This document shows positions 1 to 64,000 of a stretch of DNA of 64,000 bases, piece after piece. Below the pieces are notes generated by a model. The model was not told the DNA's origin, did no database searches, and was given only the letters and a program-made list of their open reading frames with translations. The DNA comes from Alphaproteobacteria bacterium LSUCC0684 (lineage in GTDB: Bacteria; Pseudomonadota; Alphaproteobacteria; Puniceispirillales; UBA1172). The first letter of the stretch is position 1, and every line of letters starts with the position of its first letter. The stretch spans positions 954,638-1,018,637 of the forward strand of contig CP166130.1 in NCBI GenBank assembly GCA_041228335.1, written 5' to 3'. Both the position numbers and the translations under genes were made by a program.

Positions 1-3000
1 AACGCGGTTCTCGCCCAGCGGATCATGGAATTCTATCTCTGTTCCTTCTCCAGCCAGTCGATCATCTACAAGGGGATGTTCCTGGCCGAACAGGTGACGG
101 CCTTCTACCCCGATCTGCTGGATGAACGCTTTGTGTCCCGGTTTGCGCTCTATCATCAGCGCTATTCCACCAATACGTTCCCGACCTGGAAACTGGCCCA
201 GCCTTTCCGGGTGCTGGCCCATAACGGGGAGATCAACACCCTGCGCGGCAACCAGAACTGGATGCTCTGCCACGAAGACAGAATGGCATCACCTCTCTTC
301 GGCGATGATATCCGGCATCTGAAGCCGGTGATCGAAGGCGGCGCATCAGACAGTTCCGCCCTTGATGGCGTCTTTGAACTCATGCTTCATGCCGGGCGTG
401 ATCTGCCCATGGTAAAGACCATGATGGTGCCTGAAGCGGTGCTCGAAAACGCCTCGCAGGAGATGAAAAATCTTTATGGCTACTGCAACGCGGTAATGGA
501 GCCCTGGGACGGACCTGCCGCTCTTGCAGCGGTTTCCGGTGACTGGGTTATCGCATCGGTGGACCGCAATGGCCTGCGCCCGATGCGGGTGACGATCACC
601 GAAAGCGGCCTCTTGCTGGCAGGGTCGGAGACCGGCATGGTCAGCCTTGATGAGGCGGGCATCATCGAAAAAAGCAAACTCGGCCCGGGCCAGATCATCG
701 GCGTCAACATGAAGGAAGGCAAACTCTATCACGACGCCGAACTGAAAGCCCGGTTGATGCAGCGGCGGGACTGGGGCAGATGGCTTGGCCGCTCGAGGGT
801 CATGGATGACCTGTTGAGCGAGACCGGCGCCAGATCCGAGACCATGCTGGATCAGGATATGCTGCGGCGGCGCCAGTATTCGGCAGGCTGGACGCTTGAA
901 GATATGGAACTTCTGCTTCAGCCGATGGCCGAAGGCGGCAAGGAAGCCACCGGGTCCATGGGCGATGACACGCCGCTTGCCGTGCTGTCGAACAAATATC
1001 GCGGCCTGCATCATTTCTTCCGGCAGAACTTCTCCCAGGTCACGAACCCTCCGATTGACAGCCTCAGGGAACGTCACGTCATGACCTTGCGGACTCGGCT
1101 TGGAAATCTTGGCAATATTCTGGATGAGACGCCGGAGCAATGCGACCATCTTCTGCTCAACTCACCGGTACTCAACAGCAGCGAATTTGCCGCCCTGATC
1201 GCATGGCTTGGCGACAAGGCCGCCATCATTGACGCCACCTTCATCCCCGGTGATGCGGCGGAAGGGCTTGAAGTCTCGCTCAACCGGATCGAACGTGAGG
1301 CCGAAGAAGCCGTCCGGGGCGGGGCTGAACATATCATGCTCTTGGATCGCAATGTCAGCGACAGAAGGATGGCTATCCCGACTATTCTGGCGGCAGGCGC
1401 GGTGCATGCCCATCTCGTCCGCCAGCAATTGCGCACCTTTGCCTCGATCAATGTCTCTTCTGGCGAATGTCTTGATGTGCATCATTTCGCGGTGCTGATG
1501 GGGGTTGGGGCGACGACGGTCAATCCGTGGGTTGCGGAAGAATCCATCCGCGACCGTCACGACCGCGGCCTTCTCCCCGGCATCACGCTTGAGGATGCAA
1601 TCCATAATTACAAGATGGCGATTGAAAACGGCCTTTTGAAAATCATGTCGAAGATGGGCATTTCGGTCCTGTCTTCGTATCGTGGCGGCTATAATTTTGA
1701 ATCGCTCGGCCTGTCACGTTCGCTCGTGTCTCGATATTTCCCGCCCATGACCTCACGCATTTCCGGCATCGGGTTGAGCGGGATTGAATCCCAGCTCAGG
1801 ACCATTCACGAAAACGCCTGGGCCGAGGCATCGGTAATGCTGCCGGTTGGCGGGTTTTTCCGCTTCCGGAAATCCGGTGAGGCCCATGCCTTTGATGCCG
1901 ACGTCATCCATTCGATGCAGCATGCCTGCGATACGGGGAGCTACGACAGCTGGAAATCCTACACGTCCAAAGTGTATAAGGCAGGTCCGGTCAATCTTCG
2001 TGATCTGCTTGATTTTACCAATGCCCGGGAAAGCCTGCCGCTCGAACAGGTCCAGAGCATCACCGAAATCCGGAAAAGACTGGTTTCCCCCGGTATTTCT
2101 CTCGGTGCGCTCAGCCCCGAAAGTCATGAAACGCTGTCCATCGCGATGAACCGTATCGGGGCAAAATCCGACAGCGGCGAAGGCGGCGAGGATCCGGCAA
2201 GATTTGTCCTGCGCGATAACGGCGATAATCCCTCGAGCGCAATCAAGCAGATCGCGTCGGGCCGCTTCGGGGTGACGGCGGAATACCTCAACAACTGCCA
2301 GGAGATCGAAATCAAGATCGCCCAGGGCGCCAAGCCCGGGGAAGGGGGGCAGCTTCCCGGTATCAAGGTGGACAGCCTGATCGCCAGGCTTCGCCATTCG
2401 ACGCCTGGGGTGACGCTCATATCGCCGCCGCCGCATCACGATATCTATTCGATCGAGGATCTGGCGCAGCTGATCTATGATCTCAAGCAGATCAACCCCG
2501 ATGCCCGTGTCTGCGTCAAACTGGTTGCCTCCACCGGGATCGGAACCATCGCCGCCGGCGTTGCCAAGGCGAAAGCTGATACAATCCTGATCTCGGGCCA
2601 TGGCGGCGGCACCGGCGCAAGCCCGCAATCCTCCATCAAGCATGCCGGCCTTCCGTGGGAAATGGGGCTGTCGGAAGTCCATCAGGTCCTGACAATGAAT
2701 GACTTAAGGGACAAGGTTGTCCTGCGCACCGATGGCGGGCTCAAGACCGGACGTGATATCGTCATGGCCGCCATGCTCGGGGCTGATGAATACGGCATCG
2801 GGACCGCGTCGTTGATTGCCATGGGATGTATCATGGTTCGTCAATGCCATTCCAACACCTGTCCGGTCGGGGTCTGCACCCAGCGCGAGGATCTGCGCGC
2901 GAAATTCACCGGCACCCCGGAAAAGGTTGTCCAGCTCTTCACCCATCTGGCTGAAGAGGTGCGTGAAATTCTGGCTGATCTCGGGGTCGCCAGCCTTGAG

Positions 3001-3963
3001 GAAATCATCGGCCGTACCGATATGCTGACCCAGGTCAGCCGCGGTAATGCGGCGCTCGATGATCTTGATCTCAATCCGATCCTGGTGCGGGCGGACAGCA
3101 CCGCCGCGCATCAACCCATGAAAACCGGCCGCAACGAGGTGCCGGATACGCTGGATGCGCTCATGGTAAAGGATGCCCGCGAAGCGCTCGAGCGTGGCCA
3201 GCGGATGCAGCTTTCCTATAACGTGGCCAATACCCAGCGTGCTATCGGCACGCGTCTGTCCTCGCATATCACGCGGCGTTTCGGCATGACAGGCCTCAAG
3301 GAAGAGACGATCACCGTCCGGCTTCGTGGCTCGGCCGGTCAGTCCCTCGGGGCGTTTGCCGTCAAGGGCCTCAAGCTCGAAGTGCTGGGCGACGCCAATG
3401 ACTATGTTGGCAAGGGTCTCTCCGGCGGGCTGATCACCTTGAGGAAAATGGCCGCCTCCAACCTCATCGCCCATAAGAACACGATCATCGGCAACACGGT
3501 TCTTTATGGCGCCACTTCCGGCGCGCTTTATGCCGCCGGTCAGGCAGGTGAGCGCATGGCGGTGCGGAATTCCGGCGCTACCGCCGTGGTTGAAGGCTGC
3601 GGGTCTAACGGTTGCGAGTACATGACCGGCGGAACAGTGGTCATTCTGGGCGCCGTCGGCAGCAATTTCGGTGCCGGCATGACCGGCGGCATGGCTTTCG
3701 TCTACGATGAGGATGGCAGTTTGCCCGGCAATATCAATCCGGCAACCCTTGAATTGTCGCGGATCATGACCACGCATTGGGCCGAGGTTCTTAAGGTGCA
3801 TCTGGAAAAGCAGGTGCATTATACCGGATCGGCGATCGCCACACGGATCCTTGACGACTGGGAGAAAAGCCTGCCAAAATTCTGGCATGTGGTGCCGACC
3901 GAAATCCTCAGGACGCTGGAGCACCCGTTGACCGGAGATACGGCAGGCCAGGCCACTGCCTGA
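1..3963 (+). CDS. gltB: Glutamate synthase (NADPH) large subunit, 5-prime truncated by window edge
   Basis: Catalyses transfer of the glutamine amide to 2-oxoglutarate in ammonia assimilation, in the cytoplasm with the GltD subunit. The reading frame is open from base 1, so the N-terminal Cys and roughly the first 200 residues of the glutaminase domain lie outside the window; the ATG at 25 is internal. Visible in order are the rest of the glutaminase domain, the central domain, the FMN-binding barrel with the 3Fe-4S cysteines (C-x5-C-x4-C, codons at 2827, 2845 and 2860), and the C-terminal GXGXG beta-helix (about 3400-3720). The 1,320 residues seen fit a family length of about 1,500. No gltD follows; it may lie upstream. 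All key C-terminal motifs look intact. Confidence 0.97.
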   Translation, partial: NAVLAQRIMEFYLCSFSSQSIIYKGMFLAEQVTAFYPDLLDERFVSRFALYHQRYSTNTFPTWKLAQPFRVLAHNGEINTLRGNQNWMLCHEDRMASPLFGDDIRHLKPVIEGGASDSSALDGVFELMLHAGRDLPMVKTMMVPEAVLENASQEMKNLYGYCNAVMEPWDGPAALAAVSGDWVIASVDRNGLRPMRVTITESGLLLAGSETGMVSLDEAGIIEKSKLGPGQIIGVNMKEGKLYHDAELKARLMQRRDWGRWLGRSRVMDDLLSETGARSETMLDQDMLRRRQYSAGWTLEDMELLLQPMAEGGKEATGSMGDDTPLAVLSNKYRGLHHFFRQNFSQVTNPPIDSLRERHVMTLRTRLGNLGNILDETPEQCDHLLLNSPVLNSSEFAALIAWLGDKAAIIDATFIPGDAAEGLEVSLNRIEREAEEAVRGGAEHIMLLDRNVSDRRMAIPTILAAGAVHAHLVRQQLRTFASINVSSGECLDVHHFAVLMGVGATTVNPWVAEESIRDRHDRGLLPGITLEDAIHNYKMAIENGLLKIMSKMGISVLSSYRGGYNFESLGLSRSLVSRYFPPMTSRISGIGLSGIESQLRTIHENAWAEASVMLPVGGFFRFRKSGEAHAFDADVIHSMQHACDTGSYDSWKSYTSKVYKAGPVNLRDLLDFTNARESLPLEQVQSITEIRKRLVSPGISLGALSPESHETLSIAMNRIGAKSDSGEGGEDPARFVLRDNGDNPSSAIKQIASGRFGVTAEYLNNCQEIEIKIAQGAKPGEGGQLPGIKVDSLIARLRHSTPGVTLISPPPHHDIYSIEDLAQLIYDLKQINPDARVCVKLVASTGIGTIAAGVAKAKADTILISGHGGGTGASPQSSIKHAGLPWEMGLSEVHQVLTMNDLRDKVVLRTDGGLKTGRDIVMAAMLGADEYGIGTASLIAMGCIMVRQCHSNTCPVGVCTQREDLRAKFTGTPEKVVQLFTHLAEEVREILADLGVASLEEIIGRTDMLTQVSRGNAALDDLDLNPILVRADSTAAHQPMKTGRNEVPDTLDALMVKDAREALERGQRMQLSYNVANTQRAIGTRLSSHITRRFGMTGLKEETITVRLRGSAGQSLGAFAVKGLKLEVLGDANDYVGKGLSGGLITLRKMAASNLIAHKNTIIGNTVLYGATSGALYAAGQAGERMAVRNSGATAVVEGCGSNGCEYMTGGTVVILGAVGSNFGAGMTGGMAFVYDEDGSLPGNINPATLELSRIMTTHWAEVLKVHLEKQVHYTGSAIATRILDDWEKSLPKFWHVVPTEILRTLEHPLTGDTAGQATA

Positions 3964-3973
3964 GGGTAGATGA

Positions 3974-4486
3974 ATGCACCATTTGCGACCTGAAACCTCA
4001 TCGGATCAGGCAGAAATCGAACGCCTGCTGGGCCTAGGGTTTCCGGCGCATCATGCGCGCCGGAATATCTGGGCCCTGCGGCCGGGGGCGCCGCTCGCTG
4101 AACTCTGCCTTGTCGCCGAAGATGACGCCCGGCCCGGCCATCTCCTTGGTTCGATCAGGTATTGGCCGATCACGATTGCCGGATTTGCATCGGTTCTTCT
4201 CGGGCCGCTTGCCGTTGATCCCGAATTGCGGGGGCAGGGTATCGGCCGGCAGCTGGTGCGGGAGAGCCTCGCGCTGGCGGAGAAGGGCCCCTGGCGCTGG
4301 TGCTTTGTCTCGGGAGAGCGGGATTACTACCCGCGGCTTGGCTTCAGCAAACTTGCCGCGAGCGATGTCGATCTGCCCGCACCGATTGAAGAAGAACGCT
4401 TGCATCTGATCTCTGTTTCGGGGGATAGTCTTTCTGATATGCCGCCGCGACCCTGGAGCATCCGCCCTGTGGTGGCAGAAACCTGA
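3974..4486 (+). CDS. GNAT-family N-acetyltransferase
   Basis: A 170-residue single-domain GNAT protein. The acetyl-CoA binding motif A is clear near residues 76-95 (LGPLAVDPELRGQGIGRQL, with the Q/R-x-x-G-x-G/A core). It resembles the YhbS-like group of small-molecule or protein acetyltransferases; the acceptor cannot be read from the sequence. The start is 10 nt after the gltB stop, with an AGGG Shine-Dalgarno lying across the gltB stop region, so it is probably cotranscribed with gltB. Confidence 0.85.
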   Translation: MHHLRPETSSDQAEIERLLGLGFPAHHARRNIWALRPGAPLAELCLVAEDDARPGHLLGSIRYWPITIAGFASVLLGPLAVDPELRGQGIGRQLVRESLALAEKGPWRWCFVSGERDYYPRLGFSKLAASDVDLPAPIEEERLHLISVSGDSLSDMPPRPWSIRPVVAET

Positions 4487-4516
4487 AGAAAAGTCTGCAT
4501 ATATACCGGTAAATTC

Positions 4517-5185
4517 ATGCGTGTGCTTCACCATTACTGGCTTTCCTCCGGATCACGTTTCTGCCGTCTGATGCTGGCCGAACGGAAGCTCGACGCCCTG
4601 CAGAAACTCGAACTGCCCTGGGAAGCGCAGCCCGCCTTCCTTGCGATCAATCCCGCCGGTACGGTGCCGGTTCTGGTGGAGGATGACGGCACGGTGCTGA
4701 GCGGGGTCTGGTCCATTGCCGAATATTTCGAAGATACCGAAAAAGAGGCCTCGCTTCTGCCCGGAACGCCGGCCGCCCGGGCCGAGGCCCGCCGCCTGGT
4801 GGACTGGTTTCACGGCAAGTTCGAGCGTGAGGTGGTCACCCCCGTCCTCAAGGAGAAGCATTTTCGCCGCATGACCGGCGATGGCGTTCCATCATCCGAA
4901 ATCATCCGGGCGGCCATGGGCAATCTTTCATCACATCTTGAATACGTCAACTATCTGGCGGAACGTCGTAAATGGCTGGCAGGCAACAGGCTCAGCCTAG
5001 CGGATCTTCACGCCGCCGCCTCGCTGTCGGTGCTGGATTATCTTGGCGATGTGTTCTGGCAGGACTGGCCGGAGGCAAAAACATGGTATTCCCGCATCAA
5101 ATCCCGGCCATCTTTTCGTCCTCTTCTTGCCGATACCGTCACCGGCCTGACGCCGCCCGCCCATTACGCTGATCTTGATTTCTGA
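4517..5185 (+). CDS. Glutathione S-transferase family protein
   Basis: A 222-residue cytosolic GST-fold protein. Residues 1-80 form the thioredoxin-like domain, with the conserved cis-Pro segment NPAGTVPVL and the following acidic/Ser glutathione-contact region. The rest is the all-alpha domain, including the LSLADLHAAASL helix typical of bacterial GSTs. It probably conjugates or reduces electrophiles with glutathione; the substrate is unknown. It lies 30 nt after the acetyltransferase on the same strand and converges on the hydrolase at 5194. Confidence 0.85.
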   Translation: MRVLHHYWLSSGSRFCRLMLAERKLDALQKLELPWEAQPAFLAINPAGTVPVLVEDDGTVLSGVWSIAEYFEDTEKEASLLPGTPAARAEARRLVDWFHGKFEREVVTPVLKEKHFRRMTGDGVPSSEIIRAAMGNLSSHLEYVNYLAERRKWLAGNRLSLADLHAAASLSVLDYLGDVFWQDWPEAKTWYSRIKSRPSFRPLLADTVTGLTPPAHYADLDF

Positions 5186-5193
5186 TCTGTCCC

Positions 5194-5964
5194 TCAGCCG
5201 ATATAGCGGGAAATCTCGTCAAGGCATGAAAGAATGAGCTCGATCTGGTCCGGCTCCGAGAAACGGTGGCCCGCATCCTGATCAAGAATGACTTCGATAT
5301 CGGGGTGCTGAAAGACAGAAGCGAGCTTTTCCGATGACACATGCGGCACTTCCTCGTCTTTCATGCCATGGAGAAGGCGCACGGGCCCGCCAACGGGGAT
5401 ACGCGCACCAAGGACGAAATTCTTCCTCCCATCCTCAATAAGGGCATAGGTATAGATCACGTCCTCGGGGGCATAGGGGTTGGGCAGCGCGATACGGCCC
5501 GTGGTTTTCATGTCATCCTGCTGGGCCGGGCTGAGCCTGTTCCAGATCAGCTCATCGGTGAAATCCGGCGCCGCGGCAATGCCGATAATGCCGGCTATTC
5601 TCGATGACCGCTCCCGCGCCACCAGCGTCATCAGCCAGCCGCCGAGCGATGAGCCGACAAGAATGATCGCGCCTGTGGTCAATTCGTCCACCACGGCAAG
5701 GCAATCGGCTTTCCAGGTGCTGATCGTGCCATCGAGGAACGCGCCCGAAGACCGGCCATGGCCGGAATAATCAAACCTGATGATGCCGAACCCGTTTTCC
5801 CTGGCCCAGGCGTCAACGGCCAACGCCTTGGTGCCGTCCATATCGGAGCCGTGGCCGGCAAAGAAAACGATGGTCGGTGCCCCGGCAACTTCGGCGCCGG
5901 TCCAGGCAATCCTTGCGCCATGACTTGTATTGAGAAATTCAACGATTTGCGTTTCTTTTTCCAC
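5194..5964 (-). CDS. Alpha/beta hydrolase
   Basis: A 256-residue serine hydrolase fold. The nucleophile elbow is G-S-S-L-G (in VGSSLGGW), an oxyanion-type GHGSDM segment sits near residue 35, and the catalytic His is in DAGHRFSEP near the C-terminus. The overall pattern resembles ABHD10-like or dienelactone-hydrolase-like thioesterases/esterases. There is no signal peptide, so it should be cytoplasmic. It is transcribed toward the GST gene and divergently from the glycosyltransferase. The substrate is not predictable. Confidence 0.8.
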   Translation of the reverse strand: MEKETQIVEFLNTSHGARIAWTGAEVAGAPTIVFFAGHGSDMDGTKALAVDAWARENGFGIIRFDYSGHGRSSGAFLDGTISTWKADCLAVVDELTTGAIILVGSSLGGWLMTLVARERSSRIAGIIGIAAAPDFTDELIWNRLSPAQQDDMKTTGRIALPNPYAPEDVIYTYALIEDGRKNFVLGARIPVGGPVRLLHGMKDEEVPHVSSEKLASVFQHPDIEVILDQDAGHRFSEPDQIELILSCLDEISRYIG

Positions 5965-6089
5965 GATCCGGTCTTTCCATCTTTGCCTTGAGACAGGAAT
6001 AGCGTATACAAAAGGGCTTAAATATCCACCACCTCAATTGGGGCCATGATGAAATCTTAGGGCATGTCCCGGATTTATGGCAATAATCT

Positions 6090-7271
6090 TTGAAATCAAG
6101 ACCGAAAAACACCACTCGACCGAGCTCGCCGAAAGTGTTGAAAGGCAAGGTCATCGTCCAGATTCTGCCTGCCCTTAATCGCGGCGGTGTTGAGCGCGGT
6201 ACCGTGGAAACTGCCCGCGCCATTGTCGAAGCCGGAGGCCGCGCCGTCGTCTTCAGCACCGGCGGTCTGCTGGTGCCGAACCTGAAGCGGGTTGGCGGCG
6301 AGCATATCGATCTCGGCGTTGATACAAAAAACCCGCTCAAATGGCCCTGGCGCCGCAAAAAGGTCCGGGAGGCGCTGAAGGCATGCGGGGCTGATCTTGT
6401 TCATGTTCGTTCCCGGGCACCAGCCTGGATCAGTATTCCCGCTGCCCGGTCTCTTGGTCTGCCGGTGGTGACAACCATCCATGGCAGGTTTGCCGCCAGT
6501 TCAAGATTAAAGCTCTTCTATAACAGCATCATGACCAAAGGTGATCAGGTGATCGCCATCTCACGTTATGTTCAGGATCTGGCCGCGTCCCAGTTTTCCG
6601 CGGTCAGTTCTCGTCTTTTGGTTATTCATCGCGGTGTTGATCTTGATATGTTTGCCGCCGCCAGCGTGTCTCCCCAGCGGGTGGTGAAAATGGCCTCCAT
6701 GTTGAGCGTGCCGGATGGAACGCCGGTCATCATGTTGCCTGCCCGTCCGACAGGATGGAAAGGGGCCGAAATCCTGATCGATGCCTGCGCGATGATGAAC
6801 GACATGAAATTTCTTGTCCTGCTGGTCGGGGCGGCAGATGGGTCGGCGGCATTTCAATCGGCGCTGGTGCGAAAGATCGAGGAAGCCGGCCTGACTGAAA
6901 AAATCCGGCTCTGCCCGTCGCAGGATGACATGCCGGCAACATTGATGCTGGCCGATGTGGTGGCCATGCCATCGATAACGCCCGAACCTTTCGGCCGGGT
7001 GGCGGTGGAAGCTTCCGCCATGGGGCGGCCGGTGGTGGCGTTTGATCATGGCGGCGCGTCCGAAACCGTCGAGCATGGCGTGACGGGCTGGCTTGCAACG
7101 CCCGGTGATGCCGCGTCTCTTGCTGATTGCCTGCGCCGGGCGCTGGGCCTCAATCTTCGTGAGCGTCGGGCGATGGGCAAGGCGGCCCGCAAGCGGGTGG
7201 AGGAAAAATTCTCCACCGCCATGATGTGCGCGAAAACCATCGCGCTTTACAGAAAACTGCTCAAAAAGTGA
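6090..7271 (+). CDS. Glycosyltransferase family 4 (GT-B)
   Basis: A 393-residue GT-B fold enzyme. The N-terminal acceptor domain carries the GGVERG loop (LNRGGVERGTVE). The C-terminal nucleotide-sugar domain carries an E-x7-E type motif, EPFGRVAVEA, followed by GRPVVAFDHGGASE. Such enzymes build lipopolysaccharide or capsule glycans at the inner face of the membrane; the sugar and acceptor are unknown. It stands alone between a divergent hydrolase and thrS, with no other envelope-glycan genes nearby. Confidence 0.87.
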   Translation: MKSRPKNTTRPSSPKVLKGKVIVQILPALNRGGVERGTVETARAIVEAGGRAVVFSTGGLLVPNLKRVGGEHIDLGVDTKNPLKWPWRRKKVREALKACGADLVHVRSRAPAWISIPAARSLGLPVVTTIHGRFAASSRLKLFYNSIMTKGDQVIAISRYVQDLAASQFSAVSSRLLVIHRGVDLDMFAAASVSPQRVVKMASMLSVPDGTPVIMLPARPTGWKGAEILIDACAMMNDMKFLVLLVGAADGSAAFQSALVRKIEEAGLTEKIRLCPSQDDMPATLMLADVVAMPSITPEPFGRVAVEASAMGRPVVAFDHGGASETVEHGVTGWLATPGDAASLADCLRRALGLNLRERRAMGKAARKRVEEKFSTAMMCAKTIALYRKLLKK

Positions 7272-7377
7272 TGCTTCTGCCTCGATTGCGCATAGATCTT
7301 GCAGTTAGAGGTGGAAATGCGGTAAACCCTAGCCTCATGCACTCGCGCGTAAACTAAAGCAAAGATAAAGATCGGAC

Positions 7378-9312
7378 ATGCCTGTCATAACCCTGCCGGA
7401 TGGCGCCCAGAAAATCTATGATACTCCTGTCACCCCTGCCAGGGTCGCAGCCGATATCGGCCCGGGGCTGGCGAAGGCAGCGCTGGCGGCAAGAGCCAAT
7501 GGCAGGATGATCGATCTGAGCCTTGAGCTTGATGAAGATACCGAACTTTCGCTTGTCACCCTTAAGGATGAGGATGCACTGGCCCTTTTGCGTCATGACT
7601 GCGCCCATGTGATGGCGGAAGCGGTGCAGGAGCTCTTCCCGGAAACCCAGGTGACGATCGGCCCGGCGATTGAAAACGGCTTCTACTATGACTTTCATCG
7701 TGACACCCCGTTCTCCGAAGATGATCTTGTGGCCATCGAAACCCGCATGCATGAGATCGTCGATCGCGACGAGACGATCACGCGAGAAGTTTTTTCCCGA
7801 AACGAAGCCATTCAGTTTTATCGTAATAATAACGAGCCCTTCAAGGTCGAACTTGTCGATTCAATTCCAGAAGATGAGGTGGTGACCTTCTACCGTCAGG
7901 GGAACTTCATTGACCTCTGCCGCGGCCCGCATCTTGCCTCCACCGGCAAGCTCGGGCATGCGTTCAAACTGATGAAAGTCGCCGGCGCGTATTGGCGCGG
8001 GGATTCCACCCGTCCCATGCTGCAGCGGATTTACGGCACGGCTTTCGGCACCGAAAAAGAACTTTCCGCATATCTCACCATGCTTGAAGAAGCGGAAAAG
8101 CGTGATCACCGCAAGCTTGGCCGCGGGCTTGATCTTTTCCATATGCAGGAAGAGGCCGCCGGGTCCGTCTTCTGGCATGCAAAGGGCTGGACCCTCTATC
8201 GGGAAATCGAGGCCTATATGCGTCGCCGTCTCGATGTCGCCGGATATAACGAGGTGAAGACCCCGCAGCTGGTTGATCGCAGCCTCTGGGAAGCGTCGGG
8301 GCATTGGGACAAATTTGGTCAGAACATGTTCACCGCGGCCTCCGAAGATAATCGCACGCTTGCGCTCAAACCGATGAACTGCCCCGGCCACGTCCAGATC
8401 TATCGTCAGGGGATTACCTCCTATCGTGATCTGCCGGTGCGCATGGCCGAATTTGGCTCCTGCCATCGCAATGAACCTTCAGGGGCGCTGCATGGCATCA
8501 TGCGTGTCCGGGCGTTCACCCAGGACGACGCCCATATTTTCTGCACCGAAGACCAGATCAATTCGGAATCGGTGGCCTTCTGCAATCTCCTGCTCGACGT
8601 CTATCGTGACTTCGGGTTCGAAGATGTGCGGGTGAAGTTTTCCGACCGGCCCGAAATCCGTGCCGGCGATGACGCGACATGGGACCGCGCCGAGGCCGCC
8701 TTGAAGGCGGCGACGGACGCCGCCGGTCTTCAAACAACCCCAAATCCGGGGGAAGGGGCCTTCTATGGCCCGAAACTGGAATTTGTGCTGCGCGATGCCA
8801 TCGGCCGCGATTGGCAATGCGGCACCCTGCAGGTGGATTTCGTTCTGCCGGACCGGCTTGACGCCGAATATGTTACCGAAACCGGGGAAAGAAAACGTCC
8901 CGTGATGCTCCACCGTGCCATCCTCGGCTCGCTCGAACGCTGGATCGGGATACTGATTGAACAGTATTCCGGCCGCCTGCCGGCTTGGCTTGCGCCGGTG
9001 CAATGCGTCGTTGCGCCGATCAGCGAAAGCGCGAATGAGTACGCCCGCGAAGTTGCGGATGCGTTCAAGCGCAAGGGCTTCCGTGTTGAAACCGATCTCC
9101 GGAATGAGAAGATCAGCTACAAGGTGCGTGAACACTCGGTCATGAAAGTGCCCTATATTATCGCGGTCGGCGGCCGTGAAGCCGAAGATCGCACTATCGC
9201 TTTGCGCCGTCTTGGCTCACCGAACCAAGAAACGCTTGCCCTTTTGGATGCCCTGAATACACTAGGCGATGAAATTCTGCCGCCCGACATGAAACGCAAC
9301 GCGGCCGAATAA
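7378..9312 (+). CDS. thrS: Threonyl-tRNA synthetase
   Basis: Charges tRNA-Thr. The 644 residues follow the standard order: N-terminal TGS domain (starting MPVITLPDG), SAD editing domain with the H-x3-H motif in HDCAHVMAE, class II catalytic core with the zinc Cys in MNCPGH and motif 2 around [13 protein letters not shown], motif 3 near [12 protein letters not shown], and the C-terminal anticodon-binding domain. It heads the conserved translation cluster with infC, rpmI, rplT and pheST. The length is normal for the family. Confidence 0.97.
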
Positions 9313-9334
9313 TACATATCTGAAACTGCAAAAC

Positions 9335-9350
9335 AGGAGAAACTTCCATA
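9335..9350 (+). promoter_or_regulatory. infC translation start: Shine-Dalgarno plus non-canonical ATA start codon
   Basis: AGGAGA (9335-9340) is followed after 7 nt by ATA (9348-9350), in frame with the IF-3 coding sequence. An in-frame TGA at 9321-9323 blocks any earlier start, and there is no in-frame ATG, GTG or TTG before residue 60. In E. coli infC the rare AUU start allows IF-3 to repress its own translation; AUA here would serve the same role (inference). Confidence 0.8.
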
Positions 9351-9890
9351 GTCCGACCACCCATAGGCGCCAAGGCCCCCCCGGCAAAGTCAGGTCCCCG
9401 TGTTAACGGTGCCATCACTGCCCCCCGAATTCGTTGCATAGATGAAAATGGTGAACAGCTAGGTATCATCAGCGTAGATGAGGCGCTGCGACGCGCCGAT
9501 CTTGCTGGTCTTGATCTGGTAGAAGTGCAGCCGAATGTTGATCCGCCGGTATGCAAGATCCTTGATTACGGCAAATTCAAGTATGAGGCCCAGAAGCGCG
9601 CCAACGAAGCCAAGAAACGGCAGAAGGTTGTGGACGTCAAGGAAATCAAGCTCCGCCCCAATATCGATGAACATGATTATCAGGTGAAAATGCGCAATGT
9701 CCGCAAATTCATCGGCGCCGGCGACAAGGTAAAGGTGACGCTTCGCTTCCGTGGTCGTGAAATGGCGCATCAGGAACTCGGCGCCCAGGTGCTTGATCGG
9801 GTGCGCGAGGAGATGGAAGAACTCACCAAGGTCGAAGCCATGCCCAAACTGGAAGGCCGGCAGATGGTCATGGTGCTCGCCCCGGCCTGA
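9348..9890 (+). CDS. infC: Translation initiation factor IF-3
   Basis: IF-3 binds the 30S subunit, blocks premature 50S joining and proofreads the start codon. Read from the ATA at 9348 the protein is 180 residues, the usual family length. The N-domain contains [21 protein letters not shown] and DLVEVQPN; the linker carries [15 protein letters not shown]; the C-domain runs through [16 protein letters not shown] to the C-terminal MVMVLAP. The first ATG in frame (9525) would remove the whole N-domain, so it cannot be the true start. It follows thrS by 35 nt and is probably cotranscribed. Confidence 0.95.
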
Positions 9891-9963
9891 CCATAACCTG
9901 TCCGTTCACCTGACCGTGACCTGCCGCAGGACGACAACAGGTCTTGCGAAGTCGCAATTTTCC

Positions 9964-9992
9964 TTGCATCCCGGGGAGGTGGACGGTATAAG
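9964..9992 (+). promoter_or_regulatory. Putative sigma-70 type promoter for rpmI-rplT
   Basis: TTGCAT (9964-9969), a 17-nt spacer and TATAAG (9987-9992) lie in the 189-nt gap between infC and rpmI. They would give an mRNA leader of about 80 nt. That leader contains a small CAGGC/GCCTG inverted repeat at about 10011-10031. Called by pattern only. Confidence 0.45.
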
Positions 9993-10079
9993 ACGCCATT
10001 GTTCCGCGATCAGGCTAAAAAGGGCTGCCTGACCGGATTCCCCGGCTTTGCCGTTAACCCTTTGAATGATGAGGATGAA

Positions 10080-10277
10080 ATGCCCAAAATGAAAACCAAA
10101 AGCGGGGCGAAAAAGCGTTTTCGTCTGACCGCTTCCGGGAAGGTACGCGGCAGTTCCGCGTTTCTTCAGCACAATCTCCGTCGTCGTAGCCAGAAAATGA
10201 AGCGCCAGGCGCGTGGCACCATGATCCTTTGTGATGCCGACGCCCGTATCGTCAAGCGCTTCCTGCCTTACGCCTAA
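10080..10277 (+). CDS. rpmI: 50S ribosomal protein L35
   Basis: A 65-residue basic protein of the large ribosomal subunit. The family N-terminus MPKMKTKSGAKKRF fixes the start at 10080, although the frame is open from 9999. The end, RIVKRFLPYA, is typical. It lies 12 nt upstream of rplT, the standard rpmI-rplT pair. Confidence 0.97.
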   Translation: MPKMKTKSGAKKRFRLTASGKVRGSSAFLQHNLRRRSQKMKRQARGTMILCDADARIVKRFLPYA

Positions 10278-10289
10278 AGGAGATTTCAC

Positions 10290-10646
10290 ATGGCACGAGT
10301 TACTTCCGGAACGACGGCTAAAGCCCGTCATGACAAGGTCATCAAGGCCGCCAAAGGCTATTATGGTCGTCGCAAGAACGTCTTTCGCGTCGCCAAGCAG
10401 GCCGTGGACAAGGCCCGTCAATATGCGTATCGCGATCGCCGGGTCCGCAAGCGTGAAATGCGCGCCCTCTGGATCCAGCGTATCAATGCGGCCGTGCGCC
10501 TGCATGGCATGAGCTATTCCCAGTTCATCAACGGGATCAAATCCGCTGGTATTGAGATGGATCGCAAGGTGCTCGCAGATCTGGCTGTTCGTGAGCCGCA
10601 GGTTTTTGCCAGCATCGTTGATCAGGCCCGTAGCGCCGCCAAGTAG
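10290..10646 (+). CDS. rplT: 50S ribosomal protein L20
   Basis: A 118-residue L20, an early 23S rRNA assembly protein; in enterobacteria it also represses its own operon. The family signature [13 protein letters not shown] is at residues 21-33, followed by the globular C-domain ([19 protein letters not shown]). A strong AGGAG Shine-Dalgarno precedes the ATG. Confidence 0.97.
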
Positions 10647-10657
10647 AGGCGCAGGCC

Positions 10658-11740
10658 ATGGCTTTGCCGGACCCGTCCGCACTTAAAGACAAGACTCTTG
10701 GCGCAATCGAGGCTGCGGAAAGCCTTGATGCGCTTGAGAGCCTTCGTATCGAAGCGCTTGGCAAGAAGAGCAGCGTATCACTGGCCATGAAAGAACTTGG
10801 CCAGATTGATGCCGAAGCAAGGCGTGAGGCAGGGCAGGCGCTGAACGCGATCAAGACCGAAATCAGCGATGCCATCGACAAGCGCAAGGCCGAGCTTTCT
10901 CTTAAGGCCCTTGATGCCCGTCTGGCCAAGGAAAAGGTTGATGTCAGCCTGGCGCCGCGGCCCGAAGCCGAAGGCCGCATTCACCCGCTTTCCCGCACGC
11001 TTGAAGAGATCACCGCGATCTTTGCGGAAATGGGCTTCACCGTGGCCGAAGGTCCGGATATTGAAAGCGATTACTACAATTTTACCGCGCTTAATATCCC
11101 GCCCGAACATCCGGCAAGGCAGGAACATGATACCTTCTATCTGACCCCCGATGATGAAGGCCGCCGCAAGGTCCTCCGGACTCATACGTCACCGGTGCAG
11201 ATCCGCACCATGGAAGCGATCAAGCCTCCGATCCGTATCATCGCTCCCGGGCGCACCTATCGCTCTGATCATGACGCGACCCATTCGCCCATGTTCCACC
11301 AATGTGAAGGTCTGGTCATCGGCAAGGATATTCATATGGGGCATCTCAAGGGTTGCCTGATTGATTTCTGCCGGGCCTTTTTCGGTGTTGATGATCTGCC
11401 GGTCCGTTTCCGGCCGTCGTATTTCCCCTTCACGGAGCCGTCGGCGGAAGTCGATATCGGCTGCACCCGTGAAGGTGGTGGGCTCAAGATCGGCGCTGGT
11501 GATGACTGGCTTGAAATCCTGGGCAGCGGCATGGTCAATCCCCGGGTGCTGGAAAATTGCGGCATTGATCCGAACGAATATCAGGGCTTTGCCTTCGGCA
11601 TGGGGCTTGAGCGGATTGCCATGCTCAAATACGGTATTCCCGATCTCAGGCCATTCTATGACAGCGATCTGCGCTGGATGCGCCATTACGGCTTCCTGCC
11701 GTTTGATCCGCCTTCGATCCATCTCGGGCTGGAGGCGTAG
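10658..11740 (+). CDS. pheS: Phenylalanyl-tRNA synthetase alpha subunit
   Basis: The 360-residue catalytic subunit of the alpha2-beta2 enzyme. It has an N-terminal coiled-coil arm (about residues 1-90), then the class II core: motif 1 near PLSRTLEEI, motif 2 around [16 protein letters not shown], and motif 3 [14 protein letters not shown] near residue 310. It begins 11 nt after rplT and its stop codon directly abuts the pheT start (TAG-ATG), suggesting translational coupling. Confidence 0.97.
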
Positions 11741-14146
11741 ATGAAGTTCACCTGGAGATGGCTGAAAGATCACCTTGAAACAGATCACGACATGGCTTCC
11801 GTTCTGGATGCCCTGCCCATGCTCGGGCTTGAGGTTGAGAGTGTCGAGGACAAGGGCGAGGCACTGGCACCCTTTACCATCGCCCGGATAATCAGGGCTG
11901 AAAAGCATCCCAATGCCGACAGTCTCCGATGCTGCACGGTTGATACAGGTCAGGGCACGGTTGAGGTGGTCTGCGGTGCGCCCAACGCAAAAGCCGGACT
12001 TGTCGGCGTGTTTGCGCCGGTCGGGGCATATGTTCCCGGTATCGATGTCACCCTGACGGAAGCTGAAATTCGCGGCGTCAAATCCAGCGGCATGATGTGC
12101 TCCGAGCGTGAGATGATGCTCTCGGATGAACATGACGGCATTATCGAACTTGCCGGTGATGCCCCGATAGGCACCTCTTTTGCAGCTTTTGCCGGACTTG
12201 ATGATCCGGTGATCGAGATTGCCATCACACCCAATCGAGCGGATTGCCTTGGTGTGCGTGGCATTGCCCGTGATCTTGCCGCTGCCGGACTGGGGCATCT
12301 CAAGCCGCTTGCAGAGGTAAAGCTGGAGTCGAGGGCGCCAGGCCGGATTTCCTGGCTCATCGATCTGCCGCCGGATCAGGTGCATCTGGCGCCACGCGTC
12401 GCGGGGCGGACATTTGCCGGTGTCCGCAATGGCGATGCGCCGGCCTGGATGCAGCAGCGATTGAATGCCGTGGGGCAACGCCCCATTTCAGCCCTTGTTG
12501 ATATCACCAACTACGTGATGATTGATCTGGGCCGACCCCTTCATGCCTATGATATCGACAAGATCAAAGGGGATACCCTGACAATCCGCCTGGGCCGTGA
12601 TGGCGAGACGGTGGAAGCGCTGAATGAGAAAACCTACAACCTTGATGAAACGATGCTTGTCATTGGCGATGCGGACGGCGCTGACGATCTGGCAGGGATC
12701 ATGGGTGGCCAGCGCACCGGCGTCTCCGATGGCACCACCAACATGTTTCTTGAAATGGCGGTGTTCGATCCGATCAGCGTCGCTGCCACCGGCCGCAAGC
12801 TGAATATCCATTCCGATGCACGCTACCGCTTTGAACGCGGTCTTGACGTCACCACGCCGGATTGGGCGATGGATTACGTCTCGGCGCTGGTGATCGATAT
12901 ATGTGGGGGTGAGGCCAGTGCCGTTGAACTGGCTGGACCGGGAGCAGGCTGGCAACGTCAGATAACCCTCCGGCCTGCGCGCACCGAAGCCCTCACCGGG
13001 GTGGTGGTGGCGCCGGCAAGGCAGGCGAGCATCCTTGAAGATCTTGGGTTTGATGTGCGGCAGGAGTCAGCGGAAAAATGGCAGGTATCTCCGCCGCCAT
13101 GGCGCGGCGATATCGTCGGTGAAGCTGATCTTGTCGAAGAGATTGTGCGCATCGAAGGTTTCGATGCCATTCCTGAGGTTGCACTGCCGCGCCTTGCTGT
13201 TGTCAGTCAACCGGCGGTCAACACAGCCCAGAAGCGGCCTCATACCATCCGCCGCCTGCTTGCTGGCCGCGGGATGATGGAAGCCGTCACTTTCTCCTTC
13301 CTTGATGCCGGAACGGCGGCCAGATTTGGCGGTGGGCAGGAGTCGTTGACGCTGGTCAACCCCATCAGCACGGATCTGTCGGTCATGCGGCCATCCATCC
13401 TGCCAAATCTTCTGGCGGCGCTTTCCCGCAACACCGCCCGTGGCGAGGCTGATGCCGCGATTTTTGAAGTCGGACCGGTATTTCCGGGCGACGGCCCCGA
13501 TGATCAGCGGACACATGCGACCGGCATACGCCTTGGCATGACATCTCCGCGGGAATGGACAGGCTCGGCCCGGCAAGTGGACTGGAGCGATGCCAAGGCA
13601 GATGCCATGGCCATACTTTCAGCTCTTGGCATCAACACGGCCAGCCTTCAAACAGTAGCGGAAGCCCCCGGCTGGTATCATCCCGGGCAGTCAGGGTCAC
13701 TCTGCCAGGGCCGAAAAGTGCTGGCAACATTCGGGACACTCCACCCGTCATTGCTTGAAGACTATGATCTCAAAGGTCCGGCGGTAGCATTTGACCTCAC
13801 GCTCGAAGATATCATGCTGCCCAAATCAAAAGGTCCGGCCCGGCCGCTTGCCGCGCTGCCTCCTTATCAGGCGGTTCAGCGTGATTTTGCTTTCGTGGTG
13901 GATCAGGATATGAGTGCTGAGCAGCTTCTTCGCGCCATGAAAGGCGCAGGAAAGCCTCTTCCCGTCGATGCGATCGTCTTTGATGTCTATCAGGGCAAAG
14001 GCATTCCTGAAGGCCGGAAATCCATTGCGGTTCAGGTTACGCTCCAGCCGACCAGGGGCACCCTGACCGAAGAGGAAATCGAAACTGTCTCCGATGCGAT
14101 TATCGCGGCAGTAGCCAGGCACTGCGGTGGCAGCCTCAGATCCTGA
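11741..14146 (+). CDS. pheT: Phenylalanyl-tRNA synthetase beta subunit
   Basis: The 801-residue partner of PheS. Domains in order: tRNA-binding OB-like domain (about 39-150, with GVKSSGMMCSEREM), the B3/B4 editing domain (NYVMIDLGRPLHAYD), the B5 DNA-binding-like domain, the inactive catalytic-like core, and the C-terminal FDX-ACB anticodon-binding domain (from about 710, PPYQAVQRDFAFVVD). The length is typical. It converges on leuA, whose stop lies 46 nt downstream. Confidence 0.96.
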   Translation: MKFTWRWLKDHLETDHDMASVLDALPMLGLEVESVEDKGEALAPFTIARIIRAEKHPNADSLRCCTVDTGQGTVEVVCGAPNAKAGLVGVFAPVGAYVPGIDVTLTEAEIRGVKSSGMMCSEREMMLSDEHDGIIELAGDAPIGTSFAAFAGLDDPVIEIAITPNRADCLGVRGIARDLAAAGLGHLKPLAEVKLESRAPGRISWLIDLPPDQVHLAPRVAGRTFAGVRNGDAPAWMQQRLNAVGQRPISALVDITNYVMIDLGRPLHAYDIDKIKGDTLTIRLGRDGETVEALNEKTYNLDETMLVIGDADGADDLAGIMGGQRTGVSDGTTNMFLEMAVFDPISVAATGRKLNIHSDARYRFERGLDVTTPDWAMDYVSALVIDICGGEASAVELAGPGAGWQRQITLRPARTEALTGVVVAPARQASILEDLGFDVRQESAEKWQVSPPPWRGDIVGEADLVEEIVRIEGFDAIPEVALPRLAVVSQPAVNTAQKRPHTIRRLLAGRGMMEAVTFSFLDAGTAARFGGGQESLTLVNPISTDLSVMRPSILPNLLAALSRNTARGEADAAIFEVGPVFPGDGPDDQRTHATGIRLGMTSPREWTGSARQVDWSDAKADAMAILSALGINTASLQTVAEAPGWYHPGQSGSLCQGRKVLATFGTLHPSLLEDYDLKGPAVAFDLTLEDIMLPKSKGPARPLAALPPYQAVQRDFAFVVDQDMSAEQLLRAMKGAGKPLPVDAIVFDVYQGKGIPEGRKSIAVQVTLQPTRGTLTEEEIETVSDAIIAAVARHCGGSLRS

Positions 14147-14192
14147 TTGCGCATCCGAGGCTGTTTTCCATCCTGTCGGCTGATGAATGTGT

Positions 14193-15893
14193 CTAGGCCA
14201 GCATACGGTTGATTGCCGAAATCACTGCCTTGATCGGGGCTTTGGTGATAGAGGTATCAATCCCTGCACCAAAGACGCTTTGGCCTTTATCATCGGGAAC
14301 ATGAAGCTCAACATAGGCCGCTGCCTCGGCTTTTGAGGTGGCGCTCCTCGTGTTCTGGCCAAAATCCGCAAGCCTGAAGCGAAGATCAAAGGTTTTCCGC
14401 ATCCCTTCAACAAAAGCGGATATCGGACCATTGCCCTGGGCGGTGAAGGTCACATCTTCTCCGTTATGGCGGATGGTTGCCGTCACCATTTCCATCTCAC
14501 CGCCACGGCTGACTTTCTGGCTTTCAAAACTGACGAGGCTGAATGGTGTTTTCAGTTCAAGATATTCTTTTGAGAAAATCTCAAAGATATCCTTGCTGGT
14601 GATTTCCTTGCCGCTGGAATCGGCTACTTTCTGGACCGCTTTGCTGAGCTCGATCTCCGCACCTCGAGGCAGGCGGATGTGATGATCGACTTCAAGAAGA
14701 TAGGCAACCCCGCCTTTTCCGGATTGGGAGTTCACCCGGATGATGGCTTCAAAGGTGCGGCCGATATCGCCCGGATCAACCGGCAGATAGGGAACCTCCC
14801 AATAGGATTCGTTCGACTTTGCAATGGCGTCCATGCCTTTGCGGATCGCATCCTGGTGACTGCCGGAGAAAGCGGTATGCACAAGAGAGCCAGCATAGGG
14901 ATGTCGTGGATGAACAGGCAACTGGTTGCAGTATTCAGCTGTCTCGATCAGGTGATTGATATTGGAGAAATCAAGCCTCGGATTGACCCCTTGCGTCATC
15001 ATGTTGAGCCCAAGCGTGATGATATCGACATTTCCGGTACGCTCACCATTGCCGAAGAGCGTGCCTTCGACGCGATCTCCCCCGGCCATGAGGCCAAGTT
15101 CTGTTGCCGCAACGCCGGTACCGCGATCATTATGCGGGTGCAGTGAGAGGATGAGGCTGTCACGGCGGGTGAACTGCCCGGACATCCATTCAATCTGATC
15201 GGCATAGATATTGGGCGTCGACATTTCCACTGTCGCAGGCAGGTTGATAATCGTCCGGTTCTCCGGGGTTGGCTGCCAGACATCCATCACGGCTTCACAA
15301 ACTTCAAGAGCGTAATCAAGCTCCGTGCCGGTAAAGGATTCAGGTGAATACTGGAGTTGAAGACGCGTGCCTTCAAGGCGGCTGATGCGGTCTGCAACCA
15401 TTTTCGCCCCGTCAACGGCGATCTGCTTGACCCCGGCCCGGTCTTCCCGGAAGACTACCCGACGTTGCAGGGTTGAGGTCGAATTATAGATATGGAGAAT
15501 GGCGTTTTTTGACCCTTTGATCGCATCAAAGGTGGCGTCAACGAGATGCTCTCGTGCCTGGGTGAGCACCTGAATGCTCACATCATCAGGAATATGGTCA
15601 CCTTCAATCAGTTCACGGCAGAAGTTGAAATCAGTCTCGGAAGCAGCAGGGAAGCCAACCTCGATTTCCTTGAACCCCATTTCAACCAGCAGGTTGAACA
15701 TGGCCATCTTGCGGGCGCTGTCCATGGGTTCGATCAGCGCCTGATTGCCATCACGAAGATCAACGCTGCACCAGATGGGGGCCTCGGTGATGGTTTTGCC
15801 CGGCCAGTTGCGGCTGCCGAGGTCAACCGGCTCATAGGGTTTGTATTTCCTGTAAGCGGTGTAGTTTGGGGATCGATCCGTTGGATGTGTCAT
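14193..15893 (-). CDS. leuA: 2-isopropylmalate synthase, type 2 (long form)
   Basis: First committed step of leucine synthesis: acetyl-CoA plus 2-oxoisovalerate to 2-isopropylmalate. The 566 residues match the longer LeuA class found in actinobacteria, fungi and many alphaproteobacteria. The TIM barrel contains the DLRDGNQAL metal/catalytic motif, the HPHNDRGTG metal-binding histidines and GNGERTGNVD. The C-terminal regulatory dimer domain (feedback by leucine in the family) covers about residues 430-566. A Leu-rich leader ORF lies 57 nt upstream. It is convergent with pheT. Confidence 0.95.
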   Translation of the reverse strand: MTHPTDRSPNYTAYRKYKPYEPVDLGSRNWPGKTITEAPIWCSVDLRDGNQALIEPMDSARKMAMFNLLVEMGFKEIEVGFPAASETDFNFCRELIEGDHIPDDVSIQVLTQAREHLVDATFDAIKGSKNAILHIYNSTSTLQRRVVFREDRAGVKQIAVDGAKMVADRISRLEGTRLQLQYSPESFTGTELDYALEVCEAVMDVWQPTPENRTIINLPATVEMSTPNIYADQIEWMSGQFTRRDSLILSLHPHNDRGTGVAATELGLMAGGDRVEGTLFGNGERTGNVDIITLGLNMMTQGVNPRLDFSNINHLIETAEYCNQLPVHPRHPYAGSLVHTAFSGSHQDAIRKGMDAIAKSNESYWEVPYLPVDPGDIGRTFEAIIRVNSQSGKGGVAYLLEVDHHIRLPRGAEIELSKAVQKVADSSGKEITSKDIFEIFSKEYLELKTPFSLVSFESQKVSRGGEMEMVTATIRHNGEDVTFTAQGNGPISAFVEGMRKTFDLRFRLADFGQNTRSATSKAEAAAYVELHVPDDKGQSVFGAGIDTSITKAPIKAVISAINRMLA

Positions 15894-15950
15894 GATGAAG
15901 CTCTGTTGTTTTTGTTGCGGATGCCTTAATGGCGCGGCAATATCCCGACC

Positions 15951-16022
15951 CTAGCCCTTTGCAGCAGCGAGAGCCGGGCACAAAAGTCGTAGGTTCAGCA
16001 TGATCTTCATCAAGATGCTCAT
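15951..16022 (-). CDS. Candidate leuA leader peptide (Leu-rich, 23 aa)
   Basis: A 24-codon ORF on the leuA strand, beginning MSILMKIMLNLRLL and ending AAAKG-stop. It holds six Leu codons in 23 (TTG, CTG, CTA, CTT, TTG, CTC), four of them within seven codons. It ends 57 nt before the leuA ATG. Its first codons fold into a stem-loop (AGCATCTT with AAGATCATGCT, about 15997-16019). Ribosome stalling on Leu codons is the known logic of leu attenuators. I see no clear U-tract terminator before leuA, so control might act on leuA translation instead. Family membership is inference. Confidence 0.4.
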   Translation of the reverse strand: MSILMKIMLNLRLLCPALAAAKG

Positions 16023-16120
16023 GCCTTTTTCTAAGGCAAGTCGGCCATGGTGGTCAAGTCAATTGGTTCTAGGGGTAAAGGCGGCTGTTTACCATACTTA
16101 GGTAAAATCCATCGATAGCG

Positions 16121-16126
16121 TGTCAA
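16121..16126 (-). promoter_or_regulatory. Possible -35 element upstream of the leuA leader
   Basis: A perfect TTGACA on the minus strand lies about 100 nt upstream of the leader ORF. No good -10 appears at 16-18 nt; the best AT-rich match is about 20 nt away. This 300-nt gap between leuA and lepA must hold divergent promoters, but the rest of it shows nothing clear. Confidence 0.25.
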
Positions 16127-16206
16127 TCTGGCAGTTGCAACTGATCGTGCTACGCCTTATGTAGGATGGAAGCAAACGCAGCTTTTATCCAGTATCGGTG
16201 GTCTCA

Positions 16207-18009
16207 ATGACACATCTTTCCCATATCAGGAATTTTGCGATTATCGCGCATATTGATCACGGTAAGTCAACGCTTGCCGATCGTCTTATCCAGCAATGCG
16301 GTGGTCTGACTGATCGCGAGATGAAAGAACAGGTCCTTGATAACATGGAACTGGAACGTGAGCGCGGAATAACGATCAAGGCCCAGACGGTGCGGCTTAA
16401 ATACAACGCCAAGAATGGTGAGACCTACATCATCAACCTGATGGATACACCGGGACATGTGGATTTCGCCTATGAGGTTTCACGGTCTCTAGATGCCTGC
16501 GAAGGCTCGGTGCTGGTCGTCGACGCATCCCAGGGCGTTGAGGCCCAGACTCTGGCCAATGTCTACCAGGCCATCGACGTTGATCATGAGATTGTTCCCG
16601 TCTTGAACAAGATTGATCTTCCCGCCGCCGAGCCGGATCGTGTCCGTGCCCAGATCGAAGATGTGATCGGCCTTGATGCCAGTGATGCCATCGAGGTTTC
16701 GGCCAAGACAGGGCAGGGGATTGAAGATGTTCTTGAAGCGCTGGTCCATCGCCTGCCGCCGCCGGAAGGAGATGTCGATGCGCCGCTCAAGGCCATGCTT
16801 GTGGACAGCTGGTATGATTCCTATCTCGGTGTCATGACTCTGGTAAGGGTCAAGGATGGCATCCTCAAAAAGGGAATGAAGGTACGCATGATGGCGTCAG
16901 GTGCGGTCCATACGGTTGAGCGTGTTGGCTTTTTCTGCCCTAAACCTGAAGTGACCGACAGCCTTGGCCCGGGCGAGATCGGATTTATCAATGCCGGTAT
17001 CAAGACGGTTTCAGATGCAAAAATCGGAGATACACTTACCGATGACCGACGTCCCGCATCAGAAGCCCTGCCCGGGTTCAAACCTTCGATTTCGGTGGTT
17101 TTTTGCGGGTTGTTTCCTCTTGATGCCGGAGAATTCGGTGATCTGCGTGATGCGCTTGAAAAGCTCAGCCTCAATGACAGTTCCTTTTCCTTTGAGGCCG
17201 AAACATCCGCGGCGCTCGGGTTCGGGTTCCGTTGCGGCTTCCTCGGCTTGCTTCACATGGAGATCATTCGCGAGCGCCTGATGCGTGAATTCAATCTTGA
17301 GCTTATCGCCACGGCGCCTTCGGTTGTGTACCGGATCAACATGACCGATGGATCCAGCCGTGAGCTGCACAATCCGGCGGATATGCCTGAAGTAACCAAG
17401 ATCAAAAGTATTGAAGAGCCATGGATTGAAGCCACCATCATGACGCCGGATGAGTTTCTTGGCCCGGTGCTCACCCTTTGCACTGAACGTCGCGGCGAGC
17501 AGGTCAACCTCACCTATGCAGGATCAAGGGCGATGGTTGTCTACCGGTTGCCGCTCAACGAGGTGGTGTTTGATTTCTATGACCGGCTGAAATCCGTAAC
17601 CAAGGGTTACGCTTCGCTGGACTACCAGATCTCGGATTACAGGGAAGGTGACCTTGTGAAGGTTTCGATATTGGTGAATTCCGATCCGGTTGATGCGCTG
17701 GCCATGATCGTTCATCGGGAACAGGCTGAACATCGCGGCCGGGCTATCTGCTCAAGGCTGAAAGACCTGATCCCGCGGCAGTTGTTCAAGATTGCTCTTC
17801 AGGCAGCCATTGGCGGCAAGGTCATCGCCCGTGAGACCGTTGGCGCTCTCCGCAAGGATGTGACGGCCAAATGTTATGGTGGCGATATCAGCCGGAAAAA
17901 GAAACTCCTTGAAAAGCAGAAGGAAGGCAAGAAGAGGATGCGCCAGTTCGGCAATGTCGATATCCCGCAGACAGCCTTCCTCGAAGCGCTGAAAATGGGA
18001 GATAACTAG
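16207..18009 (+). CDS. lepA: Elongation factor 4 (LepA) GTPase
   Basis: A ribosome-bound translational GTPase that affects initiation and back-translocation. It is 600 residues from the ATG at 16207; an in-frame GTG at 16198 is an alternative. G1 is AHIDHGKS, G3 DTPGH, G4 NKID. The EF-G-like domains follow, with the LepA-specific C-terminal domain ending in [19 protein letters not shown]. The start chosen gives the family-typical [19 protein letters not shown]. The stop codon overlaps the convergent membrane-protein gene by four bases. Confidence 0.97.
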
Positions 18010-18335
18010 ACCGATCTCTTCCGCTTGAACCAGCGATGCGCCAGAATAAGCAAAAGAGACGTGATAATGAAACTTGGCGCCGCCGGCAGAACCAGAATAG
18101 ACGAGATGAAGGGATGCCATAAAAAGGGCTCGCAATTAAGCGAGACAAGCAGGCCACATGGGTCGATATAGCGGCTGATGATGCTTTCACTGACCTGCAG
18201 GCTGGTGGGTGCCCACTCATACCAGATTTCGCCGATCAGATACCAGCTTCTCCCATCATCCATGAGATCTTTTAGCATGGACGCAAGCCCAAATACCCCG
18301 AAAGTCAGACCAAGTATGCGCAGGATGAGTAACAT
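18006..18335 (-). CDS. Hypothetical two-TM membrane protein
   Basis: From the internal ATG at 18335 the product is 109 residues, with one TM helix near the start ([17 protein letters not shown]), a loop of about 45 residues containing several Trp and Tyr, and a C-terminal TM helix followed by a positive tail (RWFKRKR). The frame extends upstream to 18458 but those codons look non-coding. No family recognised. Its stop overlaps the lepA stop. Confidence 0.5.
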
Positions 18336-18463
18336 GTGTCGGATTATGGCCTCTCTGCCTTGTGTTGGCAAATCATCTTGCATGAATGTGGTAAATTTGT
18401 GCCCGGAGGGCGGTTTGCCGTTGCGCTTGTTGTCCAAGTTTTGTAAACAGATCACCACAAGAT

Positions 18464-18553
18464 GGAGAGATGGCCGAGCGGTTTAAGGCGCACGCCTGGA
18501 AAGCGTGTTGGGGTTAACGCCCCTCGGGGGTTCGAATCCCCCTCTCTCCGCCA
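18464..18553 (+). tRNA. tRNA-Ser (GGA anticodon)
   Basis: Complete cloverleaf with acceptor stem GGAGAGA/TCTCTCC, D-arm TGGCCGAGCGG, anticodon stem-loop CACGC-CTGGAAA-GCGTG reading GGA, a long class II variable arm, T-arm GGGGGTTCGAATCCCCC and encoded CCA at 18551-18553. It reads UCC/UCU serine codons. tRNA genes are common integration targets, and the RepC-like gene lies immediately downstream. Confidence 0.96.
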
Positions 18554-18652
18554 ACCCCCATCCGGGGCATAACAAGATAACAGGCTCACTCTGAGCATAG
18601 TCACAAATTACGGATGGGGTCAAGAGGAGCAGAAAAGCCCATAATTTCAAGC

Positions 18653-18680
18653 GGATAAAGAAAACCGCCCCGGAGGGCGG
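18653..18680 (-). terminator. Rho-independent-like terminator, minus strand
   Basis: CCGCCC-CGGA-GGGCGG hairpin (18665-18680). On the minus strand it is followed by TTTTCTTT, so it would stop leftward transcription coming toward the tRNA. On the plus strand no T-run follows. Confidence 0.5.
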
Positions 18681-18685
18681 CTGTC

Positions 18686-18713
18686 ATGAAAAGTAGTAAC
18701 GCACACTTTTCAT
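18686..18713. repeat. Inverted repeat upstream of the RepC-like gene
   Basis: ATGAAAAGT and ACTTTTCAT, nine-base perfect arms with a 10-nt spacer. Two direct copies of TTTTCTGAA follow at 18749-18757 and 18768-18776, 19 nt apart. The arrangement suggests an operator or a small iteron-like site for the adjacent gene (inference). Confidence 0.4.
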
Positions 18714-18807
18714 AGCACAGCTGGCTCTCATGTCAACAGAAAAATCACTTTTCTGAACGGTTTCGGTTTTTCTGAATTTGCCGAAAAAAAGGGTTCTGTA
18801 TGCAAAC

Positions 18808-20478
18808 ATGACGTCGAATCATATCACCCTGCCGGCGGGACAACGTCCGGTCGGCGGGCGAAAGATCACGCCGGCCCATCGGCTGGCGACTAAATTTAGC
18901 CGTGAATTTACCCCCGGACATGATTTTGACCGGTTCAGGCCCGTCCATATTCTGAAACGCATTGGCACACGTCTGCCGCAAAAGAAAGGCAGGCCCCGCT
19001 GGAGCCGCCAGCTGATTGACCATCTTGAGTTGCTTGTTTCCATGACCCGGGAACGTGACTGGATCGAAGGCCGACCGGTGGTCTGGATGAGCGTGGCCGA
19101 GACGGCCGTCCGCCTCGGTATCTCTCCCAGTCAGGTCAATTACAACGAGAACCAGCTCCTGCAACTGGGTGCCGTCACCTGGACCGACAGCGCCAACCAC
19201 AAACGCTGGGGTCGGCGTGATGAACGTGGCCGGATCATCGAGGCCTGGGGCATCAATCTTGCGCCGCTCGGCCAGCTGACCCGCTACCTTGCCGAGATGG
19301 AGGAGCTGATCGAGCGTGAGCGCCAGGAATGGAAGATGGTCAAGACCGCGTTTACATCATTGCGTCGCCACATCAGGGGAATATTTTCCTGCCCTGATGC
19401 CTGGGAGACTGATCTCACCCCCGCAGAGGTGGAGTTCAACGAGCTGGTGGCAGAAATGAGCATCAAGCGCGGTATCCGGTCGGAGCAGATCCGGAGCTGG
19501 ACCTGCCTGCTTGAGACCTTTCTTGAGCGCCTGGATGAGACGCTGATACCGGTATCTGATCCCGAAACCGGCACGCCCGCCTCCGGACACAGCGCTAAAG
19601 CGCAGAATTCCGCCATCAATGCAGATGATTTAGGACCCAGGGGTCAGGAAGATACAACCCCGGGGTCAAATGAATGCGACGCACATAGAATACAAGAGAG
19701 AATTCCTGAAGAGAATACCACCACAGGTAGCCCCCATATCAATGACATGGCGGCTGATCCGGCGGCCGGGACGCCGCCGACGCTCGGCACGCCGCCGACG
19801 CTCGGCACGCCGCCTTCGGCACCGCCCGAACCATGCCAGCGCCACTGTCGTGACGCGGAAGCAACCCCCAAAGGGTCGCGACCGGCTGAAAGACCACGAG
19901 GCCAGGAAGGGGAAGGTAGCGCAGGCTCACCTGATGTCGCTCACCATCAAAAAGCGGGAGCGGATGACATTCCATCTTCAGGGCAGGCGTCTGATCCTGC
20001 ACCAGCTGAACCCTGGCAGATGCCGGTGCCGGTCTACCCGGGAAGGGGCTGTCTCCCGGGCAGGGGCTGCCTCCCGGGCAGGGGCTGCCTCCCGGGCAAG
20101 GGTTGCCTTCCTGCGGCAGGGGCAACGCCTGCCCGAATGACTGGCTGGGCAGAGAAGTGCGATCTCGGCCAGTTGGCCCGTCACCTGCCGGAAGAGCTGC
20201 GGGCGCGATTGCCCGTAACCCCCGGCTGGCGAGATATGATCACGCTTGCCCGGGAGCTGCGCAGTGAGCTGGGGATCAGCCGTGATGCCTGGCAGGAGGC
20301 GTGCCAGGTGCTGGGGCAGGACGGCGCGGCGCTGGCGATGCTGATCATCGCAGTCAAGCACGCGCGGGGACATGTAACCAAACCGGGCGGCTATCTTCGT
20401 GGAATGACGCGCAAGGCCCGGGCCGGCCTCCTTGATCTCATGCCATCCGTTTTCGGGGTGCAGGCGTATCATCCGTGA
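18808..20478 (+). CDS. Solitary RepC-like plasmid replication initiator
   Basis: RepC is the origin-binding initiator of alphaproteobacterial repABC plasmids. Residues about 20-190 match the winged-helix N-domain pattern: MTRERDWIEGRPVVWMSV, then LGISPSQVNYN, KRWGRRDERGRIIEAWGI and L-x-PLGQ. The last 100 residues match the RepC C-domain (LGISRDAWQEACQVLG, then KPGGYLRGMTRKARAGLLDL). The two are joined by a low-complexity linker with two different 18-bp tandem repeats. No repA or repB is present, so it is not a standard replicon. The ATG at 18808 is chosen over an upstream in-frame TTG at 18778. An ancient integrated plasmid or a domesticated DNA-binding protein are both possible. Confidence 0.75.
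   Translation: MTSNHITLPAGQRPVGGRKITPAHRLATKFSREFTPGHDFDRFRPVHILKRIGTRLPQKKGRPRWSRQLIDHLELLVSMTRERDWIEGRPVVWMSVAETAVRLGISPSQVNYNENQLLQLGAVTWTDSANHKRWGRRDERGRIIEAWGINLAPLGQLTRYLAEMEELIERERQEWKMVKTAFTSLRRHIRGIFSCPDAWETDLTPAEVEFNELVAEMSIKRGIRSEQIRSWTCLLETFLERLDETLIPVSDPETGTPASGHSAKAQNSAINADDLGPRGQEDTTPGSNECDAHRIQERIPEENTTTGSPHINDMAADPAAGTPPTLGTPPTLGTPPSAPPEPCQRHCRDAEATPKGSRPAERPRGQEGEGSAGSPDVAHHQKAGADDIPSSGQASDPAPAEPWQMPVPVYPGRGCLPGRGCLPGRGCLPGKGCLPAAGATPARMTGWAEKCDLGQLARHLPEELRARLPVTPGWRDMITLARELRSELGISRDAWQEACQVLGQDGAALAMLIIAVKHARGHVTKPGGYLRGMTRKARAGLLDLMPSVFGVQAYHP
19771..19814. repeat. 18-bp tandem repeat within the RepC-like gene (GTPPTL units)
   Basis: Two exact copies of an 18-bp unit (19771-19788 and 19789-19806) plus a partial third. 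The unit encodes the hexapeptide TPPTLG. It is in frame and inside the disordered linker, so copy number can change without breaking the gene. Confidence 0.8.
20041..20112. repeat. 18-bp tandem repeat within the RepC-like gene (GRGCLP units)
   Basis: Four in-frame 18-bp units: two identical (20059-20076, 20077-20094) flanked by two degenerate ones (20041-20058, 20095-20112). Each encodes G-R/K-G-C-L-P, giving a regularly spaced Cys every six residues. The unit is itself partly palindromic (GGCAGGGGCTGCC). Confidence 0.8.
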
Positions 20479-20674
20479 CTTTTGGCATGAAAATCCAGTT
20501 GGGACAGATCTTGCGGATGGCGTAGGCGCCGTCAATGGTGCGGGTGATCTCTGGCTTTTCAACCAGATGAAAAACTTCATCCGCCGGTGTCGTGGCGAGA
20601 TGATCCTGCAAACGCTCATAATCAAAAGCGAAAGGTTCAGGCTGTCGATACTGCTGATAGATGCGATCGGTCAT
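20438..20674 (-). CDS. Small hypothetical ORF, possibly a gene fragment
   Basis: 78 codons starting MTDRIYQQYRQPEPFAFDY. The amino acid composition looks protein-like, but there is no Shine-Dalgarno, it overlaps the end of the RepC-like gene, and no family is recognised. It may be a remnant of an adjacent element. Confidence 0.3.
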   Translation of the reverse strand: MTDRIYQQYRQPEPFAFDYERLQDHLATTPADEVFHLVEKPEITRTIDGAYAIRKICPNWIFMPKVTDDTPAPRKRMA

Positions 20675-20776
20675 CCATTATCCAGGAGCAAATCATATGA
20701 TCAGATTGCCACAATACTGTTACGGTGCATGGAAAAACTACAGGCAAGTCGGCTCAGTCTTTATGGGTGCCATCCA

Positions 20777-20834
20777 CCGATAGAGACAATGCTTATATGG
20801 AATAGTTTTAAGGGCATTCCCGCCCCTGCAACCA
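20777..20834. repeat. 58-bp direct repeat, left copy (ends in a tRNA-fMet-like 3-prime end)
   Basis: 51 of 58 bases match 42475-42532, in the same orientation. The copy ends GCCCCTGCAACCA, one base different from GCCCCCGCAACCA, the usual 3-prime end of tRNA-fMet. The two copies are 21.7 kb apart and bracket the catabolic island and hipBA. Confidence 0.8.
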
Positions 20835-20863
20835 TCGAGACACTAGACGCTCTCGAAATGAAT

Positions 20864-20898
20864 GTGCAGGTAACGGCGCTTACATGCCCCCGCAACTA
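20864..20898. repeat. Attachment-site-like sequence at left island edge
   Basis: GTGCAGGTAACGGC (20864-20877) recurs exactly at 40379-40392. It is followed here by TGCCCCCGCAAC (20885-20896), which recurs at 40454-40465 as part of a tRNA-fMet-like end. The shared pair of motifs suggests that the two places are ends of an inserted segment (inference). Confidence 0.55.
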
Positions 20899-20981
20899 AA
20901 TTCCATTACACACTATTTAACACACCTGATTTTTGGGCCTGCAAATCACTGAAATAAAACAGGAAAAGTTGAAGCAGTATT

Positions 20982-21026
20982 CTGAAAATCCGCGTGTCGG
21001 GGGTTCGAACCCGCCCCTGGGCACCA
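20982..21026 (+). pseudogene. 3-prime half of tRNA-Phe (att-site remnant)
   Basis: The sequence runs from the anticodon loop CTGAAAA (anticodon GAA) through the 3-prime anticodon stem, variable loop GTGTC, T-arm with TTCGAAC, acceptor strand CCTGGGC, discriminator A and CCA. The preceding bases do not pair with the anticodon stem or form a D-arm, so only the 3-prime half is present. This is the pattern left by integrases that recombine inside tRNA anticodon loops. The T-stem carries one mismatch, consistent with decay. Confidence 0.75.
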
Positions 21027-21100
21027 CTTTACTCTTCGAAAGCAAAAAATACCCCTGAATGAACAAATGCAACAATTTCAAACCATCGCATGTTTTAAAA

Positions 21101-22312
21101 TTACTCCGCTGCCTTGTCATGCAGGCGGGCATAGCCATCGCGGGTCTGCGGTGCTTTTATGCCAAGGATTGAACTGGCCACTTGGGTGCGCAAAATCTGC
21201 GCCGTGCCACCAGCGATGGTGAACATGCGGGCGTCGCGGGTCAGCCGCTCCATTGGTAAGTCGCGCGAATAGCCCATTGAACCATGAATCTGCAACGCAT
21301 CCTGCGTCACCTTCAGTGCCGTCTCAGATGCCAGCACCTTGGCCTGCGCCGCCGCCATCATGTCAGGGAAGCCACCATCATTGTCGCTGGCCCCCGCCGC
21401 GGCGTCATGCAACAGCGCGCGGGCGGCCTTTAGGGATATCGACATATCAGCCAGCATCCATTGCAGTCCCTGAAACTCGGCAATCGGGCGGCCAAACTGC
21501 ATGCGGTTCAGCGCATAATCTCTTGCCTCGTCAAAGGCGCGCTGGGCAATGCCTAAGGCGACGGTGCCGGCACCTACACGCTGGGCGTTATAGGCATTCA
21601 TCAGGCCAGCAAAGCCTTTTTTCAGGCCCGATGGTGGGATCACCACCATGCTTTCATGCACTTCCATATCTTTGAAAGTCACATCGGTTTCCGGAATGCC
21701 GCGCACGCCCATGGCTGGAGTGCGCCGACCGATGACAAGACCTGGAGTTTCATTCAGAACAGCAATAAAGCCGGCGATGCCCTGGCTCACACCATTTTCC
21801 ATCACCCGGGCAAACACCAGATGAAATTTGGACACGCCGCCGCCGGTGATCCAGTGTTTTTTGCCATTGATGATATAAGTATCACCGCGCTTGACCGCGG
21901 TTGTTGTCATCTCGGTGGCGGCGCTTCCGGCATTGGGTTCGGTGATACAGATGGCCGGTTTGTCACCAGAAAGAACAAATTCAGCCGCCATGCGCTTTTG
22001 TGCTTCGGTGCCGTATTTCATGACCGCGCCAATCGCGCCCATATTCGCCTCAACCGTGATGCGGCCCATGGTCGAGCAGGCGCGCGCCATTTCCTCGATG
22101 ACTAGTACCGTATCCATATAGCTCAAGCCCCGGCCACCATAGGCCTCGGGGATTGTCATGCCCATAAAACCGGCGTCACGAAGTGCTGCGATATTATCCC
22201 ATGGATAGGCTTCTGTTCTATCCGTCTCGGCAGCAGTGGGCAGAAAAACATTTGTTGCAAGGTCACGTGCTGTTTCTTTGAGTTTTTGTTGGTTTTTGCT
22301 CAATTGTGTCAT
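21101..22312 (-). CDS. Acyl-CoA dehydrogenase
   Basis: An FAD enzyme that oxidises acyl-CoA thioesters to 2-enoyl-CoA. The product is 403 residues from the ATG at 22312, which overlaps the upstream CoA-transferase stop as ATGA; the frame extends further upstream but coupling favours this start. Family signatures are FMGMTIPEAYGGRGLSY near residue 50, CITEPNAGS near 130 and the C-terminal QIHGSMGYSRDLPMERLTRD. The catalytic base cannot be assigned by eye. The operon order CoA-transferase then dehydrogenase suggests activation of an acid to its CoA ester followed by desaturation. The substrate is unknown. Confidence 0.92.
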   Translation of the reverse strand: MTQLSKNQQKLKETARDLATNVFLPTAAETDRTEAYPWDNIAALRDAGFMGMTIPEAYGGRGLSYMDTVLVIEEMARACSTMGRITVEANMGAIGAVMKYGTEAQKRMAAEFVLSGDKPAICITEPNAGSAATEMTTTAVKRGDTYIINGKKHWITGGGVSKFHLVFARVMENGVSQGIAGFIAVLNETPGLVIGRRTPAMGVRGIPETDVTFKDMEVHESMVVIPPSGLKKGFAGLMNAYNAQRVGAGTVALGIAQRAFDEARDYALNRMQFGRPIAEFQGLQWMLADMSISLKAARALLHDAAAGASDNDGGFPDMMAAAQAKVLASETALKVTQDALQIHGSMGYSRDLPMERLTRDARMFTIAGGTAQILRTQVASSILGIKAPQTRDGYARLHDKAAE

Positions 22313-23529
22313 GTTGGTTGCCCCTGTTTCTTTTCCCATTTGGCCAATTCAGCTAGTATTTCTTTAGTATGCTCGCCACATCTTGGTGGCGGACGGCGAT
22401 AAGATATTTTTGATTTACTGAACTTTACCGGATTCCCGATCAAGCTAACGCCCACTGATCCGGCATCAGGATGCGCCATGATGATCTTCATATCTCGGGC
22501 TGTTACCTGATCTGTCTCAAACACATCTTGAATTGTGTTGATCGCGCCACCGGGGACACCTGCTTCATCAAGGGCGGCAACCAGTTCATCGCGTTTCCAC
22601 TTTACAATCTCCGCGACAAGGATTGGGATTAATTCCTGACGATTTTTGAGACGCATTTGATTTGTTGCATATAGAGGATCAGACGCCAGGTCCTCACGCT
22701 GTAAAATTGTGCAGAAACGCTCATATTGGGCGTCATTTCCAACAGCAATGACTACATGACCATCGGTTGTGGAAAAAACCTGATAAGGCACAATGTTCGG
22801 GTGCTGGTTGCCCAAACGAGGTTGATCCAAACCTGACACCAGATAGTTCGTCCCAGCATTGATCAACCACGCTACCTGTGAATCTACCAGTGCAAGATCA
22901 ATGTGTTGACCTTCACCGGTTCTGTCGCGATGCCTAAGGGCTGCCAGAATTGCGGTTGTTGCATACATCCCACACATGACATCCGCTATTCCAAGCCCCA
23001 CCTTCATGGGTTCACCGTCAGGATCACCGGTAATGCTCATAATCCCGCCATAAGCTTGAGCCAGAAGATCATATCCTGGTTTATGTGCATTTGGTCCTGT
23101 CTGTCCAAACCCTGAAATTGAACAATAGATGATATCAGGGTTTGTCATGCTAAGCCCTTCATAATCCAGGCCATATTTAGCAAGCCCTCCAACCTTGAAA
23201 TTTTCTATGACAACATCGCAATGTTTTACAAGTCTGTGGATGAGAGAAGCCCCTTCATCACTGGTGATATCAACGGCAAGGCTTCGTTTGTTTCTGTTAG
23301 CGCAGAGATAATAGGCGCTTTCCCGTGAAATATTTCCTCCATCATCCTTGAGAAAAGGTGGCCCCCATGTCCTAGTGTCATCACCTGTGCCCGGCTTTTC
23401 AATTTTTATTACATCAGCGCCGTAATCCCCGAGCAGTTGCGTACAAGTTGGGCCGGCAAGAATTCTCGAAAGGTCAAGAATCCGAATACCTGAGAGGGGG
23501 GAAGTATTATTTCTTGACGATAATGACAT
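22309..23529 (-). CDS. CaiB/BaiF family (type III) CoA-transferase
   Basis: 406 residues. Begins with the family pattern LSGIRILDLSRILAGPTCTQLLGDYGADVIKIEKPG, here abbreviated by key parts GIRILDLSRILAGP and GADVIKIEKP. The catalytic Asp should lie in GYDLLAQAYGGIMS near residue 170. It transfers CoA between carboxylic acids (known family members act on carnitine, formyl/oxalate or itaconate-type acids). It is divergent from the TRAP operon across a 300-nt AT-rich gap. Confidence 0.93.
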   Translation of the reverse strand: MSLSSRNNTSPLSGIRILDLSRILAGPTCTQLLGDYGADVIKIEKPGTGDDTRTWGPPFLKDDGGNISRESAYYLCANRNKRSLAVDITSDEGASLIHRLVKHCDVVIENFKVGGLAKYGLDYEGLSMTNPDIIYCSISGFGQTGPNAHKPGYDLLAQAYGGIMSITGDPDGEPMKVGLGIADVMCGMYATTAILAALRHRDRTGEGQHIDLALVDSQVAWLINAGTNYLVSGLDQPRLGNQHPNIVPYQVFSTTDGHVVIAVGNDAQYERFCTILQREDLASDPLYATNQMRLKNRQELIPILVAEIVKWKRDELVAALDEAGVPGGAINTIQDVFETDQVTARDMKIIMAHPDAGSVGVSLIGNPVKFSKSKISYRRPPPRCGEHTKEILAELAKWEKKQGQPT

Positions 23530-23833
23530 TGTAACCCAGCCGACTTCATGAAATTGTTCATTGATTTAGTTAAATAGTATTAATGCGGCGGCCCATCTTC
23601 AGTATATCGAAATTTTATTGATTTAAACTTAAGCAAATCTTATGAAACACAGGCATTTTGGAACTTTTGATGACTTCAGAAATTGGTTAATTATTTAATC
23701 ATATCAAGTTTTCTTTGCCTTAAACTTATTTATCTTCACATTTCCTTATAAACAAGTTCACAAATATTTTCTGGTCTAAATTAATTATGTTCCCTCAAAT
23801 GAATAAATTATTTCAATGGTGGAGGGGTAGATT
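23530..23833. promoter_or_regulatory. AT-rich divergent intergenic region
   Basis: 304 nt between the divergent CoA-transferase and TRAP operons. It is strikingly AT-rich with homopolymeric A and T runs and no ORF of note. It must hold both promoters, but no convincing -35/-10 pair stands out. Confidence 0.4.
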
Positions 23834-25027
23834 ATGGATAAGAAAACATTAACCCATGAAGAAAATGTTGAAATTTCTCGTCGTTTTGGCCTTAAAGCGC
23901 TCGGTTATGCTTCTGTAACACTTGCAACTACCGGTCTGATGCCTGACTTGGTGAAGTTTGCTGTTTCAGATGCTAAAGCTGCCACAAGTGCGAAACACAA
24001 ACTTAGGTTTGGTACGATTGTGGCGCCAAAAGCAGACAGATATTTGGCAACTGGCTTTTACCATCTCGCAAAAGCTATAGAAGAAAAAAGTGATGGTGAA
24101 ATTTCTATCCAGATGCTCGACAAGGCGCAGGTTTGTGCAGAGACTGCATGTGCGCAAAAGGTATCCACAGGCGTCATTGATATGGGTACCGCATCGTCAA
24201 CGAACCTGAGCCTTGTAGCAGCGTTCTCGAATGCAATTGACTGGCCGATGATGTGGACTGGGCGTGATGAAATATTTAACTTCCTGTTCAGCCCGGAGAG
24301 TGAAAAACTTTATCGAAGCGTGATGCGAAAAACCTACGGGATTGAGGTGCTTCATTACTATGGTGACATGCGTAGTATTTATATGGGGCTCAAATATTCT
24401 GATCGTGATGAAATGCGTACGCCAGAGGCCTTTGCTGGTGCAAAGATTCGGATTTCAGGTAGTGAAATGTTTGAAAATTTCACCAAGAGCCTTGGGATGA
24501 ACCCTATCCCTCTGGCATGGGTGGAAACGCTGGAAGGAATGAAATCCGGTGTGGTTGACGCGATGGAAACATTCCCATCAGCAGCTGCTGGATATGGTAT
24601 GACCAAAGTATCGGCGCAGGCAGTGGATGTGAATTTCTCACCTGGGGTCTGCCCGGCATTCATTTCCTCTCGTTCTATGGACAAAATGTCCGATAGGCTT
24701 AAGGAAGTTGTGTATGAGGCCGCATGGGAAGGGCAAAAACTGGCATATGAAGATGGCATTGTTGCAAACAATGTTGTCGTAGGTAGTGGAGACAACCCTG
24801 CTGCAGACAGCAATTACAGGTCACTTGATATGCGTGATGTCCGGTTGACCGATGAAGAACGGGCTGCCTTCGCCGAAGCTGGCGGTGTTGAAAAGAACAT
24901 GGATATGTATGGCGCCATGCGCTCCCAGATGGATGATATCGGTGGTTATGATGTTTATGGAGCAATGAAAGAGCAGGCCAGCAATTGGGTAGGCAAGCCG
25001 ATTAACATGCAAAAATGGTGGGCATAA
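23834..25027 (+). CDS. TRAP transporter solute-binding protein (DctP family)
   Basis: The periplasmic binding subunit of a tripartite ATP-independent transporter. 397 residues with a Tat-type signal (SRRFGLKALGYASVTLA, residues 15-31). The DctP fold includes the GTASSTNLSLV and AKIRISGSEMFENFTKSLG segments; the latter region normally holds the Arg that binds the ligand carboxylate. A strong GGAGGGG Shine-Dalgarno precedes the ATG. The ligand is probably an organic acid or other carboxylate-bearing compound. Confidence 0.9.
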   Translation: MDKKTLTHEENVEISRRFGLKALGYASVTLATTGLMPDLVKFAVSDAKAATSAKHKLRFGTIVAPKADRYLATGFYHLAKAIEEKSDGEISIQMLDKAQVCAETACAQKVSTGVIDMGTASSTNLSLVAAFSNAIDWPMMWTGRDEIFNFLFSPESEKLYRSVMRKTYGIEVLHYYGDMRSIYMGLKYSDRDEMRTPEAFAGAKIRISGSEMFENFTKSLGMNPIPLAWVETLEGMKSGVVDAMETFPSAAAGYGMTKVSAQAVDVNFSPGVCPAFISSRSMDKMSDRLKEVVYEAAWEGQKLAYEDGIVANNVVVGSGDNPAADSNYRSLDMRDVRLTDEERAAFAEAGGVEKNMDMYGAMRSQMDDIGGYDVYGAMKEQASNWVGKPINMQKWWA

Positions 25028-25043
25028 TTAACTCTCCTGCCTC

Positions 25044-25070
25044 GCCCACCTGCACAGGATGCGGGTGGGC
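25044..25070 (+). terminator. Intercistronic stem-loop between dctP and dctQ
   Basis: GCCCACCTGC and GCGGGTGGGC can pair over ten base pairs with a 7-nt loop; no U-tract follows. Such hairpins after a binding-protein gene often stabilise its mRNA or partially terminate, raising the binding protein over the membrane subunits (inference). Confidence 0.6.
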
Positions 25071-25155
25071 ATACATTCCTTAATTTATGTGATCATAATG
25101 CCTAAGTTTGAAATGTCTCAATGTATAAGAGTTTATTAAATTTAAGAGTAGTGAG

Positions 25156-25674
25156 ATGACCTTGTCTTTTGATCGAATTTTAAGCCGGATTGAAAGAGTT
25201 GTCATGCTGTCAAGTTATCTCACGCTAATACTTATAGTTAGTCTTGAAACAATTCGACGCATGATCACTGGTGACCAGTTTGGTTGGGGTCCAGATGTTT
25301 CGATGTATGCATTTGTCTGGTTGGCATGGTTTTCCATGTCTGCCAATTTGCGCGCAGGCAACCAGTTGGCTTTCATGACTTTTCGTTCCAAGATGACTAA
25401 CGAAACCAGACGATATTTTGAAATCCTGGATTGTTTTATCTGGCTGACAATCGGTACGGTCGTTATTACTACTTCCTATAATGTTGTCTTGAATGACCTC
25501 CGGCTGGGCCGTAATGTATTTGGTACAGACATTCCCATGGCGCTAGCTAGTGCGGCAGTGCCCTTGGGATGGTCTTTTTCAATGATACGCATTTTGCAGA
25601 TACTTATCGCTTTGTTGCGTAGACAAAATCCCCATCCTCCACTCAGAACTGAAAATAGCATTAGCCAGAGTTGA
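25156..25674 (+). CDS. TRAP transporter small permease (DctQ family)
   Basis: 172 residues with four predicted TM helices. The fold-typical W-x-x-D segment is seen in FGWGPDVSMYAFVWLAWFS. It partners with the DctM subunit that follows 4 nt downstream. Confidence 0.87.
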   Translation: MTLSFDRILSRIERVVMLSSYLTLILIVSLETIRRMITGDQFGWGPDVSMYAFVWLAWFSMSANLRAGNQLAFMTFRSKMTNETRRYFEILDCFIWLTIGTVVITTSYNVVLNDLRLGRNVFGTDIPMALASAAVPLGWSFSMIRILQILIALLRRQNPHPPLRTENSISQS

Positions 25675-25678
25675 TGTA

Positions 25679-26965
25679 ATGGATTTGACCTATTTAATTT
25701 CTGGACTTGCTATTTTCCTTTTTCTGACCGGTACACCTATCTTGCTGGTCATATCAGGTTGGGTTATTGCAACATCAGTTTGGGTGGTTGATTTTCCGCT
25801 TATAAATGTGGGCGTTGTTGCTAATGAAGCGGTTTTGATCTACGTCTTCCTTGCTGTTCCATTGTTTGTGGCAACAGGAGATCTTCTCACCGCTGGTGGG
25901 ATCTCCCAGAAATTGGTAACCTTTGCCCGAAGCACAGTGCCATTTCTCCCCGGAGCAACGGCGGCAACAACAATGGTATCTTGCGGTCTCTTTTCAGCTG
26001 TAAGCGGTTCTAACGCTGCAACGGCGGCAACTATGGGTAGGCTGTTGGGCCCCGAGCTTAACAGACAGGGAATTGAGCCGGGAATGGCTGCGGCTTTGGT
26101 GGCTGCAGGTGGAACGGTCGGCGTGATCATACCACCTTCAGTGATGTTCCTTATCTATGCCGTTACTGTGGATGTGTCCTCAGTTGATCTCTTTGTGGGT
26201 GGAATAATTCCAGGGATCATGATGGTCATGGTTCTGATCTTGATGGCCGTATTCTATACGCGCGCTAAGGAACCGTCTGCTGGCTTTAAGGCATTTAGTT
26301 TGAGTGCAATAATGAGCAATGCGGTCAAAGCATGGCTGGGGTTCATCGCAATCGGGATTATTTTGTTCGGCATTTACTGGGGGTATTTCAGCCCGACGGA
26401 AGCTGCAGGTGTCGTGACGCTCTATTGCATGCTTGCAGGGGTATTCATTAGTCGTGAACTGAAATTCAGGGATATTCCAAATATCCTAATGCAAAGTGCG
26501 ACCCTGACCGGATTGATAGTGCCTCTTGTGGTATTCTCGGTTCAGTTTCAGCAGGTGGCTTCGGTGATGGGTTTGCCACAGTTTCTCCAGGATACAATTA
26601 CAGCAATCGGATCAGATTACGGAATGGCCGTTTCTATCCTGCTGATGATGCTGATTATCCTGATGGTTGGAGCAATTACCGAGTCGACCGCAGTAGTTCT
26701 AATTCTTGGTCCTATACTTGCCCCTATTGCAGATTATTTCAACATCGACCCGATCCATTGGGGAGTCGTGTTTGTTATTGGCACCACGATTGGCTTTGTG
26801 ACACCTCCGTATGGTCTTAACCTCTTTGTGGTGTCTGGCGTGATGAATGTTCCCTACCCGTCAGTAATGCGAAATATCCTAAAACTCCTTATACCGCTTT
26901 TCCTTTTATGGGGTTTCATAACTTTTTCACCATGGACGGCAACCATGTTGCTGCCAAAGAGCTAG
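25679..26965 (+). CDS. TRAP transporter large permease (DctM family)
   Basis: 428 residues, about twelve TM segments. Typical DctM elements are VPLFVATGDLLTAGGIS, SAVSGSNAATAATMGR, GGTVGVIIPPSVMFLIYAV and FVTPPYGLNLFV. It forms the Na+-coupled translocation channel. It directly precedes the sulfatase gene by 39 nt, so transport of the sulfatase substrate is plausible. Confidence 0.93.
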   Translation: MDLTYLISGLAIFLFLTGTPILLVISGWVIATSVWVVDFPLINVGVVANEAVLIYVFLAVPLFVATGDLLTAGGISQKLVTFARSTVPFLPGATAATTMVSCGLFSAVSGSNAATAATMGRLLGPELNRQGIEPGMAAALVAAGGTVGVIIPPSVMFLIYAVTVDVSSVDLFVGGIIPGIMMVMVLILMAVFYTRAKEPSAGFKAFSLSAIMSNAVKAWLGFIAIGIILFGIYWGYFSPTEAAGVVTLYCMLAGVFISRELKFRDIPNILMQSATLTGLIVPLVVFSVQFQQVASVMGLPQFLQDTITAIGSDYGMAVSILLMMLIILMVGAITESTAVVLILGPILAPIADYFNIDPIHWGVVFVIGTTIGFVTPPYGLNLFVVSGVMNVPYPSVMRNILKLLIPLFLLWGFITFSPWTATMLLPKS

Positions 26966-27004
26966 TTCCTGATTTATTCAACGCTGTGAAAGACGAGAGA
27001 TAAA

Positions 27005-28567
27005 ATGTCAAAATCAGATCAACCCAATTTTCTTTTCATCCAAACCGATCAGATGACGGCTTTTGCGCTCGAACAGTATGGTAATCCTGTATGTAAAACA
27101 CCTCACATTGATAAACTGGCTAAAGAAGGGGTGGTTTTTGATAATGCCTATTGCAACAATCCGATCTGTGCGTCGTCGAGATTTTCCATGATGTCAGGTC
27201 AATTGTCATCCCGTGTGGGGGCTTATGACAATGCAGCAGAGTTTCCCGCACAGACGCCGACGTTTGCTCATTATCTGGTAGATCTCGGTTACACTACCTG
27301 CCTTTCAGGTAAGATGCATTTTGTAGGACCGGACCAATTGCACGGATTTCAAGAACGTGTGACGACTGATATATACCCTTCTGACTTTGGCTGGACTCCA
27401 GACTGGCTATGTGAAGGTCTCCAACCGGCGCCGTCTGGGATGTCAATGCGGTCGGTGGTTGAAGCCGGTGTTTCTGAGCGATCCCTGCAGATAGATTACG
27501 ATGAGGAAACCTGCCATCAGGCAGAGGTCAAACTCTGGGAATATGCTCGATCATCAGAGAAAAAGCCCTTTTTCCTGGCCGTATCATTCACCCATCCCCA
27601 CAATCCATTTACCACCCAGTCCAAATACTGGGATCTCTATGAACATGAAAAGATAAATATGCCAATCGTACCGGCAATACCGGTTGAAGAAAAAGATCCT
27701 TGGTCGCAACGCTATTATTATCTTATCCGTAATGATGAGCACGATGTGACCGATGAAGATGTACGTAATGCACGCCATGCCTATTATGGCATGGTTACCT
27801 ATATGGATGACATGGTCGGTCGTTTAATGAAAGTTCTGGATGAGAGCGGTTTGCGCGAAAATACCGTTGTTATCTTTACTGCAGATCATGGCGATATGCT
27901 TGGCGAGCGCGGCATGTGGTATAAATTCAATCCTTATGAATGGTCTGTGCGCATTCCCCTGGTGATTTCAGCGCCCGGTGGGGTGAAGGGTAAGCATGAA
28001 AAGGCACTTGTTTCTTTGGTTGATATGTTGCCAACATTTGCTGATATGGGTGGGGCGGGCTCGTCCTTCCAGCCGGTAGACCAGATTGATGGCCGCAGTT
28101 TGAAGCCACTTCTCTATGGGCAGAAGACTGGCCTTGCGGATGAAGTGATGATCGAATTTACTGCGGAGGGGACTTACGCACCAGCTCTGATTTTGCGGCA
28201 AGGTGCTTTTAAATATGTCTATTGTGAAACCGATCCCGGCATGATGTTCAATCTTGAAGAAGATCCCAACGAGTTGAATAATTTATGTCAGGATCCCGCG
28301 TATGCTTTCAAAGCTGCAGAGATGGAAAAGGAAATCCTGCGTCGTTGGGACCCAGTAAAGTTAAAGGAAGATATAATTTCCAGCCAAAAACGTCGCCATT
28401 TTGTCCAGCGTATATTGATGAAGGGAACCTCTGTTCTTTGGGACTTTCAGCCAGAATTTGATGCTTCAAAACAGTATCTCAGAACAGGGAATAGCCCGAC
28501 CCAGGTTAAGGGTTTGGCCAGATATCCGTTTGTTGCGCCAAAACCGCCTGATCACCCAAGGAAATAG
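27005..28567 (+). CDS. Sulfatase of the choline-sulfatase (BetC) type
   Basis: Hydrolyses a sulfate ester, releasing sulfate and an alcohol. 520 residues, cytoplasmic (no signal peptide). Cys55 in ICASSR is the formylglycine site within the C-x-[PS]-x-R motif; Asp15 and the ADHGDMLGE segment bind the metal. The segments SGKMHFVGPDQLHGF and TTDIYPSDFGWTPDW and the C-terminal WDFQPEFDASKQYLR resemble BetC closely. The region after SDFGWTPDW differs from what I recall of classic BetC, so a related sulfate ester rather than choline-O-sulfate is possible. A cytoplasmic sulfatase needs the preceding TRAP importer or another uptake system. Confidence 0.87.
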   Translation: MSKSDQPNFLFIQTDQMTAFALEQYGNPVCKTPHIDKLAKEGVVFDNAYCNNPICASSRFSMMSGQLSSRVGAYDNAAEFPAQTPTFAHYLVDLGYTTCLSGKMHFVGPDQLHGFQERVTTDIYPSDFGWTPDWLCEGLQPAPSGMSMRSVVEAGVSERSLQIDYDEETCHQAEVKLWEYARSSEKKPFFLAVSFTHPHNPFTTQSKYWDLYEHEKINMPIVPAIPVEEKDPWSQRYYYLIRNDEHDVTDEDVRNARHAYYGMVTYMDDMVGRLMKVLDESGLRENTVVIFTADHGDMLGERGMWYKFNPYEWSVRIPLVISAPGGVKGKHEKALVSLVDMLPTFADMGGAGSSFQPVDQIDGRSLKPLLYGQKTGLADEVMIEFTAEGTYAPALILRQGAFKYVYCETDPGMMFNLEEDPNELNNLCQDPAYAFKAAEMEKEILRRWDPVKLKEDIISSQKRRHFVQRILMKGTSVLWDFQPEFDASKQYLRTGNSPTQVKGLARYPFVAPKPPDHPRK

Positions 28568-28633
28568 AAGTATTTCTCTCATTTTAGTCTAAGTAATGAG
28601 TGTAGCACAGGTGCCAATTCAGCCCTGCAACAT

Positions 28634-29521
28634 TTAATCATACTTTACTATTGCTTTTTGTGCAGAAGTCACAAGCGCATTATACACCCTATCAAGCATG
28701 GGCTGGCGATGATGGTTTTCCAGTTGAACCATCACGATCTTACGTTGAACAGGAGGCGAGCCAAAGGGTACCATATATAGTTTTTCTCTCAGATGATTTC
28801 GCACCGAAGACATTGGTAATATACCAACCCCAAGGCCCTCTAGAATCATCGTGTGGAAAATTTCAAGAGTATCCAACTCCATGATCGCATCAACTTCAAT
28901 CTTCATGCGCCGTAACTCAATTTCTATGATACGGCTGACAGCTGCGCGTCTGTTAAAACTGATAAAGCTGTTTCTCTTCAGCAGTTCAACATCAGTTTTG
29001 CCGCTTTGATCAATGGGCGCAAGAACCATTAACGGTTCGTTCAGAATAGGGCGAACTATTAATTCCTTGTCTAGATTGTCTGGCAGCGTTATTAGGGCGC
29101 CGTCAATCTTACCGTTCAGAACCTGATTGCTTAACTCGCTGGTGAGATTTGATGATACTCTGACTTGAAGCTGACGATAAGATTTTCTGAGATTTTTGAT
29201 TGCTTCGGGCAAAACAAATGATGCTCCTGGGATGGTGCCAATATTTATTGAACCGGCCATCTGGCTGGCCACTGGAGAGATTTGCATCAAATCATCATAA
29301 ATCTCGACAATAGCTCGTGCCTTCTCAAGCATCATCGCCCCTGCATTGCTTAATCTGGGAGGTCGCATTGACCTTTCAAAAAGCTCAAGATTCATGTGAA
29401 TTTCGAGATTTTTCATCTGCATGCTGACCGCGGACTGGGTGATATTCATCTTTTCGGCTGCAGCGTTGAAACTGCCCGTATCAGCAATGGCGAGGAAAGT
29501 TTTCAGGTGGCGAATAAGCAT
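28634..29521 (-). CDS. LysR-family transcriptional regulator
   Basis: 295 residues. The N-terminal winged HTH (residues 1-60, LKTFLAIADTGSFNAAAEK then QSAVSMQMKNLE) is followed by the periplasmic-binding-like co-inducer domain. It is divergent from the desaturase operon across 142 nt, the usual geometry for a LysR regulator and its target. Confidence 0.93.
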   Translation of the reverse strand: MLIRHLKTFLAIADTGSFNAAAEKMNITQSAVSMQMKNLEIHMNLELFERSMRPPRLSNAGAMMLEKARAIVEIYDDLMQISPVASQMAGSINIGTIPGASFVLPEAIKNLRKSYRQLQVRVSSNLTSELSNQVLNGKIDGALITLPDNLDKELIVRPILNEPLMVLAPIDQSGKTDVELLKRNSFISFNRRAAVSRIIEIELRRMKIEVDAIMELDTLEIFHTMILEGLGVGILPMSSVRNHLREKLYMVPFGSPPVQRKIVMVQLENHHRQPMLDRVYNALVTSAQKAIVKYD

Positions 29522-29566
29522 CTTATTACTTAAGCATTGCTGAAGATATTAATCAATTAGATTGTT

Positions 29567-29595
29567 TTGACTGAACTTATTATAGCGAATACACA
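29567..29595 (+). promoter_or_regulatory. Possible promoter of the desaturase operon
   Basis: TTGACT (29567-29572), 17-nt spacer, TACACA (29590-29595). The -35 is good and the -10 is poor, as expected for an activator-dependent promoter. The AT-rich ATTAATCAATTAGATT just upstream contains T-N11-A arrangements usable by LysR proteins. Confidence 0.35.
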
Positions 29596-29663
29596 TGAAT
29601 AAGAAATAAGAGATATGCAGCAATTAAAATCTAATTTTAGAAATATATGCTTGGAGAATATAG

Positions 29664-30638
29664 ATGACTGAACTTGATGCCAACGCTGATTTACTCAAAC
29701 GGCAACGCGAAATCATTTCACGCCAAGATCTCAAGTCATTTACAAAACGACGTGATCTCCCGGGGTTACTCTATTTTTTCGGTCTGCTGTCTTGCATCGG
29801 AGCTTCAGGTTTTCTTGTCTATCTTGCCGAACCTTATGGATGGTGGATTTGGCCTGCCATGCTTCTGCACGGCATCATGCTCGGGCATCTTTTTGCCCCT
29901 CTCCATGAAACCAGCCATGGAACAGCGTTCAGGACACGATGGATTAATGAAACCGTGCTTTGGTTTTGTGGCATCGTTACGATCTGGCCGCCACTTTACT
30001 TCAGATATGATCATGCAGGTCACCATACCTATGCTCAGGTTGCTGGCAAGGATCCTGAATTCGTGCTGCCCGCTCCACGTTCAATTTTGGGATATATCTA
30101 TTATGTTTCGGCAATTCACTTGTGGATTAAGAACGGAGGGTGGCTCTTCCGCCATGCGCTTGGATATATGCATCCGTTCAACCGTCAGTTTGTCCCGGAC
30201 GAAGAATTGCCACGTATCTACATGGAAGCACGCATCATGCTCACTATATATGCAGCACTGGCAGTTTTCACCATCAGCACGGGATCAATGGTTGTTCTCC
30301 ATTACTGGTTGATCCCGACCTTGATTGGTGTTCCGGTAGCTCGGATGCTAAGGGTTGCTGATCATACAGGTTGTGATGAGAAGCCGGATTTGCGTAGATA
30401 TGCTAGGACAGTGACAACAGATTTCATCACACGCTTTTTCTGTTGGAATATGTCCTATCATTGCGAGCATCATCTTGCTCCCGCTGTACCTTTTCATCAA
30501 CTGCCGGGCCTGCATAAGGCAGTCGGTCATGAAATGAATCCAGTCAAAAAGGGGTATATTGCGATCCAGTGGGAAATTCTGACAAAACATATGTCAGGTT
30601 TCTGGCCATCTAGAAAATCATCACCTCCGGCAGAATAG
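29664..30638 (+). CDS. Membrane di-iron fatty acid desaturase/hydroxylase family protein
   Basis: 324 residues with four or more TM helices and three histidine boxes: HETSH (81-85), HAGHH (117-121) and HCEHH (266-270), the ligands of the non-haem di-iron centre in membrane desaturases and hydroxylases. It uses O2 and two electrons to desaturate or hydroxylate an alkyl chain. The next genes encode a Rieske ferredoxin and a ferredoxin reductase, so it resembles a multicomponent oxygenase more than a housekeeping lipid desaturase. Substrate unknown. Confidence 0.9.
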   Translation: MTELDANADLLKRQREIISRQDLKSFTKRRDLPGLLYFFGLLSCIGASGFLVYLAEPYGWWIWPAMLLHGIMLGHLFAPLHETSHGTAFRTRWINETVLWFCGIVTIWPPLYFRYDHAGHHTYAQVAGKDPEFVLPAPRSILGYIYYVSAIHLWIKNGGWLFRHALGYMHPFNRQFVPDEELPRIYMEARIMLTIYAALAVFTISTGSMVVLHYWLIPTLIGVPVARMLRVADHTGCDEKPDLRRYARTVTTDFITRFFCWNMSYHCEHHLAPAVPFHQLPGLHKAVGHEMNPVKKGYIAIQWEILTKHMSGFWPSRKSSPPAE

Positions 30639-30658
30639 AAGATAAAAGGGGCAGTGAG

Positions 30659-30979
30659 ATGATTAGTGAGTGGCAGTTTGCGATAAATGCTAACGAAATT
30701 GAAGATGAAGATGTGATGCCAGTTGAAATAGGCAAACGTGAAATTGCCATCTACCGGTTCAATGATAACTTCTACGCTACCAGCGATAAATGCACCCACG
30801 GAGATGCCTATCTTTCAGAAGGAGTTGTTGTTGGCGAGGTGATTGAATGCCCTCTCCATCAGGGGCGCTTTTGCCTGAAAACAGGAAAAGCGTTGAGCGC
30901 ACCTGTCTCAGCTCCAATCGAAACCTTCGAAGTGAAACTTGAAGACGGTAAAGTATTTGTCAAACTGGCTGGATCCTAG
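30659..30979 (+). CDS. Rieske [2Fe-2S] ferredoxin
   Basis: 106 residues, no signal peptide. Cluster ligands are C45-T-H47 and C64-P-L-H67. Small soluble Rieske ferredoxins deliver electrons to oxygenases. It lies 20 nt after the desaturase and 4 nt before the TPR gene, so it is almost certainly the electron donor of that enzyme. Confidence 0.93.
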   Translation: MISEWQFAINANEIEDEDVMPVEIGKREIAIYRFNDNFYATSDKCTHGDAYLSEGVVVGEVIECPLHQGRFCLKTGKALSAPVSAPIETFEVKLEDGKVFVKLAGS

Positions 30980-30983
30980 AGCA

Positions 30984-32366
30984 ATGAAAATAACTAATCA
31001 GTTTGGTTTCGAGTGGAGCGGGGCAACTCCTGAACAGGGCCAGTTGCTTGATTTAATAATTAAAGATTATTTTGCATATAGACTTAGCGTTTTCCCACAG
31101 CTCAAAACTCTATGTGAAGATGCTCCGTCATTTGCAATGGCACATATCTTCAAAGGCTACCTGCTTCTTTCAATGGGTACGCAAAGCACATTCCCGGCCG
31201 CTGAAAACTGCGCTGATCATGTGCGTAATCTAAGTGATCATCTAACCCCAAATGAAAATCTTCATCTGTCAGCATTAAGGGCATGGATAAATCTGGATAG
31301 TGAATTGGCATGCTATAATTGGGACATGATCACAATTGCCGAGCCGCGAGATCTACTGGCGGTGAAACTCCAGCATTTCACTTTATTCTGGATGGGGCGC
31401 CCTCATCATATGATGGATGTAATTTCACGGGTTCTTCCGAATTGGCGGGATAACATGCCGGGATATGCAAATCTTCTGGGCATGCAGGCTTTCGCTCATG
31501 AAGAAATGGGAGACTACAAAAAAGCAGAATCCCTAGGTCGCATGGCTGTGGAAATGGATCCAGATGATCTTTGGGCTGTACATGCAGTCGCCCATGTTTA
31601 CGAAATGAAGAACGACTTGGATGCAGGGATCTCATGGCTGGATCAGCCATATGGCACCTGGCATGATCGAAATCCGTTCAAAGATCATCTTTGGTGGCAT
31701 ACAGCTCTTTTTGCTTTTGAAACGGGGGCTTACGATCGGGTACTAGAACTTTACGACACATCTATATGGCCTGATGATTCCAGTTTCTATCTTGATATTC
31801 AGAATTCTGCTTCAATGTTGGCGAGGCTTGAATTTGCCGGGGTAGATGTGGGCGACCGATGGAAATCACTGGCCGTAAAGGCGCAAGAACGTACTGGTGA
31901 TCATGTTCTGCTTTTTACAGAACCTCACTACACCATGGCTTTTGGTAGCACTTCCCAGTTTGATCATATTGAAAATCAGATAGATTCCCTTGAAAAAACC
32001 ATGGCTAGTCGAGATGATTTTGCTGGGCGAGTGACACGAGATATTGCCGTTCCTGTTTGCAGAGCTATTGAGGCATTTTATCAAAAAAACTATCCGCGAG
32101 TGATCGAATTGCTGTGGCCTATCCGATATCAATATCAACCTATTGGCGGCAGTCATGCTCAACGCGATATATTTAATATATTTTTAATCGAAGCGGCAAT
32201 CAAAACAGAAAACTTCAAAATGGCCCGAGCCTTGCTTCTTGAGCGCAAATCACGCCACCACAGAAGTTATAGCAGTCAACAAAGGCTTGATGAGGTGAAC
32301 CTGGCATTAATGGAATCAATGTCACCTAATGAGAATTCTAATGATTATTTATATGGTTACTATTAA
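30984..32366 (+). CDS. Tetratricopeptide repeat protein, TTC38 family
   Basis: 460 residues from the ATG at 30984 (the frame opens at 30939). The central part, around AFAHEEMGDYKKAESLGRMA, then WAVHAVAHVYEM, then DHLWWHTALFAFETGAYDRVLELYD, matches the TTC38 pattern of TPR-like helices. The family has no established biochemical role. Its place between the two electron-transfer genes suggests that it is part of the oxygenase system. Its stop overlaps the next start (TAATG). Confidence 0.8.
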   Translation: MKITNQFGFEWSGATPEQGQLLDLIIKDYFAYRLSVFPQLKTLCEDAPSFAMAHIFKGYLLLSMGTQSTFPAAENCADHVRNLSDHLTPNENLHLSALRAWINLDSELACYNWDMITIAEPRDLLAVKLQHFTLFWMGRPHHMMDVISRVLPNWRDNMPGYANLLGMQAFAHEEMGDYKKAESLGRMAVEMDPDDLWAVHAVAHVYEMKNDLDAGISWLDQPYGTWHDRNPFKDHLWWHTALFAFETGAYDRVLELYDTSIWPDDSSFYLDIQNSASMLARLEFAGVDVGDRWKSLAVKAQERTGDHVLLFTEPHYTMAFGSTSQFDHIENQIDSLEKTMASRDDFAGRVTRDIAVPVCRAIEAFYQKNYPRVIELLWPIRYQYQPIGGSHAQRDIFNIFLIEAAIKTENFKMARALLLERKSRHHRSYSSQQRLDEVNLALMESMSPNENSNDYLYGYY

Positions 32367-33424
32367 TGGCAAATTTAATTACCCTCTTAACCAAAAGATC
32401 TCAAAAACAGTTTGAAATATTACCCGGAGAGACAATCCTTTTTGCGGGATTAAGGGCTGGACTTGATTTGCCTCATGAATGTTGTAGCGGGACATGTGGC
32501 ACCTGTCAGGCTCAGGCACTTGATGAAGCATCAATCCTGTCAATGTGGGACGAAGCCCCTGGCAAATCCTTTTTGCCTGAAGGAGCAGGGCGGGTGTTGA
32601 TGTGTCAAACTGCTGTAAGCCGAACGGCAGAATTCAAATTGTTTGGCTCATTACGTGATCGTGATGAGCATATCAATTCGCCGGATTATTTTTCGGCAAC
32701 ACTGCAAAGGCAACGCAGGTTGAATGATGATGTCATGGCTTTCAACCTGAAACTTGAAGAGACCTGTACATATATTGCGGGACAGTTTGGTTTGTTGAGC
32801 ATCCCCGAAGTAGAGGGATGGCGCGCATATTCAATGACAAGCCGATCATCTCGCAATGGCACAACCCAATTGACCTTTGTCATAAGAAAAAAGACCGGCG
32901 GCCTTTTTTCTGAATGGTTGTTTTCAGGCGACAGAACAGGTCATGAGATCAGGTTTTTTGGCCCGGTTGGCAAGGCTGTTCTCAAGCCTGAAAGTGATGG
33001 AGATATTGTGATTATTGCCGGGGGAAGTGGTATTGCTGGCATGATGGCTATTCTTGAAGATGCCATCGAAACTCCTCATCTTTCCAGCAGGCAGGCTCGT
33101 GTCTTTTTTGGCGTCAGAAACCCTGACGCTATCTTCTTCAATGATGAATTATCAGATATGGTCGACAAGGCCGATGGAAAATTATCTGTGACAGTTGCCT
33201 TTTCAGAAAGTCCGCCTTCTGAACCTTTGCCTCAAGGTAATCTCTATATTTCATCAGGAAATATCCATGAAGTTGCGAGGCGAGATTTGGTCTCAAGGCC
33301 CGCGCCATCCAACGCTGTTTACTTTCTTGCCGGTCCATCGCAAATGGTTGAAGCGGCGCAATCTATGCTCCGCGAGGATGCTGATGTTGCTGATAACCAG
33401 ATAAGGTATGACAAATTCAGTTAA
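32366..33424 (+). CDS. Ferredoxin-NAD(P)+ reductase with N-terminal plant-type [2Fe-2S] domain
   Basis: 352 residues. The N-terminal ferredoxin domain has C39-x4-C44-x2-C47 and C80. The FAD-binding barrel follows (WRAYSMTSRSS holds the RxYS-type motif), then the NAD(P) domain (IVIIAGGSGIAGMMAI). It moves electrons from NAD(P)H to the Rieske ferredoxin or directly to the di-iron enzyme, like BenC/XylA-type reductases. Confidence 0.92.
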   Translation: MANLITLLTKRSQKQFEILPGETILFAGLRAGLDLPHECCSGTCGTCQAQALDEASILSMWDEAPGKSFLPEGAGRVLMCQTAVSRTAEFKLFGSLRDRDEHINSPDYFSATLQRQRRLNDDVMAFNLKLEETCTYIAGQFGLLSIPEVEGWRAYSMTSRSSRNGTTQLTFVIRKKTGGLFSEWLFSGDRTGHEIRFFGPVGKAVLKPESDGDIVIIAGGSGIAGMMAILEDAIETPHLSSRQARVFFGVRNPDAIFFNDELSDMVDKADGKLSVTVAFSESPPSEPLPQGNLYISSGNIHEVARRDLVSRPAPSNAVYFLAGPSQMVEAAQSMLREDADVADNQIRYDKFS

Positions 33425-33429
33425 GGCAA

Positions 33430-34587
33430 ATGGCTATGGCTTTGGGCACTCTATCAATTGCGAACAATGGCAATAGTATTTTCGGGAAAGGTGCCATTGA
33501 TCATCTCTCAGAGAATCTTCTGGCACTTGGGGTAAGCCGCCCACTCATTATTACAGATCAAGGTATTCTAAATGCAGGTCTTTTGGAAAAGCTTTTAGCT
33601 CGTATATCAGGTTTTCCAGGTCACTCGGTCTTTCTGGAAACGCCATCAAATCCTAACGAGGCCTCCGTTGAAGCTGCTGCGTCAAAATTCAGGTCTGACA
33701 GTTGCGATTCAATCATTGGCTTTGGAGGGGGCTCATCCCTTGACCTTGCAAAAGCCGCTGGCTTACGAGCAACCCATGAGGGATCGCTTGATATATACAC
33801 CACGCAGAACCAGGGCGTAAGAATTATAGGAAAAACACCGCCACTGATTGCAATTCCAACAACAGCAGGAACAGGTAGTGAGGTAGCGCGGGCGGCTGTT
33901 ATCATCCTTGAAAATGGAGAAAAGCGGATTATAGCCAGTCCTAAACTGGTGCCTGATGTGGCTATTCTCGATCCGATGTTGACTATTGGGCTCCCCCCTT
34001 TGCTGACTGCAGCAACCGGCATGGATGCGGTCACGCACTGTATTGAAGCGGTGCTTTCACCGATTATCAATCCTACCGCTGAAGCAATCGGGCTTTGCGG
34101 CTTGTCTGTAGCCCTTGGAGAAGGGGCATTGCTTGCTGCTGTCGAAGATGGAAATAACGAGGCTGCCCGTAACAGCATGATGGCTGTTTCAACACAAGGT
34201 GCGATGGCTTTCTCTAAAGGGTTGGGGGCTGTCCATGCAATGAGTCATGCCTGTGGTAAAGATGAAAAACTTCGCCTACATCATGGTACGTTGAATGCGG
34301 TTCTTTTGCCTGTGGTGTTGCAGCGTAACGAAACTGTTGCTGGTGAAAAATATCCTCGTATTGCAGATGCAATCGGAATCCCCTGTAAATCTGACCTTGC
34401 TTCGTTCTTTTTATCATTAAATAGCAAGTTAGGTTTGCCAGCAAACTTGGCTGAGATGGGCATAACGCCCGACATGATCCCTGATCTGGCCCTTCATGCT
34501 TCAATTGACTTCTGTTCTGCCACCAATCCCGTTTCACTCGATGTCACGGACTATGAAAGTCTGTTTCATCAGGCGCTGTTTTGCTGA
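33430..34587 (+). CDS. Iron-containing (type III) alcohol dehydrogenase
   Basis: 385 residues. It has the GGGSSLDLAKA nucleotide-binding loop (about residue 96), IPTTAGTGSEV near 138, and the metal ligand region GMDAVTHCIEA, then GAVHAMSHACG and LHHG. NAD-dependent oxidation of an alcohol is the usual role. It lies 5 nt downstream of the reductase in the same operon and could oxidise the hydroxylated product. Confidence 0.93.
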   Translation: MAMALGTLSIANNGNSIFGKGAIDHLSENLLALGVSRPLIITDQGILNAGLLEKLLARISGFPGHSVFLETPSNPNEASVEAAASKFRSDSCDSIIGFGGGSSLDLAKAAGLRATHEGSLDIYTTQNQGVRIIGKTPPLIAIPTTAGTGSEVARAAVIILENGEKRIIASPKLVPDVAILDPMLTIGLPPLLTAATGMDAVTHCIEAVLSPIINPTAEAIGLCGLSVALGEGALLAAVEDGNNEAARNSMMAVSTQGAMAFSKGLGAVHAMSHACGKDEKLRLHHGTLNAVLLPVVLQRNETVAGEKYPRIADAIGIPCKSDLASFFLSLNSKLGLPANLAEMGITPDMIPDLALHASIDFCSATNPVSLDVTDYESLFHQALFC

Positions 34588-34601
34588 TAGGGGTAAATGC
34601 C

Positions 34602-35453
34602 ATGGATTTAATGATGCCAGCCACTGATCGTGCCAGTATTGATTATCATTATTTTATCCGTGGAAGATTGCCCGAATGGGATGATAACTTAGCTGATTGT
34701 GCCAACCTTAGTCAGATTGTAAGAAATTCCTCGCTTTGTCATCAGGATATTTCCTATGGCAACGTTAGTCGTCAGGTGATGGATATCTTTCCTTCAGATC
34801 AGGATCAACAAAATCAATCAGTGCTGATTTTTCTTCACGGCGGGTATTGGCGAATGATGAATAAATCTCAATTCAGTTTCATTGCTCCGCCCTTCACGTC
34901 CATGGGAGTAACAGTAGTTCTGGTGAATTATCGTCTTCTTCCATACGTTACTTTGGCAAATATTGTTGAAGATGCGCGCATAGCTGTAGACTGGATTGTC
35001 CACAATATAGAGGGATTTGTCGGAAAAGTAGAAAATATCATTGTTTGCGGACATTCGGCCGGCGCCCATCTGGCGGCGCATGTTGCATGTAACAACCCAG
35101 CGATAGCTGGAATGGTAGGCATATCAGGGGTTTATGATCTTGAGCCTCTTGCAAATTCCTTTCTGAACGAGATCGGTTTTCTGGATCAGTCTGTAATCGA
35201 TGCTTATGGGATCAACGCTCTGACACCAGAAAATCCATGTTCTGGATTATTTGCTTATGGAGCCAGTGAAGGGGTTGAATTTGCCAGGCAGAGTGATGTG
35301 ATTGCTAAGAGGTGGAAAAACCAGCGCTTACCGGTGAAACAGTTGATCCTTGATGCCAATCATTCCACAAGCGTTATTCAGCTCGGAGATGATAGAAGTC
35401 CACTTTTCAACGCCATGATCAAGTTTATTCAAAGAGCCGGAGTAGCAACATGA
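34602..35453 (+). CDS. Alpha/beta hydrolase, kynurenine-formamidase/HSL-like
   Basis: 283 residues from the ATG at 34602, chosen for the AGGGG Shine-Dalgarno; the frame opens at 34581. The oxyanion motif is HGGYW and the nucleophile elbow GHSAGAH, typical of the hormone-sensitive-lipase-like group that includes arylformamidases. It probably cleaves a small ester or amide. It overlaps the next gene as ATGA. Confidence 0.82.
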   Translation: MDLMMPATDRASIDYHYFIRGRLPEWDDNLADCANLSQIVRNSSLCHQDISYGNVSRQVMDIFPSDQDQQNQSVLIFLHGGYWRMMNKSQFSFIAPPFTSMGVTVVLVNYRLLPYVTLANIVEDARIAVDWIVHNIEGFVGKVENIIVCGHSAGAHLAAHVACNNPAIAGMVGISGVYDLEPLANSFLNEIGFLDQSVIDAYGINALTPENPCSGLFAYGASEGVEFARQSDVIAKRWKNQRLPVKQLILDANHSTSVIQLGDDRSPLFNAMIKFIQRAGVAT

Positions 35454-36514
35454 AATCCATGCAGATCCTTGAGTGGGGAAAACCACTTGAGATGCGCCAT
35501 AGCGAGACACCTGTCCCTGAAGGAAAACAAATTCTGGTTGCGGTGGAATATTGCGGGGTTTGTCATAGTGACTTACACATACGTGAGGGCTTTTTTGATC
35601 TGGGAAATGGCGTAAAATTTCCAATTTCGGCGCGCGGTGTTCACCCGCCATTCACCATGGGGCATGAACCTGTGGGCTGTGTTGTTGCCGTTGGTCCTGA
35701 GGCAAATCCCGATTTGCTTGGCCGATCTTTTGTAATTTACCCCTGGATTAACTGTGAAGAGTGCGAGCCATGCCAAAATAGCCTTCCTCAGATATGTGAT
35801 GCCCCTAAAATCATTGGGACACGCGTTGATGGCGCCTATGCAGACCATGTAATTGTTCCTGATGAGAAATTTCTTGTTGAGTATGGCGATATCAACCCCG
35901 CTCTTGCCTGCACCTTGGCCTGTTCTGGGCTTACGGTGTTTAGTGCATTGAAGAAAATTATGCCCCAGGACCTTAATAGGCAGGACACTATTCTCATTAT
36001 TGGTGCAGGGGGGCTTGGTCTTACAGCAGTGATGCTTGCTAAATCATTGAGTAAAGCCCGGATTGTCATTGCAGATATTGATGAGGCAAAACTAGACGCA
36101 GCAATGGATCTAGGAGCTGATGAAAGCATCCTTTCAAGTTCTAAAAATGCCAGCACTCAAATCAAGGAGTTTGCGGCATCTGGCAACGGGCTAGCTGCAA
36201 GTCTTGATTTTGTCGGCCTTCCCCAAACAATGCAACTTGGCCTCGACAGTTTAAGAAAGGGAGGTGTGCATGTCCATGTTGGGCTTTTTGGCGGAGCGTT
36301 CCAACTCTCCCTTCCGCCACTTTCATTCAGAATGTTGCAAATCAGAGGTTCCTATGTGGGTACTCTGGAAGAATTTAGGGAGTTGGTATCGCTTGTACGG
36401 AATGGGCTGAGAATGGAGCTTCCTGTGGAAATACGGTTACTCACTGAGGCTAATGCGGCGCTTAATGATCTTCAGGAGGGAGAAATTGTGGGTAGAGTCG
36501 TGCTGAAACCATAG
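35450..36514 (+). CDS. Zinc-dependent alcohol dehydrogenase (MDR family)
   Basis: 354 residues. Catalytic zinc ligands are in CGVCHSD and GHEPVG. Structural zinc cysteines are in NCEECEPCQNSLPQIC. The Rossmann motif is IGAGGLGL. It is translationally coupled to the hydrolase (ATGA overlap) and is the last gene of the desaturase operon. Two unrelated alcohol dehydrogenases in one operon suggest two oxidation steps or two alcohol products. Confidence 0.93.
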   Translation: MKSMQILEWGKPLEMRHSETPVPEGKQILVAVEYCGVCHSDLHIREGFFDLGNGVKFPISARGVHPPFTMGHEPVGCVVAVGPEANPDLLGRSFVIYPWINCEECEPCQNSLPQICDAPKIIGTRVDGAYADHVIVPDEKFLVEYGDINPALACTLACSGLTVFSALKKIMPQDLNRQDTILIIGAGGLGLTAVMLAKSLSKARIVIADIDEAKLDAAMDLGADESILSSSKNASTQIKEFAASGNGLAASLDFVGLPQTMQLGLDSLRKGGVHVHVGLFGGAFQLSLPPLSFRMLQIRGSYVGTLEEFRELVSLVRNGLRMELPVEIRLLTEANAALNDLQEGEIVGRVVLKP

Positions 36515-36611
36515 CATGGAGAAAGATTACTTTGTGATATGCAGTATTAATCACCCATCAACGTTGTTCATAAAAACTTTTAGAAGTTTCTAATGCAGAA
36601 AGTGCGATGTA

Positions 36612-37844
36612 ATGGTGAATTTGCAGGAAGAAAAAGACTTGGAGAATAATGTTGCCATCAGCGCAAGGCGCTATGAGGAGTCCCCGTTCATTGACCGACA
36701 TGACACGTCCAGGATGGTTCGTGGTGTATATGCGGGTCGTTTTTTTGCGGTGTATAACGGGGAAGATTATCTTGCCAAATACTGGACGCTTCGCCGCAAG
36801 GCATTAATTTTCGACGTGCCCGAAAAACCGGTCGAAATTTCAGGCGAAGATGCCGTGCCGTTTCTAGAGTGGGTGCTGACCCGCAAAGTGTCGACGATGA
36901 CCGAAGGACGCGGCTATTACGCGCTTGCCTTGACGCCGCAGGGCGGCATTTTCATGGATGGCGTTATCTTCAAGATTGCCAAAGATCGTTTCTGGTATGT
37001 GCAGGCGGACGGCCCTTTTGAAACCTGGCTGATGGCGCATAGTGGCGGCTTTAATGTCAAGATTTCTGATCCGAATTCACGGGTGCTGCAAATCCAGGGG
37101 CCAGCCTCCTTCGATATCATGAAAGCGGCATCGGCTGGTCAGATCGATGAGAATATGGGGTATTTCCGGTCAGGCTTCTTTGATCTCGGCGGGCAGAGAC
37201 TTTATGTCTCTCGCTCAGGTTTTACCAATGAGCTTGGGTTTGAGATTTACTGTGATGGCGCCAGGACGGATCATCTTGCGCTCTGGGATCATCTGATGCG
37301 GGTTGGCGAGCCATTCGGGATGGAATTTTCCTCCACCCGGGCGATGAACATCCGTCGGATTGAAGGAGGCATCCTTGGCAATACAACTGACATGGATACA
37401 ACAATGACCCCGTTTGGGGCCGGGCTCGGGAATTTTGTCGATATGGAGAAGGGGGAGTTTATCGGCCGTAATGCCCTCATTGAGGCGGACAGGCGCCCCT
37501 TGCTGATGGGACTTACCTGCAGGACGGCAACCCCTTCTTCGGGAAGCATGATTCTTGATAAGGGGAGAGAGGTTGGTCACATCACCGCAGGCGTGCCATC
37601 ACCAACATTGGGTTTAGGGATAGGCTATGCGAGATTTCATGCGCCTGGTGAATGGGTGGGCCGAAAGATGGTGCTGAAACTCCCTGATGGCAGCCAGCAT
37701 GATTGCGAAATTGTAGAAACACCCTTCTTTGACAAGGATCACCTTATCGTCAGGGGATTGGACCGGACTATTCCCAGAACAGCAAATCTTGACCCAACTA
37801 GAGAAACTGATGCCGAGTATACCAGTGAACGAAGTGGGGATTAA
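36612..37844 (+). CDS. GcvT/aminomethyltransferase-like folate-binding protein
   Basis: 410 residues. The GcvT fold is recognisable from the N-terminal trefoil (WTLRRKALIFDVPEKPVEISG, key part ALIFDVPEKPVEI), through SRSGFTNELGFEIYC, to FIGRNAL and the C-terminal barrel. Relatives transfer one-carbon units from methylated amines or DMSP to tetrahydrofolate. It does not look like classic GcvT or DmdA at the N-terminus. It forms a pair with the molybdopterin enzyme 2 nt downstream. The base composition is more GC-rich than the upstream genes. Confidence 0.83.
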   Translation: MVNLQEEKDLENNVAISARRYEESPFIDRHDTSRMVRGVYAGRFFAVYNGEDYLAKYWTLRRKALIFDVPEKPVEISGEDAVPFLEWVLTRKVSTMTEGRGYYALALTPQGGIFMDGVIFKIAKDRFWYVQADGPFETWLMAHSGGFNVKISDPNSRVLQIQGPASFDIMKAASAGQIDENMGYFRSGFFDLGGQRLYVSRSGFTNELGFEIYCDGARTDHLALWDHLMRVGEPFGMEFSSTRAMNIRRIEGGILGNTTDMDTTMTPFGAGLGNFVDMEKGEFIGRNALIEADRRPLLMGLTCRTATPSSGSMILDKGREVGHITAGVPSPTLGLGIGYARFHAPGEWVGRKMVLKLPDGSQHDCEIVETPFFDKDHLIVRGLDRTIPRTANLDPTRETDAEYTSERSGD

Positions 37845-37846
37845 GA

Positions 37847-40153
37847 ATGGGGCTTACAAGTTCACATTGGGGCGTTTACGAATTTGTCGTTAAAAATGGA
37901 CGGCTTTCAGCGCTGAAACCTTTTGGCCAGGATCCTGACCCTTCGCCCATTGGCCATTCAATCATTGACCTGCTTGAGGATAAAACACGGATCACGGCCC
38001 CGGCCATTCGTGAGAGCTGGCTTATCGATGGCCCGGGAGCCGCCACCCATAAACGCGGCAGTGACCGATTTGTTGAGGTGAGTTGGGATGAGGCAGAAAC
38101 GCTGGCAGCCTCAGAACTTGAACGAGTGATAAAAACTAAAGGCAATCAGGCTATCTATGCCGGGTCCTACGGTTGGGCCAGCGCCGGACGCTTTCATCAT
38201 GCGCAAAGCCAGGTGCACCGGTTTCTTAACTCCATAGGGGGGTACACAAAATCAAAGAATACTTATAGTTTTGCCGCGGCTGAAGTCATTATTCCCCATG
38301 TTCTGGGGGACAACCTGATGGAATTGCTGGCCCTGCAGACAAGTTGGAAATCTGTTTGCCACAACACTGAACTGATGGTGGCCTTTGGCGGATTGCCAGC
38401 GTTCAACAGCCAGATCAGCAATGGTGGAACCGGTGCGCATATTCAGCGTCTCAGGGTTCGGGAAGCAGCGGCGGCGGGAACACGGTTTGTCAATCTGTCG
38501 CCGCGCCGTTCCGATGTAAAAACCGATATTGATGAAGACTGGATCCACTTGCGGCCAAATACCGATGTTGCCGTTATGCTGGCCATGGCGCATACCTTGC
38601 TTGTTGAAGATTTGCATGACCCATCCTTTCTTGATCGCTACACCACTGGATTTGATCGGTTTCAGGCCTATTTACTGGGGCAGAAAGACGGCATCCCGAA
38701 AACCGCCACCTGGGCTGCTGGCATAAGCGGCATGGCCGAGGCCAATATCGTTGCGCTGACACGCGAAATGGCCCGAAAACGTACCATGCTGACCGTCAGT
38801 TGGTCCCTGACACGGCAGCAGTTTGGGGAGCAACCCTTTTGGGCAGTCGTTGCCCTTGCCGCCATGCTCGGGCAGATGGGTAAGCCCGGTGGAGGTGTTG
38901 CCTTTGGTTATACGGTGACCAATTATCTTGGCAATAATATCTTCAAGATGCCGTATTCGCCCCTGCCGCAGGGTAATAATCCTGTTGCTGATTTTATTCC
39001 TGTTGCCCGGGTGAGCGACATGCTGCTCAATCCGGGCGAGAAATTCGTTTATGATGGCGGGAAATATACCTATCCGGATATTGATCTTGTCTACTGGGCA
39101 GGCGGCAATCCGTTTCATCATCACCAGGATCTTTCCCGTATGCGTAAGGCGTGGGAAAAACCATCAACAGTCATCGTACACGACTGGTGCTGGAATGCAC
39201 TGGCGCGGCATGCCGATATCGTCCTTCCCTGTACAACCACGCTGGAAAGACAGGATATTGGCATGACTCCGCGCGATCCTTATGTGATTTCGATGGATAA
39301 GGCCATTGAACCTGTTGCCGGGGCCAGAAATGATTACGATATCCTTGCCGGAATTGCCCGCCGCATGAACGCAGAGGGCGCCTTTACCGAAGGTCGCACA
39401 GCAGAAGACTGGCAGTGCTGGATCTGGGACAGATCTCGCGAGAAAGCGGCAGAATTGAATATAGATATGCCTGACTATGAAAATTTCTGCAAAGCCGGTT
39501 TCTTCAAATCACCTGACTTGGATGAAGATCGTATTTTCCTCTCTGAGTTTATTGCCGATCCCGAAGCAAACCCTCTGGGAACCCCGAGTGGGAAGATTGA
39601 ATTGTTTTCAAAAACCGTGGACAGCTTTTCTTACGATGATTGCCCCGGTCATCCTGCCTGGATGGAGCCCCTTGAATGGCTGGGTGCGAAAGATAAACAG
39701 TATCCGCTTCATCTGGTATCAAACCAGCCGAGAACAAAACTGCATTCCCAAATGGATAATGGAGCCTTTAGCCGGTCGATCAAGATAAAAGGGCATGAAC
39801 CGGTTGAGATGAACCCCATTGATGCCAAGGCACGGGGCCTTTCGGATGGGGATATCGTGCGCGTATTCAATGATAGAGGTGCCTGTCTTTGTGGCGTTGC
39901 CGTTACGGCAGATGTTATGCCGGGGGTTATAATCATCAGTACGGGATCATGGTATGATCCTGTTGATCCGGCTGACGCCAGCAGCATGTGCAAGCATGGC
40001 AATCCCAACATGCTTTCACCGGATATTGCCACGTCAAAACTGAGCCAGGGACCAGCGGCCCATAGTTGTCTTGCTGAAGTCGAACTCTATGACGGCCCCG
40101 TTCAAAAGATTACGGCATTTGATCCGCCTGAAATAATTCATAAAAAAGAGTGA
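37847..40153 (+). CDS. Molybdopterin oxidoreductase, DMSO/biotin-sulfoxide reductase type
   Basis: 768 residues of the DMSO reductase superfamily. There is no N-terminal Fe-S cluster motif and no Tat signal, so it is a cytoplasmic enzyme like BisC. Ser107 in AGSYGWASAGRF is the expected molybdenum ligand of the Ser-ligated (DMSO/TMAO/BisC) class. Cofactor-binding segments include YWAGGNPFHHHQD and the C-terminal HLVSNQPRTKLHSQ. Known relatives reduce S- or N-oxides. Pairing with a GcvT-like protein suggests combined S/N-oxide or one-carbon chemistry (inference). Confidence 0.9.
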   Translation: MGLTSSHWGVYEFVVKNGRLSALKPFGQDPDPSPIGHSIIDLLEDKTRITAPAIRESWLIDGPGAATHKRGSDRFVEVSWDEAETLAASELERVIKTKGNQAIYAGSYGWASAGRFHHAQSQVHRFLNSIGGYTKSKNTYSFAAAEVIIPHVLGDNLMELLALQTSWKSVCHNTELMVAFGGLPAFNSQISNGGTGAHIQRLRVREAAAAGTRFVNLSPRRSDVKTDIDEDWIHLRPNTDVAVMLAMAHTLLVEDLHDPSFLDRYTTGFDRFQAYLLGQKDGIPKTATWAAGISGMAEANIVALTREMARKRTMLTVSWSLTRQQFGEQPFWAVVALAAMLGQMGKPGGGVAFGYTVTNYLGNNIFKMPYSPLPQGNNPVADFIPVARVSDMLLNPGEKFVYDGGKYTYPDIDLVYWAGGNPFHHHQDLSRMRKAWEKPSTVIVHDWCWNALARHADIVLPCTTTLERQDIGMTPRDPYVISMDKAIEPVAGARNDYDILAGIARRMNAEGAFTEGRTAEDWQCWIWDRSREKAAELNIDMPDYENFCKAGFFKSPDLDEDRIFLSEFIADPEANPLGTPSGKIELFSKTVDSFSYDDCPGHPAWMEPLEWLGAKDKQYPLHLVSNQPRTKLHSQMDNGAFSRSIKIKGHEPVEMNPIDAKARGLSDGDIVRVFNDRGACLCGVAVTADVMPGVIIISTGSWYDPVDPADASSMCKHGNPNMLSPDIATSKLSQGPAAHSCLAEVELYDGPVQKITAFDPPEIIHKKE

Positions 40154-40164
40154 GGAAAAGACCA

Positions 40165-40275
40165 ATGACCGATAACTTGAACATTCGTCCGCGCCGGAGT
40201 TTCATATTCACGCCAGGGTTGTGTCCGGAGATGTATCCCGAAGCACGGCCACTATCTCTAACGTATCATAAATAG
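40165..40275 (+). pseudogene. Truncated HpcH/HpaI (citrate lyase beta-like) gene, N-terminal fragment
   Basis: After a GAGG Shine-Dalgarno, the first 27 codons read RPRRSFIFTPGLCPEMYPEA, the N-terminal strand pattern of CitE/malyl-CoA lyase-like aldolases (RRSFLFVPG-x-RPEMFPKAL). After that the similarity ends abruptly and a stop follows at 40273. It lies 11 nt downstream of the molybdopterin gene, so it was the next gene of that operon and has lost about 90 percent of its length. The break (about 40240) marks a recombination junction. Confidence 0.65.
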
Positions 40276-40378
40276 ACATAAAACAATGCCAAAAGTGGTT
40301 GATACATCATAGATTACCAAGGTGATTACATTACTCTAAAATGACTACTACTAAGGCTCAAATCACTGCAGAATCAAG

Positions 40379-40392
40379 GTGCAGGTAACGGC
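40379..40392. repeat. 14-bp repeat shared with the left island edge
   Basis: GTGCAGGTAACGGC, identical to 20864-20877. It lies between the truncated CitE-like gene and the tRNA-fMet-like end at 40447. The 40276-40642 gap holds only this, the fMet-like end and degenerate AGGCAC repeats. Confidence 0.5.
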
Positions 40393-40446
40393 AGTTGCGG
40401 CACCATACATCAATTTAAACCCATTTTTTAATGGTAGGGTCTTGAA

Positions 40447-40467
40447 CAAATCCTGCCCCCGCAACCA
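40447..40467 (+). pseudogene. tRNA-fMet 3-prime end-like sequence (att remnant)
   Basis: Positions 40447-40467 read through part of a T-loop (CAAAT), T-stem CCTGC and acceptor CCCCGCA to A-CCA, as in the 3-prime end of initiator tRNA genes. Nothing upstream forms the rest of the tRNA. Probably a displaced attachment site. Confidence 0.6.
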
Positions 40468-40642
40468 AAAAATCAAAGCAAATACAACGCGTTACAAAAT
40501 CGCCTCACTCTCCTAATTGGGGCAATTTTGTCGTTCAGGCACAATTGAGGCACATTCAGGGGCAGTTGCCGCCAATAGTTCCCAACAGCCTTGAACACTC
40601 TTTGCCGCCCAAGAGCCGCGAAGCTGTGCCTCAGGCACGACG

Positions 40643-41917
40643 TCAGAAGCCCTCACTGCCCTCAAAAATATATGGGTTGAGGAATATCCGTTCCCATAAC
40701 AGGTTGCGGTCGACGTCAGAGAGGCTAGCCTCATTGCAGGTTGCTTCCCATTCCGTGCGTACGGTTGCTAGCATGTCCTGAATAATCTCCGCAGCGGTCT
40801 GCTTGTCGAGCAGGAAGTTGGGAGATGCCTCCATGCTGGTCGCGAGCGTGCTTCGACGGTTGTTTCCGGTAATCAGCATGGCCTGGCTGGCCTCATTGCC
40901 TGCCCTGCTTTGCGGGCAGATATCATAGGCCGGCGTCAGCTGGAGCATTTTGCCATCCCAGAAGGCGGCATGGTTACGGGCATGGTCATCGGTATTACCG
41001 CATAGGATATTGAACACCAGCCGCCCGAACATCTCGCGCAGTGTATCCTTTGGCTGGCTGAAACGATGCCGGATAACCTCGGTCAGGTCGGCATAGCTGG
41101 CATAGCGGGCCATCATCTCATCAAGCCCGAATATCGTCAGCGCCGAGACTATAGCCTTGCGCTGCCAGCCGTCACCTCTGCGCAGCCGGTCAAACCGTTC
41201 GACCAGCAGCACGTCCTTCCCCGCTACCTGGGTTAGGCGTACCGGCGCAACGTCTAATCCGGCCTTGGCGGCAAGCCGCATGGCGATGAACTCCGCCTTG
41301 ACCACGTTGTACGTGTCGGAAGACGATGAAAACTTCGCAATCATCTTCTTGTGGCCATCCTCTATCATGGCCTTGGGCCGCGCACCCCCTAGCGAACTGC
41401 CATGAAACAGGGCTTGATCCAGCTCAAGGGTAAGAGGGATGCCCTTTTCGACCTTCTCGGCAGCCGTAAGCAGTTCCTCCAGCGTGGCCGCCTGTGCCAT
41501 ACGAGGAACATAGTCTTTGGGGGACAGCTGGAAATCCAGCGCGCCGATACGGTCTGAGCCGGATTCCAGCAGATAGGTCAGCTCGTCTATCGCGCCGATA
41601 TCAGCATCCTTGCCCTTGATGCCAAAGGTTCTGTTCAGGATCACACGTCGCCCCCAGGCGTCTGGCGCACCATCACGCAGGCACCCTGCCATGCTCAGGC
41701 CCGGCTCAGGGGGAATGGCGCCGGGGCGCAAGGGCAGTTCAGGCAGATAAAGGGGGATTGCCCCTTCAAGCTCCAGATAGCTGCGGCCATAGTTGAAAAT
41801 AAGGCTTGCGCCATCACGGGCGAGGCGTCCGGCGACAACCGGCTCAGTTGCGCCGGGTAACCATACCCACACATACGCTTCTCTTGGGGCTTCCGCATGA
41901 CGGAAGTTAGAAGTCAT
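40643..41917 (-). CDS. hipA: HipA-family serine/threonine kinase toxin
   Basis: 424 residues. The N-terminal subdomain 1 is followed by the kinase core: P-loop-like GSSLGGARPKA, the VERFDR segment, and catalytic/metal residues in GNTDDHARNHAAF and YDICP. HipA kinases phosphorylate aminoacyl-tRNA synthetases or similar targets and induce dormancy; HipB neutralises them. The start overlaps the end of hipB by 11 nt, the normal operon arrangement. It looks intact. Confidence 0.93.
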   Translation of the reverse strand: MTSNFRHAEAPREAYVWVWLPGATEPVVAGRLARDGASLIFNYGRSYLELEGAIPLYLPELPLRPGAIPPEPGLSMAGCLRDGAPDAWGRRVILNRTFGIKGKDADIGAIDELTYLLESGSDRIGALDFQLSPKDYVPRMAQAATLEELLTAAEKVEKGIPLTLELDQALFHGSSLGGARPKAMIEDGHKKMIAKFSSSSDTYNVVKAEFIAMRLAAKAGLDVAPVRLTQVAGKDVLLVERFDRLRRGDGWQRKAIVSALTIFGLDEMMARYASYADLTEVIRHRFSQPKDTLREMFGRLVFNILCGNTDDHARNHAAFWDGKMLQLTPAYDICPQSRAGNEASQAMLITGNNRRSTLATSMEASPNFLLDKQTAAEIIQDMLATVRTEWEATCNEASLSDVDRNLLWERIFLNPYIFEGSEGF

Positions 41918-42245
41918 CCTTTACCGCCTTTGTTCTTTTGCGTACCTTCTTCGGCAGCAGGGTCAGCTTGCTTCGTGCCGTTGCAAGGTGCTGGTTCAGG
42001 TTGGAGGGTTCCGCTTCAAAGAGCTGCACGCCGACAATAGCGGCGAGTTCGAAGGCAGCGCCGATGGAACACCCCATCTCGCCATTTTCGATCCTGTGGA
42101 CCAACCCGCGCGATATGCCTGCACGTTCGGCAGCCTCGGCAACCGTCATCCCTCGCGCAATGCGGGCGTCATGAATGAGCAGCCCCAGCAGCTCGGCGGC
42201 TTCCAGCCCGTATCGGGAGTAAGGACGGGTGTTTGGCTTTGCCAT
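41907..42245 (-). CDS. hipB: HipB-family HTH antitoxin
   Basis: 112 residues from the ATG at 42245 (a TTG three codons upstream is possible). The XRE-type HTH lies at about residues 20-75 (ARGMTVAEAAERAGISRGLVHRIENG, key part AGISRGLVHRIE). The C-terminal tail is basic (KKVRKRTKAVKDDF). It should bind HipA and repress its own operon. An AGGAT Shine-Dalgarno lies inside the nearest palindrome. Confidence 0.9.
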   Translation of the reverse strand: MAKPNTRPYSRYGLEAAELLGLLIHDARIARGMTVAEAAERAGISRGLVHRIENGEMGCSIGAAFELAAIVGVQLFEAEPSNLNQHLATARSKLTLLPKKVRKRTKAVKDDF

Positions 42246-42255
42246 CTCGATCAAT

Positions 42256-42272
42256 CCTGTTTCATAAACAGG
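42256..42272. promoter_or_regulatory. Candidate HipB operator 1
   Basis: CCTGTTTCATAAACAGG, a perfect 7-base inverted repeat with a 3-nt centre, directly upstream of hipB. It resembles the two further palindromes upstream (ATAAACAG core). Confidence 0.6.
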
Positions 42273-42339
42273 GCATAAAATACCCTTATGGTTTATTTAA
42301 GGATCAATCTAGCATGTTTCAAGCCAATACCGCAAGTCG

Positions 42340-42359
42340 ACGTTCTATAAACAGAACGT
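42340..42359. promoter_or_regulatory. Candidate HipB operator 2
   Basis: ACGTTCTATAAACAGAACGT: 7-base perfect arms around ATAAAC. It shares TATAAACAG with operator 1. Confidence 0.55.
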
Positions 42360-42374
42360 TAATTGTCTTATTGC

Positions 42375-42386
42375 TCTATTTATAGA
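42375..42386. promoter_or_regulatory. Candidate HipB operator 3
   Basis: TCTATTTATAGA: 5-base arms with a 2-nt centre, similar to the TCTATA...AGA pattern of operator 2, about 130 nt upstream of hipB. Confidence 0.4.
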
Positions 42387-42474
42387 TCATTCATTCGGGC
42401 CGGGTGGCGGGGTGCCCACTCTCTGGGTCTTGATCCAGCATTCGAGCTGTTTCATGTCGATGAACAGAAGTCAG

Positions 42475-42532
42475 CCGATAGAGATAATGCATATATGGTA
42501 TAGTTTTAAGGACATTTTCGCCCCCGCAACCA
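42475..42532. repeat. 58-bp direct repeat, right copy (ends in tRNA-fMet-like 3-prime end)
   Basis: Matches 20777-20834 at 51 of 58 positions. It ends GCCCCCGCAACCA at 42520-42532, exactly the common tRNA-fMet 3-prime terminus. Same orientation as the left copy. Confidence 0.8.
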
Positions 42533-42562
42533 ATCTTAACCACGTATTTACATATGTAAATT

Positions 42563-42964
42563 TTAATAAAATGCTTTACCCGGCCTTGGGTCTTTCCATC
42601 GTTCAGAATTTGGCGTTGTACAAAAAGAGAATTCATCATACCCATATACATTCCAGTTAACGGAATTGTTCAGCTCAAGAGTGCCCCAGGCAGCTGCTGG
42701 TTTTCCTTGGGTCGCGAATGTTTCCGTTAATGATTGCTGGGTAAAATAGTAAATTCCATTAATATTCGTAACAGTATTCCAGTGGACATGACCTGAAAGA
42801 CAGATAACAGGTTGAGGGCAATTGGTGAGAATTGCACGTATTTCCCTATCGGCATCATATTTTGAACAGGCGGGTTGGTTTTCAAAATAGTAATTTCCAA
42901 TCTGACTATGTCCTGAAAGAGGAACATGACTGACCACAAGGCAGGGTTTATCAGCATTTTTCAT
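42563..42964 (-). pseudogene. C-terminal fragment of a calcineurin-like metallophosphoesterase
   Basis: 133 codons with two late metal-binding motifs of the family: VVSHVPLSGHS near residue 10 and LSGHVHWN near 56. The earlier D-x-H and GD-x-x-D motifs are missing because no N-terminal half exists upstream. No Shine-Dalgarno is seen. It is best read as a 5-prime-truncated remnant just inside the 58-bp repeat. Confidence 0.6.
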
Positions 42965-43136
42965 TACATGTTCATGATGCGCACCCGGATTGGATTAAGA
43001 TCGCTCCGATCACCCTGATTGTTGATCAAAGACACGATCACCGTATAACCATCTACCACCCGCTCGATAACCAACTCCTGGTGCTCAAACCCGCACAATC
43101 TGCGAAGCCATCCGACGCCGAGTAGAAAAATGCAGG

Positions 43137-43175
43137 CCTGCTCGATAATGGCTTGCCTCCCTGGCGGAGGGCGCC
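43137..43175. repeat. 39-bp direct repeat flanking the MazEF-like pair, left copy
   Basis: Matches 43868-43906 at 32 of 39 positions. It contains a CCTCC-ctggc-GGAGG hairpin and ends GGCGGAGGGCGCC. The 42965-43136 stretch to its left holds no recognisable gene. Confidence 0.7.
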
Positions 43176-43187
43176 CCATGAAAGATA

Positions 43188-43220
43188 TTGAATTGCGTAA
43201 GCCCTTTGTATATACTTACG
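43188..43220 (+). promoter_or_regulatory. mazE promoter with overlapping operator
   Basis: TTGAAT (43188-43193), 17-nt spacer and TATACT (43211-43216). The inverted repeat CGTAAG...CTTACG (43196-43201 and 43215-43220) overlaps the -10, a typical arrangement for autorepression by an antitoxin. Confidence 0.65.
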
Positions 43221-43245
43221 AAAGGCTTGAAGAGGGAAAAGACAG

Positions 43246-43548
43246 ATGCAAACCAAACTCGTGAAGATGGGTAATTCCCAGGGGGTACGCATTCCCAAAC
43301 CGATGCTGGCCGAGGCTGGGCTTGAAGACCGGGTTGAGATGCGGCTTGAAGACGGGGCGATTGTCATCACGCCATCCCGGAACCCGCGTGAGGGTTGGGC
43401 AGAAAGCATTGATCCCGTCGAAGCGGCCAATGATCCATTTTTCTGGGATGAGTATGTTGAGGATGATGATTTCAGCTGGTGGACATGGCCCGAAGGCATG
43501 GATGATACTGGCGAAAACTCCCCTCCGTCTGGCAGTGACAAGACATGA
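43246..43548 (+). CDS. mazE: AbrB/MazE-type antitoxin
   Basis: 100 residues. The N-terminal swapped-hairpin DNA-binding domain reads KLVKMGNSQGVRIPKPML then IVITPSR. The acidic C-terminal tail (DEYVEDDDF) should cover the toxin. It overlaps mazF as ATGA. A GAGGG Shine-Dalgarno precedes it. Confidence 0.88.
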   Translation: MQTKLVKMGNSQGVRIPKPMLAEAGLEDRVEMRLEDGAIVITPSRNPREGWAESIDPVEAANDPFFWDEYVEDDDFSWWTWPEGMDDTGENSPPSGSDKT

Positions 43549-43859
43549 AGCAGTTTGAAGTATGGCTGGTTGCACTTGACCCTGCAAAAGGCCACGAAAT
43601 CAGCAAAACACGGCCCTGTGTGATTATCTCGCCCAATGAAATGGATAAACTCAAAACACGACTTGTTGCTCCTTTGACCAGCACTATTCGTAACTGGTCT
43701 TGTCGTGTTAGATGCCAGTTTCAGCATGTCGCTGGAGAAGTAGCGCTTGATCAAATGCGTTGCGTTGATGCTCGGAGCCGCGGCCGCCGCTTCCTTGGCC
43801 ATGTAGATGATAAAACCGCAAACCAGATCAAGCAGGTGCTTCGTGACATGTTCAGTTAA
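43545..43859 (+). CDS. mazF: MazF/PemK-type mRNA interferase toxin
   Basis: 104 residues. The family pattern VWLVALDPAKGHEISKTRPCVIISP is present in its parts (VALDPAKGHEI, KTRPCVIIS), with the later PLTSTIRNW and DQMRCVD segments holding the usual catalytic region. Ribosome-independent RNA cleavage is the family activity. The pair is flanked by direct repeats. Confidence 0.9.
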   Translation: MKQFEVWLVALDPAKGHEISKTRPCVIISPNEMDKLKTRLVAPLTSTIRNWSCRVRCQFQHVAGEVALDQMRCVDARSRGRRFLGHVDDKTANQIKQVLRDMFS

Positions 43860-43867
43860 AGCCAGCA

Positions 43868-43906
43868 TCTGCTCAATCATGGCCGTCCTCCCGGGCGGAG
43901 GGCGCC
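43868..43906. repeat. 39-bp direct repeat flanking the MazEF-like pair, right copy
   Basis: Begins 9 nt after the mazF stop. It includes CCTCC-cgggc-GGAGG and ends GGCGGAGGGCGCC, as in the left copy. The gap to about 44000 otherwise holds only a weak GTGGC/GCCAC inverted repeat near 43996-44013. Confidence 0.7.
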
Positions 43907-44005
43907 TCCGGGGTTCAGCGGTAATTCTTCGATCTTGAGCATGAGGCCGGGCGGCCCGTGCGGCTTCCGACCGGAAGTAATCATCAACCCCTTAAGTGGC
44001 GGTGA

Positions 44006-44224
44006 TCAGCCACCTGAAGTATTTTCTTGCCCGGTGGGCGACCCCTTCGATGAAGTCAGTACGCTGCGTTCAGGATCGCTCGGTTCACTGCCAGGGTGAC
44101 AAAGCGCGGAAAGGAAATTGACCAGAATAGAAATTGCGGTATGGGCAAAATCCTGATCATCCTTTATGGCCTCAGCATCAATGGCGGCAAAGGGGTTGAT
44201 CTTGATCTCTCTCCGCCAACTCAT
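44006..44224 (-). CDS. Small hypothetical ORF, doubtful
   Basis: 72 codons, starting MSWRREIKINPFAAIDAEA. The first 45 residues look protein-like and the end looks non-coding. There is no Shine-Dalgarno and no recognised family. It may be a remnant in this region of broken genes. Confidence 0.25.
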   Translation of the reverse strand: MSWRREIKINPFAAIDAEAIKDDQDFAHTAISILVNFLSALCHPGSEPSDPERSVLTSSKGSPTGQENTSGG

Positions 44225-44269
44225 TTTGCATGATATCGATTTTCAGCTGACCATAGGTTTTAGGCAAGA

Positions 44270-44578
44270 TTACAAGGATTGGATTACTGCTCTTTCGATC
44301 TGTCCCAGATCATGCAGCAGCTGCTCATCTCTTTGGGCAAGGCCAAGTTCATAATTACGTTGCAGATTCATCCAGTATTCGGTGGATGTGCCAAAAAAGA
44401 CGGCAAGTCGGCTTGCGGTATCGGCTGTCACACCGGTTTGCCGGTTTATGATCCTTTCAATGCGTGTACGCGGCACCTTGATCGCTTTTGCCACTTTACC
44501 AGCGCTCAATCCCATTTCGTCAAGAAACTCAGTTTTCAATACCTCGCCCGGATGAACCGGATTTTTAAGCATCACCAT
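44270..44578 (-). CDS. higA: HigA/VapI-family HTH antitoxin (orphan)
   Basis: 102 residues with the family start NPVHPGEVLKTEFLDEMGLS and the HTH region AKAIKVPRTRIERIIN, then TADTASRLAVFFGTSTEYWMNLQ. A TAGGAGATCGCA Shine-Dalgarno fixes the start at 44578. The usual higB toxin gene immediately upstream is missing except for its last codons. Confidence 0.9.
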   Translation of the reverse strand: MVMLKNPVHPGEVLKTEFLDEMGLSAGKVAKAIKVPRTRIERIINRQTGVTADTASRLAVFFGTSTEYWMNLQRNYELGLAQRDEQLLHDLGQIERAVIQSL

Positions 44579-44587
44579 TGCGATCTC

Positions 44588-44608
44588 CTAATGATAGTCC
44601 ACGATCTC
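44588..44608 (-). pseudogene. Vestige of higB (last six codons)
   Basis: On the minus strand the codons read E-I-V-D-Y-H-stop, 9 nt before the higA start. HigB toxins commonly end in (V/E)DYH at just this distance. An in-frame stop lies directly upstream, so the rest of the toxin is deleted. TAGGAGATCG occurs here and again at the higA Shine-Dalgarno (a 21-nt step). Confidence 0.5.
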
Positions 44609-44609
44609 C

Positions 44610-44621
44610 TATGCTAGCATA
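44610..44621. promoter_or_regulatory. Candidate HigA operator
   Basis: TATGCTAGCATA, a perfect 12-base palindrome upstream of the higB vestige, with TTGAAG on the minus strand about 15 nt further up as a possible -35. Confidence 0.45.
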
Positions 44622-44638
44622 CAGTATTCTTTTGTACT

Positions 44639-44953
44639 TCAACTGCTTAACTGCGGCTCTTTCCTTGAAGTTGTATAGTCTTTTTTGATCTTGTCAGCAG
44701 CTTGATTTTTCTTCCCACCAGAGTTTTTCAACTCATCAAGAATATGTTCAAGCGTATCGGATATGTGAAACAGCAGCGCTGTAAATCCGAATGTCATGAT
44801 AATATAAATCCCAGCTAGCGGAAGGCCAAGCCAAGCCCTGGCAAAACCAATCTCTTGAGACAAATAAACAAGGTATGGAACTCCGACCCCTAGTAACAGG
44901 GCCATCATTGTCATCACCATGAATCTATAAATTCTAGCAATTGTCTGCATCAT
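44639..44953 (-). CDS. Hypothetical small membrane protein
   Basis: 104 residues with two TM helices (about residues 12-32 and 42-64) and a hydrophilic, Lys-rich C-terminal tail. A strong AGGGAGG lies just before two adjacent ATGs (44953 and 44950); the second has the better spacing. No family recognised. Confidence 0.55.
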   Translation of the reverse strand: MMQTIARIYRFMVMTMMALLLGVGVPYLVYLSQEIGFARAWLGLPLAGIYIIMTFGFTALLFHISDTLEHILDELKNSGGKKNQAADKIKKDYTTSRKEPQLSS

Positions 44954-45130
44954 CTCCTCCCTTTTCCCGTTTAGCCAACGCTAGCATGTGCCTTCTTAAA
45001 AAAGAGTTAAGGGCGGTTAAGCTGCTCTATATCCTTTCAAAAGAAGAAAAGAGAGAGGGCTCAATTGCCGTTACTTCAGCACCACCCCGTTCTCCAAAAC
45101 TGAAGAGGGTGGCTTGAACTATAGAGCCGT

Positions 45131-45412
45131 TTACCCTTGGAACCAGATAAAATCTGGTGAATTGACATTGTCGTTATAGACCCAGCCCTCGTTGCCGGTG
45201 TTATAGGGCGGATCAATATAGATGCATTTGATCTGGCCCCGATAATAGGGAAGCAGAGCCTTCAGCGCCTCCAGGTTATCTCCCTCAACCAGCAGATTTC
45301 CACAGTCCCGATCCCCCGCCGAAAGCTCTCCATCGCAATGCATCAACCGGTAGGGAACTTCCCTGTGATGGTTGACTACCGCCTCTTTACCAATCCAGTC
45401 CAGTACCGGCAT
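45131..45412 (-). pseudogene. N-terminal fragment of a type III restriction-modification methyltransferase (Mod)
   Basis: 93 codons. It contains NLLVEGDNLEALKALLPYY and the catalytic motif IV IDPPYNTGNEGWVYND, as in beta-class N6-adenine Mod subunits of over 500 residues. The frame then stops after NSPDFIWFQG. No matching C-terminal part follows, so it is a truncated remnant. Confidence 0.75.
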
Positions 45413-45415
45413 CGC

Positions 45416-45697
45416 TTACCCCTCCCTTTCGACATAGGTGCGGTTGTAGATATTCAGCAACAACTCGCCCTGATAACGCCAAAAAAGGGCTGGGCGCAGT
45501 GGATGGTCGACGGACCGCATGATCCGGGTAGCCTCCGAGAGTGACATCACTTTATCCTGAAATCGCACCTTCTTCGGGCCTGACACACCGTCGCCATAGA
45601 GATCTTTGATGTGAACCCTGATGTCGTGGGTTGTCCGGCCGATCTTGACAAGCCCCGGCATGATAGGATTGGTGAGCAGGTAGATGATATCTGTCAT
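45416..45697 (-). pseudogene. GIY-YIG (T5orf172-like) protein, probably internally deleted
   Basis: 93 codons starting with IIYLLTNPIMPGLVKIGRTT, the core of T5orf172 GIY-YIG domains. The catalytic tail expected after this is missing, and the C-terminal ALFWRYQGELLLNIYNRTY looks like a downstream accessory domain. An internal deletion fused the two ends. It is 3 nt upstream of the Mod fragment on the same strand. Confidence 0.55.
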
Positions 45698-45928
45698 AGA
45701 ACCTCCAGGCCACGTATCTCGCCTTGCGCGTAGAAAACCCGGGGACAGAACAGAAAATAAAGATACAACCAGCTTGTGACCCCGCCTTATCCACGAAGGC
45801 GAGCAATCGGCCTTTACTCGAATTTCAGCAAAACCACAAACCGGAACACGATTGCATCCAGAACATATGATAATTTTGCGACCGTTTCAATATACGGAAA
45901 ATAACGAATTGAGCGAGATATTGAATAG

Positions 45929-46549
45929 TCATTTCATCAGGCCCAAAATTATGATGCTGAAACCTATAAGGCCAAACAGTGCCGAGAGGATAAGGTTTGC
46001 CACGGGACGGCCTTTGATCTGGCGAGCAAACACGCCCTGAAGGAGGCTTCCAGATAAACCAAAGACAAAATTCATAACCCCGCCCACCACACATAGCAGA
46101 ACGCCAAGAAAGAAAGCGTAGAGTGCTGGATCGGGGATATGTGGCGGTATAAATGGGGGGATAAAGGCAAAGAAAAATATACTCACCTTTGGGTTGGATA
46201 TGTTGGTCATTACCCCTCTTAATATCAATGCTTTTAGTGGCGGCACGGTCGGATGAACACTTTCTGATACATCTGAAGCCCTTAGTAGCGTTAGGGACAG
46301 ATATATCAGATAGCATGCGCCAATATATTGAAAGTAAATGAGAGCTTCAGGTGATAACGCAATGGCAAAATGTAATACTGCCCAGAGGAAACCTGTCATG
46401 ACAAGGCCACCCAGGCTGATCCCCAAGGCCGCCATTGCTGCCCCAGTCCTGCCATAGGCGATACCATTCGCCATGACATAGGCCATATCCGCCCCCGGAA
46501 TGATCATCAACACAAAGATGGCCGAAAGATAGGCTATAATATTATCCAT
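45929..46549 (-). CDS. LysE/RhtB-family amino acid exporter
   Basis: 206 residues, six TM helices. Family features are MIIPGADMAYVMANGIAYGRTGA (key part PGADMAYV), GISLGGLV and TNISNPKVSIFFFAFIPPF. It exports amino acids or related metabolites. A hairpin-forming palindrome lies 27 nt upstream of its start. Confidence 0.9.
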   Translation of the reverse strand: MDNIIAYLSAIFVLMIIPGADMAYVMANGIAYGRTGAAMAALGISLGGLVMTGFLWAVLHFAIALSPEALIYFQYIGACYLIYLSLTLLRASDVSESVHPTVPPLKALILRGVMTNISNPKVSIFFFAFIPPFIPPHIPDPALYAFFLGVLLCVVGGVMNFVFGLSGSLLQGVFARQIKGRPVANLILSALFGLIGFSIIILGLMK

Positions 46550-46575
46550 CTCAGTGCCTGTTTTGCTTCCTTATT

Positions 46576-46599
46576 GTGACCAACTTCGTAGTTGGCCAC
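46576..46599. promoter_or_regulatory. Palindrome upstream of the LysE-type gene
   Basis: GTG-a-CCAACT-tcgt-AGTTGG-c-CAC: nine paired positions around a 4-nt loop. It could be an operator or an mRNA leader hairpin. The rest of the 46550-46780 gap shows nothing clear. Confidence 0.45.
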
Positions 46600-46790
46600 T
46601 AAGTTCAGACTATGCTTACTCCAATCTCCTAAAGGCAAGACTTCTTTTTTGGTGTGCCATCTCCATTTTGCCATATTAAATCCAACCTGAAGATAAGAAG
46701 ATTGAGGACGTTACAAAATTTGATTACAAATTTACCTGTTCAGCATTTGTTGACGATGTGAGAAAACCATCAATTGATACTTAATGATCG

Positions 46791-46819
46791 TTGACCTCAG
46801 CCACGAAACAAAGTATCAA
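46791..46819 (+). promoter_or_regulatory. Putative promoter of the DUF4258/MqsA-like pair
   Basis: TTGACC (46791-46796), 17-nt spacer and TATCAA (46814-46819). The palindrome ATCAATTGAT lies just upstream (about 46769-46778) and may be an operator. Confidence 0.45.
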
Positions 46820-46880
46820 AATGATAGTTTGTTGTTTTACCGATACTTTATCAAACAATAACAATAATACGGGTTATGTG

Positions 46881-47201
46881 ATGAACAGAATGGGGCCAGC
46901 AGACGCCACAGATGCCATTAGAAAGTTAGCACAAAGTGATCAGTTTGATTTTTGCATGACCTCACATGCGAAAAAACAAATTACCAAAAGGGAGATTGTA
47001 ACTGGTGATTTGCTTTATCTGTTTAAAAATGGATTCGTGTATGAAGAGCCTGAACCATCGACAGACCCAAATTACTGGAAATATAAAATACAAGGAGAAA
47101 CACCAAATTCAAACCAGAGGCAGATAGCGGCGGTTGTTATTCCTGACTTTCAAACAAATACTCTAAAGATCATAACTATTATGTGGGTTGATGATACTTA
47201 A
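46881..47201 (+). CDS. DUF4258-type putative toxin
   Basis: 106 residues from the ATG at 46881. The core FCMTSHAKKQITKREIVTGDLLYLFKNG matches the DUF4258 pattern (S-x-HA..R/K-x-x-x-x-R-x-I). Such proteins are found next to MqsA-like antitoxins and are presumed RelE-fold ribonucleases. The frame extends upstream to 46791, but those residues are low complexity (NNNNN). Confidence 0.7.
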   Translation: MNRMGPADATDAIRKLAQSDQFDFCMTSHAKKQITKREIVTGDLLYLFKNGFVYEEPEPSTDPNYWKYKIQGETPNSNQRQIAAVVIPDFQTNTLKIITIMWVDDT

Positions 47202-47243
47202 GAAGTAAATGCTTTTCTGGAAACGAAAATAGAGGAAAGAACC

Positions 47244-47696
47244 ATGCTGTATCATTATGAAGAATGTGGACTGGATAATATCATCATCGATACAGACTTC
47301 CTTGAGGAAGATGACGCAGGGAATAGTGTAATTACGATACCTGCAATCAACCAGCTCCACAAAGTTATTGCAAAAAGTATTATTGATTCACCAGGTCTGA
47401 TGAATGGCAAGGAAATTCGGTTTCTTAGAACCGAAATGGGCATGACACAGTCTGAATTGGGTAAATTGCTTCATCGTGACAAACAAACAGTAGCCCGTTG
47501 GGAAAAATCCAGAATGAATATTGACCCCGCACAAGATATGCTGGTCCGAAAGCATGTTGCAGAAAAACTTGGTCTTGAAATGGATAAATCCATTGAAGAA
47601 TTAAGCCAGGAACGTACTGCTACTATTCGCAATAATCAGATCAAGATCAAACACAGTAATTGTAGTGAGGGTCACAAATACACGGTCGCTGCCTAA
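47244..47696 (+). CDS. MqsA-like HTH antitoxin
   Basis: 150 residues. The C-terminal HTH is EIRFLRTEMGMTQSELGKLL followed by RDKQTVARWEKSRMNI, characteristic of MqsA/YgiT-type antitoxins. The N-terminal part lacks the CxxC zinc motifs of classic MqsA. A GAGGAAAG Shine-Dalgarno and a 42-nt gap to the toxin support one operon. Confidence 0.8.
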   Translation: MLYHYEECGLDNIIIDTDFLEEDDAGNSVITIPAINQLHKVIAKSIIDSPGLMNGKEIRFLRTEMGMTQSELGKLLHRDKQTVARWEKSRMNIDPAQDMLVRKHVAEKLGLEMDKSIEELSQERTATIRNNQIKIKHSNCSEGHKYTVAA

Positions 47697-47756
47697 TAGC
47701 TATTCTAATTTATCATCCACGGTGTATTCCCCAATTGAACCAATGTTCTTGACAAG

Positions 47757-47785
47757 GCATCGGGATTGGTCACCAATCCCGATGC
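47757..47785. repeat. Perfect 13-bp inverted repeat after the antitoxin gene
   Basis: GCATCGGGATTGG-TCA-CCAATCCCGATGC. A very stable hairpin, without a following U-tract on either strand. It may still act as a terminator or mRNA-stabilising element. Confidence 0.6.
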
Positions 47786-47900
47786 TATATTGCCAGTAAA
47801 GTTAATGGAACGACTTAAGAACAGTCACAGTTGTGTTTACACTCAAAAGAATTCAGAAATCCTTGCGGTGGCAAGAAAGTGAAAAAATAGTTGCCCGCTC

Positions 47901-48377
47901 TCAAGGTCGGTGCTCGAGGCGAGGGTTAAGATAGGTCAGCAGAAGATCAGGCTTGGTGATGCCACCGCCGGAGTTCGAGGTAAGGATCTCGAGCACCCGA
48001 TCAAGACTGAAGGGCGTATCTGGCCTGAGTTCAAAACGAAGGTGTCCGCCTTGCCGGATCCAGGCCTCAAAAGGGACAGCGAAGCGAGCGGTGTGTATCG
48101 GCATGAAACTGGCCGAAAACGCGCCTATGCTGATGAGAAAACGCGACTTCGCTTCTTCAATCGGGATGGAATGAAGTTTAGCATGCTGACCAAATGCCAG
48201 ATCCAAGACGCCCTTGTCTTCCATCTCAAGTGTAAGCCGGTGAAGAAAGGTTGTTTCCACGATGCGTTTCCAGAGATCCCTAAATTCAGGCGCATCTTCA
48301 TCAAGCCTTTCCGCCGCCGCCGAGATCTCTTTATAGGCTTCGGCCTCATGACTCATATGAGGTTCGATCCGGATCAC
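47901..48377 (-). CDS. Hypothetical protein
   Basis: 158 residues, perhaps starting at the internal ATG at 48356 (MSHEAEAYKEISAAAERL). The composition is protein-like with predicted helices, and there is no signal peptide or TM segment. I do not recognise a family. It sits at the right end of the TA-rich block, tail toward the antitoxin gene. Confidence 0.5.
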   Translation of the reverse strand: MIRIEPHMSHEAEAYKEISAAAERLDEDAPEFRDLWKRIVETTFLHRLTLEMEDKGVLDLAFGQHAKLHSIPIEEAKSRFLISIGAFSASFMPIHTARFAVPFEAWIRQGGHLRFELRPDTPFSLDRVLEILTSNSGGGITKPDLLLTYLNPRLEHRP

Positions 48378-48389
48378 GCCCAGTTCACC

Positions 48390-48590
48390 GATTTGTCAAA
48401 ACTGATAAATCCTTTTCTGCTGCATCATCCGCTCACAAAGGATGAAGATTTGCCGACGTTCTCTTTTCCATATTCACCAGCCCATACGGAAAGGGGGGCT
48501 CTCTATGAATTCACTATGAATCACGTGTTGGTCCTCAATAATCCAATGGATGGGTTCAGACTTAAGACAGATCGGATTGAGCATGCCTAA
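48390..48590 (+). pseudogene. 3-prime remnant of an AtuA/DUF1446-like gene
   Basis: In frame up to the stop at 48588, the last 60 or so codons read HHPLTKDEDLPTFSFPYSPA then ERGALYEFTMNHVLVL and NPMDGFRL. This resembles the C-terminus of acyclic-terpene-utilisation AtuA/DUF1446 proteins. The stop overlaps the DUF4387 start, as in intact AtuA-DUF4387 pairs. Upstream codons lose similarity at about 48390, where the minus-strand gene block begins, so the 5-prime part is deleted. Confidence 0.5.
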
Positions 48591-48876
48591 ATTGGTTGAA
48601 CTTGCCAGAAAAATCAGATCCAAAAATGCCGGTCCATTTTGGATCACGGTGGATATATTTTGTGGTGATAATTTTGATTTTATTCGCAGCAGGCTTTATG
48701 TTTCTGCTATCTGCAATCTCCTTGGATGTAATGCGTCAACATTGAAACACTTTGAAATCACTGAACTTAAGGTCATCAAAATAAGTGTGGTGAGGCAGGC
48801 ACCTCAAGGAAGTCGTGAAGATCGTGATATGCATGGTGCACAGATTGCTGCTCTTTTTACTGAAATGGAAATTTGA
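48583..48876 (+). CDS. DUF4387 domain protein
   Basis: 97 residues from the ATG at 48583. LARKIRSKNAGPFWITVDI and the later REDRDMHGAQIAALF match the DUF4387 pattern. The family is normally encoded directly after AtuA/DUF1446 proteins and is presumed to be a partner subunit. Here its partner is broken. Confidence 0.75.
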   Translation: MPKLVELARKIRSKNAGPFWITVDIFCGDNFDFIRSRLYVSAICNLLGCNASTLKHFEITELKVIKISVVRQAPQGSREDRDMHGAQIAALFTEMEI

Positions 48877-48883
48877 ATTCATA

Positions 48884-49984
48884 TCATTTCACCCCTAAAG
48901 ATTTGGACAGCGCCATGATCTCCCCCCAAGTTTTTTCAGGTACAGCAATGTGGTGATTTGCTCTCTTCTTGTAGGTCCTCTCGCGCTCACCCGGAATTTC
49001 AACGCGATCAAATCCGGGCGCAGGTGGGCAAGATCTCATTTCAGCGAGGATTTCTTCGGTGATTTCCTGCATGCGGGGTGCCGCGCGGTAGCGGGTGGTA
49101 TCGATGGTAACAAGCAACCAGTTGCATTCAGTTGTCGCCGGTCCTAGCATTGCCTCGCCTATCAACTCACCGATTAACGCAAGCCCATACCCCTTATGCT
49201 CACCCGATGGCAAAATTGCGCCGCCATTAAAGTAATCTTCGGGATCTTGCGTCGGGTTGCCATTCGTATCAATAATGCATCCTTCGGGAAGAAGCGCTCC
49301 GGCTGAGCGTGCAGCATAAATCCATCCACCGGCAATTTTTGAAGTCGCGAAGTCAAGCACTACTGGCCCGTGCTCACCACCCGGGATGCCAACGCACCAT
49401 GGGTTTGTTGGCAGCATGCCTTTGGCACCGCCATATGGGGCCACCTGCCGCCATGTTTTTCGGTTGCCTCCACCTACAAGGATAGTAAGAAAACCCTGAC
49501 TTGCAGCTTCATCTGCAAATGTGCCATGGCGGCCGGTATGACCGCAATTCCGTATGGCTATTGCCGCAATTCCATTTACCCTTGCCAGATTTGAGTTTTC
49601 ATTAAACGCAAGCTGCATGGCAGGTATACCGATACCCCCAAGGCCATCTACTTCATGTGCGCCCGTCTCGGTCATTTTATGAAAAGGTTGCACCCCGGCC
49701 TTCAAATAGCCTGAGCGATATTGGCTTACATATTGAAGGACCCGCATTAACCCGTGGCTTTCAACGCCTGAAAGGCTGGCATCGGCAAGATGCTCAGCGA
49801 TCTGCCGTGCCGTATTTGCAGTCTCGCCGATAGCCTGAAAAATAGCGGTTATGCGTGCAATGGCATCATCAGAATTAACGGTTATGCGTTTGCCATCCAT
49901 TTGCAGTTTGGACTGAACTTTCTGCACCGTGGCCCCTTTCATGCAAGCTTTGGTCACTTTTTGAACTTTGGCAAAATCTTTCAC
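48884..49984 (-). CDS. Ldh-family (malate/lactate dehydrogenase type 2) oxidoreductase
   Basis: The reading frame gives up to 366 residues; likely starts are internal (ATG at 49942 or 49900). Family features are LSGVESHGLMRV, with the conserved SHG, GIAAIAIRNCGHTGRHG, VLDFATSKIAGG and LPSGEHKGYGLALIGELI. These NAD(P)-dependent enzymes reduce 2-oxoacids or cyclic imines. It is convergent with the DUF4387 gene. Confidence 0.88.
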   Translation of the reverse strand: MKDFAKVQKVTKACMKGATVQKVQSKLQMDGKRITVNSDDAIARITAIFQAIGETANTARQIAEHLADASLSGVESHGLMRVLQYVSQYRSGYLKAGVQPFHKMTETGAHEVDGLGGIGIPAMQLAFNENSNLARVNGIAAIAIRNCGHTGRHGTFADEAASQGFLTILVGGGNRKTWRQVAPYGGAKGMLPTNPWCVGIPGGEHGPVVLDFATSKIAGGWIYAARSAGALLPEGCIIDTNGNPTQDPEDYFNGGAILPSGEHKGYGLALIGELIGEAMLGPATTECNWLLVTIDTTRYRAAPRMQEITEEILAEMRSCPPAPGFDRVEIPGERERTYKKRANHHIAVPEKTWGEIMALSKSLGVK

Positions 49985-50180
49985 GAATGAGAACTTAAAT
50001 CATTAAGCTTTTAAAGCTTTCATCTTTGCCGATGTCTGCCTCAAAACCAGCCCTGGTGATAGGGTGTGGAAGATAGAGGAAAACTTCCAATGCCGCTTGG
50101 CAATCCCAATTTTTTGGTTATATCTTTTTTACCGCCAGTTTTTTCGATATTGCGGTTTATTTCTTTTTTTGGGCAAAGCC

Positions 50181-51116
50181 ATGACAAATGCTGGATCCTT
50201 AATATCGCCTCGTCCGGGATCTTCGCCTCTTATGTCAAATCTGTTCTGCGTGCTGGCGGCACTGGCCTGGTCTTTCGGGTTTCCGGCCGGAACAAGTCTG
50301 ATGGTTTCCTGGGACCTGCTGTCGCTGCTTTTGCTTCGGTTAGTACCAAGTACCTTTCTGCTGATTTTTTTCTGGTGGATTATCGATGGACGCGTCATGC
50401 CTGATCGCAGGTTGTGGCTGGAAGGCATGATTATCGGTGGTATCGGCTTTGGGTTTGGCACCATGCTCCTCCTCTATGGCCAGCAGGTTTCAAATCCGGT
50501 CACGCCTGCAATCGCTGCCTCCATGATGCCTATCATGGGTGCCGTGCTGGAGGTGATGCTTGACGGCAGACGTATACGTCCGTTGCTTGTTGCCGGATTG
50601 ATCTGTGCCATCATTGGTGGGTTGATGGCCGCCGGAGTGCGGTTGCAAGGTTATGATATTGGCGTTGGCCTGATCTGGTGTCTTCTGGCAACGCTTCTTT
50701 ATGCCTGGGCAACCAGAGCAACCAACAAGCGGCTGGATGATTTGTCATCTATGGGGCAGACCGCAGTCACCCTAGCCGGGGCAGGGGTCCTGATTGCCGT
50801 TGTCTGGGCGTTCGTTTTAATCTTTTTCCCACAGGAAATCCGCATGGGTAGAATAAACCAGGATACACTGGCAACAATTTTTGCCTTTTCTGTTCTCTCT
50901 GCAGCGATCTCCCAGCCTCTATGGATTGCAGGGGCCCGGGGACTTGGTGTGGCGGTGGCATCCTTTCATCTCAACGCCGTTCCAGTCTATGTAATGGCAA
51001 TCATGGTTTTCAGTTATGGAGGGGAATGGGATCTTTTCAGGCTGGCAGGAGCTGTTGTTGTCGGGGGTGGTGTTCTTTTAGCCCAGCATGATAAAACCTG
51101 GAGCGGATCGGCCTGA
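50181..51116 (+). CDS. EamA-family (DMT) transporter
   Basis: 311 residues from the ATG at 50181; the frame extends to 50064 but those residues are unlike the family. Two EamA repeats of five TM helices each are visible (first around LAALAWSFGFPAGTS, second around LIWCLLATLLYAWATRATN). Exporter of small metabolites; substrate unknown. Confidence 0.85.
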   Translation: MTNAGSLISPRPGSSPLMSNLFCVLAALAWSFGFPAGTSLMVSWDLLSLLLLRLVPSTFLLIFFWWIIDGRVMPDRRLWLEGMIIGGIGFGFGTMLLLYGQQVSNPVTPAIAASMMPIMGAVLEVMLDGRRIRPLLVAGLICAIIGGLMAAGVRLQGYDIGVGLIWCLLATLLYAWATRATNKRLDDLSSMGQTAVTLAGAGVLIAVVWAFVLIFFPQEIRMGRINQDTLATIFAFSVLSAAISQPLWIAGARGLGVAVASFHLNAVPVYVMAIMVFSYGGEWDLFRLAGAVVVGGGVLLAQHDKTWSGSA

Positions 51117-51206
51117 GACTGAAATCGGCAAGCAATTATTTTGGCTTGTGTTAATCATTTTTTCATTGGCTTCGTGTACCTTCTGATCCTAAAGGATCGG
51201 AAAGCC

Positions 51207-51881
51207 ATGAAATATTTTGCCAAAAGATCGGGATTGATTGTCAGCCTTTTGCTGGCACCCCTTGCCCATGCCAGCGTGGACACCTGCCATATTCTCTGTG
51301 ATGTCGAGTGGCTCGCACAGGTTGATGAGGTTGAATTAAGAGATGTTCTTGACAGCAAGGCTGAGAGCGAAATCAAAGGCCGGGATGAATACGACTGGAC
51401 TCCTCTGCATCTTGCCGCGCGCTGGGGCAAGCCTGAAGTGATCGAGGTTTTGGTCAATGCGGGTGCATCTCTTGAAGCGATAACCGAATTCAATGGTCAG
51501 ACGCCATTGCATTCGGCGGTTGGTTCGGGGAAAGTTGAAAATATTGAAGCTCTTATCTTGGCGGGGGCCAATATCGAGTCGCGCTGTATCAAGGGAGGCA
51601 CGCCCCTGCATTGGGCGGCGCAGTTCGGTTCAGTCCGTATAGTACAGAAACTGATCGATGAAGGTGCGATGCTCGAAGCCCGTGACCGCAATGGATACAC
51701 CCCGTTGCACTGGGCTGCAAAAAAAGGAATGCCCGCTAAACTTCGTGTGTTGATTGCTGCAGGCGCGGATATCAAAGCCAGGACCATACACGGCATGGTG
51801 CCGGCTGATTTTGCCGATGGTAATCCTCTGATCCAGGGAAGTGATGTGTATTGGATACTTCATGATGCGCGGTTTAACTAA
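51207..51881 (+). CDS. Periplasmic ankyrin-repeat protein
   Basis: 224 residues from the ATG at 51207. A signal peptide (MKYFAKRSGLIVSLLLAPLAHA) has a likely cleavage after AHA. Four ankyrin repeats follow, with the TPLHxAAxxG pattern at TPLHLAARWGK, TPLHSAVGSGK, TPLHWAAQFGS and TPLHWAAKKGM. Such exported ankyrin proteins usually bind periplasmic partners; the partner is unknown. Confidence 0.87.
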   Translation: MKYFAKRSGLIVSLLLAPLAHASVDTCHILCDVEWLAQVDEVELRDVLDSKAESEIKGRDEYDWTPLHLAARWGKPEVIEVLVNAGASLEAITEFNGQTPLHSAVGSGKVENIEALILAGANIESRCIKGGTPLHWAAQFGSVRIVQKLIDEGAMLEARDRNGYTPLHWAAKKGMPAKLRVLIAAGADIKARTIHGMVPADFADGNPLIQGSDVYWILHDARFN

Positions 51882-51916
51882 ATCATCAGAGCCGGGTGAT
51901 ATATGGAGGAAAACCC

Positions 51917-52888
51917 ATGATCACGAATGCCAGAAATAGAGCAGCACATCTAATATCGCCGGTACAGTTGTTTCCTCCATCGCTTTCGTTGATCTCTCTT
52001 GCGATGGCATCCTGTAATTTCTCAGAACTTGAATTTACACTTGGTGCGGACAGGGATGTTCATATTCCCGTTCCAGTCAATTTCAAAGATGCTGAATTCA
52101 GCACTATACATCTCATGCCTCTGTTAAATGACGTGGAAGCTGTTGATGAAAATACCTTCCTTGAGGAAACTTTTCCTTGGCAGGAAGATTTTGATCCGGA
52201 TCATTTGGCGCAAGATACACAAACACTAATTGAGGTTGCTGGATTTGTTCAGGCATCTCATCCGGAATATATCTCTGTGGGTGGAGCAGTCTTTGTTGAT
52301 AGCGATTCAAACGGTCGCAACAGTTCTGGTGATATCTTTATCGGGGTATTGCAAGAACAGGGATATTTCTCAGGATATATACCGCTTGACTATACGGACA
52401 GGCCGCTTCTTGCCATTCTCGGGACGCCGGACAATTCCGATGCGGCGATACTATCGTGGCGCGCACCGGCAGGCAGTAGCGTGATTTCACCATTGACGGA
52501 ATTGCTCACGGCATCGGCACTTCTTCCTGAGAAGTTTAACGAGTTTCTGCACTTGCCCAGCGATATAGATATCACGCAATTCAACCCATATAGCGGTAAT
52601 GAAAACCCAGATCACGCGATACGGGTTCTCAATGCAAATTCGATAGCTCAAATGATACTTGATGCTTCCCCGGATGATTTCAAGGTGGCGATGGAAAATG
52701 CATTTTCTTTAATTCAGCCTTGCGAGTCCATTGCGTCTCATTTATTCGAAGATGAAGTAAATTCAGAAGATATAGTGAGCCAAGCCTTGCTTGCAGAAGA
52801 GAATTTTCTTACAGGTGAAATGCTGGTTGAGGCAAGGGAGGCCTCAGTTTGTGGTGTAATCGAAGAAGCAACGGTTGAACTGGTGTAA
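51917..52888 (+). CDS. Putative lipoprotein with a carboxypeptidase-like/EF-loop domain
   Basis: 323 residues from the ATG at 51917, with a GGAGG Shine-Dalgarno. A hydrophobic stretch ends in AMASC, a possible lipobox. The domain GGAVFVDSDSNGRNSSGD (Ca-binding-like DxDxNG loop), then APAGSSVISPLTELL, matches a region of the giant protein at 58168 (GAKIYIDKDRTGSIDPD and ATPLTDLL). It may be a surface lipoprotein. The specific role is unknown. Confidence 0.6.
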   Translation: MITNARNRAAHLISPVQLFPPSLSLISLAMASCNFSELEFTLGADRDVHIPVPVNFKDAEFSTIHLMPLLNDVEAVDENTFLEETFPWQEDFDPDHLAQDTQTLIEVAGFVQASHPEYISVGGAVFVDSDSNGRNSSGDIFIGVLQEQGYFSGYIPLDYTDRPLLAILGTPDNSDAAILSWRAPAGSSVISPLTELLTASALLPEKFNEFLHLPSDIDITQFNPYSGNENPDHAIRVLNANSIAQMILDASPDDFKVAMENAFSLIQPCESIASHLFEDEVNSEDIVSQALLAEENFLTGEMLVEAREASVCGVIEEATVELV

Positions 52889-53008
52889 GAAACATACTGC
52901 CTTGAATTATAGGCAGCAAAATAGAAACCTCTTTTAGCTGTTTTTCATCGCGCTTGCCCTATATAAATTTGGTAACTGGTATCTTATTGAAAAATTTTCA
53001 GGCCATCG

Positions 53009-53554
53009 ATGCGCTTTCTTCTAATTTTTATTTGTCTTATTGCATCACAGTCGGGACACGCCGAAAGCCTCAAGGACGCTATAAAAGATTTTCCCGCTAA
53101 TGTTATCTTCATGCGTCATGCGCTGGCCCCCGGATATGGGGATCCAGCTGATTTTAAGATCGATGATTGTTCAACCCAGCGCAATCTTGATCAACGTGGC
53201 AGAGAGCAGGCAAGACAGCTCGGGCGCATCTTTCGTGAGGAGAGGGTCAGTTTTGACCAGATACTCTCAAGTGAATGGTGCCGGTGCAAAGATACAGCAG
53301 ATGAGCTTGGCCTTGGTGCGTGGCAGAGTTTTGATGGATTGAATTCTTTTTTTCAAGGCTACGCGGACAGAGAGAAGACCCTCGCAAAACTCCGGGAGAG
53401 GCTGGACAGTCTTCCGCCGGGTAAACTGGTGCTGATGGTTACCCATCAGGTTGTAATAAGTGCAATTACAGGCAATTCCGTCGGGAGTGGTGGCATCGTT
53501 CTCTATAACACAACATCAGCCATGTCGCGATCAATGGGGGTAATCACCCGATAG
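53009..53554 (+). CDS. Periplasmic histidine phosphatase superfamily protein
   Basis: 181 residues with a signal peptide (cleavage after SGHA). The catalytic RH motif is in FMRHALAPG (RHA rather than RHG), and the second catalytic His is in VTHQVVISAITG. The NLDQRGREQARQLGRIF helix is typical of the branch that includes SixA- and phytase-like enzymes. Confidence 0.85.
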   Translation: MRFLLIFICLIASQSGHAESLKDAIKDFPANVIFMRHALAPGYGDPADFKIDDCSTQRNLDQRGREQARQLGRIFREERVSFDQILSSEWCRCKDTADELGLGAWQSFDGLNSFFQGYADREKTLAKLRERLDSLPPGKLVLMVTHQVVISAITGNSVGSGGIVLYNTTSAMSRSMGVITR

Positions 53555-53781
53555 GACAACATTGACCTATTTGGATTGGCATTAAGGGCAATTCCTTACC
53601 ACAAAGACTAGGATGCCATGATCCTATTGGCATGATTTTTTCAAATTTTTGTACTTGATGGATAGGATAAATTCTCTGGTCTTAGGCCTAGGCTTGAGGA
53701 TGTTTTGTTCAGCGTCCATGTCCGGATGCGAGCCGCCATCACTGGGTTTCTGCGGTCTCACCAAAAATAAGGAGAGATAAC

Positions 53782-54699
53782 ATGGATAAAATAATCACAT
53801 CACTAGATGAACTCTGGCCAATTCCTGAAACGCCACAATTTCTTCTTTATTATGATGGGGGAGTCAAGTTCGTCATATATGATTTAAGGCCTCACGAGTA
53901 TTTTAGCACTCACTTTGCTCCGGAAGATAGCCACTTCCTCTTCCTTGGAAGTGACGCGCCCAATCATGTTACTGGAAATAATATCTTCAATCGCATCTAT
54001 GGCTATGGCGGAAATGATAATCTGAGTGGTGGAAACAATGTTGACATCATTTTTGGCGGTAGCGGGAATGACAGTATTGCAGGTTTCGACGGCAATGATA
54101 CGCTCCATGGCGATTCTGGTTACGACGTAATCTACGGTATGGGTGGCGATGACTATATTTCCGGTGGCGATCAGGATGATTTCATTATTGGTGGTACAGG
54201 CAATGACACCATCGATGGTGGAACTGGTAATGATTTCATTCGTGGAGGCGAAGATAACGATATCATCTATGGCTATGACGGAGATGATCTGATTTCCGGC
54301 GATAGTGGCGATGATTTTATCTATGGTGGTGCTGGCGATGATCATCTGCTTGGTGATACAGGCACTAATATCATAAGTTCCGGAGCCGGAAGCGACCGGA
54401 TCTATCTTGATCTGATTGATCAGCTGAATATAGTGACTGATTTTGTGAAAGGTGATGCTATTGCTGTGGATGTAACGGAAGGAATCGTGAACACTCTGGA
54501 TGCGATACGCTCCGATCTAAATATCCGTTGGGAAGCGGGGCAGTATCAGGTTACGGAAACAGGCACCAATGATGTCAATATTGATGATCTGATCATCTAT
54601 CATTCAACAGGATCGAAAGACCTGGCGGATGAGTATATATTAATGGTGCTGGAAGATTACACCGATCCTCTCAACGTGGGGGATTTTGCACTTATCTGA
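53782..54699 (+). CDS. RTX-type calcium-binding repeat protein
   Basis: 305 residues. About nine to ten nonapeptide repeats (GGxGxDxhx, as in GGTGNDTIDGGTGNDFI) between residues about 70 and 205 form a parallel beta-roll that binds calcium outside the cell. The C-terminal end has no Cys and a type I secretion-like tail. No secretion genes are nearby. A perfect terminator follows at 54855. It could be an adhesin, S-layer-like or degradative protein; no enzymatic domain is seen. Confidence 0.88.
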   Translation: MDKIITSLDELWPIPETPQFLLYYDGGVKFVIYDLRPHEYFSTHFAPEDSHFLFLGSDAPNHVTGNNIFNRIYGYGGNDNLSGGNNVDIIFGGSGNDSIAGFDGNDTLHGDSGYDVIYGMGGDDYISGGDQDDFIIGGTGNDTIDGGTGNDFIRGGEDNDIIYGYDGDDLISGDSGDDFIYGGAGDDHLLGDTGTNIISSGAGSDRIYLDLIDQLNIVTDFVKGDAIAVDVTEGIVNTLDAIRSDLNIRWEAGQYQVTETGTNDVNIDDLIIYHSTGSKDLADEYILMVLEDYTDPLNVGDFALI

Positions 54700-54854
54700 C
54701 CGGCAGATTTACGGGTAATCCTGTTCTGGTACGGAGCAGCATTTCCCAGAAATCAGAATACGCTCAGGAAAGATTGCCTGGAGATACTTCAACTGTCATC
54801 AGTGATGAGATGAATTACGCATAGCCAACTCCCCATCATCAGGGATATAAGAAA

Positions 54855-54889
54855 AGACATCCGGCGACTGTTCCCCGGATGTCTTTTTG
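54855..54889 (+). terminator. Rho-independent terminator after the RTX gene
   Basis: AGACATCCGG and CCGGATGTCT form a perfect 10-bp stem with a 10-nt loop and run into TTTTTGT. Strong in the plus direction. It also rules out the upstream in-frame start of the MFS gene at 54879. Confidence 0.88.
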
Positions 54890-54917
54890 TGATTTCTGCG
54901 GCGCTCTGGGAAAAGGC

Positions 54918-56216
54918 ATGATGAACGAGCATCCTGAAAAAGCCGAAATTGACCATAGCGATGCCCGGGCCTGGATTATCTGGGGACTTGCAGCTATTGC
55001 TTTTGGCTACGCATTTATTCATCGGGTAGCTCCTGGTGTGATGGTCCAAGACCTGATGGCTGAATTTTCCCTTGGGGGAGCGATGCTTGGCGTTTTATCC
55101 GCGCTCTATTTCTATCCCTATGTGCTGCTTCAGGTGCCGCTAGGTGCGGCTTTGTCAATTATTGGCACTAGACTGATTTTGACCGGTGCGTTGAGTCTGG
55201 CTGCGATTGGATCCCTGATTTTTGGTATAGCAGAAGTGCCGGAGGTGGCATACCTCGGGCGGGTGTTGATCGGGATTGGTTCAAGCGTGGGTTTTCTGGG
55301 TTCGCTTGCTCTTGCCGGCGCATGGTTTCCCCCGGACCGTTTTGCCTTTCTTGCCGGCTTCACCATGTTTTTTGGGATGATTTCCGGGGTTTTTGGTCAA
55401 GGGCCTCTGGCTGTGCTTGTTGAGACATTCGGTTGGCGGAGTTGCATGATCATGTTGGCTGTTGCCGGTGCAGTTCTGGCAGCTGTTGTTTTTGCTCTTG
55501 TTCGGAATGCCCCAAAAGTTGCTGCAATCTCAACCGGGCGACCACCCTTATCCGCCACTTGGATGGAGATGAGGGAAAATCTGCGTCTTGTCCTATGCTC
55601 AAAAAAGGTCTGGGCGATTGCCTTTGTCGCAGCCACCATGTCCGGACCGATGCTGACACTCGGGGCATTATGGGGTACCCCCTATCTTATTTCAGCATAT
55701 GGGCTTCAGCGGCCAGAGGCTGCGAGTCTTGTTTCACTCCTTCTTATTGGCTGGGCGGTCAGCGCGCCGCTGAGCGGCCGCATCTCTGACAGGCTCGGCC
55801 GACGTAAACCCATGCTTGTCACGGGCTTGGCCGGACTTGTGTTTTTAGTTGGCGTCATCGTAATCCTGCCTGACCTGCCCCTTGCCCTGACCATATCTCT
55901 TCTGGTGTTGACGGGCGTCTTTGGAGCTGCCATGACGTCAACTTTTGCCTTGGTAAGGGAAGTGATGCCGGAACGTCTTGCAGGGGCTTCTGTGGGAATT
56001 GTAAATTCAATGACGGTAGCATCAGGGGCGGTGCTTCAGCCGATTGTCGGTCTGGGTTTGGACCTGTCCTGGAGTGGCCAGATGATCGATGGCGCCAGAT
56101 ACTATGCTCCGGCTGATTATCGTCTGGCTTTCGGGGTTATCCTTCTTTCATGCATACTTGGCCTGATCACAGCTATTCGTCTGCCGGAAGCCGAAATTTC
56201 ACCAGACTCGAATTGA
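54918..56216 (+). CDS. Major facilitator superfamily transporter
   Basis: 432 residues from the ATG at 54918. Twelve TM helices, with the loop 8-9 signature SGRISDRLGRRKPM near the middle and GYAFIHRVAPGVMV in TM1. It resembles the ACS/nitrate-like group. An AAAAGG Shine-Dalgarno lies after the terminator. Substrate unknown. Confidence 0.88.
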   Translation: MMNEHPEKAEIDHSDARAWIIWGLAAIAFGYAFIHRVAPGVMVQDLMAEFSLGGAMLGVLSALYFYPYVLLQVPLGAALSIIGTRLILTGALSLAAIGSLIFGIAEVPEVAYLGRVLIGIGSSVGFLGSLALAGAWFPPDRFAFLAGFTMFFGMISGVFGQGPLAVLVETFGWRSCMIMLAVAGAVLAAVVFALVRNAPKVAAISTGRPPLSATWMEMRENLRLVLCSKKVWAIAFVAATMSGPMLTLGALWGTPYLISAYGLQRPEAASLVSLLLIGWAVSAPLSGRISDRLGRRKPMLVTGLAGLVFLVGVIVILPDLPLALTISLLVLTGVFGAAMTSTFALVREVMPERLAGASVGIVNSMTVASGAVLQPIVGLGLDLSWSGQMIDGARYYAPADYRLAFGVILLSCILGLITAIRLPEAEISPDSN

Positions 56217-56229
56217 AGAGCCGAGAGGG

Positions 56230-57255
56230 ATGATGGAATTCATTGATCCTGATATAAGTGAAGAAAGTCGGCAAAAGGCCAGGTTTAGATTTCTCGCGAA
56301 AAACAGTCTTGATTCCGCCAAACTAATAGCTTTGCCATCAGATGCTTCTCCTCGTCGTTACTACCGTCTGGAGGGGATTGGACTTCTGCTTCTTGAAGAG
56401 GTGCCCGGCTCTCCAGATTTTGAAGCTTTCGTTAAGGTTTCATCACATCTCTGCCAGCTTGGATTTTCAGCACCATCGGTCAGGGCTGAGGATGCGGATA
56501 CCGGTCTTGCTTTGATTGAAGATTTTGGTGAGATGACATTTACCCGTGCTCTCGATGCCGGAAGAGACCCGGCACCGCTTTACTCGCTTGCGGTCGATTT
56601 GCTGATCAGCCTGCATCAGCATCCGGATGCCCTGAAGCTTGATCTGCCCTTCTATAACGCAAATGTGCTGATGGAAGAACTTGCAGTCTTTCCTGACTGG
56701 TTTGTGCCCGGGGTGACAGGCCACGATCCGGGTACAGACAGGACGGAGCGCTTTCGTGAGAATTTTCTTTCTATGTGGGAAGAGCCCCTTCGATATCACG
56801 ATCAGGGCAATACATCCCTGACCTTGCGTGATTTTCACGTTGATAATCTGATGCTTGTTGAGCAAAGGGAAGGGGTCAGGGGGTGCGGCATCCTTGATTT
56901 TCAGGATGCGCTGATCGGGGCGCAAGCCTATGATCTTGTCTCAATGCTGCAGGATGCACGGCGTGATCTGCCCCAAGGTCTTGAGGATGCCATGATCCGC
57001 CGCTACCTTGATGCATTTCCTAACCTGGACAGGTTGGATTTCATGGTCAGCTATTGGCGTCTGGCAGCCCAGCGTCACCTCAGGATTGCTGGTGTATTCA
57101 TCCGTCTTGCCCGGCGTGATGGCAAGCCTGGTTATCTCCGCCATATGCCGCGAGTGCTTATTCAGGCAAGACATGCACTGAAGATGGCGGGGCTTGATGA
57201 CATTGAATTTCTGCTCGAAGAACATCTTGCCGACTGGTGGCAGTGGACAGGATGA
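56230..57255 (+). CDS. APH-fold phosphotransferase (AmgK-like)
   Basis: 341 residues of the aminoglycoside/choline kinase fold. Nucleotide-binding N-lobe LPSDASPRRYYRLEG is followed by the catalytic loop LRDFHVDNLM and the DFG-like ILDFQDALIG. In proteobacteria such enzymes include AmgK, which phosphorylates N-acetylmuramic acid and GlcNAc for cell-wall recycling. The usual partner murU is not adjacent, so the substrate is uncertain. Confidence 0.75.
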   Translation: MMEFIDPDISEESRQKARFRFLAKNSLDSAKLIALPSDASPRRYYRLEGIGLLLLEEVPGSPDFEAFVKVSSHLCQLGFSAPSVRAEDADTGLALIEDFGEMTFTRALDAGRDPAPLYSLAVDLLISLHQHPDALKLDLPFYNANVLMEELAVFPDWFVPGVTGHDPGTDRTERFRENFLSMWEEPLRYHDQGNTSLTLRDFHVDNLMLVEQREGVRGCGILDFQDALIGAQAYDLVSMLQDARRDLPQGLEDAMIRRYLDAFPNLDRLDFMVSYWRLAAQRHLRIAGVFIRLARRDGKPGYLRHMPRVLIQARHALKMAGLDDIEFLLEEHLADWWQWTG

Positions 57256-57423
57256 ACTTGGTGTTTGATGAGAAGATATCTCCAGATAGATATTGCCATG
57301 ATACGCACGGGTAATTGTTTTGAGTATATTGCCTTGTAGAATGTAAATTCTCGCTGATATCTGGGTTTTGTTCCCTCCATGTAGCGAGAGTTATGATCCC
57401 TCAAATCCTATCAGGAGATACCA

Positions 57424-57876
57424 ATGGGCCTATTCAGCGCCTTTGTCGGCGGCTTGGCCGGCATGGCTTCTGCCGCAACATCAAAATCTGCCCAAATACC
57501 CCCTGATTTTGTCAGCTCAGCCGCTCGTCTTGTGGATGAACTCTACACTACCGACGATGAAAGGCTTGATAAAAAAGCAATGCTGGCACGCATTGCGCAG
57601 GAAGCCGACCGCCTGCAAACAAACGTCAACCTTATAGAGGCCAGACATCGTTCTCTCTTTATTGCTGGATGGCGACCGTTCATTGGATGGATATGCGGGC
57701 TTGCTCTTGCCTGGCATTTTCTTCTAAGCCCGATCGGGGAATTTCTGCTTGCCCGGGAGGGAATCGATACATCTACCTGGCCCAGGTTTGATCTCAGCAC
57801 CCTAAATACCGTGCTCTTCGGAATCCTTGGACTTGGGACACTTCGTACCGCGGAGAAAGCGGCGGGCAAAGCCTGA
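57424..57876 (+). CDS. Three-TM holin, gene-transfer-agent type
   Basis: 150 residues. A short N-terminal hydrophobic segment is followed by a charged helical region and two C-terminal TM helices, with WRPFIGWICGLALAWHFLL as the hallmark of the holin-of-3TMs family known from gene-transfer-agent release and phages. An AGGAG Shine-Dalgarno precedes it. No lysin or capsid gene is nearby. Confidence 0.82.
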   Translation: MGLFSAFVGGLAGMASAATSKSAQIPPDFVSSAARLVDELYTTDDERLDKKAMLARIAQEADRLQTNVNLIEARHRSLFIAGWRPFIGWICGLALAWHFLLSPIGEFLLAREGIDTSTWPRFDLSTLNTVLFGILGLGTLRTAEKAAGKA

Positions 57877-57899
57877 GATACAACCTGGCAGGAAAAATG

Positions 57900-58070
57900 A
57901 TGTTTATGACATGGAATAAGTCTTTGATATATAATGAATTAATTATAATTAAATAAGAATTTAACTATTAATTAATAATAAAATTTTATAAAAATCCGCT
58001 TTAAGAATCAAAAACGTATTTTTATTAAGTAAAATTTAAATATTTTTAGATACCTTCTGTTCTTGCAATT
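57900..58070. promoter_or_regulatory. Extremely AT-rich intergenic region upstream of the giant surface protein
   Basis: About 170 nt composed almost wholly of A and T with many TTAATTA-like steps and A/T runs. No ORF. It may be an UP element or bent DNA bound by nucleoid proteins controlling the giant gene. Confidence 0.5.
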
Positions 58071-58167
58071 GCGGAATCGCATGGTCTTATTGTTTTAATG
58101 GCGTTTGTGTTTTCCTGATCCTGTAAGCCGGTTCTGTACCCATGATAAACATATCAGGAACAGATCC

Positions 58168-61100
58168 ATGCCAAACATATTCAAGAGCCCTGAATTCGCA
58201 ACATCTCCCGCACTGAACAAGACCGAGTCCCGCCGCAAGGTTAAGGAAGGGGGGGTGACGATATCCACCTGGATTGTTGGTGGAGTCGTTCTGGCAGCTT
58301 GCAGTCATGGCAAGAATACGACCGCATTATTCACTCTTGAGGAGGATTCTGATCAAGCTGCTCTGAGGGGCGCATTTGATGGCCCCGTGAAGGGAGCAAA
58401 GATTTATATCGATAAAGACAGAACCGGTAGTATTGACCCGGATGCCGAGTATTTCGTGACCGATGAAGACGGACTGGTTGAAGTTCCCGGCCAGTATACG
58501 AAATTTCCGGTTATTGCAGATTTCAACGGCGCCGTTGATGTGCAGTCAGGTGCAGTTCTTGGTGGTGAAGCGGTTGCAGGTGGCGTTGCGCCTGATCTTA
58601 CCTTCCGATCGCTTGAGCCTGTTGATCCGGATGCAATGTTGCTGGCAACGCCGCTGACCGATCTTCTTGCTCGGTCAGAGGATCCTCAAGCTCTTCTGGA
58701 CGCTATTTTCGGAATTGGCATAGTCACCCTTGCTGATGTCAACGATCCTGATTTTTATAGTCTGCCTGCGCCGCCGGCTTCCGCGGAAGAGCTGGCAATA
58801 TATCAAGACTCTGTTGAATACAAGTTTGCCCAGATTTGCATATCGCTCATTGAACTGCGCAACAATCCAAGCATTCGCTCAAGCCTTGAGGATAACCCCG
58901 TTAAAACAGCGGCAGTGCTTCGAGAGATCATTTCAGGTGATGGTGAGGTGCTGACGGGCAATGTGGAGGATGCGTCGGTAAAATCCGCCGTGGATGCCAT
59001 CTCCGGCACGCTCCAGGACAGACTAGATGATGCGGTGGAGATTGCCAGTGGAAAGCCTGTTGCCGCACCCAATCACGATCAACTTGATCTTGAAACCATG
59101 AGTGGTGAGGAATTCAGGTTCATAGATCACTTTATTGTTGATGGCACGGTAAGCCATGAGCAAATCGATACATTTTTCGGCTTTATCGACCCGGGCGGTA
59201 ATGTTGAGGGGATAAGATCCTATCTGCATGGCATCTTGCTCAAGGTGAAACTAGATGAGAATGGCATGACAGTCATCACCATTGAGGGAGAAAATTCTGC
59301 CGAAGTGATTGTCGCCATGATCGGGCTTGTCGACGCCGATAAACCCGATGCAGCTCTAACGCCGTTGGTTCTTGGTGGTCCGGCGGGGCTGGATGATTCT
59401 ATCGAGGCGGAAATTGGGCAGGAATATGCCTATGTCAATTTCAATTCGCTTCCAAATCTGGTGATCAAACCCGTGGCAGGTCATACAGGGGAGATCAACG
59501 TGATTTTCCGCGTCTGGGATGGTGAAAATATTTCAGAAGATGCGACATTCACCATAAGGGTCACGCCATCGGATGAAACACCGCCGGTTACAACACCACC
59601 AACAACCACTCCTGACCCGACCGGTGAGATAACGCTGAGTGAGACGATAGTTGAGCCTGGTGACAGCCTCGTGGGCGTAATCACGATCACCAATGCCGCA
59701 GGAGAGCCTGTTGACCCTGAGTTGATCCGCATTGAAGGTAATGATGCCAATCTGTTTGAGATTCAGATAGATGAGAGTACCGGCATCCCTGAGCTGCACT
59801 TTATTGGCCAAAGACCTGACGAAGGTGTTGAATATGAGATCATACTCACTGCACCTGACCCTGATCACCCGGGGCAGAATATTTCTGTTACCGAAACCAT
59901 CAGGCTTACAGGTTCACTCTACATTCTGGATCAGGATGGAATTACAAAATACAGCAGTGGCCAGCGAGAAATTGAGGAAAACTTTTCCAGCGAGTTCATC
60001 ATCGGTGAAATCCGCCATGAAATGGGACCTGCCTCCTTTTTGCTGGCGCCGAATGCATCTGGTGCCGGGAATGACATGTTTTCCATCATTGAAGAGGATG
60101 GAATTTTCAAACTTCTTTTCACCGGTTCACATAGCGGGGATTTTGAATCAGGTGACAATATCAGGCTCGTTATCACGGCTACCAGTCTTGATGATCAAGA
60201 AATAGAAGTAACCGAAGAATATATCATTCCGCTGATCAACGTGGATGAGCACGGCCCTGTATTTACAAGTCCGGCGGTAGTGCAGGTTCAGGAAAATGCT
60301 GCTTCCGGAACAATGCTGGCTGAGGTTACGGCAGAGGACGCAGATGGTGATACGGTCAGTTTCAGCCTTGACCCGACAGAGAGGCGTTTTGCAATAGACA
60401 GCCAAAGTGGTGTGCTGACACTCCTAGATCCGGATGCGCTGGATTTTGAGGCTGGCAATATTGAGATAACGGTGACGGCAAGCTCAACTTCCCTTCTCGC
60501 TGGCGGGCAGCATTTACGGCTTACGCAGCAGACGCTTCGGCTTGAGCTAGGTGATGCGAATGAGGCCGCGACTGAAATCCGCATTACCGAAAATGTTCTA
60601 ATGCAAGGGAACCCCGAAATTGGGCGCCTCGTGGCGAATGACCCCGATGCGGGGCCACATAATCATGTCTTTTCGCTGATCACGGATAACGAGGCCGGGG
60701 GTGCAGACGATGCTGCTGCGGCCGATACACCTCTCTTTGAAATACGTGGGGATGCGCTCTATTTTATCGGTGCAGGAGAGGTGGCCGGAGAAGGTGATCG
60801 CAAGGCAGAACTTGAAAACTATCAGGTGCGCGTGCAGGTTGCGGATGCCCAGGACAGCACGGTTCCAGCATATACCCAGATATTGACTATCTATGAGACC
60901 TCGACCTTTTTTCTGGAGGATATCTCAAACCGAAGGCTCAGTTCAGGATTTGAAGAGGATGGTCAGGGTATTTTGGCAGAACATGCGGACGGCACCACAA
61001 ACCCGATAGAACTTGGTGAGCTTAAAGATGTTTCCGGTATGGTTGCATCATTTGCATTGATGCCTGCGGACGGTGAGAACAGCAATAATCTATTTGAGAT

Positions 61101-64000
61101 TACACAAGGGAACATGTTGGTTTTCAATGGTGGTGATGCCGGAGATTTTGAAGGTCAGGATAATTTAACCCTTGATCTGGCAGATGCCAGCCAACCTGAA
61201 AAGAAACTGCTAAGCTATGTCATTCATCTTGCAAATATGGATGAAGCACCGACGGGGATCAGTCTGAGCAAGACAATTTTGCTGCCGACGGGCGGTGTTG
61301 TCGGCACGGTTACGGTGACGGACCCGGATGCTGGGGAAAATTACACGGCAGATAATATTTCGGTGTCCGATCAGACAAATTTTGAGGTCCAGGCCAATGT
61401 CGGGACCGGTGCGATTGAGTTACGCTATATCGGCGCAACACCTGTTCCGCAACAAACCTACGCGATCACGCTTATAGTGGCGGACCCGGATGACAATACC
61501 CTGAAATATCAAAAGGATTTCACGATTAATGTTGGAAGTATCTATATCGAGCGTTCTGACGCCTCCAAGGCTTTCTCGGGCGATTCAATAGGGCTTTTGA
61601 CAGAAAACATCGATGGCAGTACCGACAAGGTTGAAATTGGCGCTTTGAGACATGAAGGCGGGAATACGATCTTCACGCTCGTATCAGGGGCTGGGAACGA
61701 CAACGATCTGTTTGAGATTAACTCGGGCAAACTCTATTACAGGGGTCCGAATTCCGGGGATTTTGAGGCGAACGAGATACTGACGGTATCAATCAACTCC
61801 GTGGATGCAAGCGATGTGAACGCAATCACTGAGAACTATGTCATCCATCTAATGGATGCGGATGATAACAGCCCCCGGTTTACCGATGAACATGGGGCGG
61901 AAATCAACAGGCACAGCATTTCGATCTCCGAAGACAGTGACGTTGGCATCAGCCTCTATCAGGCACGAGCGGTTGATGCTGATGCGCCGGATGTGATCAC
62001 CTACAGTATCCACAGCGTGACCAGAACATCCGGTGAGGAGATGCCGCTTGACTGGTTTTCTATTGCACCTGAGACAGGTGAGTTGACGCTGGCGAGCGAG
62101 GCAGCGCTGGATTACAGCGAAGTGGGTGACCTTTCGATCATCATCGAAGCGAGTTCAACTTCCCTGCTAGGTGGGTCTGATCCAGTTATAAAAACGCAGT
62201 CACTGGCTCTGACCATCCAGGTTGAGGAAATGGATATGAGGCCAATCAGTATCAGCCTGAGTCGCAATGCCGCGGTGCAGGAAGATCGTGTAATTGGCCT
62301 CGTTCATGTTGAAGATCCTAACATCAGCGAAAATTTCCGGGCACAGGATTTCATTATAGGCGGCCAGGACAGTGCTCAATTCGAGATGGTAGATGAAGAT
62401 GGTGATGTCCAGATCAGGTTCAGAGATGAGGCTGCAATTCGTCCCGAAAGTGGTGGCCGCAAACCTTTGGGTCAAGTGTATCATATAACCCTGAATGTGA
62501 CGGACATGGGAGGGCTCTCATTGCCTGAACCCGAAGTGGTGGAAATTATAGAAGGATCACTTTTCATCCTAGATGCTGAAGATGGAATCTCTGCGCGTTA
62601 TACAAAATATCAGGATGAAAATGGCCATGGCCTGCTTGCTGAAAACACCAATGGAGCCGCAGAAGGGGTAGTGATTGGTGCTCTTGGTGATCATCTTGAA
62701 GCCATATCCTATCATCTTGAGGCTGGTGTTGAGGGCAATGATGATTTTGATATCGTCAATGGAAGTCTTGTATATACGGGAGCCGATTCAGGAGATTTCG
62801 AAAAGGCTGAAACAATCGTTGTTTCCATCAGCATGACAACAAGCCAAGGCGTCGTTATCAGTGAAAACTACCTGATCTATCTTTCAGACGGAAATGACGC
62901 CCCCATTATTGATAGTGCTGCCGGAGCGTCCATGGGTATTGGGCAGTTGACCGAAGACGACGGCAACCCTGATATTGGTGATAATCGACTTGTTCTTAGA
63001 GAAAACATGTTCATGTTGAGCGATGTCGATATTGCTGACCAGGCTGAAGATGGCACGCTTGGAAGCGGGTTCAGCTTTACCGTCAGCGGATCGACAAATG
63101 GTCATGTAGAAGTTGGTAGAGAAGATCGAACCACTTTCACGATAGATGAGTTGCGAACAGGTCAGGTCGAGTTTGTTCGTGATGGAAGTGAGCTTTTTGA
63201 AATTGAAAACGGTGTTCTAACGAATATCCCAAGACCGACTACGTTGACCCTTATATTGAATGATGGCGAACTTGAAAGTGATCCGAAGACAGTCACCTTT
63301 AATGTTCTTCCCTATGATGACGCACCTGACATAGTGCCGACTACAGAAGATTTTCCCATAACCCATACCATACATGGATTGACATTTGAGGTCATTTCAA
63401 AGGATTTTGTTGGAATTGCATTTCAGGCGCACTCATCCTTAACCGAATTCTCCGTTTTCGACCCATCCCTTAATGATCCTACCTTTCCCAAAGGGTTTCT
63501 TGGATATTTCTATATTCCCAGCGATGGAAACATGACCTGGAACGAGATTGTCGAAAAGCTGAACGGTTTAATAGAAACTGATCAACTGACCGCAACAAGC
63601 ATAGAAAATCCCAGGGTAACAGAGGGATACGATCCTGCAGGTCTGATCGGCAATGTTCTGGATACAGAAACCGTTCTTCCGACGTCCTATCCACTGGATG
63701 GCGCGTATATAGATGCGCAATTCATCTCAATACACGGGATGGTTCTTTATGCAAAAGACGGCAGGTCGATCAGTGGCTGGACGATTGAATTCAAACCTGC
63801 CAATGGTGCTGAAACAGGCTTTGTCGAGGAGATTGATGCCGATAGAGGAGTGCTGGTTATAAGAACACGGGACGGCGAAAACCTTGATGCTCCGGCCCGG
63901 ATAGCTGAGCTTGTTGATGATATTGCCGCAGGTCCCGAGGGGATCAACCTTCCCAATGGAATTGGTATGGATCTGGCCGCCAGCAATCATGAAACATTCA
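58168..64000 (+). CDS. Giant cadherin-like surface lipoprotein, 3-prime truncated by window edge
   Basis: Open from the ATG at 58168 to the end of the window (over 1,944 codons, no stop). An unusually long basic N-region (ending SRRKVKEGG) leads to a hydrophobic segment with lipobox VLAAC (Cys45). Residues about 65-165 hold the same DxDxxG-loop domain as the lipoprotein at 51917. From about 59600 it consists of repeated modules: four homologous blocks (starting near 59911, 60901, 61534 and 62554) of the pattern GS-x-Y/F-I-L...LLAEN...SGDFE...ENYVIHL. These alternate with cadherin-like domains (around 60256-60600 and 61876-62220, QVQENAASGTMLAEVTAEDADGD). Probably a long extracellular adhesin. 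Confidence 0.85.
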   Translation, partial: MPNIFKSPEFATSPALNKTESRRKVKEGGVTISTWIVGGVVLAACSHGKNTTALFTLEEDSDQAALRGAFDGPVKGAKIYIDKDRTGSIDPDAEYFVTDEDGLVEVPGQYTKFPVIADFNGAVDVQSGAVLGGEAVAGGVAPDLTFRSLEPVDPDAMLLATPLTDLLARSEDPQALLDAIFGIGIVTLADVNDPDFYSLPAPPASAEELAIYQDSVEYKFAQICISLIELRNNPSIRSSLEDNPVKTAAVLREIISGDGEVLTGNVEDASVKSAVDAISGTLQDRLDDAVEIASGKPVAAPNHDQLDLETMSGEEFRFIDHFIVDGTVSHEQIDTFFGFIDPGGNVEGIRSYLHGILLKVKLDENGMTVITIEGENSAEVIVAMIGLVDADKPDAALTPLVLGGPAGLDDSIEAEIGQEYAYVNFNSLPNLVIKPVAGHTGEINVIFRVWDGENISEDATFTIRVTPSDETPPVTTPPTTTPDPTGEITLSETIVEPGDSLVGVITITNAAGEPVDPELIRIEGNDANLFEIQIDESTGIPELHFIGQRPDEGVEYEIILTAPDPDHPGQNISVTETIRLTGSLYILDQDGITKYSSGQREIEENFSSEFIIGEIRHEMGPASFLLAPNASGAGNDMFSIIEEDGIFKLLFTGSHSGDFESGDNIRLVITATSLDDQEIEVTEEYIIPLINVDEHGPVFTSPAVVQVQENAASGTMLAEVTAEDADGDTVSFSLDPTERRFAIDSQSGVLTLLDPDALDFEAGNIEITVTASSTSLLAGGQHLRLTQQTLRLELGDANEAATEIRITENVLMQGNPEIGRLVANDPDAGPHNHVFSLITDNEAGGADDAAAADTPLFEIRGDALYFIGAGEVAGEGDRKAELENYQVRVQVADAQDSTVPAYTQILTIYETSTFFLEDISNRRLSSGFEEDGQGILAEHADGTTNPIELGELKDVSGMVASFALMPADGENSNNLFEITQGNMLVFNGGDAGDFEGQDNLTLDLADASQPEKKLLSYVIHLANMDEAPTGISLSKTILLPTGGVVGTVTVTDPDAGENYTADNISVSDQTNFEVQANVGTGAIELRYIGATPVPQQTYAITLIVADPDDNTLKYQKDFTINVGSIYIERSDASKAFSGDSIGLLTENIDGSTDKVEIGALRHEGGNTIFTLVSGAGNDNDLFEINSGKLYYRGPNSGDFEANEILTVSINSVDASDVNAITENYVIHLMDADDNSPRFTDEHGAEINRHSISISEDSDVGISLYQARAVDADAPDVITYSIHSVTRTSGEEMPLDWFSIAPETGELTLASEAALDYSEVGDLSIIIEASSTSLLGGSDPVIKTQSLALTIQVEEMDMRPISISLSRNAAVQEDRVIGLVHVEDPNISENFRAQDFIIGGQDSAQFEMVDEDGDVQIRFRDEAAIRPESGGRKPLGQVYHITLNVTDMGGLSLPEPEVVEIIEGSLFILDAEDGISARYTKYQDENGHGLLAENTNGAAEGVVIGALGDHLEAISYHLEAGVEGNDDFDIVNGSLVYTGADSGDFEKAETIVVSISMTTSQGVVISENYLIYLSDGNDAPIIDSAAGASMGIGQLTEDDGNPDIGDNRLVLRENMFMLSDVDIADQAEDGTLGSGFSFTVSGSTNGHVEVGREDRTTFTIDELRTGQVEFVRDGSELFEIENGVLTNIPRPTTLTLILNDGELESDPKTVTFNVLPYDDAPDIVPTTEDFPITHTIHGLTFEVISKDFVGIAFQAHSSLTEFSVFDPSLNDPTFPKGFLGYFYIPSDGNMTWNEIVEKLNGLIETDQLTATSIENPRVTEGYDPAGLIGNVLDTETVLPTSYPLDGAYIDAQFISIHGMVLYAKDGRSISGWTIEFKPANGAETGFVEEIDADRGVLVIRTRDGENLDAPARIAELVDDIAAGPEGINLPNGIGMDLAASNHETF

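Follow-up and report, generated by a model that had tools for sequence, protein, structure and literature searches.

A conserved operon of marine bacteria encoding a predicted membrane di-iron oxygenase with its own Rieske ferredoxin and reductase

In marine alphaproteobacteria, an annotation as 'fatty acid desaturase' is usually taken to mark a membrane-lipid gene. The window analysed here, a 64,000-nt stretch of a genome from the SAR116 order, carried such a gene (desat) at the head of an operon for electron carriers, dehydrogenases and a hydrolase. We interpret the operon as a LysR-controlled catabolic pathway that begins with an oxygenase and degrades a small solute, methylated or organosulfur, for which we infer the substrate class and the reaction (probability about 0.55). 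The desat enzyme seems to start the degradation of such a solute, perhaps a methylated or sulfur osmolyte, and not to serve membrane lipid synthesis. If this is true, dissolved osmolytes of the methylated or sulfur-containing kind would in part be turned over by an enzyme class that nobody assays for.

Seven genes were located on the same strand at positions 29664–36514, with a spacing of at most 20 nt or overlaps of 1–4 nt (Table 1). The gaps were 20 nt (desat to Rieske gene), 4 nt (Rieske gene to the TTC38 ATG), 5 nt (reductase to Fe-ADH) and 14 nt (Fe-ADH to the hydrolase ATG); the TTC38 and reductase genes had a single common base at 32366 (TAATG), and the hydrolase and Zn-ADH genes shared an ATGA overlap (35450–35453). 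With the in-frame TTG at 34581 as its start, the hydrolase gene would instead overlap the Fe-ADH gene. The co-directional operon and divergent LysR gene described in the initial annotation were borne out for all genes and junctions. The LysR-desat intergenic distance was 142 nt and included a 47-bp block in which about 22 of 47 columns were invariant across all seven loci (the window and six contigs), and the LysR gene was divergent from desat in 7/7 loci. LysR control, which that annotation had also suggested, is a predicted regulation supported by the conserved footprint. Since the gene order was kept in other genomes and the intergenic block was a phylogenetic footprint, the arrangement is not a product of chance. 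Scans for sigma-70 promoters and terminators gave matches no more numerous than in shuffled sequences. The downstream GcvT-like and TorA/BisC-like genes (36612–40153) were excluded from the pathway, because they were not conserved behind the operon in contigs L007 or L010.

Table 1. Coordinates and basis of assignment of the features in and around the operon
Feature	Position	Strand	Basis
Acyl-CoA dehydrogenase-fold protein, predicted 3-sulfinopropanoyl-CoA desulfinase	21101..22339	-	NF042439; 5af7 match
Class III CoA-transferase adjoining desulfinase	22309..23529	-	PF02515
TRAP transporter	23834..26965	+	DctP 23834-25027, small permease 25156-25674, large permease 25679-26965
Choline-sulfatase-like alkyl sulfatase without choline clamp	27005..28567	+	TIGR03417; residue comparison
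LysR-type regulator, divergent from desat	28634..29521	-	PF00126 + PF03466
47-bp conserved LysR-desat intergenic block (CTTAAG ... CTTCAAG ... TTTTGACTGAA), candidate LysR site/promoter	29528..29574	.	Footprint
desat: membrane di-iron oxygenase, FA_desaturase family	29664..30638	+	Pfam; His boxes; own clade
Rieske [2Fe-2S] ferredoxin, dioxygenase type (C-x-H ... C-x-x-H)	30659..30979	+	PF00355, 66 bits
TTC38-like TPR superhelix protein	30984..32366	+	Weak TPR matches; predicted fold
NAD(P)H-dependent oxidoreductase, MmoC/BenC-like (plant-type 2Fe-2S, FAD and NAD domains)	32366..33424	+	Pfam/NCBIfam
Iron-containing alcohol dehydrogenase (Fe-ADH)	33430..34587	+	Fe-ADH + ADH_Fe_C; nearest model 4-hydroxybutyrate dehydrogenase
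Alpha/beta hydrolase, kynurenine-formamidase/HSL-like (HGGYW, GHSAG)	34602..35453	+	BD-FAE/Abhydrolase_3
Zinc alcohol dehydrogenase (Zn-ADH)	35450..36514	+	ADH_N + ADH_zinc_N

Orthologues of desat with 75–82% identity were found on six further contigs. In three of these (L007, L009 and L010) the complete seven-gene order was kept and TRAP, sulfatase and LysR genes were upstream, and L011 had the same arrangement in part; in these four contigs the TRAP gene order was kept as far as the contigs extended. The operon was rearranged in L006/G103, yet the desat, Rieske, TTC38 and Fe-ADH genes remained together. The same 42-kb contig also kept genes for the sulfatase (78% identity), the Zn-ADH (58%) and the desulfinase (77–81%), with a ProX/ProV-type importer in between. 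Fe-ADH orthologues were present in L006, L007, L009 and L010, and Zn-ADH orthologues (58–62%) in L007, L009 and L010 and near the sulfatase gene in G103. Only LysR, desat and the Rieske gene were grouped in L008, where TTC38 was absent at the locus; the downstream genes are therefore not obligatory. The Rieske gene adjoined desat in every orthologous locus not cut within desat. Genes at high-GC loci were called with a gene caller using residue composition. Flanking genes outside the set of the initial annotation, namely those of the TRAP transporter, the sulfatase, the CoA-transferase and the desulfinase-like acyl-CoA dehydrogenase, also travelled with the operon. No relative was found in viral contigs and phages or in PHROGs. 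Nothing on this gene set came up in literature searches, in agreement with the earlier remark that no described pathway with it was known; the set is conserved and undescribed in a group of marine bacteria.

Pfam analysis placed desat in the FA_desaturase family (PF00487, 122 bits; gathering threshold 29.7), and the three histidine boxes (HE[TC]SH, HAGHH and HCEHH) were kept in seven orthologues. The best NCBIfam match was GntB (NF041365) with 42.1 of 380 bits, far under the cut-off. GntB, the L-arginine hydroxylase of guanitoxin biosynthesis, acts on a small polar molecule, whereas desat has a catabolic context and a dedicated ferredoxin; a literature search on this relation returned no paper on GntB. 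Among lipid acyl desaturase models, DesA/DesB from NCBIfam were covered, and desat reached 28.2 (NF052549) and 24 (NF052548) of 500 bits. Comparison with the PDB by sequence gave chance matches only, and the structure model from the seven-sequence alignment was unusable (pLDDT 46).

In the phylogenetic tree, which was built with uncharacterised homologues and included no characterised lipid desaturase, the desat orthologues formed their own clade (support 100/99). The initial annotation had named clustering with known lipid desaturases as further refuting evidence; among the homologues covered, a 100/97 branch parted the desat side from the bulk, to which the genome's own second desaturase belonged, and every desat gene adjacent to a Rieske ferredoxin gene fell on the desat side. 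Sarcosine oxidase, MttB-like or betaine-binding/transporter genes were near 5 of 7 non-orthologous loci on the desat side versus 0 of 25 on the other side (p = 1e-4, with queries picked after the loci had been viewed); the loci behind this association with N-methyl genes were 36–42% identical and outside the window's own clade. Sinorhizobium mexicanum had a desat gene together with a reductase, a glutathione-formaldehyde-dehydrogenase-like alcohol dehydrogenase and a hydrolase of the operon's family (33%). The desat branch has its own Rieske ferredoxin, reductase, regulator and catabolic neighbourhoods.

The Rieske protein (PF00355, 66 bits) was HcaC/AndAb-like in NCBIfam, below the cut-off, and the operon reductase contained Fer2, FAD_binding_6 and NAD_binding_1 domains. 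A reductase and a ferredoxin were encoded with the oxygenase, as in a three-component chain. In L006, the MmoC/BenC-like reductase was replaced by a non-homologous ferredoxin reductase of the BphA4 type (Pyr_redox_2 and Reductase_C), with the Rieske ferredoxin and TTC38 retained; in L097 and L063, too, Pyr_redox reductases came after the desat or desat-Rieske genes. Such interchangeable reductases are expected when the role of the reductase is electron supply. The chain proposed earlier, from NAD(P)H reductase through Rieske ferredoxin to the membrane di-iron centre, was well supported as a prediction, as in L006, which swaps the reductase and keeps the ferredoxin. As judged from the gene content, the di-iron enzyme probably draws its electrons from these two dedicated proteins, with the direction of flow as predicted.

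The alkane hydroxylase AlkB and xylene monooxygenase XylMA systems have an integral-membrane di-iron oxygenase that carries histidine boxes. Their electron-transfer proteins are separate, the donor being a rubredoxin or a XylA-type reductase, and their operons also encode alcohol/aldehyde dehydrogenases. The present operon had the same layout of membrane di-iron enzyme, separate carriers and dehydrogenases; however, a Rieske ferredoxin gene was beside the oxygenase gene, and no AlkB model matched at the thresholds used. It resembled the three-component Rieske dioxygenases in its dioxygenase-type ferredoxin and its alternative reductases (BenC/MmoC and BphA4 type), but the terminal oxygenase was a membrane di-iron protein and not a Rieske oxygenase alpha subunit.

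The Fe-ADH scored 417.6 of 500 bits with the 4-hydroxybutyrate dehydrogenase model NF058672, below the membership cut-off. The L006 cluster contained an aldehyde dehydrogenase (ALDH) gene, nearest to succinate-semialdehyde dehydrogenase; in the window's genome, its orthologue was outside the window, near 892 kb. The suggestion that the co-directional downstream dehydrogenases oxidise the product was supported as a prediction.

The sulfatase exceeded the cut-off of the choline-O-sulfatase model TIGR03417 (633 versus 433 bits). The choline-O-sulfatase SmeCOSe has an Asn146-Asp500 gate and a choline clamp formed by Trp129, His145 and adjoining residues (PMC9063841). The catalytic residues and the C-terminal extension of BetC choline-O-sulfatase (PMC9063841) aligned with the window sulfatase, which kept Trp129 but had SGMS for WYHN at 143–146 and PT at 499–500, so that the gatekeeper residues were lost, in 7/7 cluster copies. 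All seven copies also had C-A-S-S-R where C-x-P-x-R was expected. A canonical choline sulfatase paralogue elsewhere in the window's genome kept WYHN. On this residue comparison, choline-O-sulfate was rejected as the substrate. For the TRAP transporter and the alkyl sulfatase, an anionic substrate would be more fitting than a quaternary amine.

The desulfinase scored above the cut-off of NF042439 (662.8 versus 600 bits), kept Arg84 and had AGGT for YEGT, with the catalytic Glu missing. Its best PDB match was 5af7 (563 bits versus 250 for the next), which we take to be the Advenella desulfinase; Arg84 and AGGT were common to both, and Arg84 and the missing Glu are presumably the functionally telling features of desulfinases (AcdA). 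For the CoA-transferase, the best model was succinate-glutarate CoA-transferase (521 of 750 bits) in a library containing no Act model. The pair was adjacent in the window and L011, and the desulfinase was on the cassette contig in G103. Desulfinase genes were present in 5/136 genomes of the order, including both desat-cassette genomes in that sample; the pair occurred without the cassette in G039, G102 and G104, and the assemblies of L007, L009 and L010, which are partial, did not show it. A class III CoA-transferase adjoining a desulfinase of the acyl-CoA dehydrogenase fold also forms the Act-AcdA 3-sulfinopropionate module of Variovorax paradoxus TBEA6 and Advenella mimigardefordensis DPN7 (PMC6370202); in the window pair, the desulfinase alone passed the curated cut-off, and the pair was linked to TRAP, sulfatase and oxygenase genes.

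In the proposed pathway, the TRAP transporter would import the substrate and the non-choline alkyl sulfatase would trim it. NAD(P)H would supply electrons to the FAD/2Fe-2S reductase, which would hand them via the Rieske ferredoxin to the membrane di-iron enzyme; this enzyme would hydroxylate the substrate, most likely at the carbon next to N or S. The product would fall apart or give an aldehyde, and the two alcohol dehydrogenases, the aldehyde dehydrogenase and the hydrolase would process the fragment. The CoA-transferase and desulfinase would finish with propionyl-CoA and sulfite; this link to the oxygenase step is a proposal from gene linkage, and the pair also occurs without the cassette. 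A stronger version is tentative, possible but not favoured: a new class of small-solute oxygenase, in which a Rieske-fed di-iron enzyme would cleave N-/S-methyl (or heteroatom-carbon) bonds of marine osmolytes, coupled to 3-sulfinopropanoyl-CoA desulfinase, and would thereby add a new route to marine organic sulfur or nitrogen turnover. The LysR footprint, the clamp-less sulfatase and the desulfinase give a short gene list that makes the substrate testable.

That desat is instead a lipid- or hydrocarbon-type desaturase/hydroxylase is rather unlikely. Such an enzyme would act on acyl chains, a terpenoid or another hydrophobe, with the dehydrogenases and the hydrolase degrading an alkyl or cyclic compound via a lactone or hydroxy acid. 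The FA_desaturase fold, whose classical substrates are hydrophobic, agrees with this, as do two Baeyer-Villiger-like flavin monooxygenases predicted in the G103 island; the likeness of Fe-ADH to 4-hydroxybutyrate dehydrogenase and of ALDH to succinate-semialdehyde dehydrogenase would fit a route from hemiacetal to lactone to hydroxy acid. However, the clade is distinct from the genome's second desaturase, the ferredoxin, reductase and LysR are dedicated, desat came nowhere near the cut-off of the curated lipid-desaturase models (28 of 500 bits), and small anionic solutes are suggested by the TRAP transporter and desulfinase. The main reading might also be narrowed to a C3 organosulfur pathway, in which the oxygenase would split a sulfonium or sulfone, the dehydrogenases and ALDH would convert a C3 sulfinate to 3-sulfinopropanoate, and the CoA-transferase and desulfinase would yield propionyl-CoA and sulfite. 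The desulfinase score with Arg84 and its linkage in the window, L011 and G103 speak for this; moreover, Fe-ADH, ALDH and CoA-transferase are related to enzymes of 4-hydroxybutyrate, succinate semialdehyde and succinate, which we infer to be isosteres of C3 sulfinates. Against it, the pair stood alone in three other genomes, the Sox/MttB/OpuAC contexts of distant desat homologues favour nitrogen compounds, and we know of no sulfur-specific oxygenase feature. This narrower form is judged unlikely.

In the preferred small-solute pathway, the TTC38 protein would be an accessory TPR protein and not a required oxygenase part. Its name came from the earlier reading; Pfam gave weak TPR matches only, NCBIfam gave none, and no family model of either matched. 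The structure model (pLDDT 82.7) matched TPR folds in the PDB, with TPR-like solenoids among the matches listed. The initial annotation had regarded it as a possible new component of the oxygenase and had named its independent occurrence beforehand as refuting evidence. Such occurrence was found for the family at large, with relatives in 104/385 alphaproteobacterial genomes and unrelated contexts in the cases inspected. Together with the absence of the gene from the orthologous L008 locus, this distribution rules out a required oxygenase partner. A role in the pathway is still likely, because in the streamlined cassette genomes the sole copy at E <= 1e-40 was the cassette copy (single-copy in five). 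A single enzyme complex encoded by the first four genes, with TTC38 as a genuine subunit or assembly factor of the oxygenase, is distinctly unlikely, since TTC38 was also missing from all inspected distant desat-Rieske loci. Consistent with such a complex, TTC38 was always within the cassette in the five single-copy genomes and was kept inside the cluster between the ferredoxin and reductase genes in the window, L007, L009 and L010, whereas in L006 it stood between those for ALDH and the reductase; in a different SAR116 group, another TPR-like protein adjoined its desaturase.

The seven genes of the operon were confirmed at the positions proposed in the initial annotation, separated by gaps of at most 20 nt or overlapping by 1–4 nt, and the LysR gene was likewise found to be divergent from the first of them. 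In order, the domain calls were membrane FA_desaturase, Rieske ferredoxin, TPR protein (TTC38), Fer2/FAD/NAD reductase, Fe-ADH, alpha/beta hydrolase, and Zn-ADH. The genome is a single contig of 2.70 Mb, and its relatives place it in the SAR116 order.

Features of the operon and of the surrounding window
Feature	Position	Strand	Remark
RepC-like replication initiator	18778-20478		chromosomal
Second repeat in RepC-like gene	19767-19814		
18-bp tandem repeat in RepC-like gene	20037-20123		encodes GRGCLP peptide repeat
Desulfinase-like gene	21101-22339	-	
Class III CoA-transferase	22309-23529	-	
TRAP genes	23834-26965	+	
Sulfatase	27005-28567	+	
LysR regulator	28634-29521	-	
Conserved intergenic block	29528-29574		
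Seven-gene operon	29664-36514	+	
Desaturase	29664-30638	+	
TTC38	30984-32366	+	
DMSP/TMAO-demethylase-like GcvT-domain protein, then TorA/BisC-type S/N-oxide reductase	36612-40153		directly 3' of operon
HipA-like kinase	40643-41917		HipA_C 178.8 bits
Ankyrin-repeat protein near RTX calcium-binding-repeat protein	51141-51881 and 53782-54699		

When about 85,000 species genomes were searched with the desaturase as query, six loci with 75–82% identity were recovered. Loci L007, L009, and L010 contained all seven genes in the order of the window and, upstream of them, as in the window, the divergent LysR, the sulfatase, and the TRAP genes; the GcvT-domain and TorA/BisC-type genes were not conserved behind the operon in L007 or L010. 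At L011, whose contig was cut inside the desaturase, the upstream order (sulfatase, TRAP, CoA-transferase, and acyl-CoA-dehydrogenase-like gene) was that of the window. Locus L006, on a 42-kb contig of the SAR116 genome G103, had the order desaturase, Rieske ferredoxin, aldehyde dehydrogenase, TTC38, a Pyr_redox_2/Reductase_C ferredoxin reductase replacing the window-type reductase, and Fe-ADH; about 20 kb away, beyond a ProX/ProV-type importer, lay the sulfatase (78%), the Zn-ADH (58%), and the desulfinase-like gene (77–81%). Locus L008, in a 6.3-Mb genome, contained LysR, desaturase, and Rieske ferredoxin only, with the sulfatase 6 kb off. Given these two variants, LysR, desaturase, and Rieske ferredoxin are the constant core, and the other genes are a pathway exchangeable in part. 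Across seven loci, the LysR–desaturase intergenic region showed a single strongly conserved block (about 22 of 47 columns invariant), with few invariant columns outside it. The block had CTTAAG/CTTCAAG half-sites and the 3' end TTTTGACTGAA, and is compatible with a candidate LysR-controlled promoter.

The histidine boxes of the desaturase (HE[TC]SH, HAGHH, and HCEHH) were conserved. It scored far under the cut-offs of the curated models for the lipid desaturases DesA and DesB, the carotenoid ketolase CrtW, and the arginine hydroxylase GntB, the highest score being that of GntB (42 vs. 380). An unrooted tree was built from 61 homologues found in the order, in the class, and on plasmids. In it, the window clade had support of 100/99, and a 100/97 branch grouped it with every homologue having an adjacent Rieske ferredoxin and with three long-branch SAR116 sequences lacking one. 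The 45 homologues on the opposite side, including the second copy of the same genome, had no adjacent Rieske ferredoxin. In larger neighbourhoods, with gene names partly from the Ruegeria annotation, 5 of the 7 non-orthologous loci that fell on the Rieske side had sarcosine oxidase, MttB-like, or betaine-binding genes nearby, vs. 0 of 25 on the other (Fisher p = 1e-4); since the query genes were chosen post hoc and the loci are non-independent, this comparison is a lead and not a test. At a Sinorhizobium mexicanum locus, the desaturase was accompanied by a Pyr_redox reductase, a class-III-ADH-like dehydrogenase, and a hydrolase of the operon's family.

Judged by gene content and the exchange of the reductase, electrons would very probably pass from NAD(P)H through the reductase and the Rieske ferredoxin to the di-iron enzyme. 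The operon is likely to be catabolic and not to act on lipids (probability about 0.75); a methylated or organosulfur solute as substrate is a tentative assignment, at slightly under even odds. From the neighbours of the distant homologues and the desulfinase, we infer that the desaturase may hydroxylate a carbon beside N or S, the product then collapsing to an aldehyde. The individual parts are of known kinds, and no description of the gene set was found within the limits of the literature searched; what appears to be new is that a desaturase-fold oxygenase and its own Rieske ferredoxin occur together in a solute-catabolic operon.

The suggestion that TTC38 is an oxygenase component was not borne out. 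Of 385 alphaproteobacterial genomes, 104 encoded relatives, in many cases several, beside unrelated genes; relatives also occurred on plasmids of many genera. Thus TTC38 is not tied to the desaturase. Five streamlined genomes with the cassette had one copy, located inside it. The predicted structure was a TPR superhelix (pLDDT 82.7). Among 44 diverse members (the window protein and relatives including L002, L064–L067, and L117–L144), H200, H204, H235, H239, H315, D123, E174, D258, R281, R292, Q393, and D395 were invariant, a set unusual for a plain scaffold; the family may therefore have a ligand, metal, or catalytic site. In a second SAR116 group (L045, L048, L049, and L050, in G129, G125, G131, and G059), a member of the same desaturase family was encoded together with aconitase X and a TPR-like protein of 560 aa that had no Pfam match, and also, where contigs extended far enough, with DUF1989 and a ProX-type binding protein. 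This is a second undescribed solute cluster.

The acyl-CoA-dehydrogenase-like protein exceeded the cut-off of the curated 3-sulfinopropanoyl-CoA desulfinase model (662.8 vs. 600). Its top PDB match was 5af7 (563 bits; next match 250), with which it shared the Arg84 position and the AGGT change. Its gene adjoins the CoA-transferase, as act and acdA adjoin in Variovorax, judged by neighbouring locus tags (PMC6370202). Five of the order's 136 genomes had the desulfinase, including both with the oxygenase cassette; the other three had a different gene context. The CoA-transferase and predicted desulfinase pair occurred without the cassette in G039, G102, and G104; the ability to use 3-sulfinopropanoate may thus be mobile within the order.

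The sulfatase exceeded the TIGR03417 choline sulfatase cut-off (633 vs. 433 bits). In the Sinorhizobium enzyme, choline is held by Trp129 and His145 with Trp143, Tyr144, and Asn146, and Asp500 is the gate (PMC9063841). Of the choline-holding residues, the cluster sulfatase kept only Trp129 and Tyr123. SGMS at 143–146 and C-A-S-S-R at the formylglycine motif were found in each of the seven cluster copies; another copy in the genome was canonical. With these residues lost, the cluster sulfatase probably cleaves an alkyl sulfate other than choline sulfate. Paralogues of the family were common in SAR116, where 44 of 136 genomes had them and single genomes had as many as four. Their clamp residue classes (WYHN, SGMS, SRMS, and SGTA; window copy, L182, and L183) suggest several alkyl sulfates as substrates.
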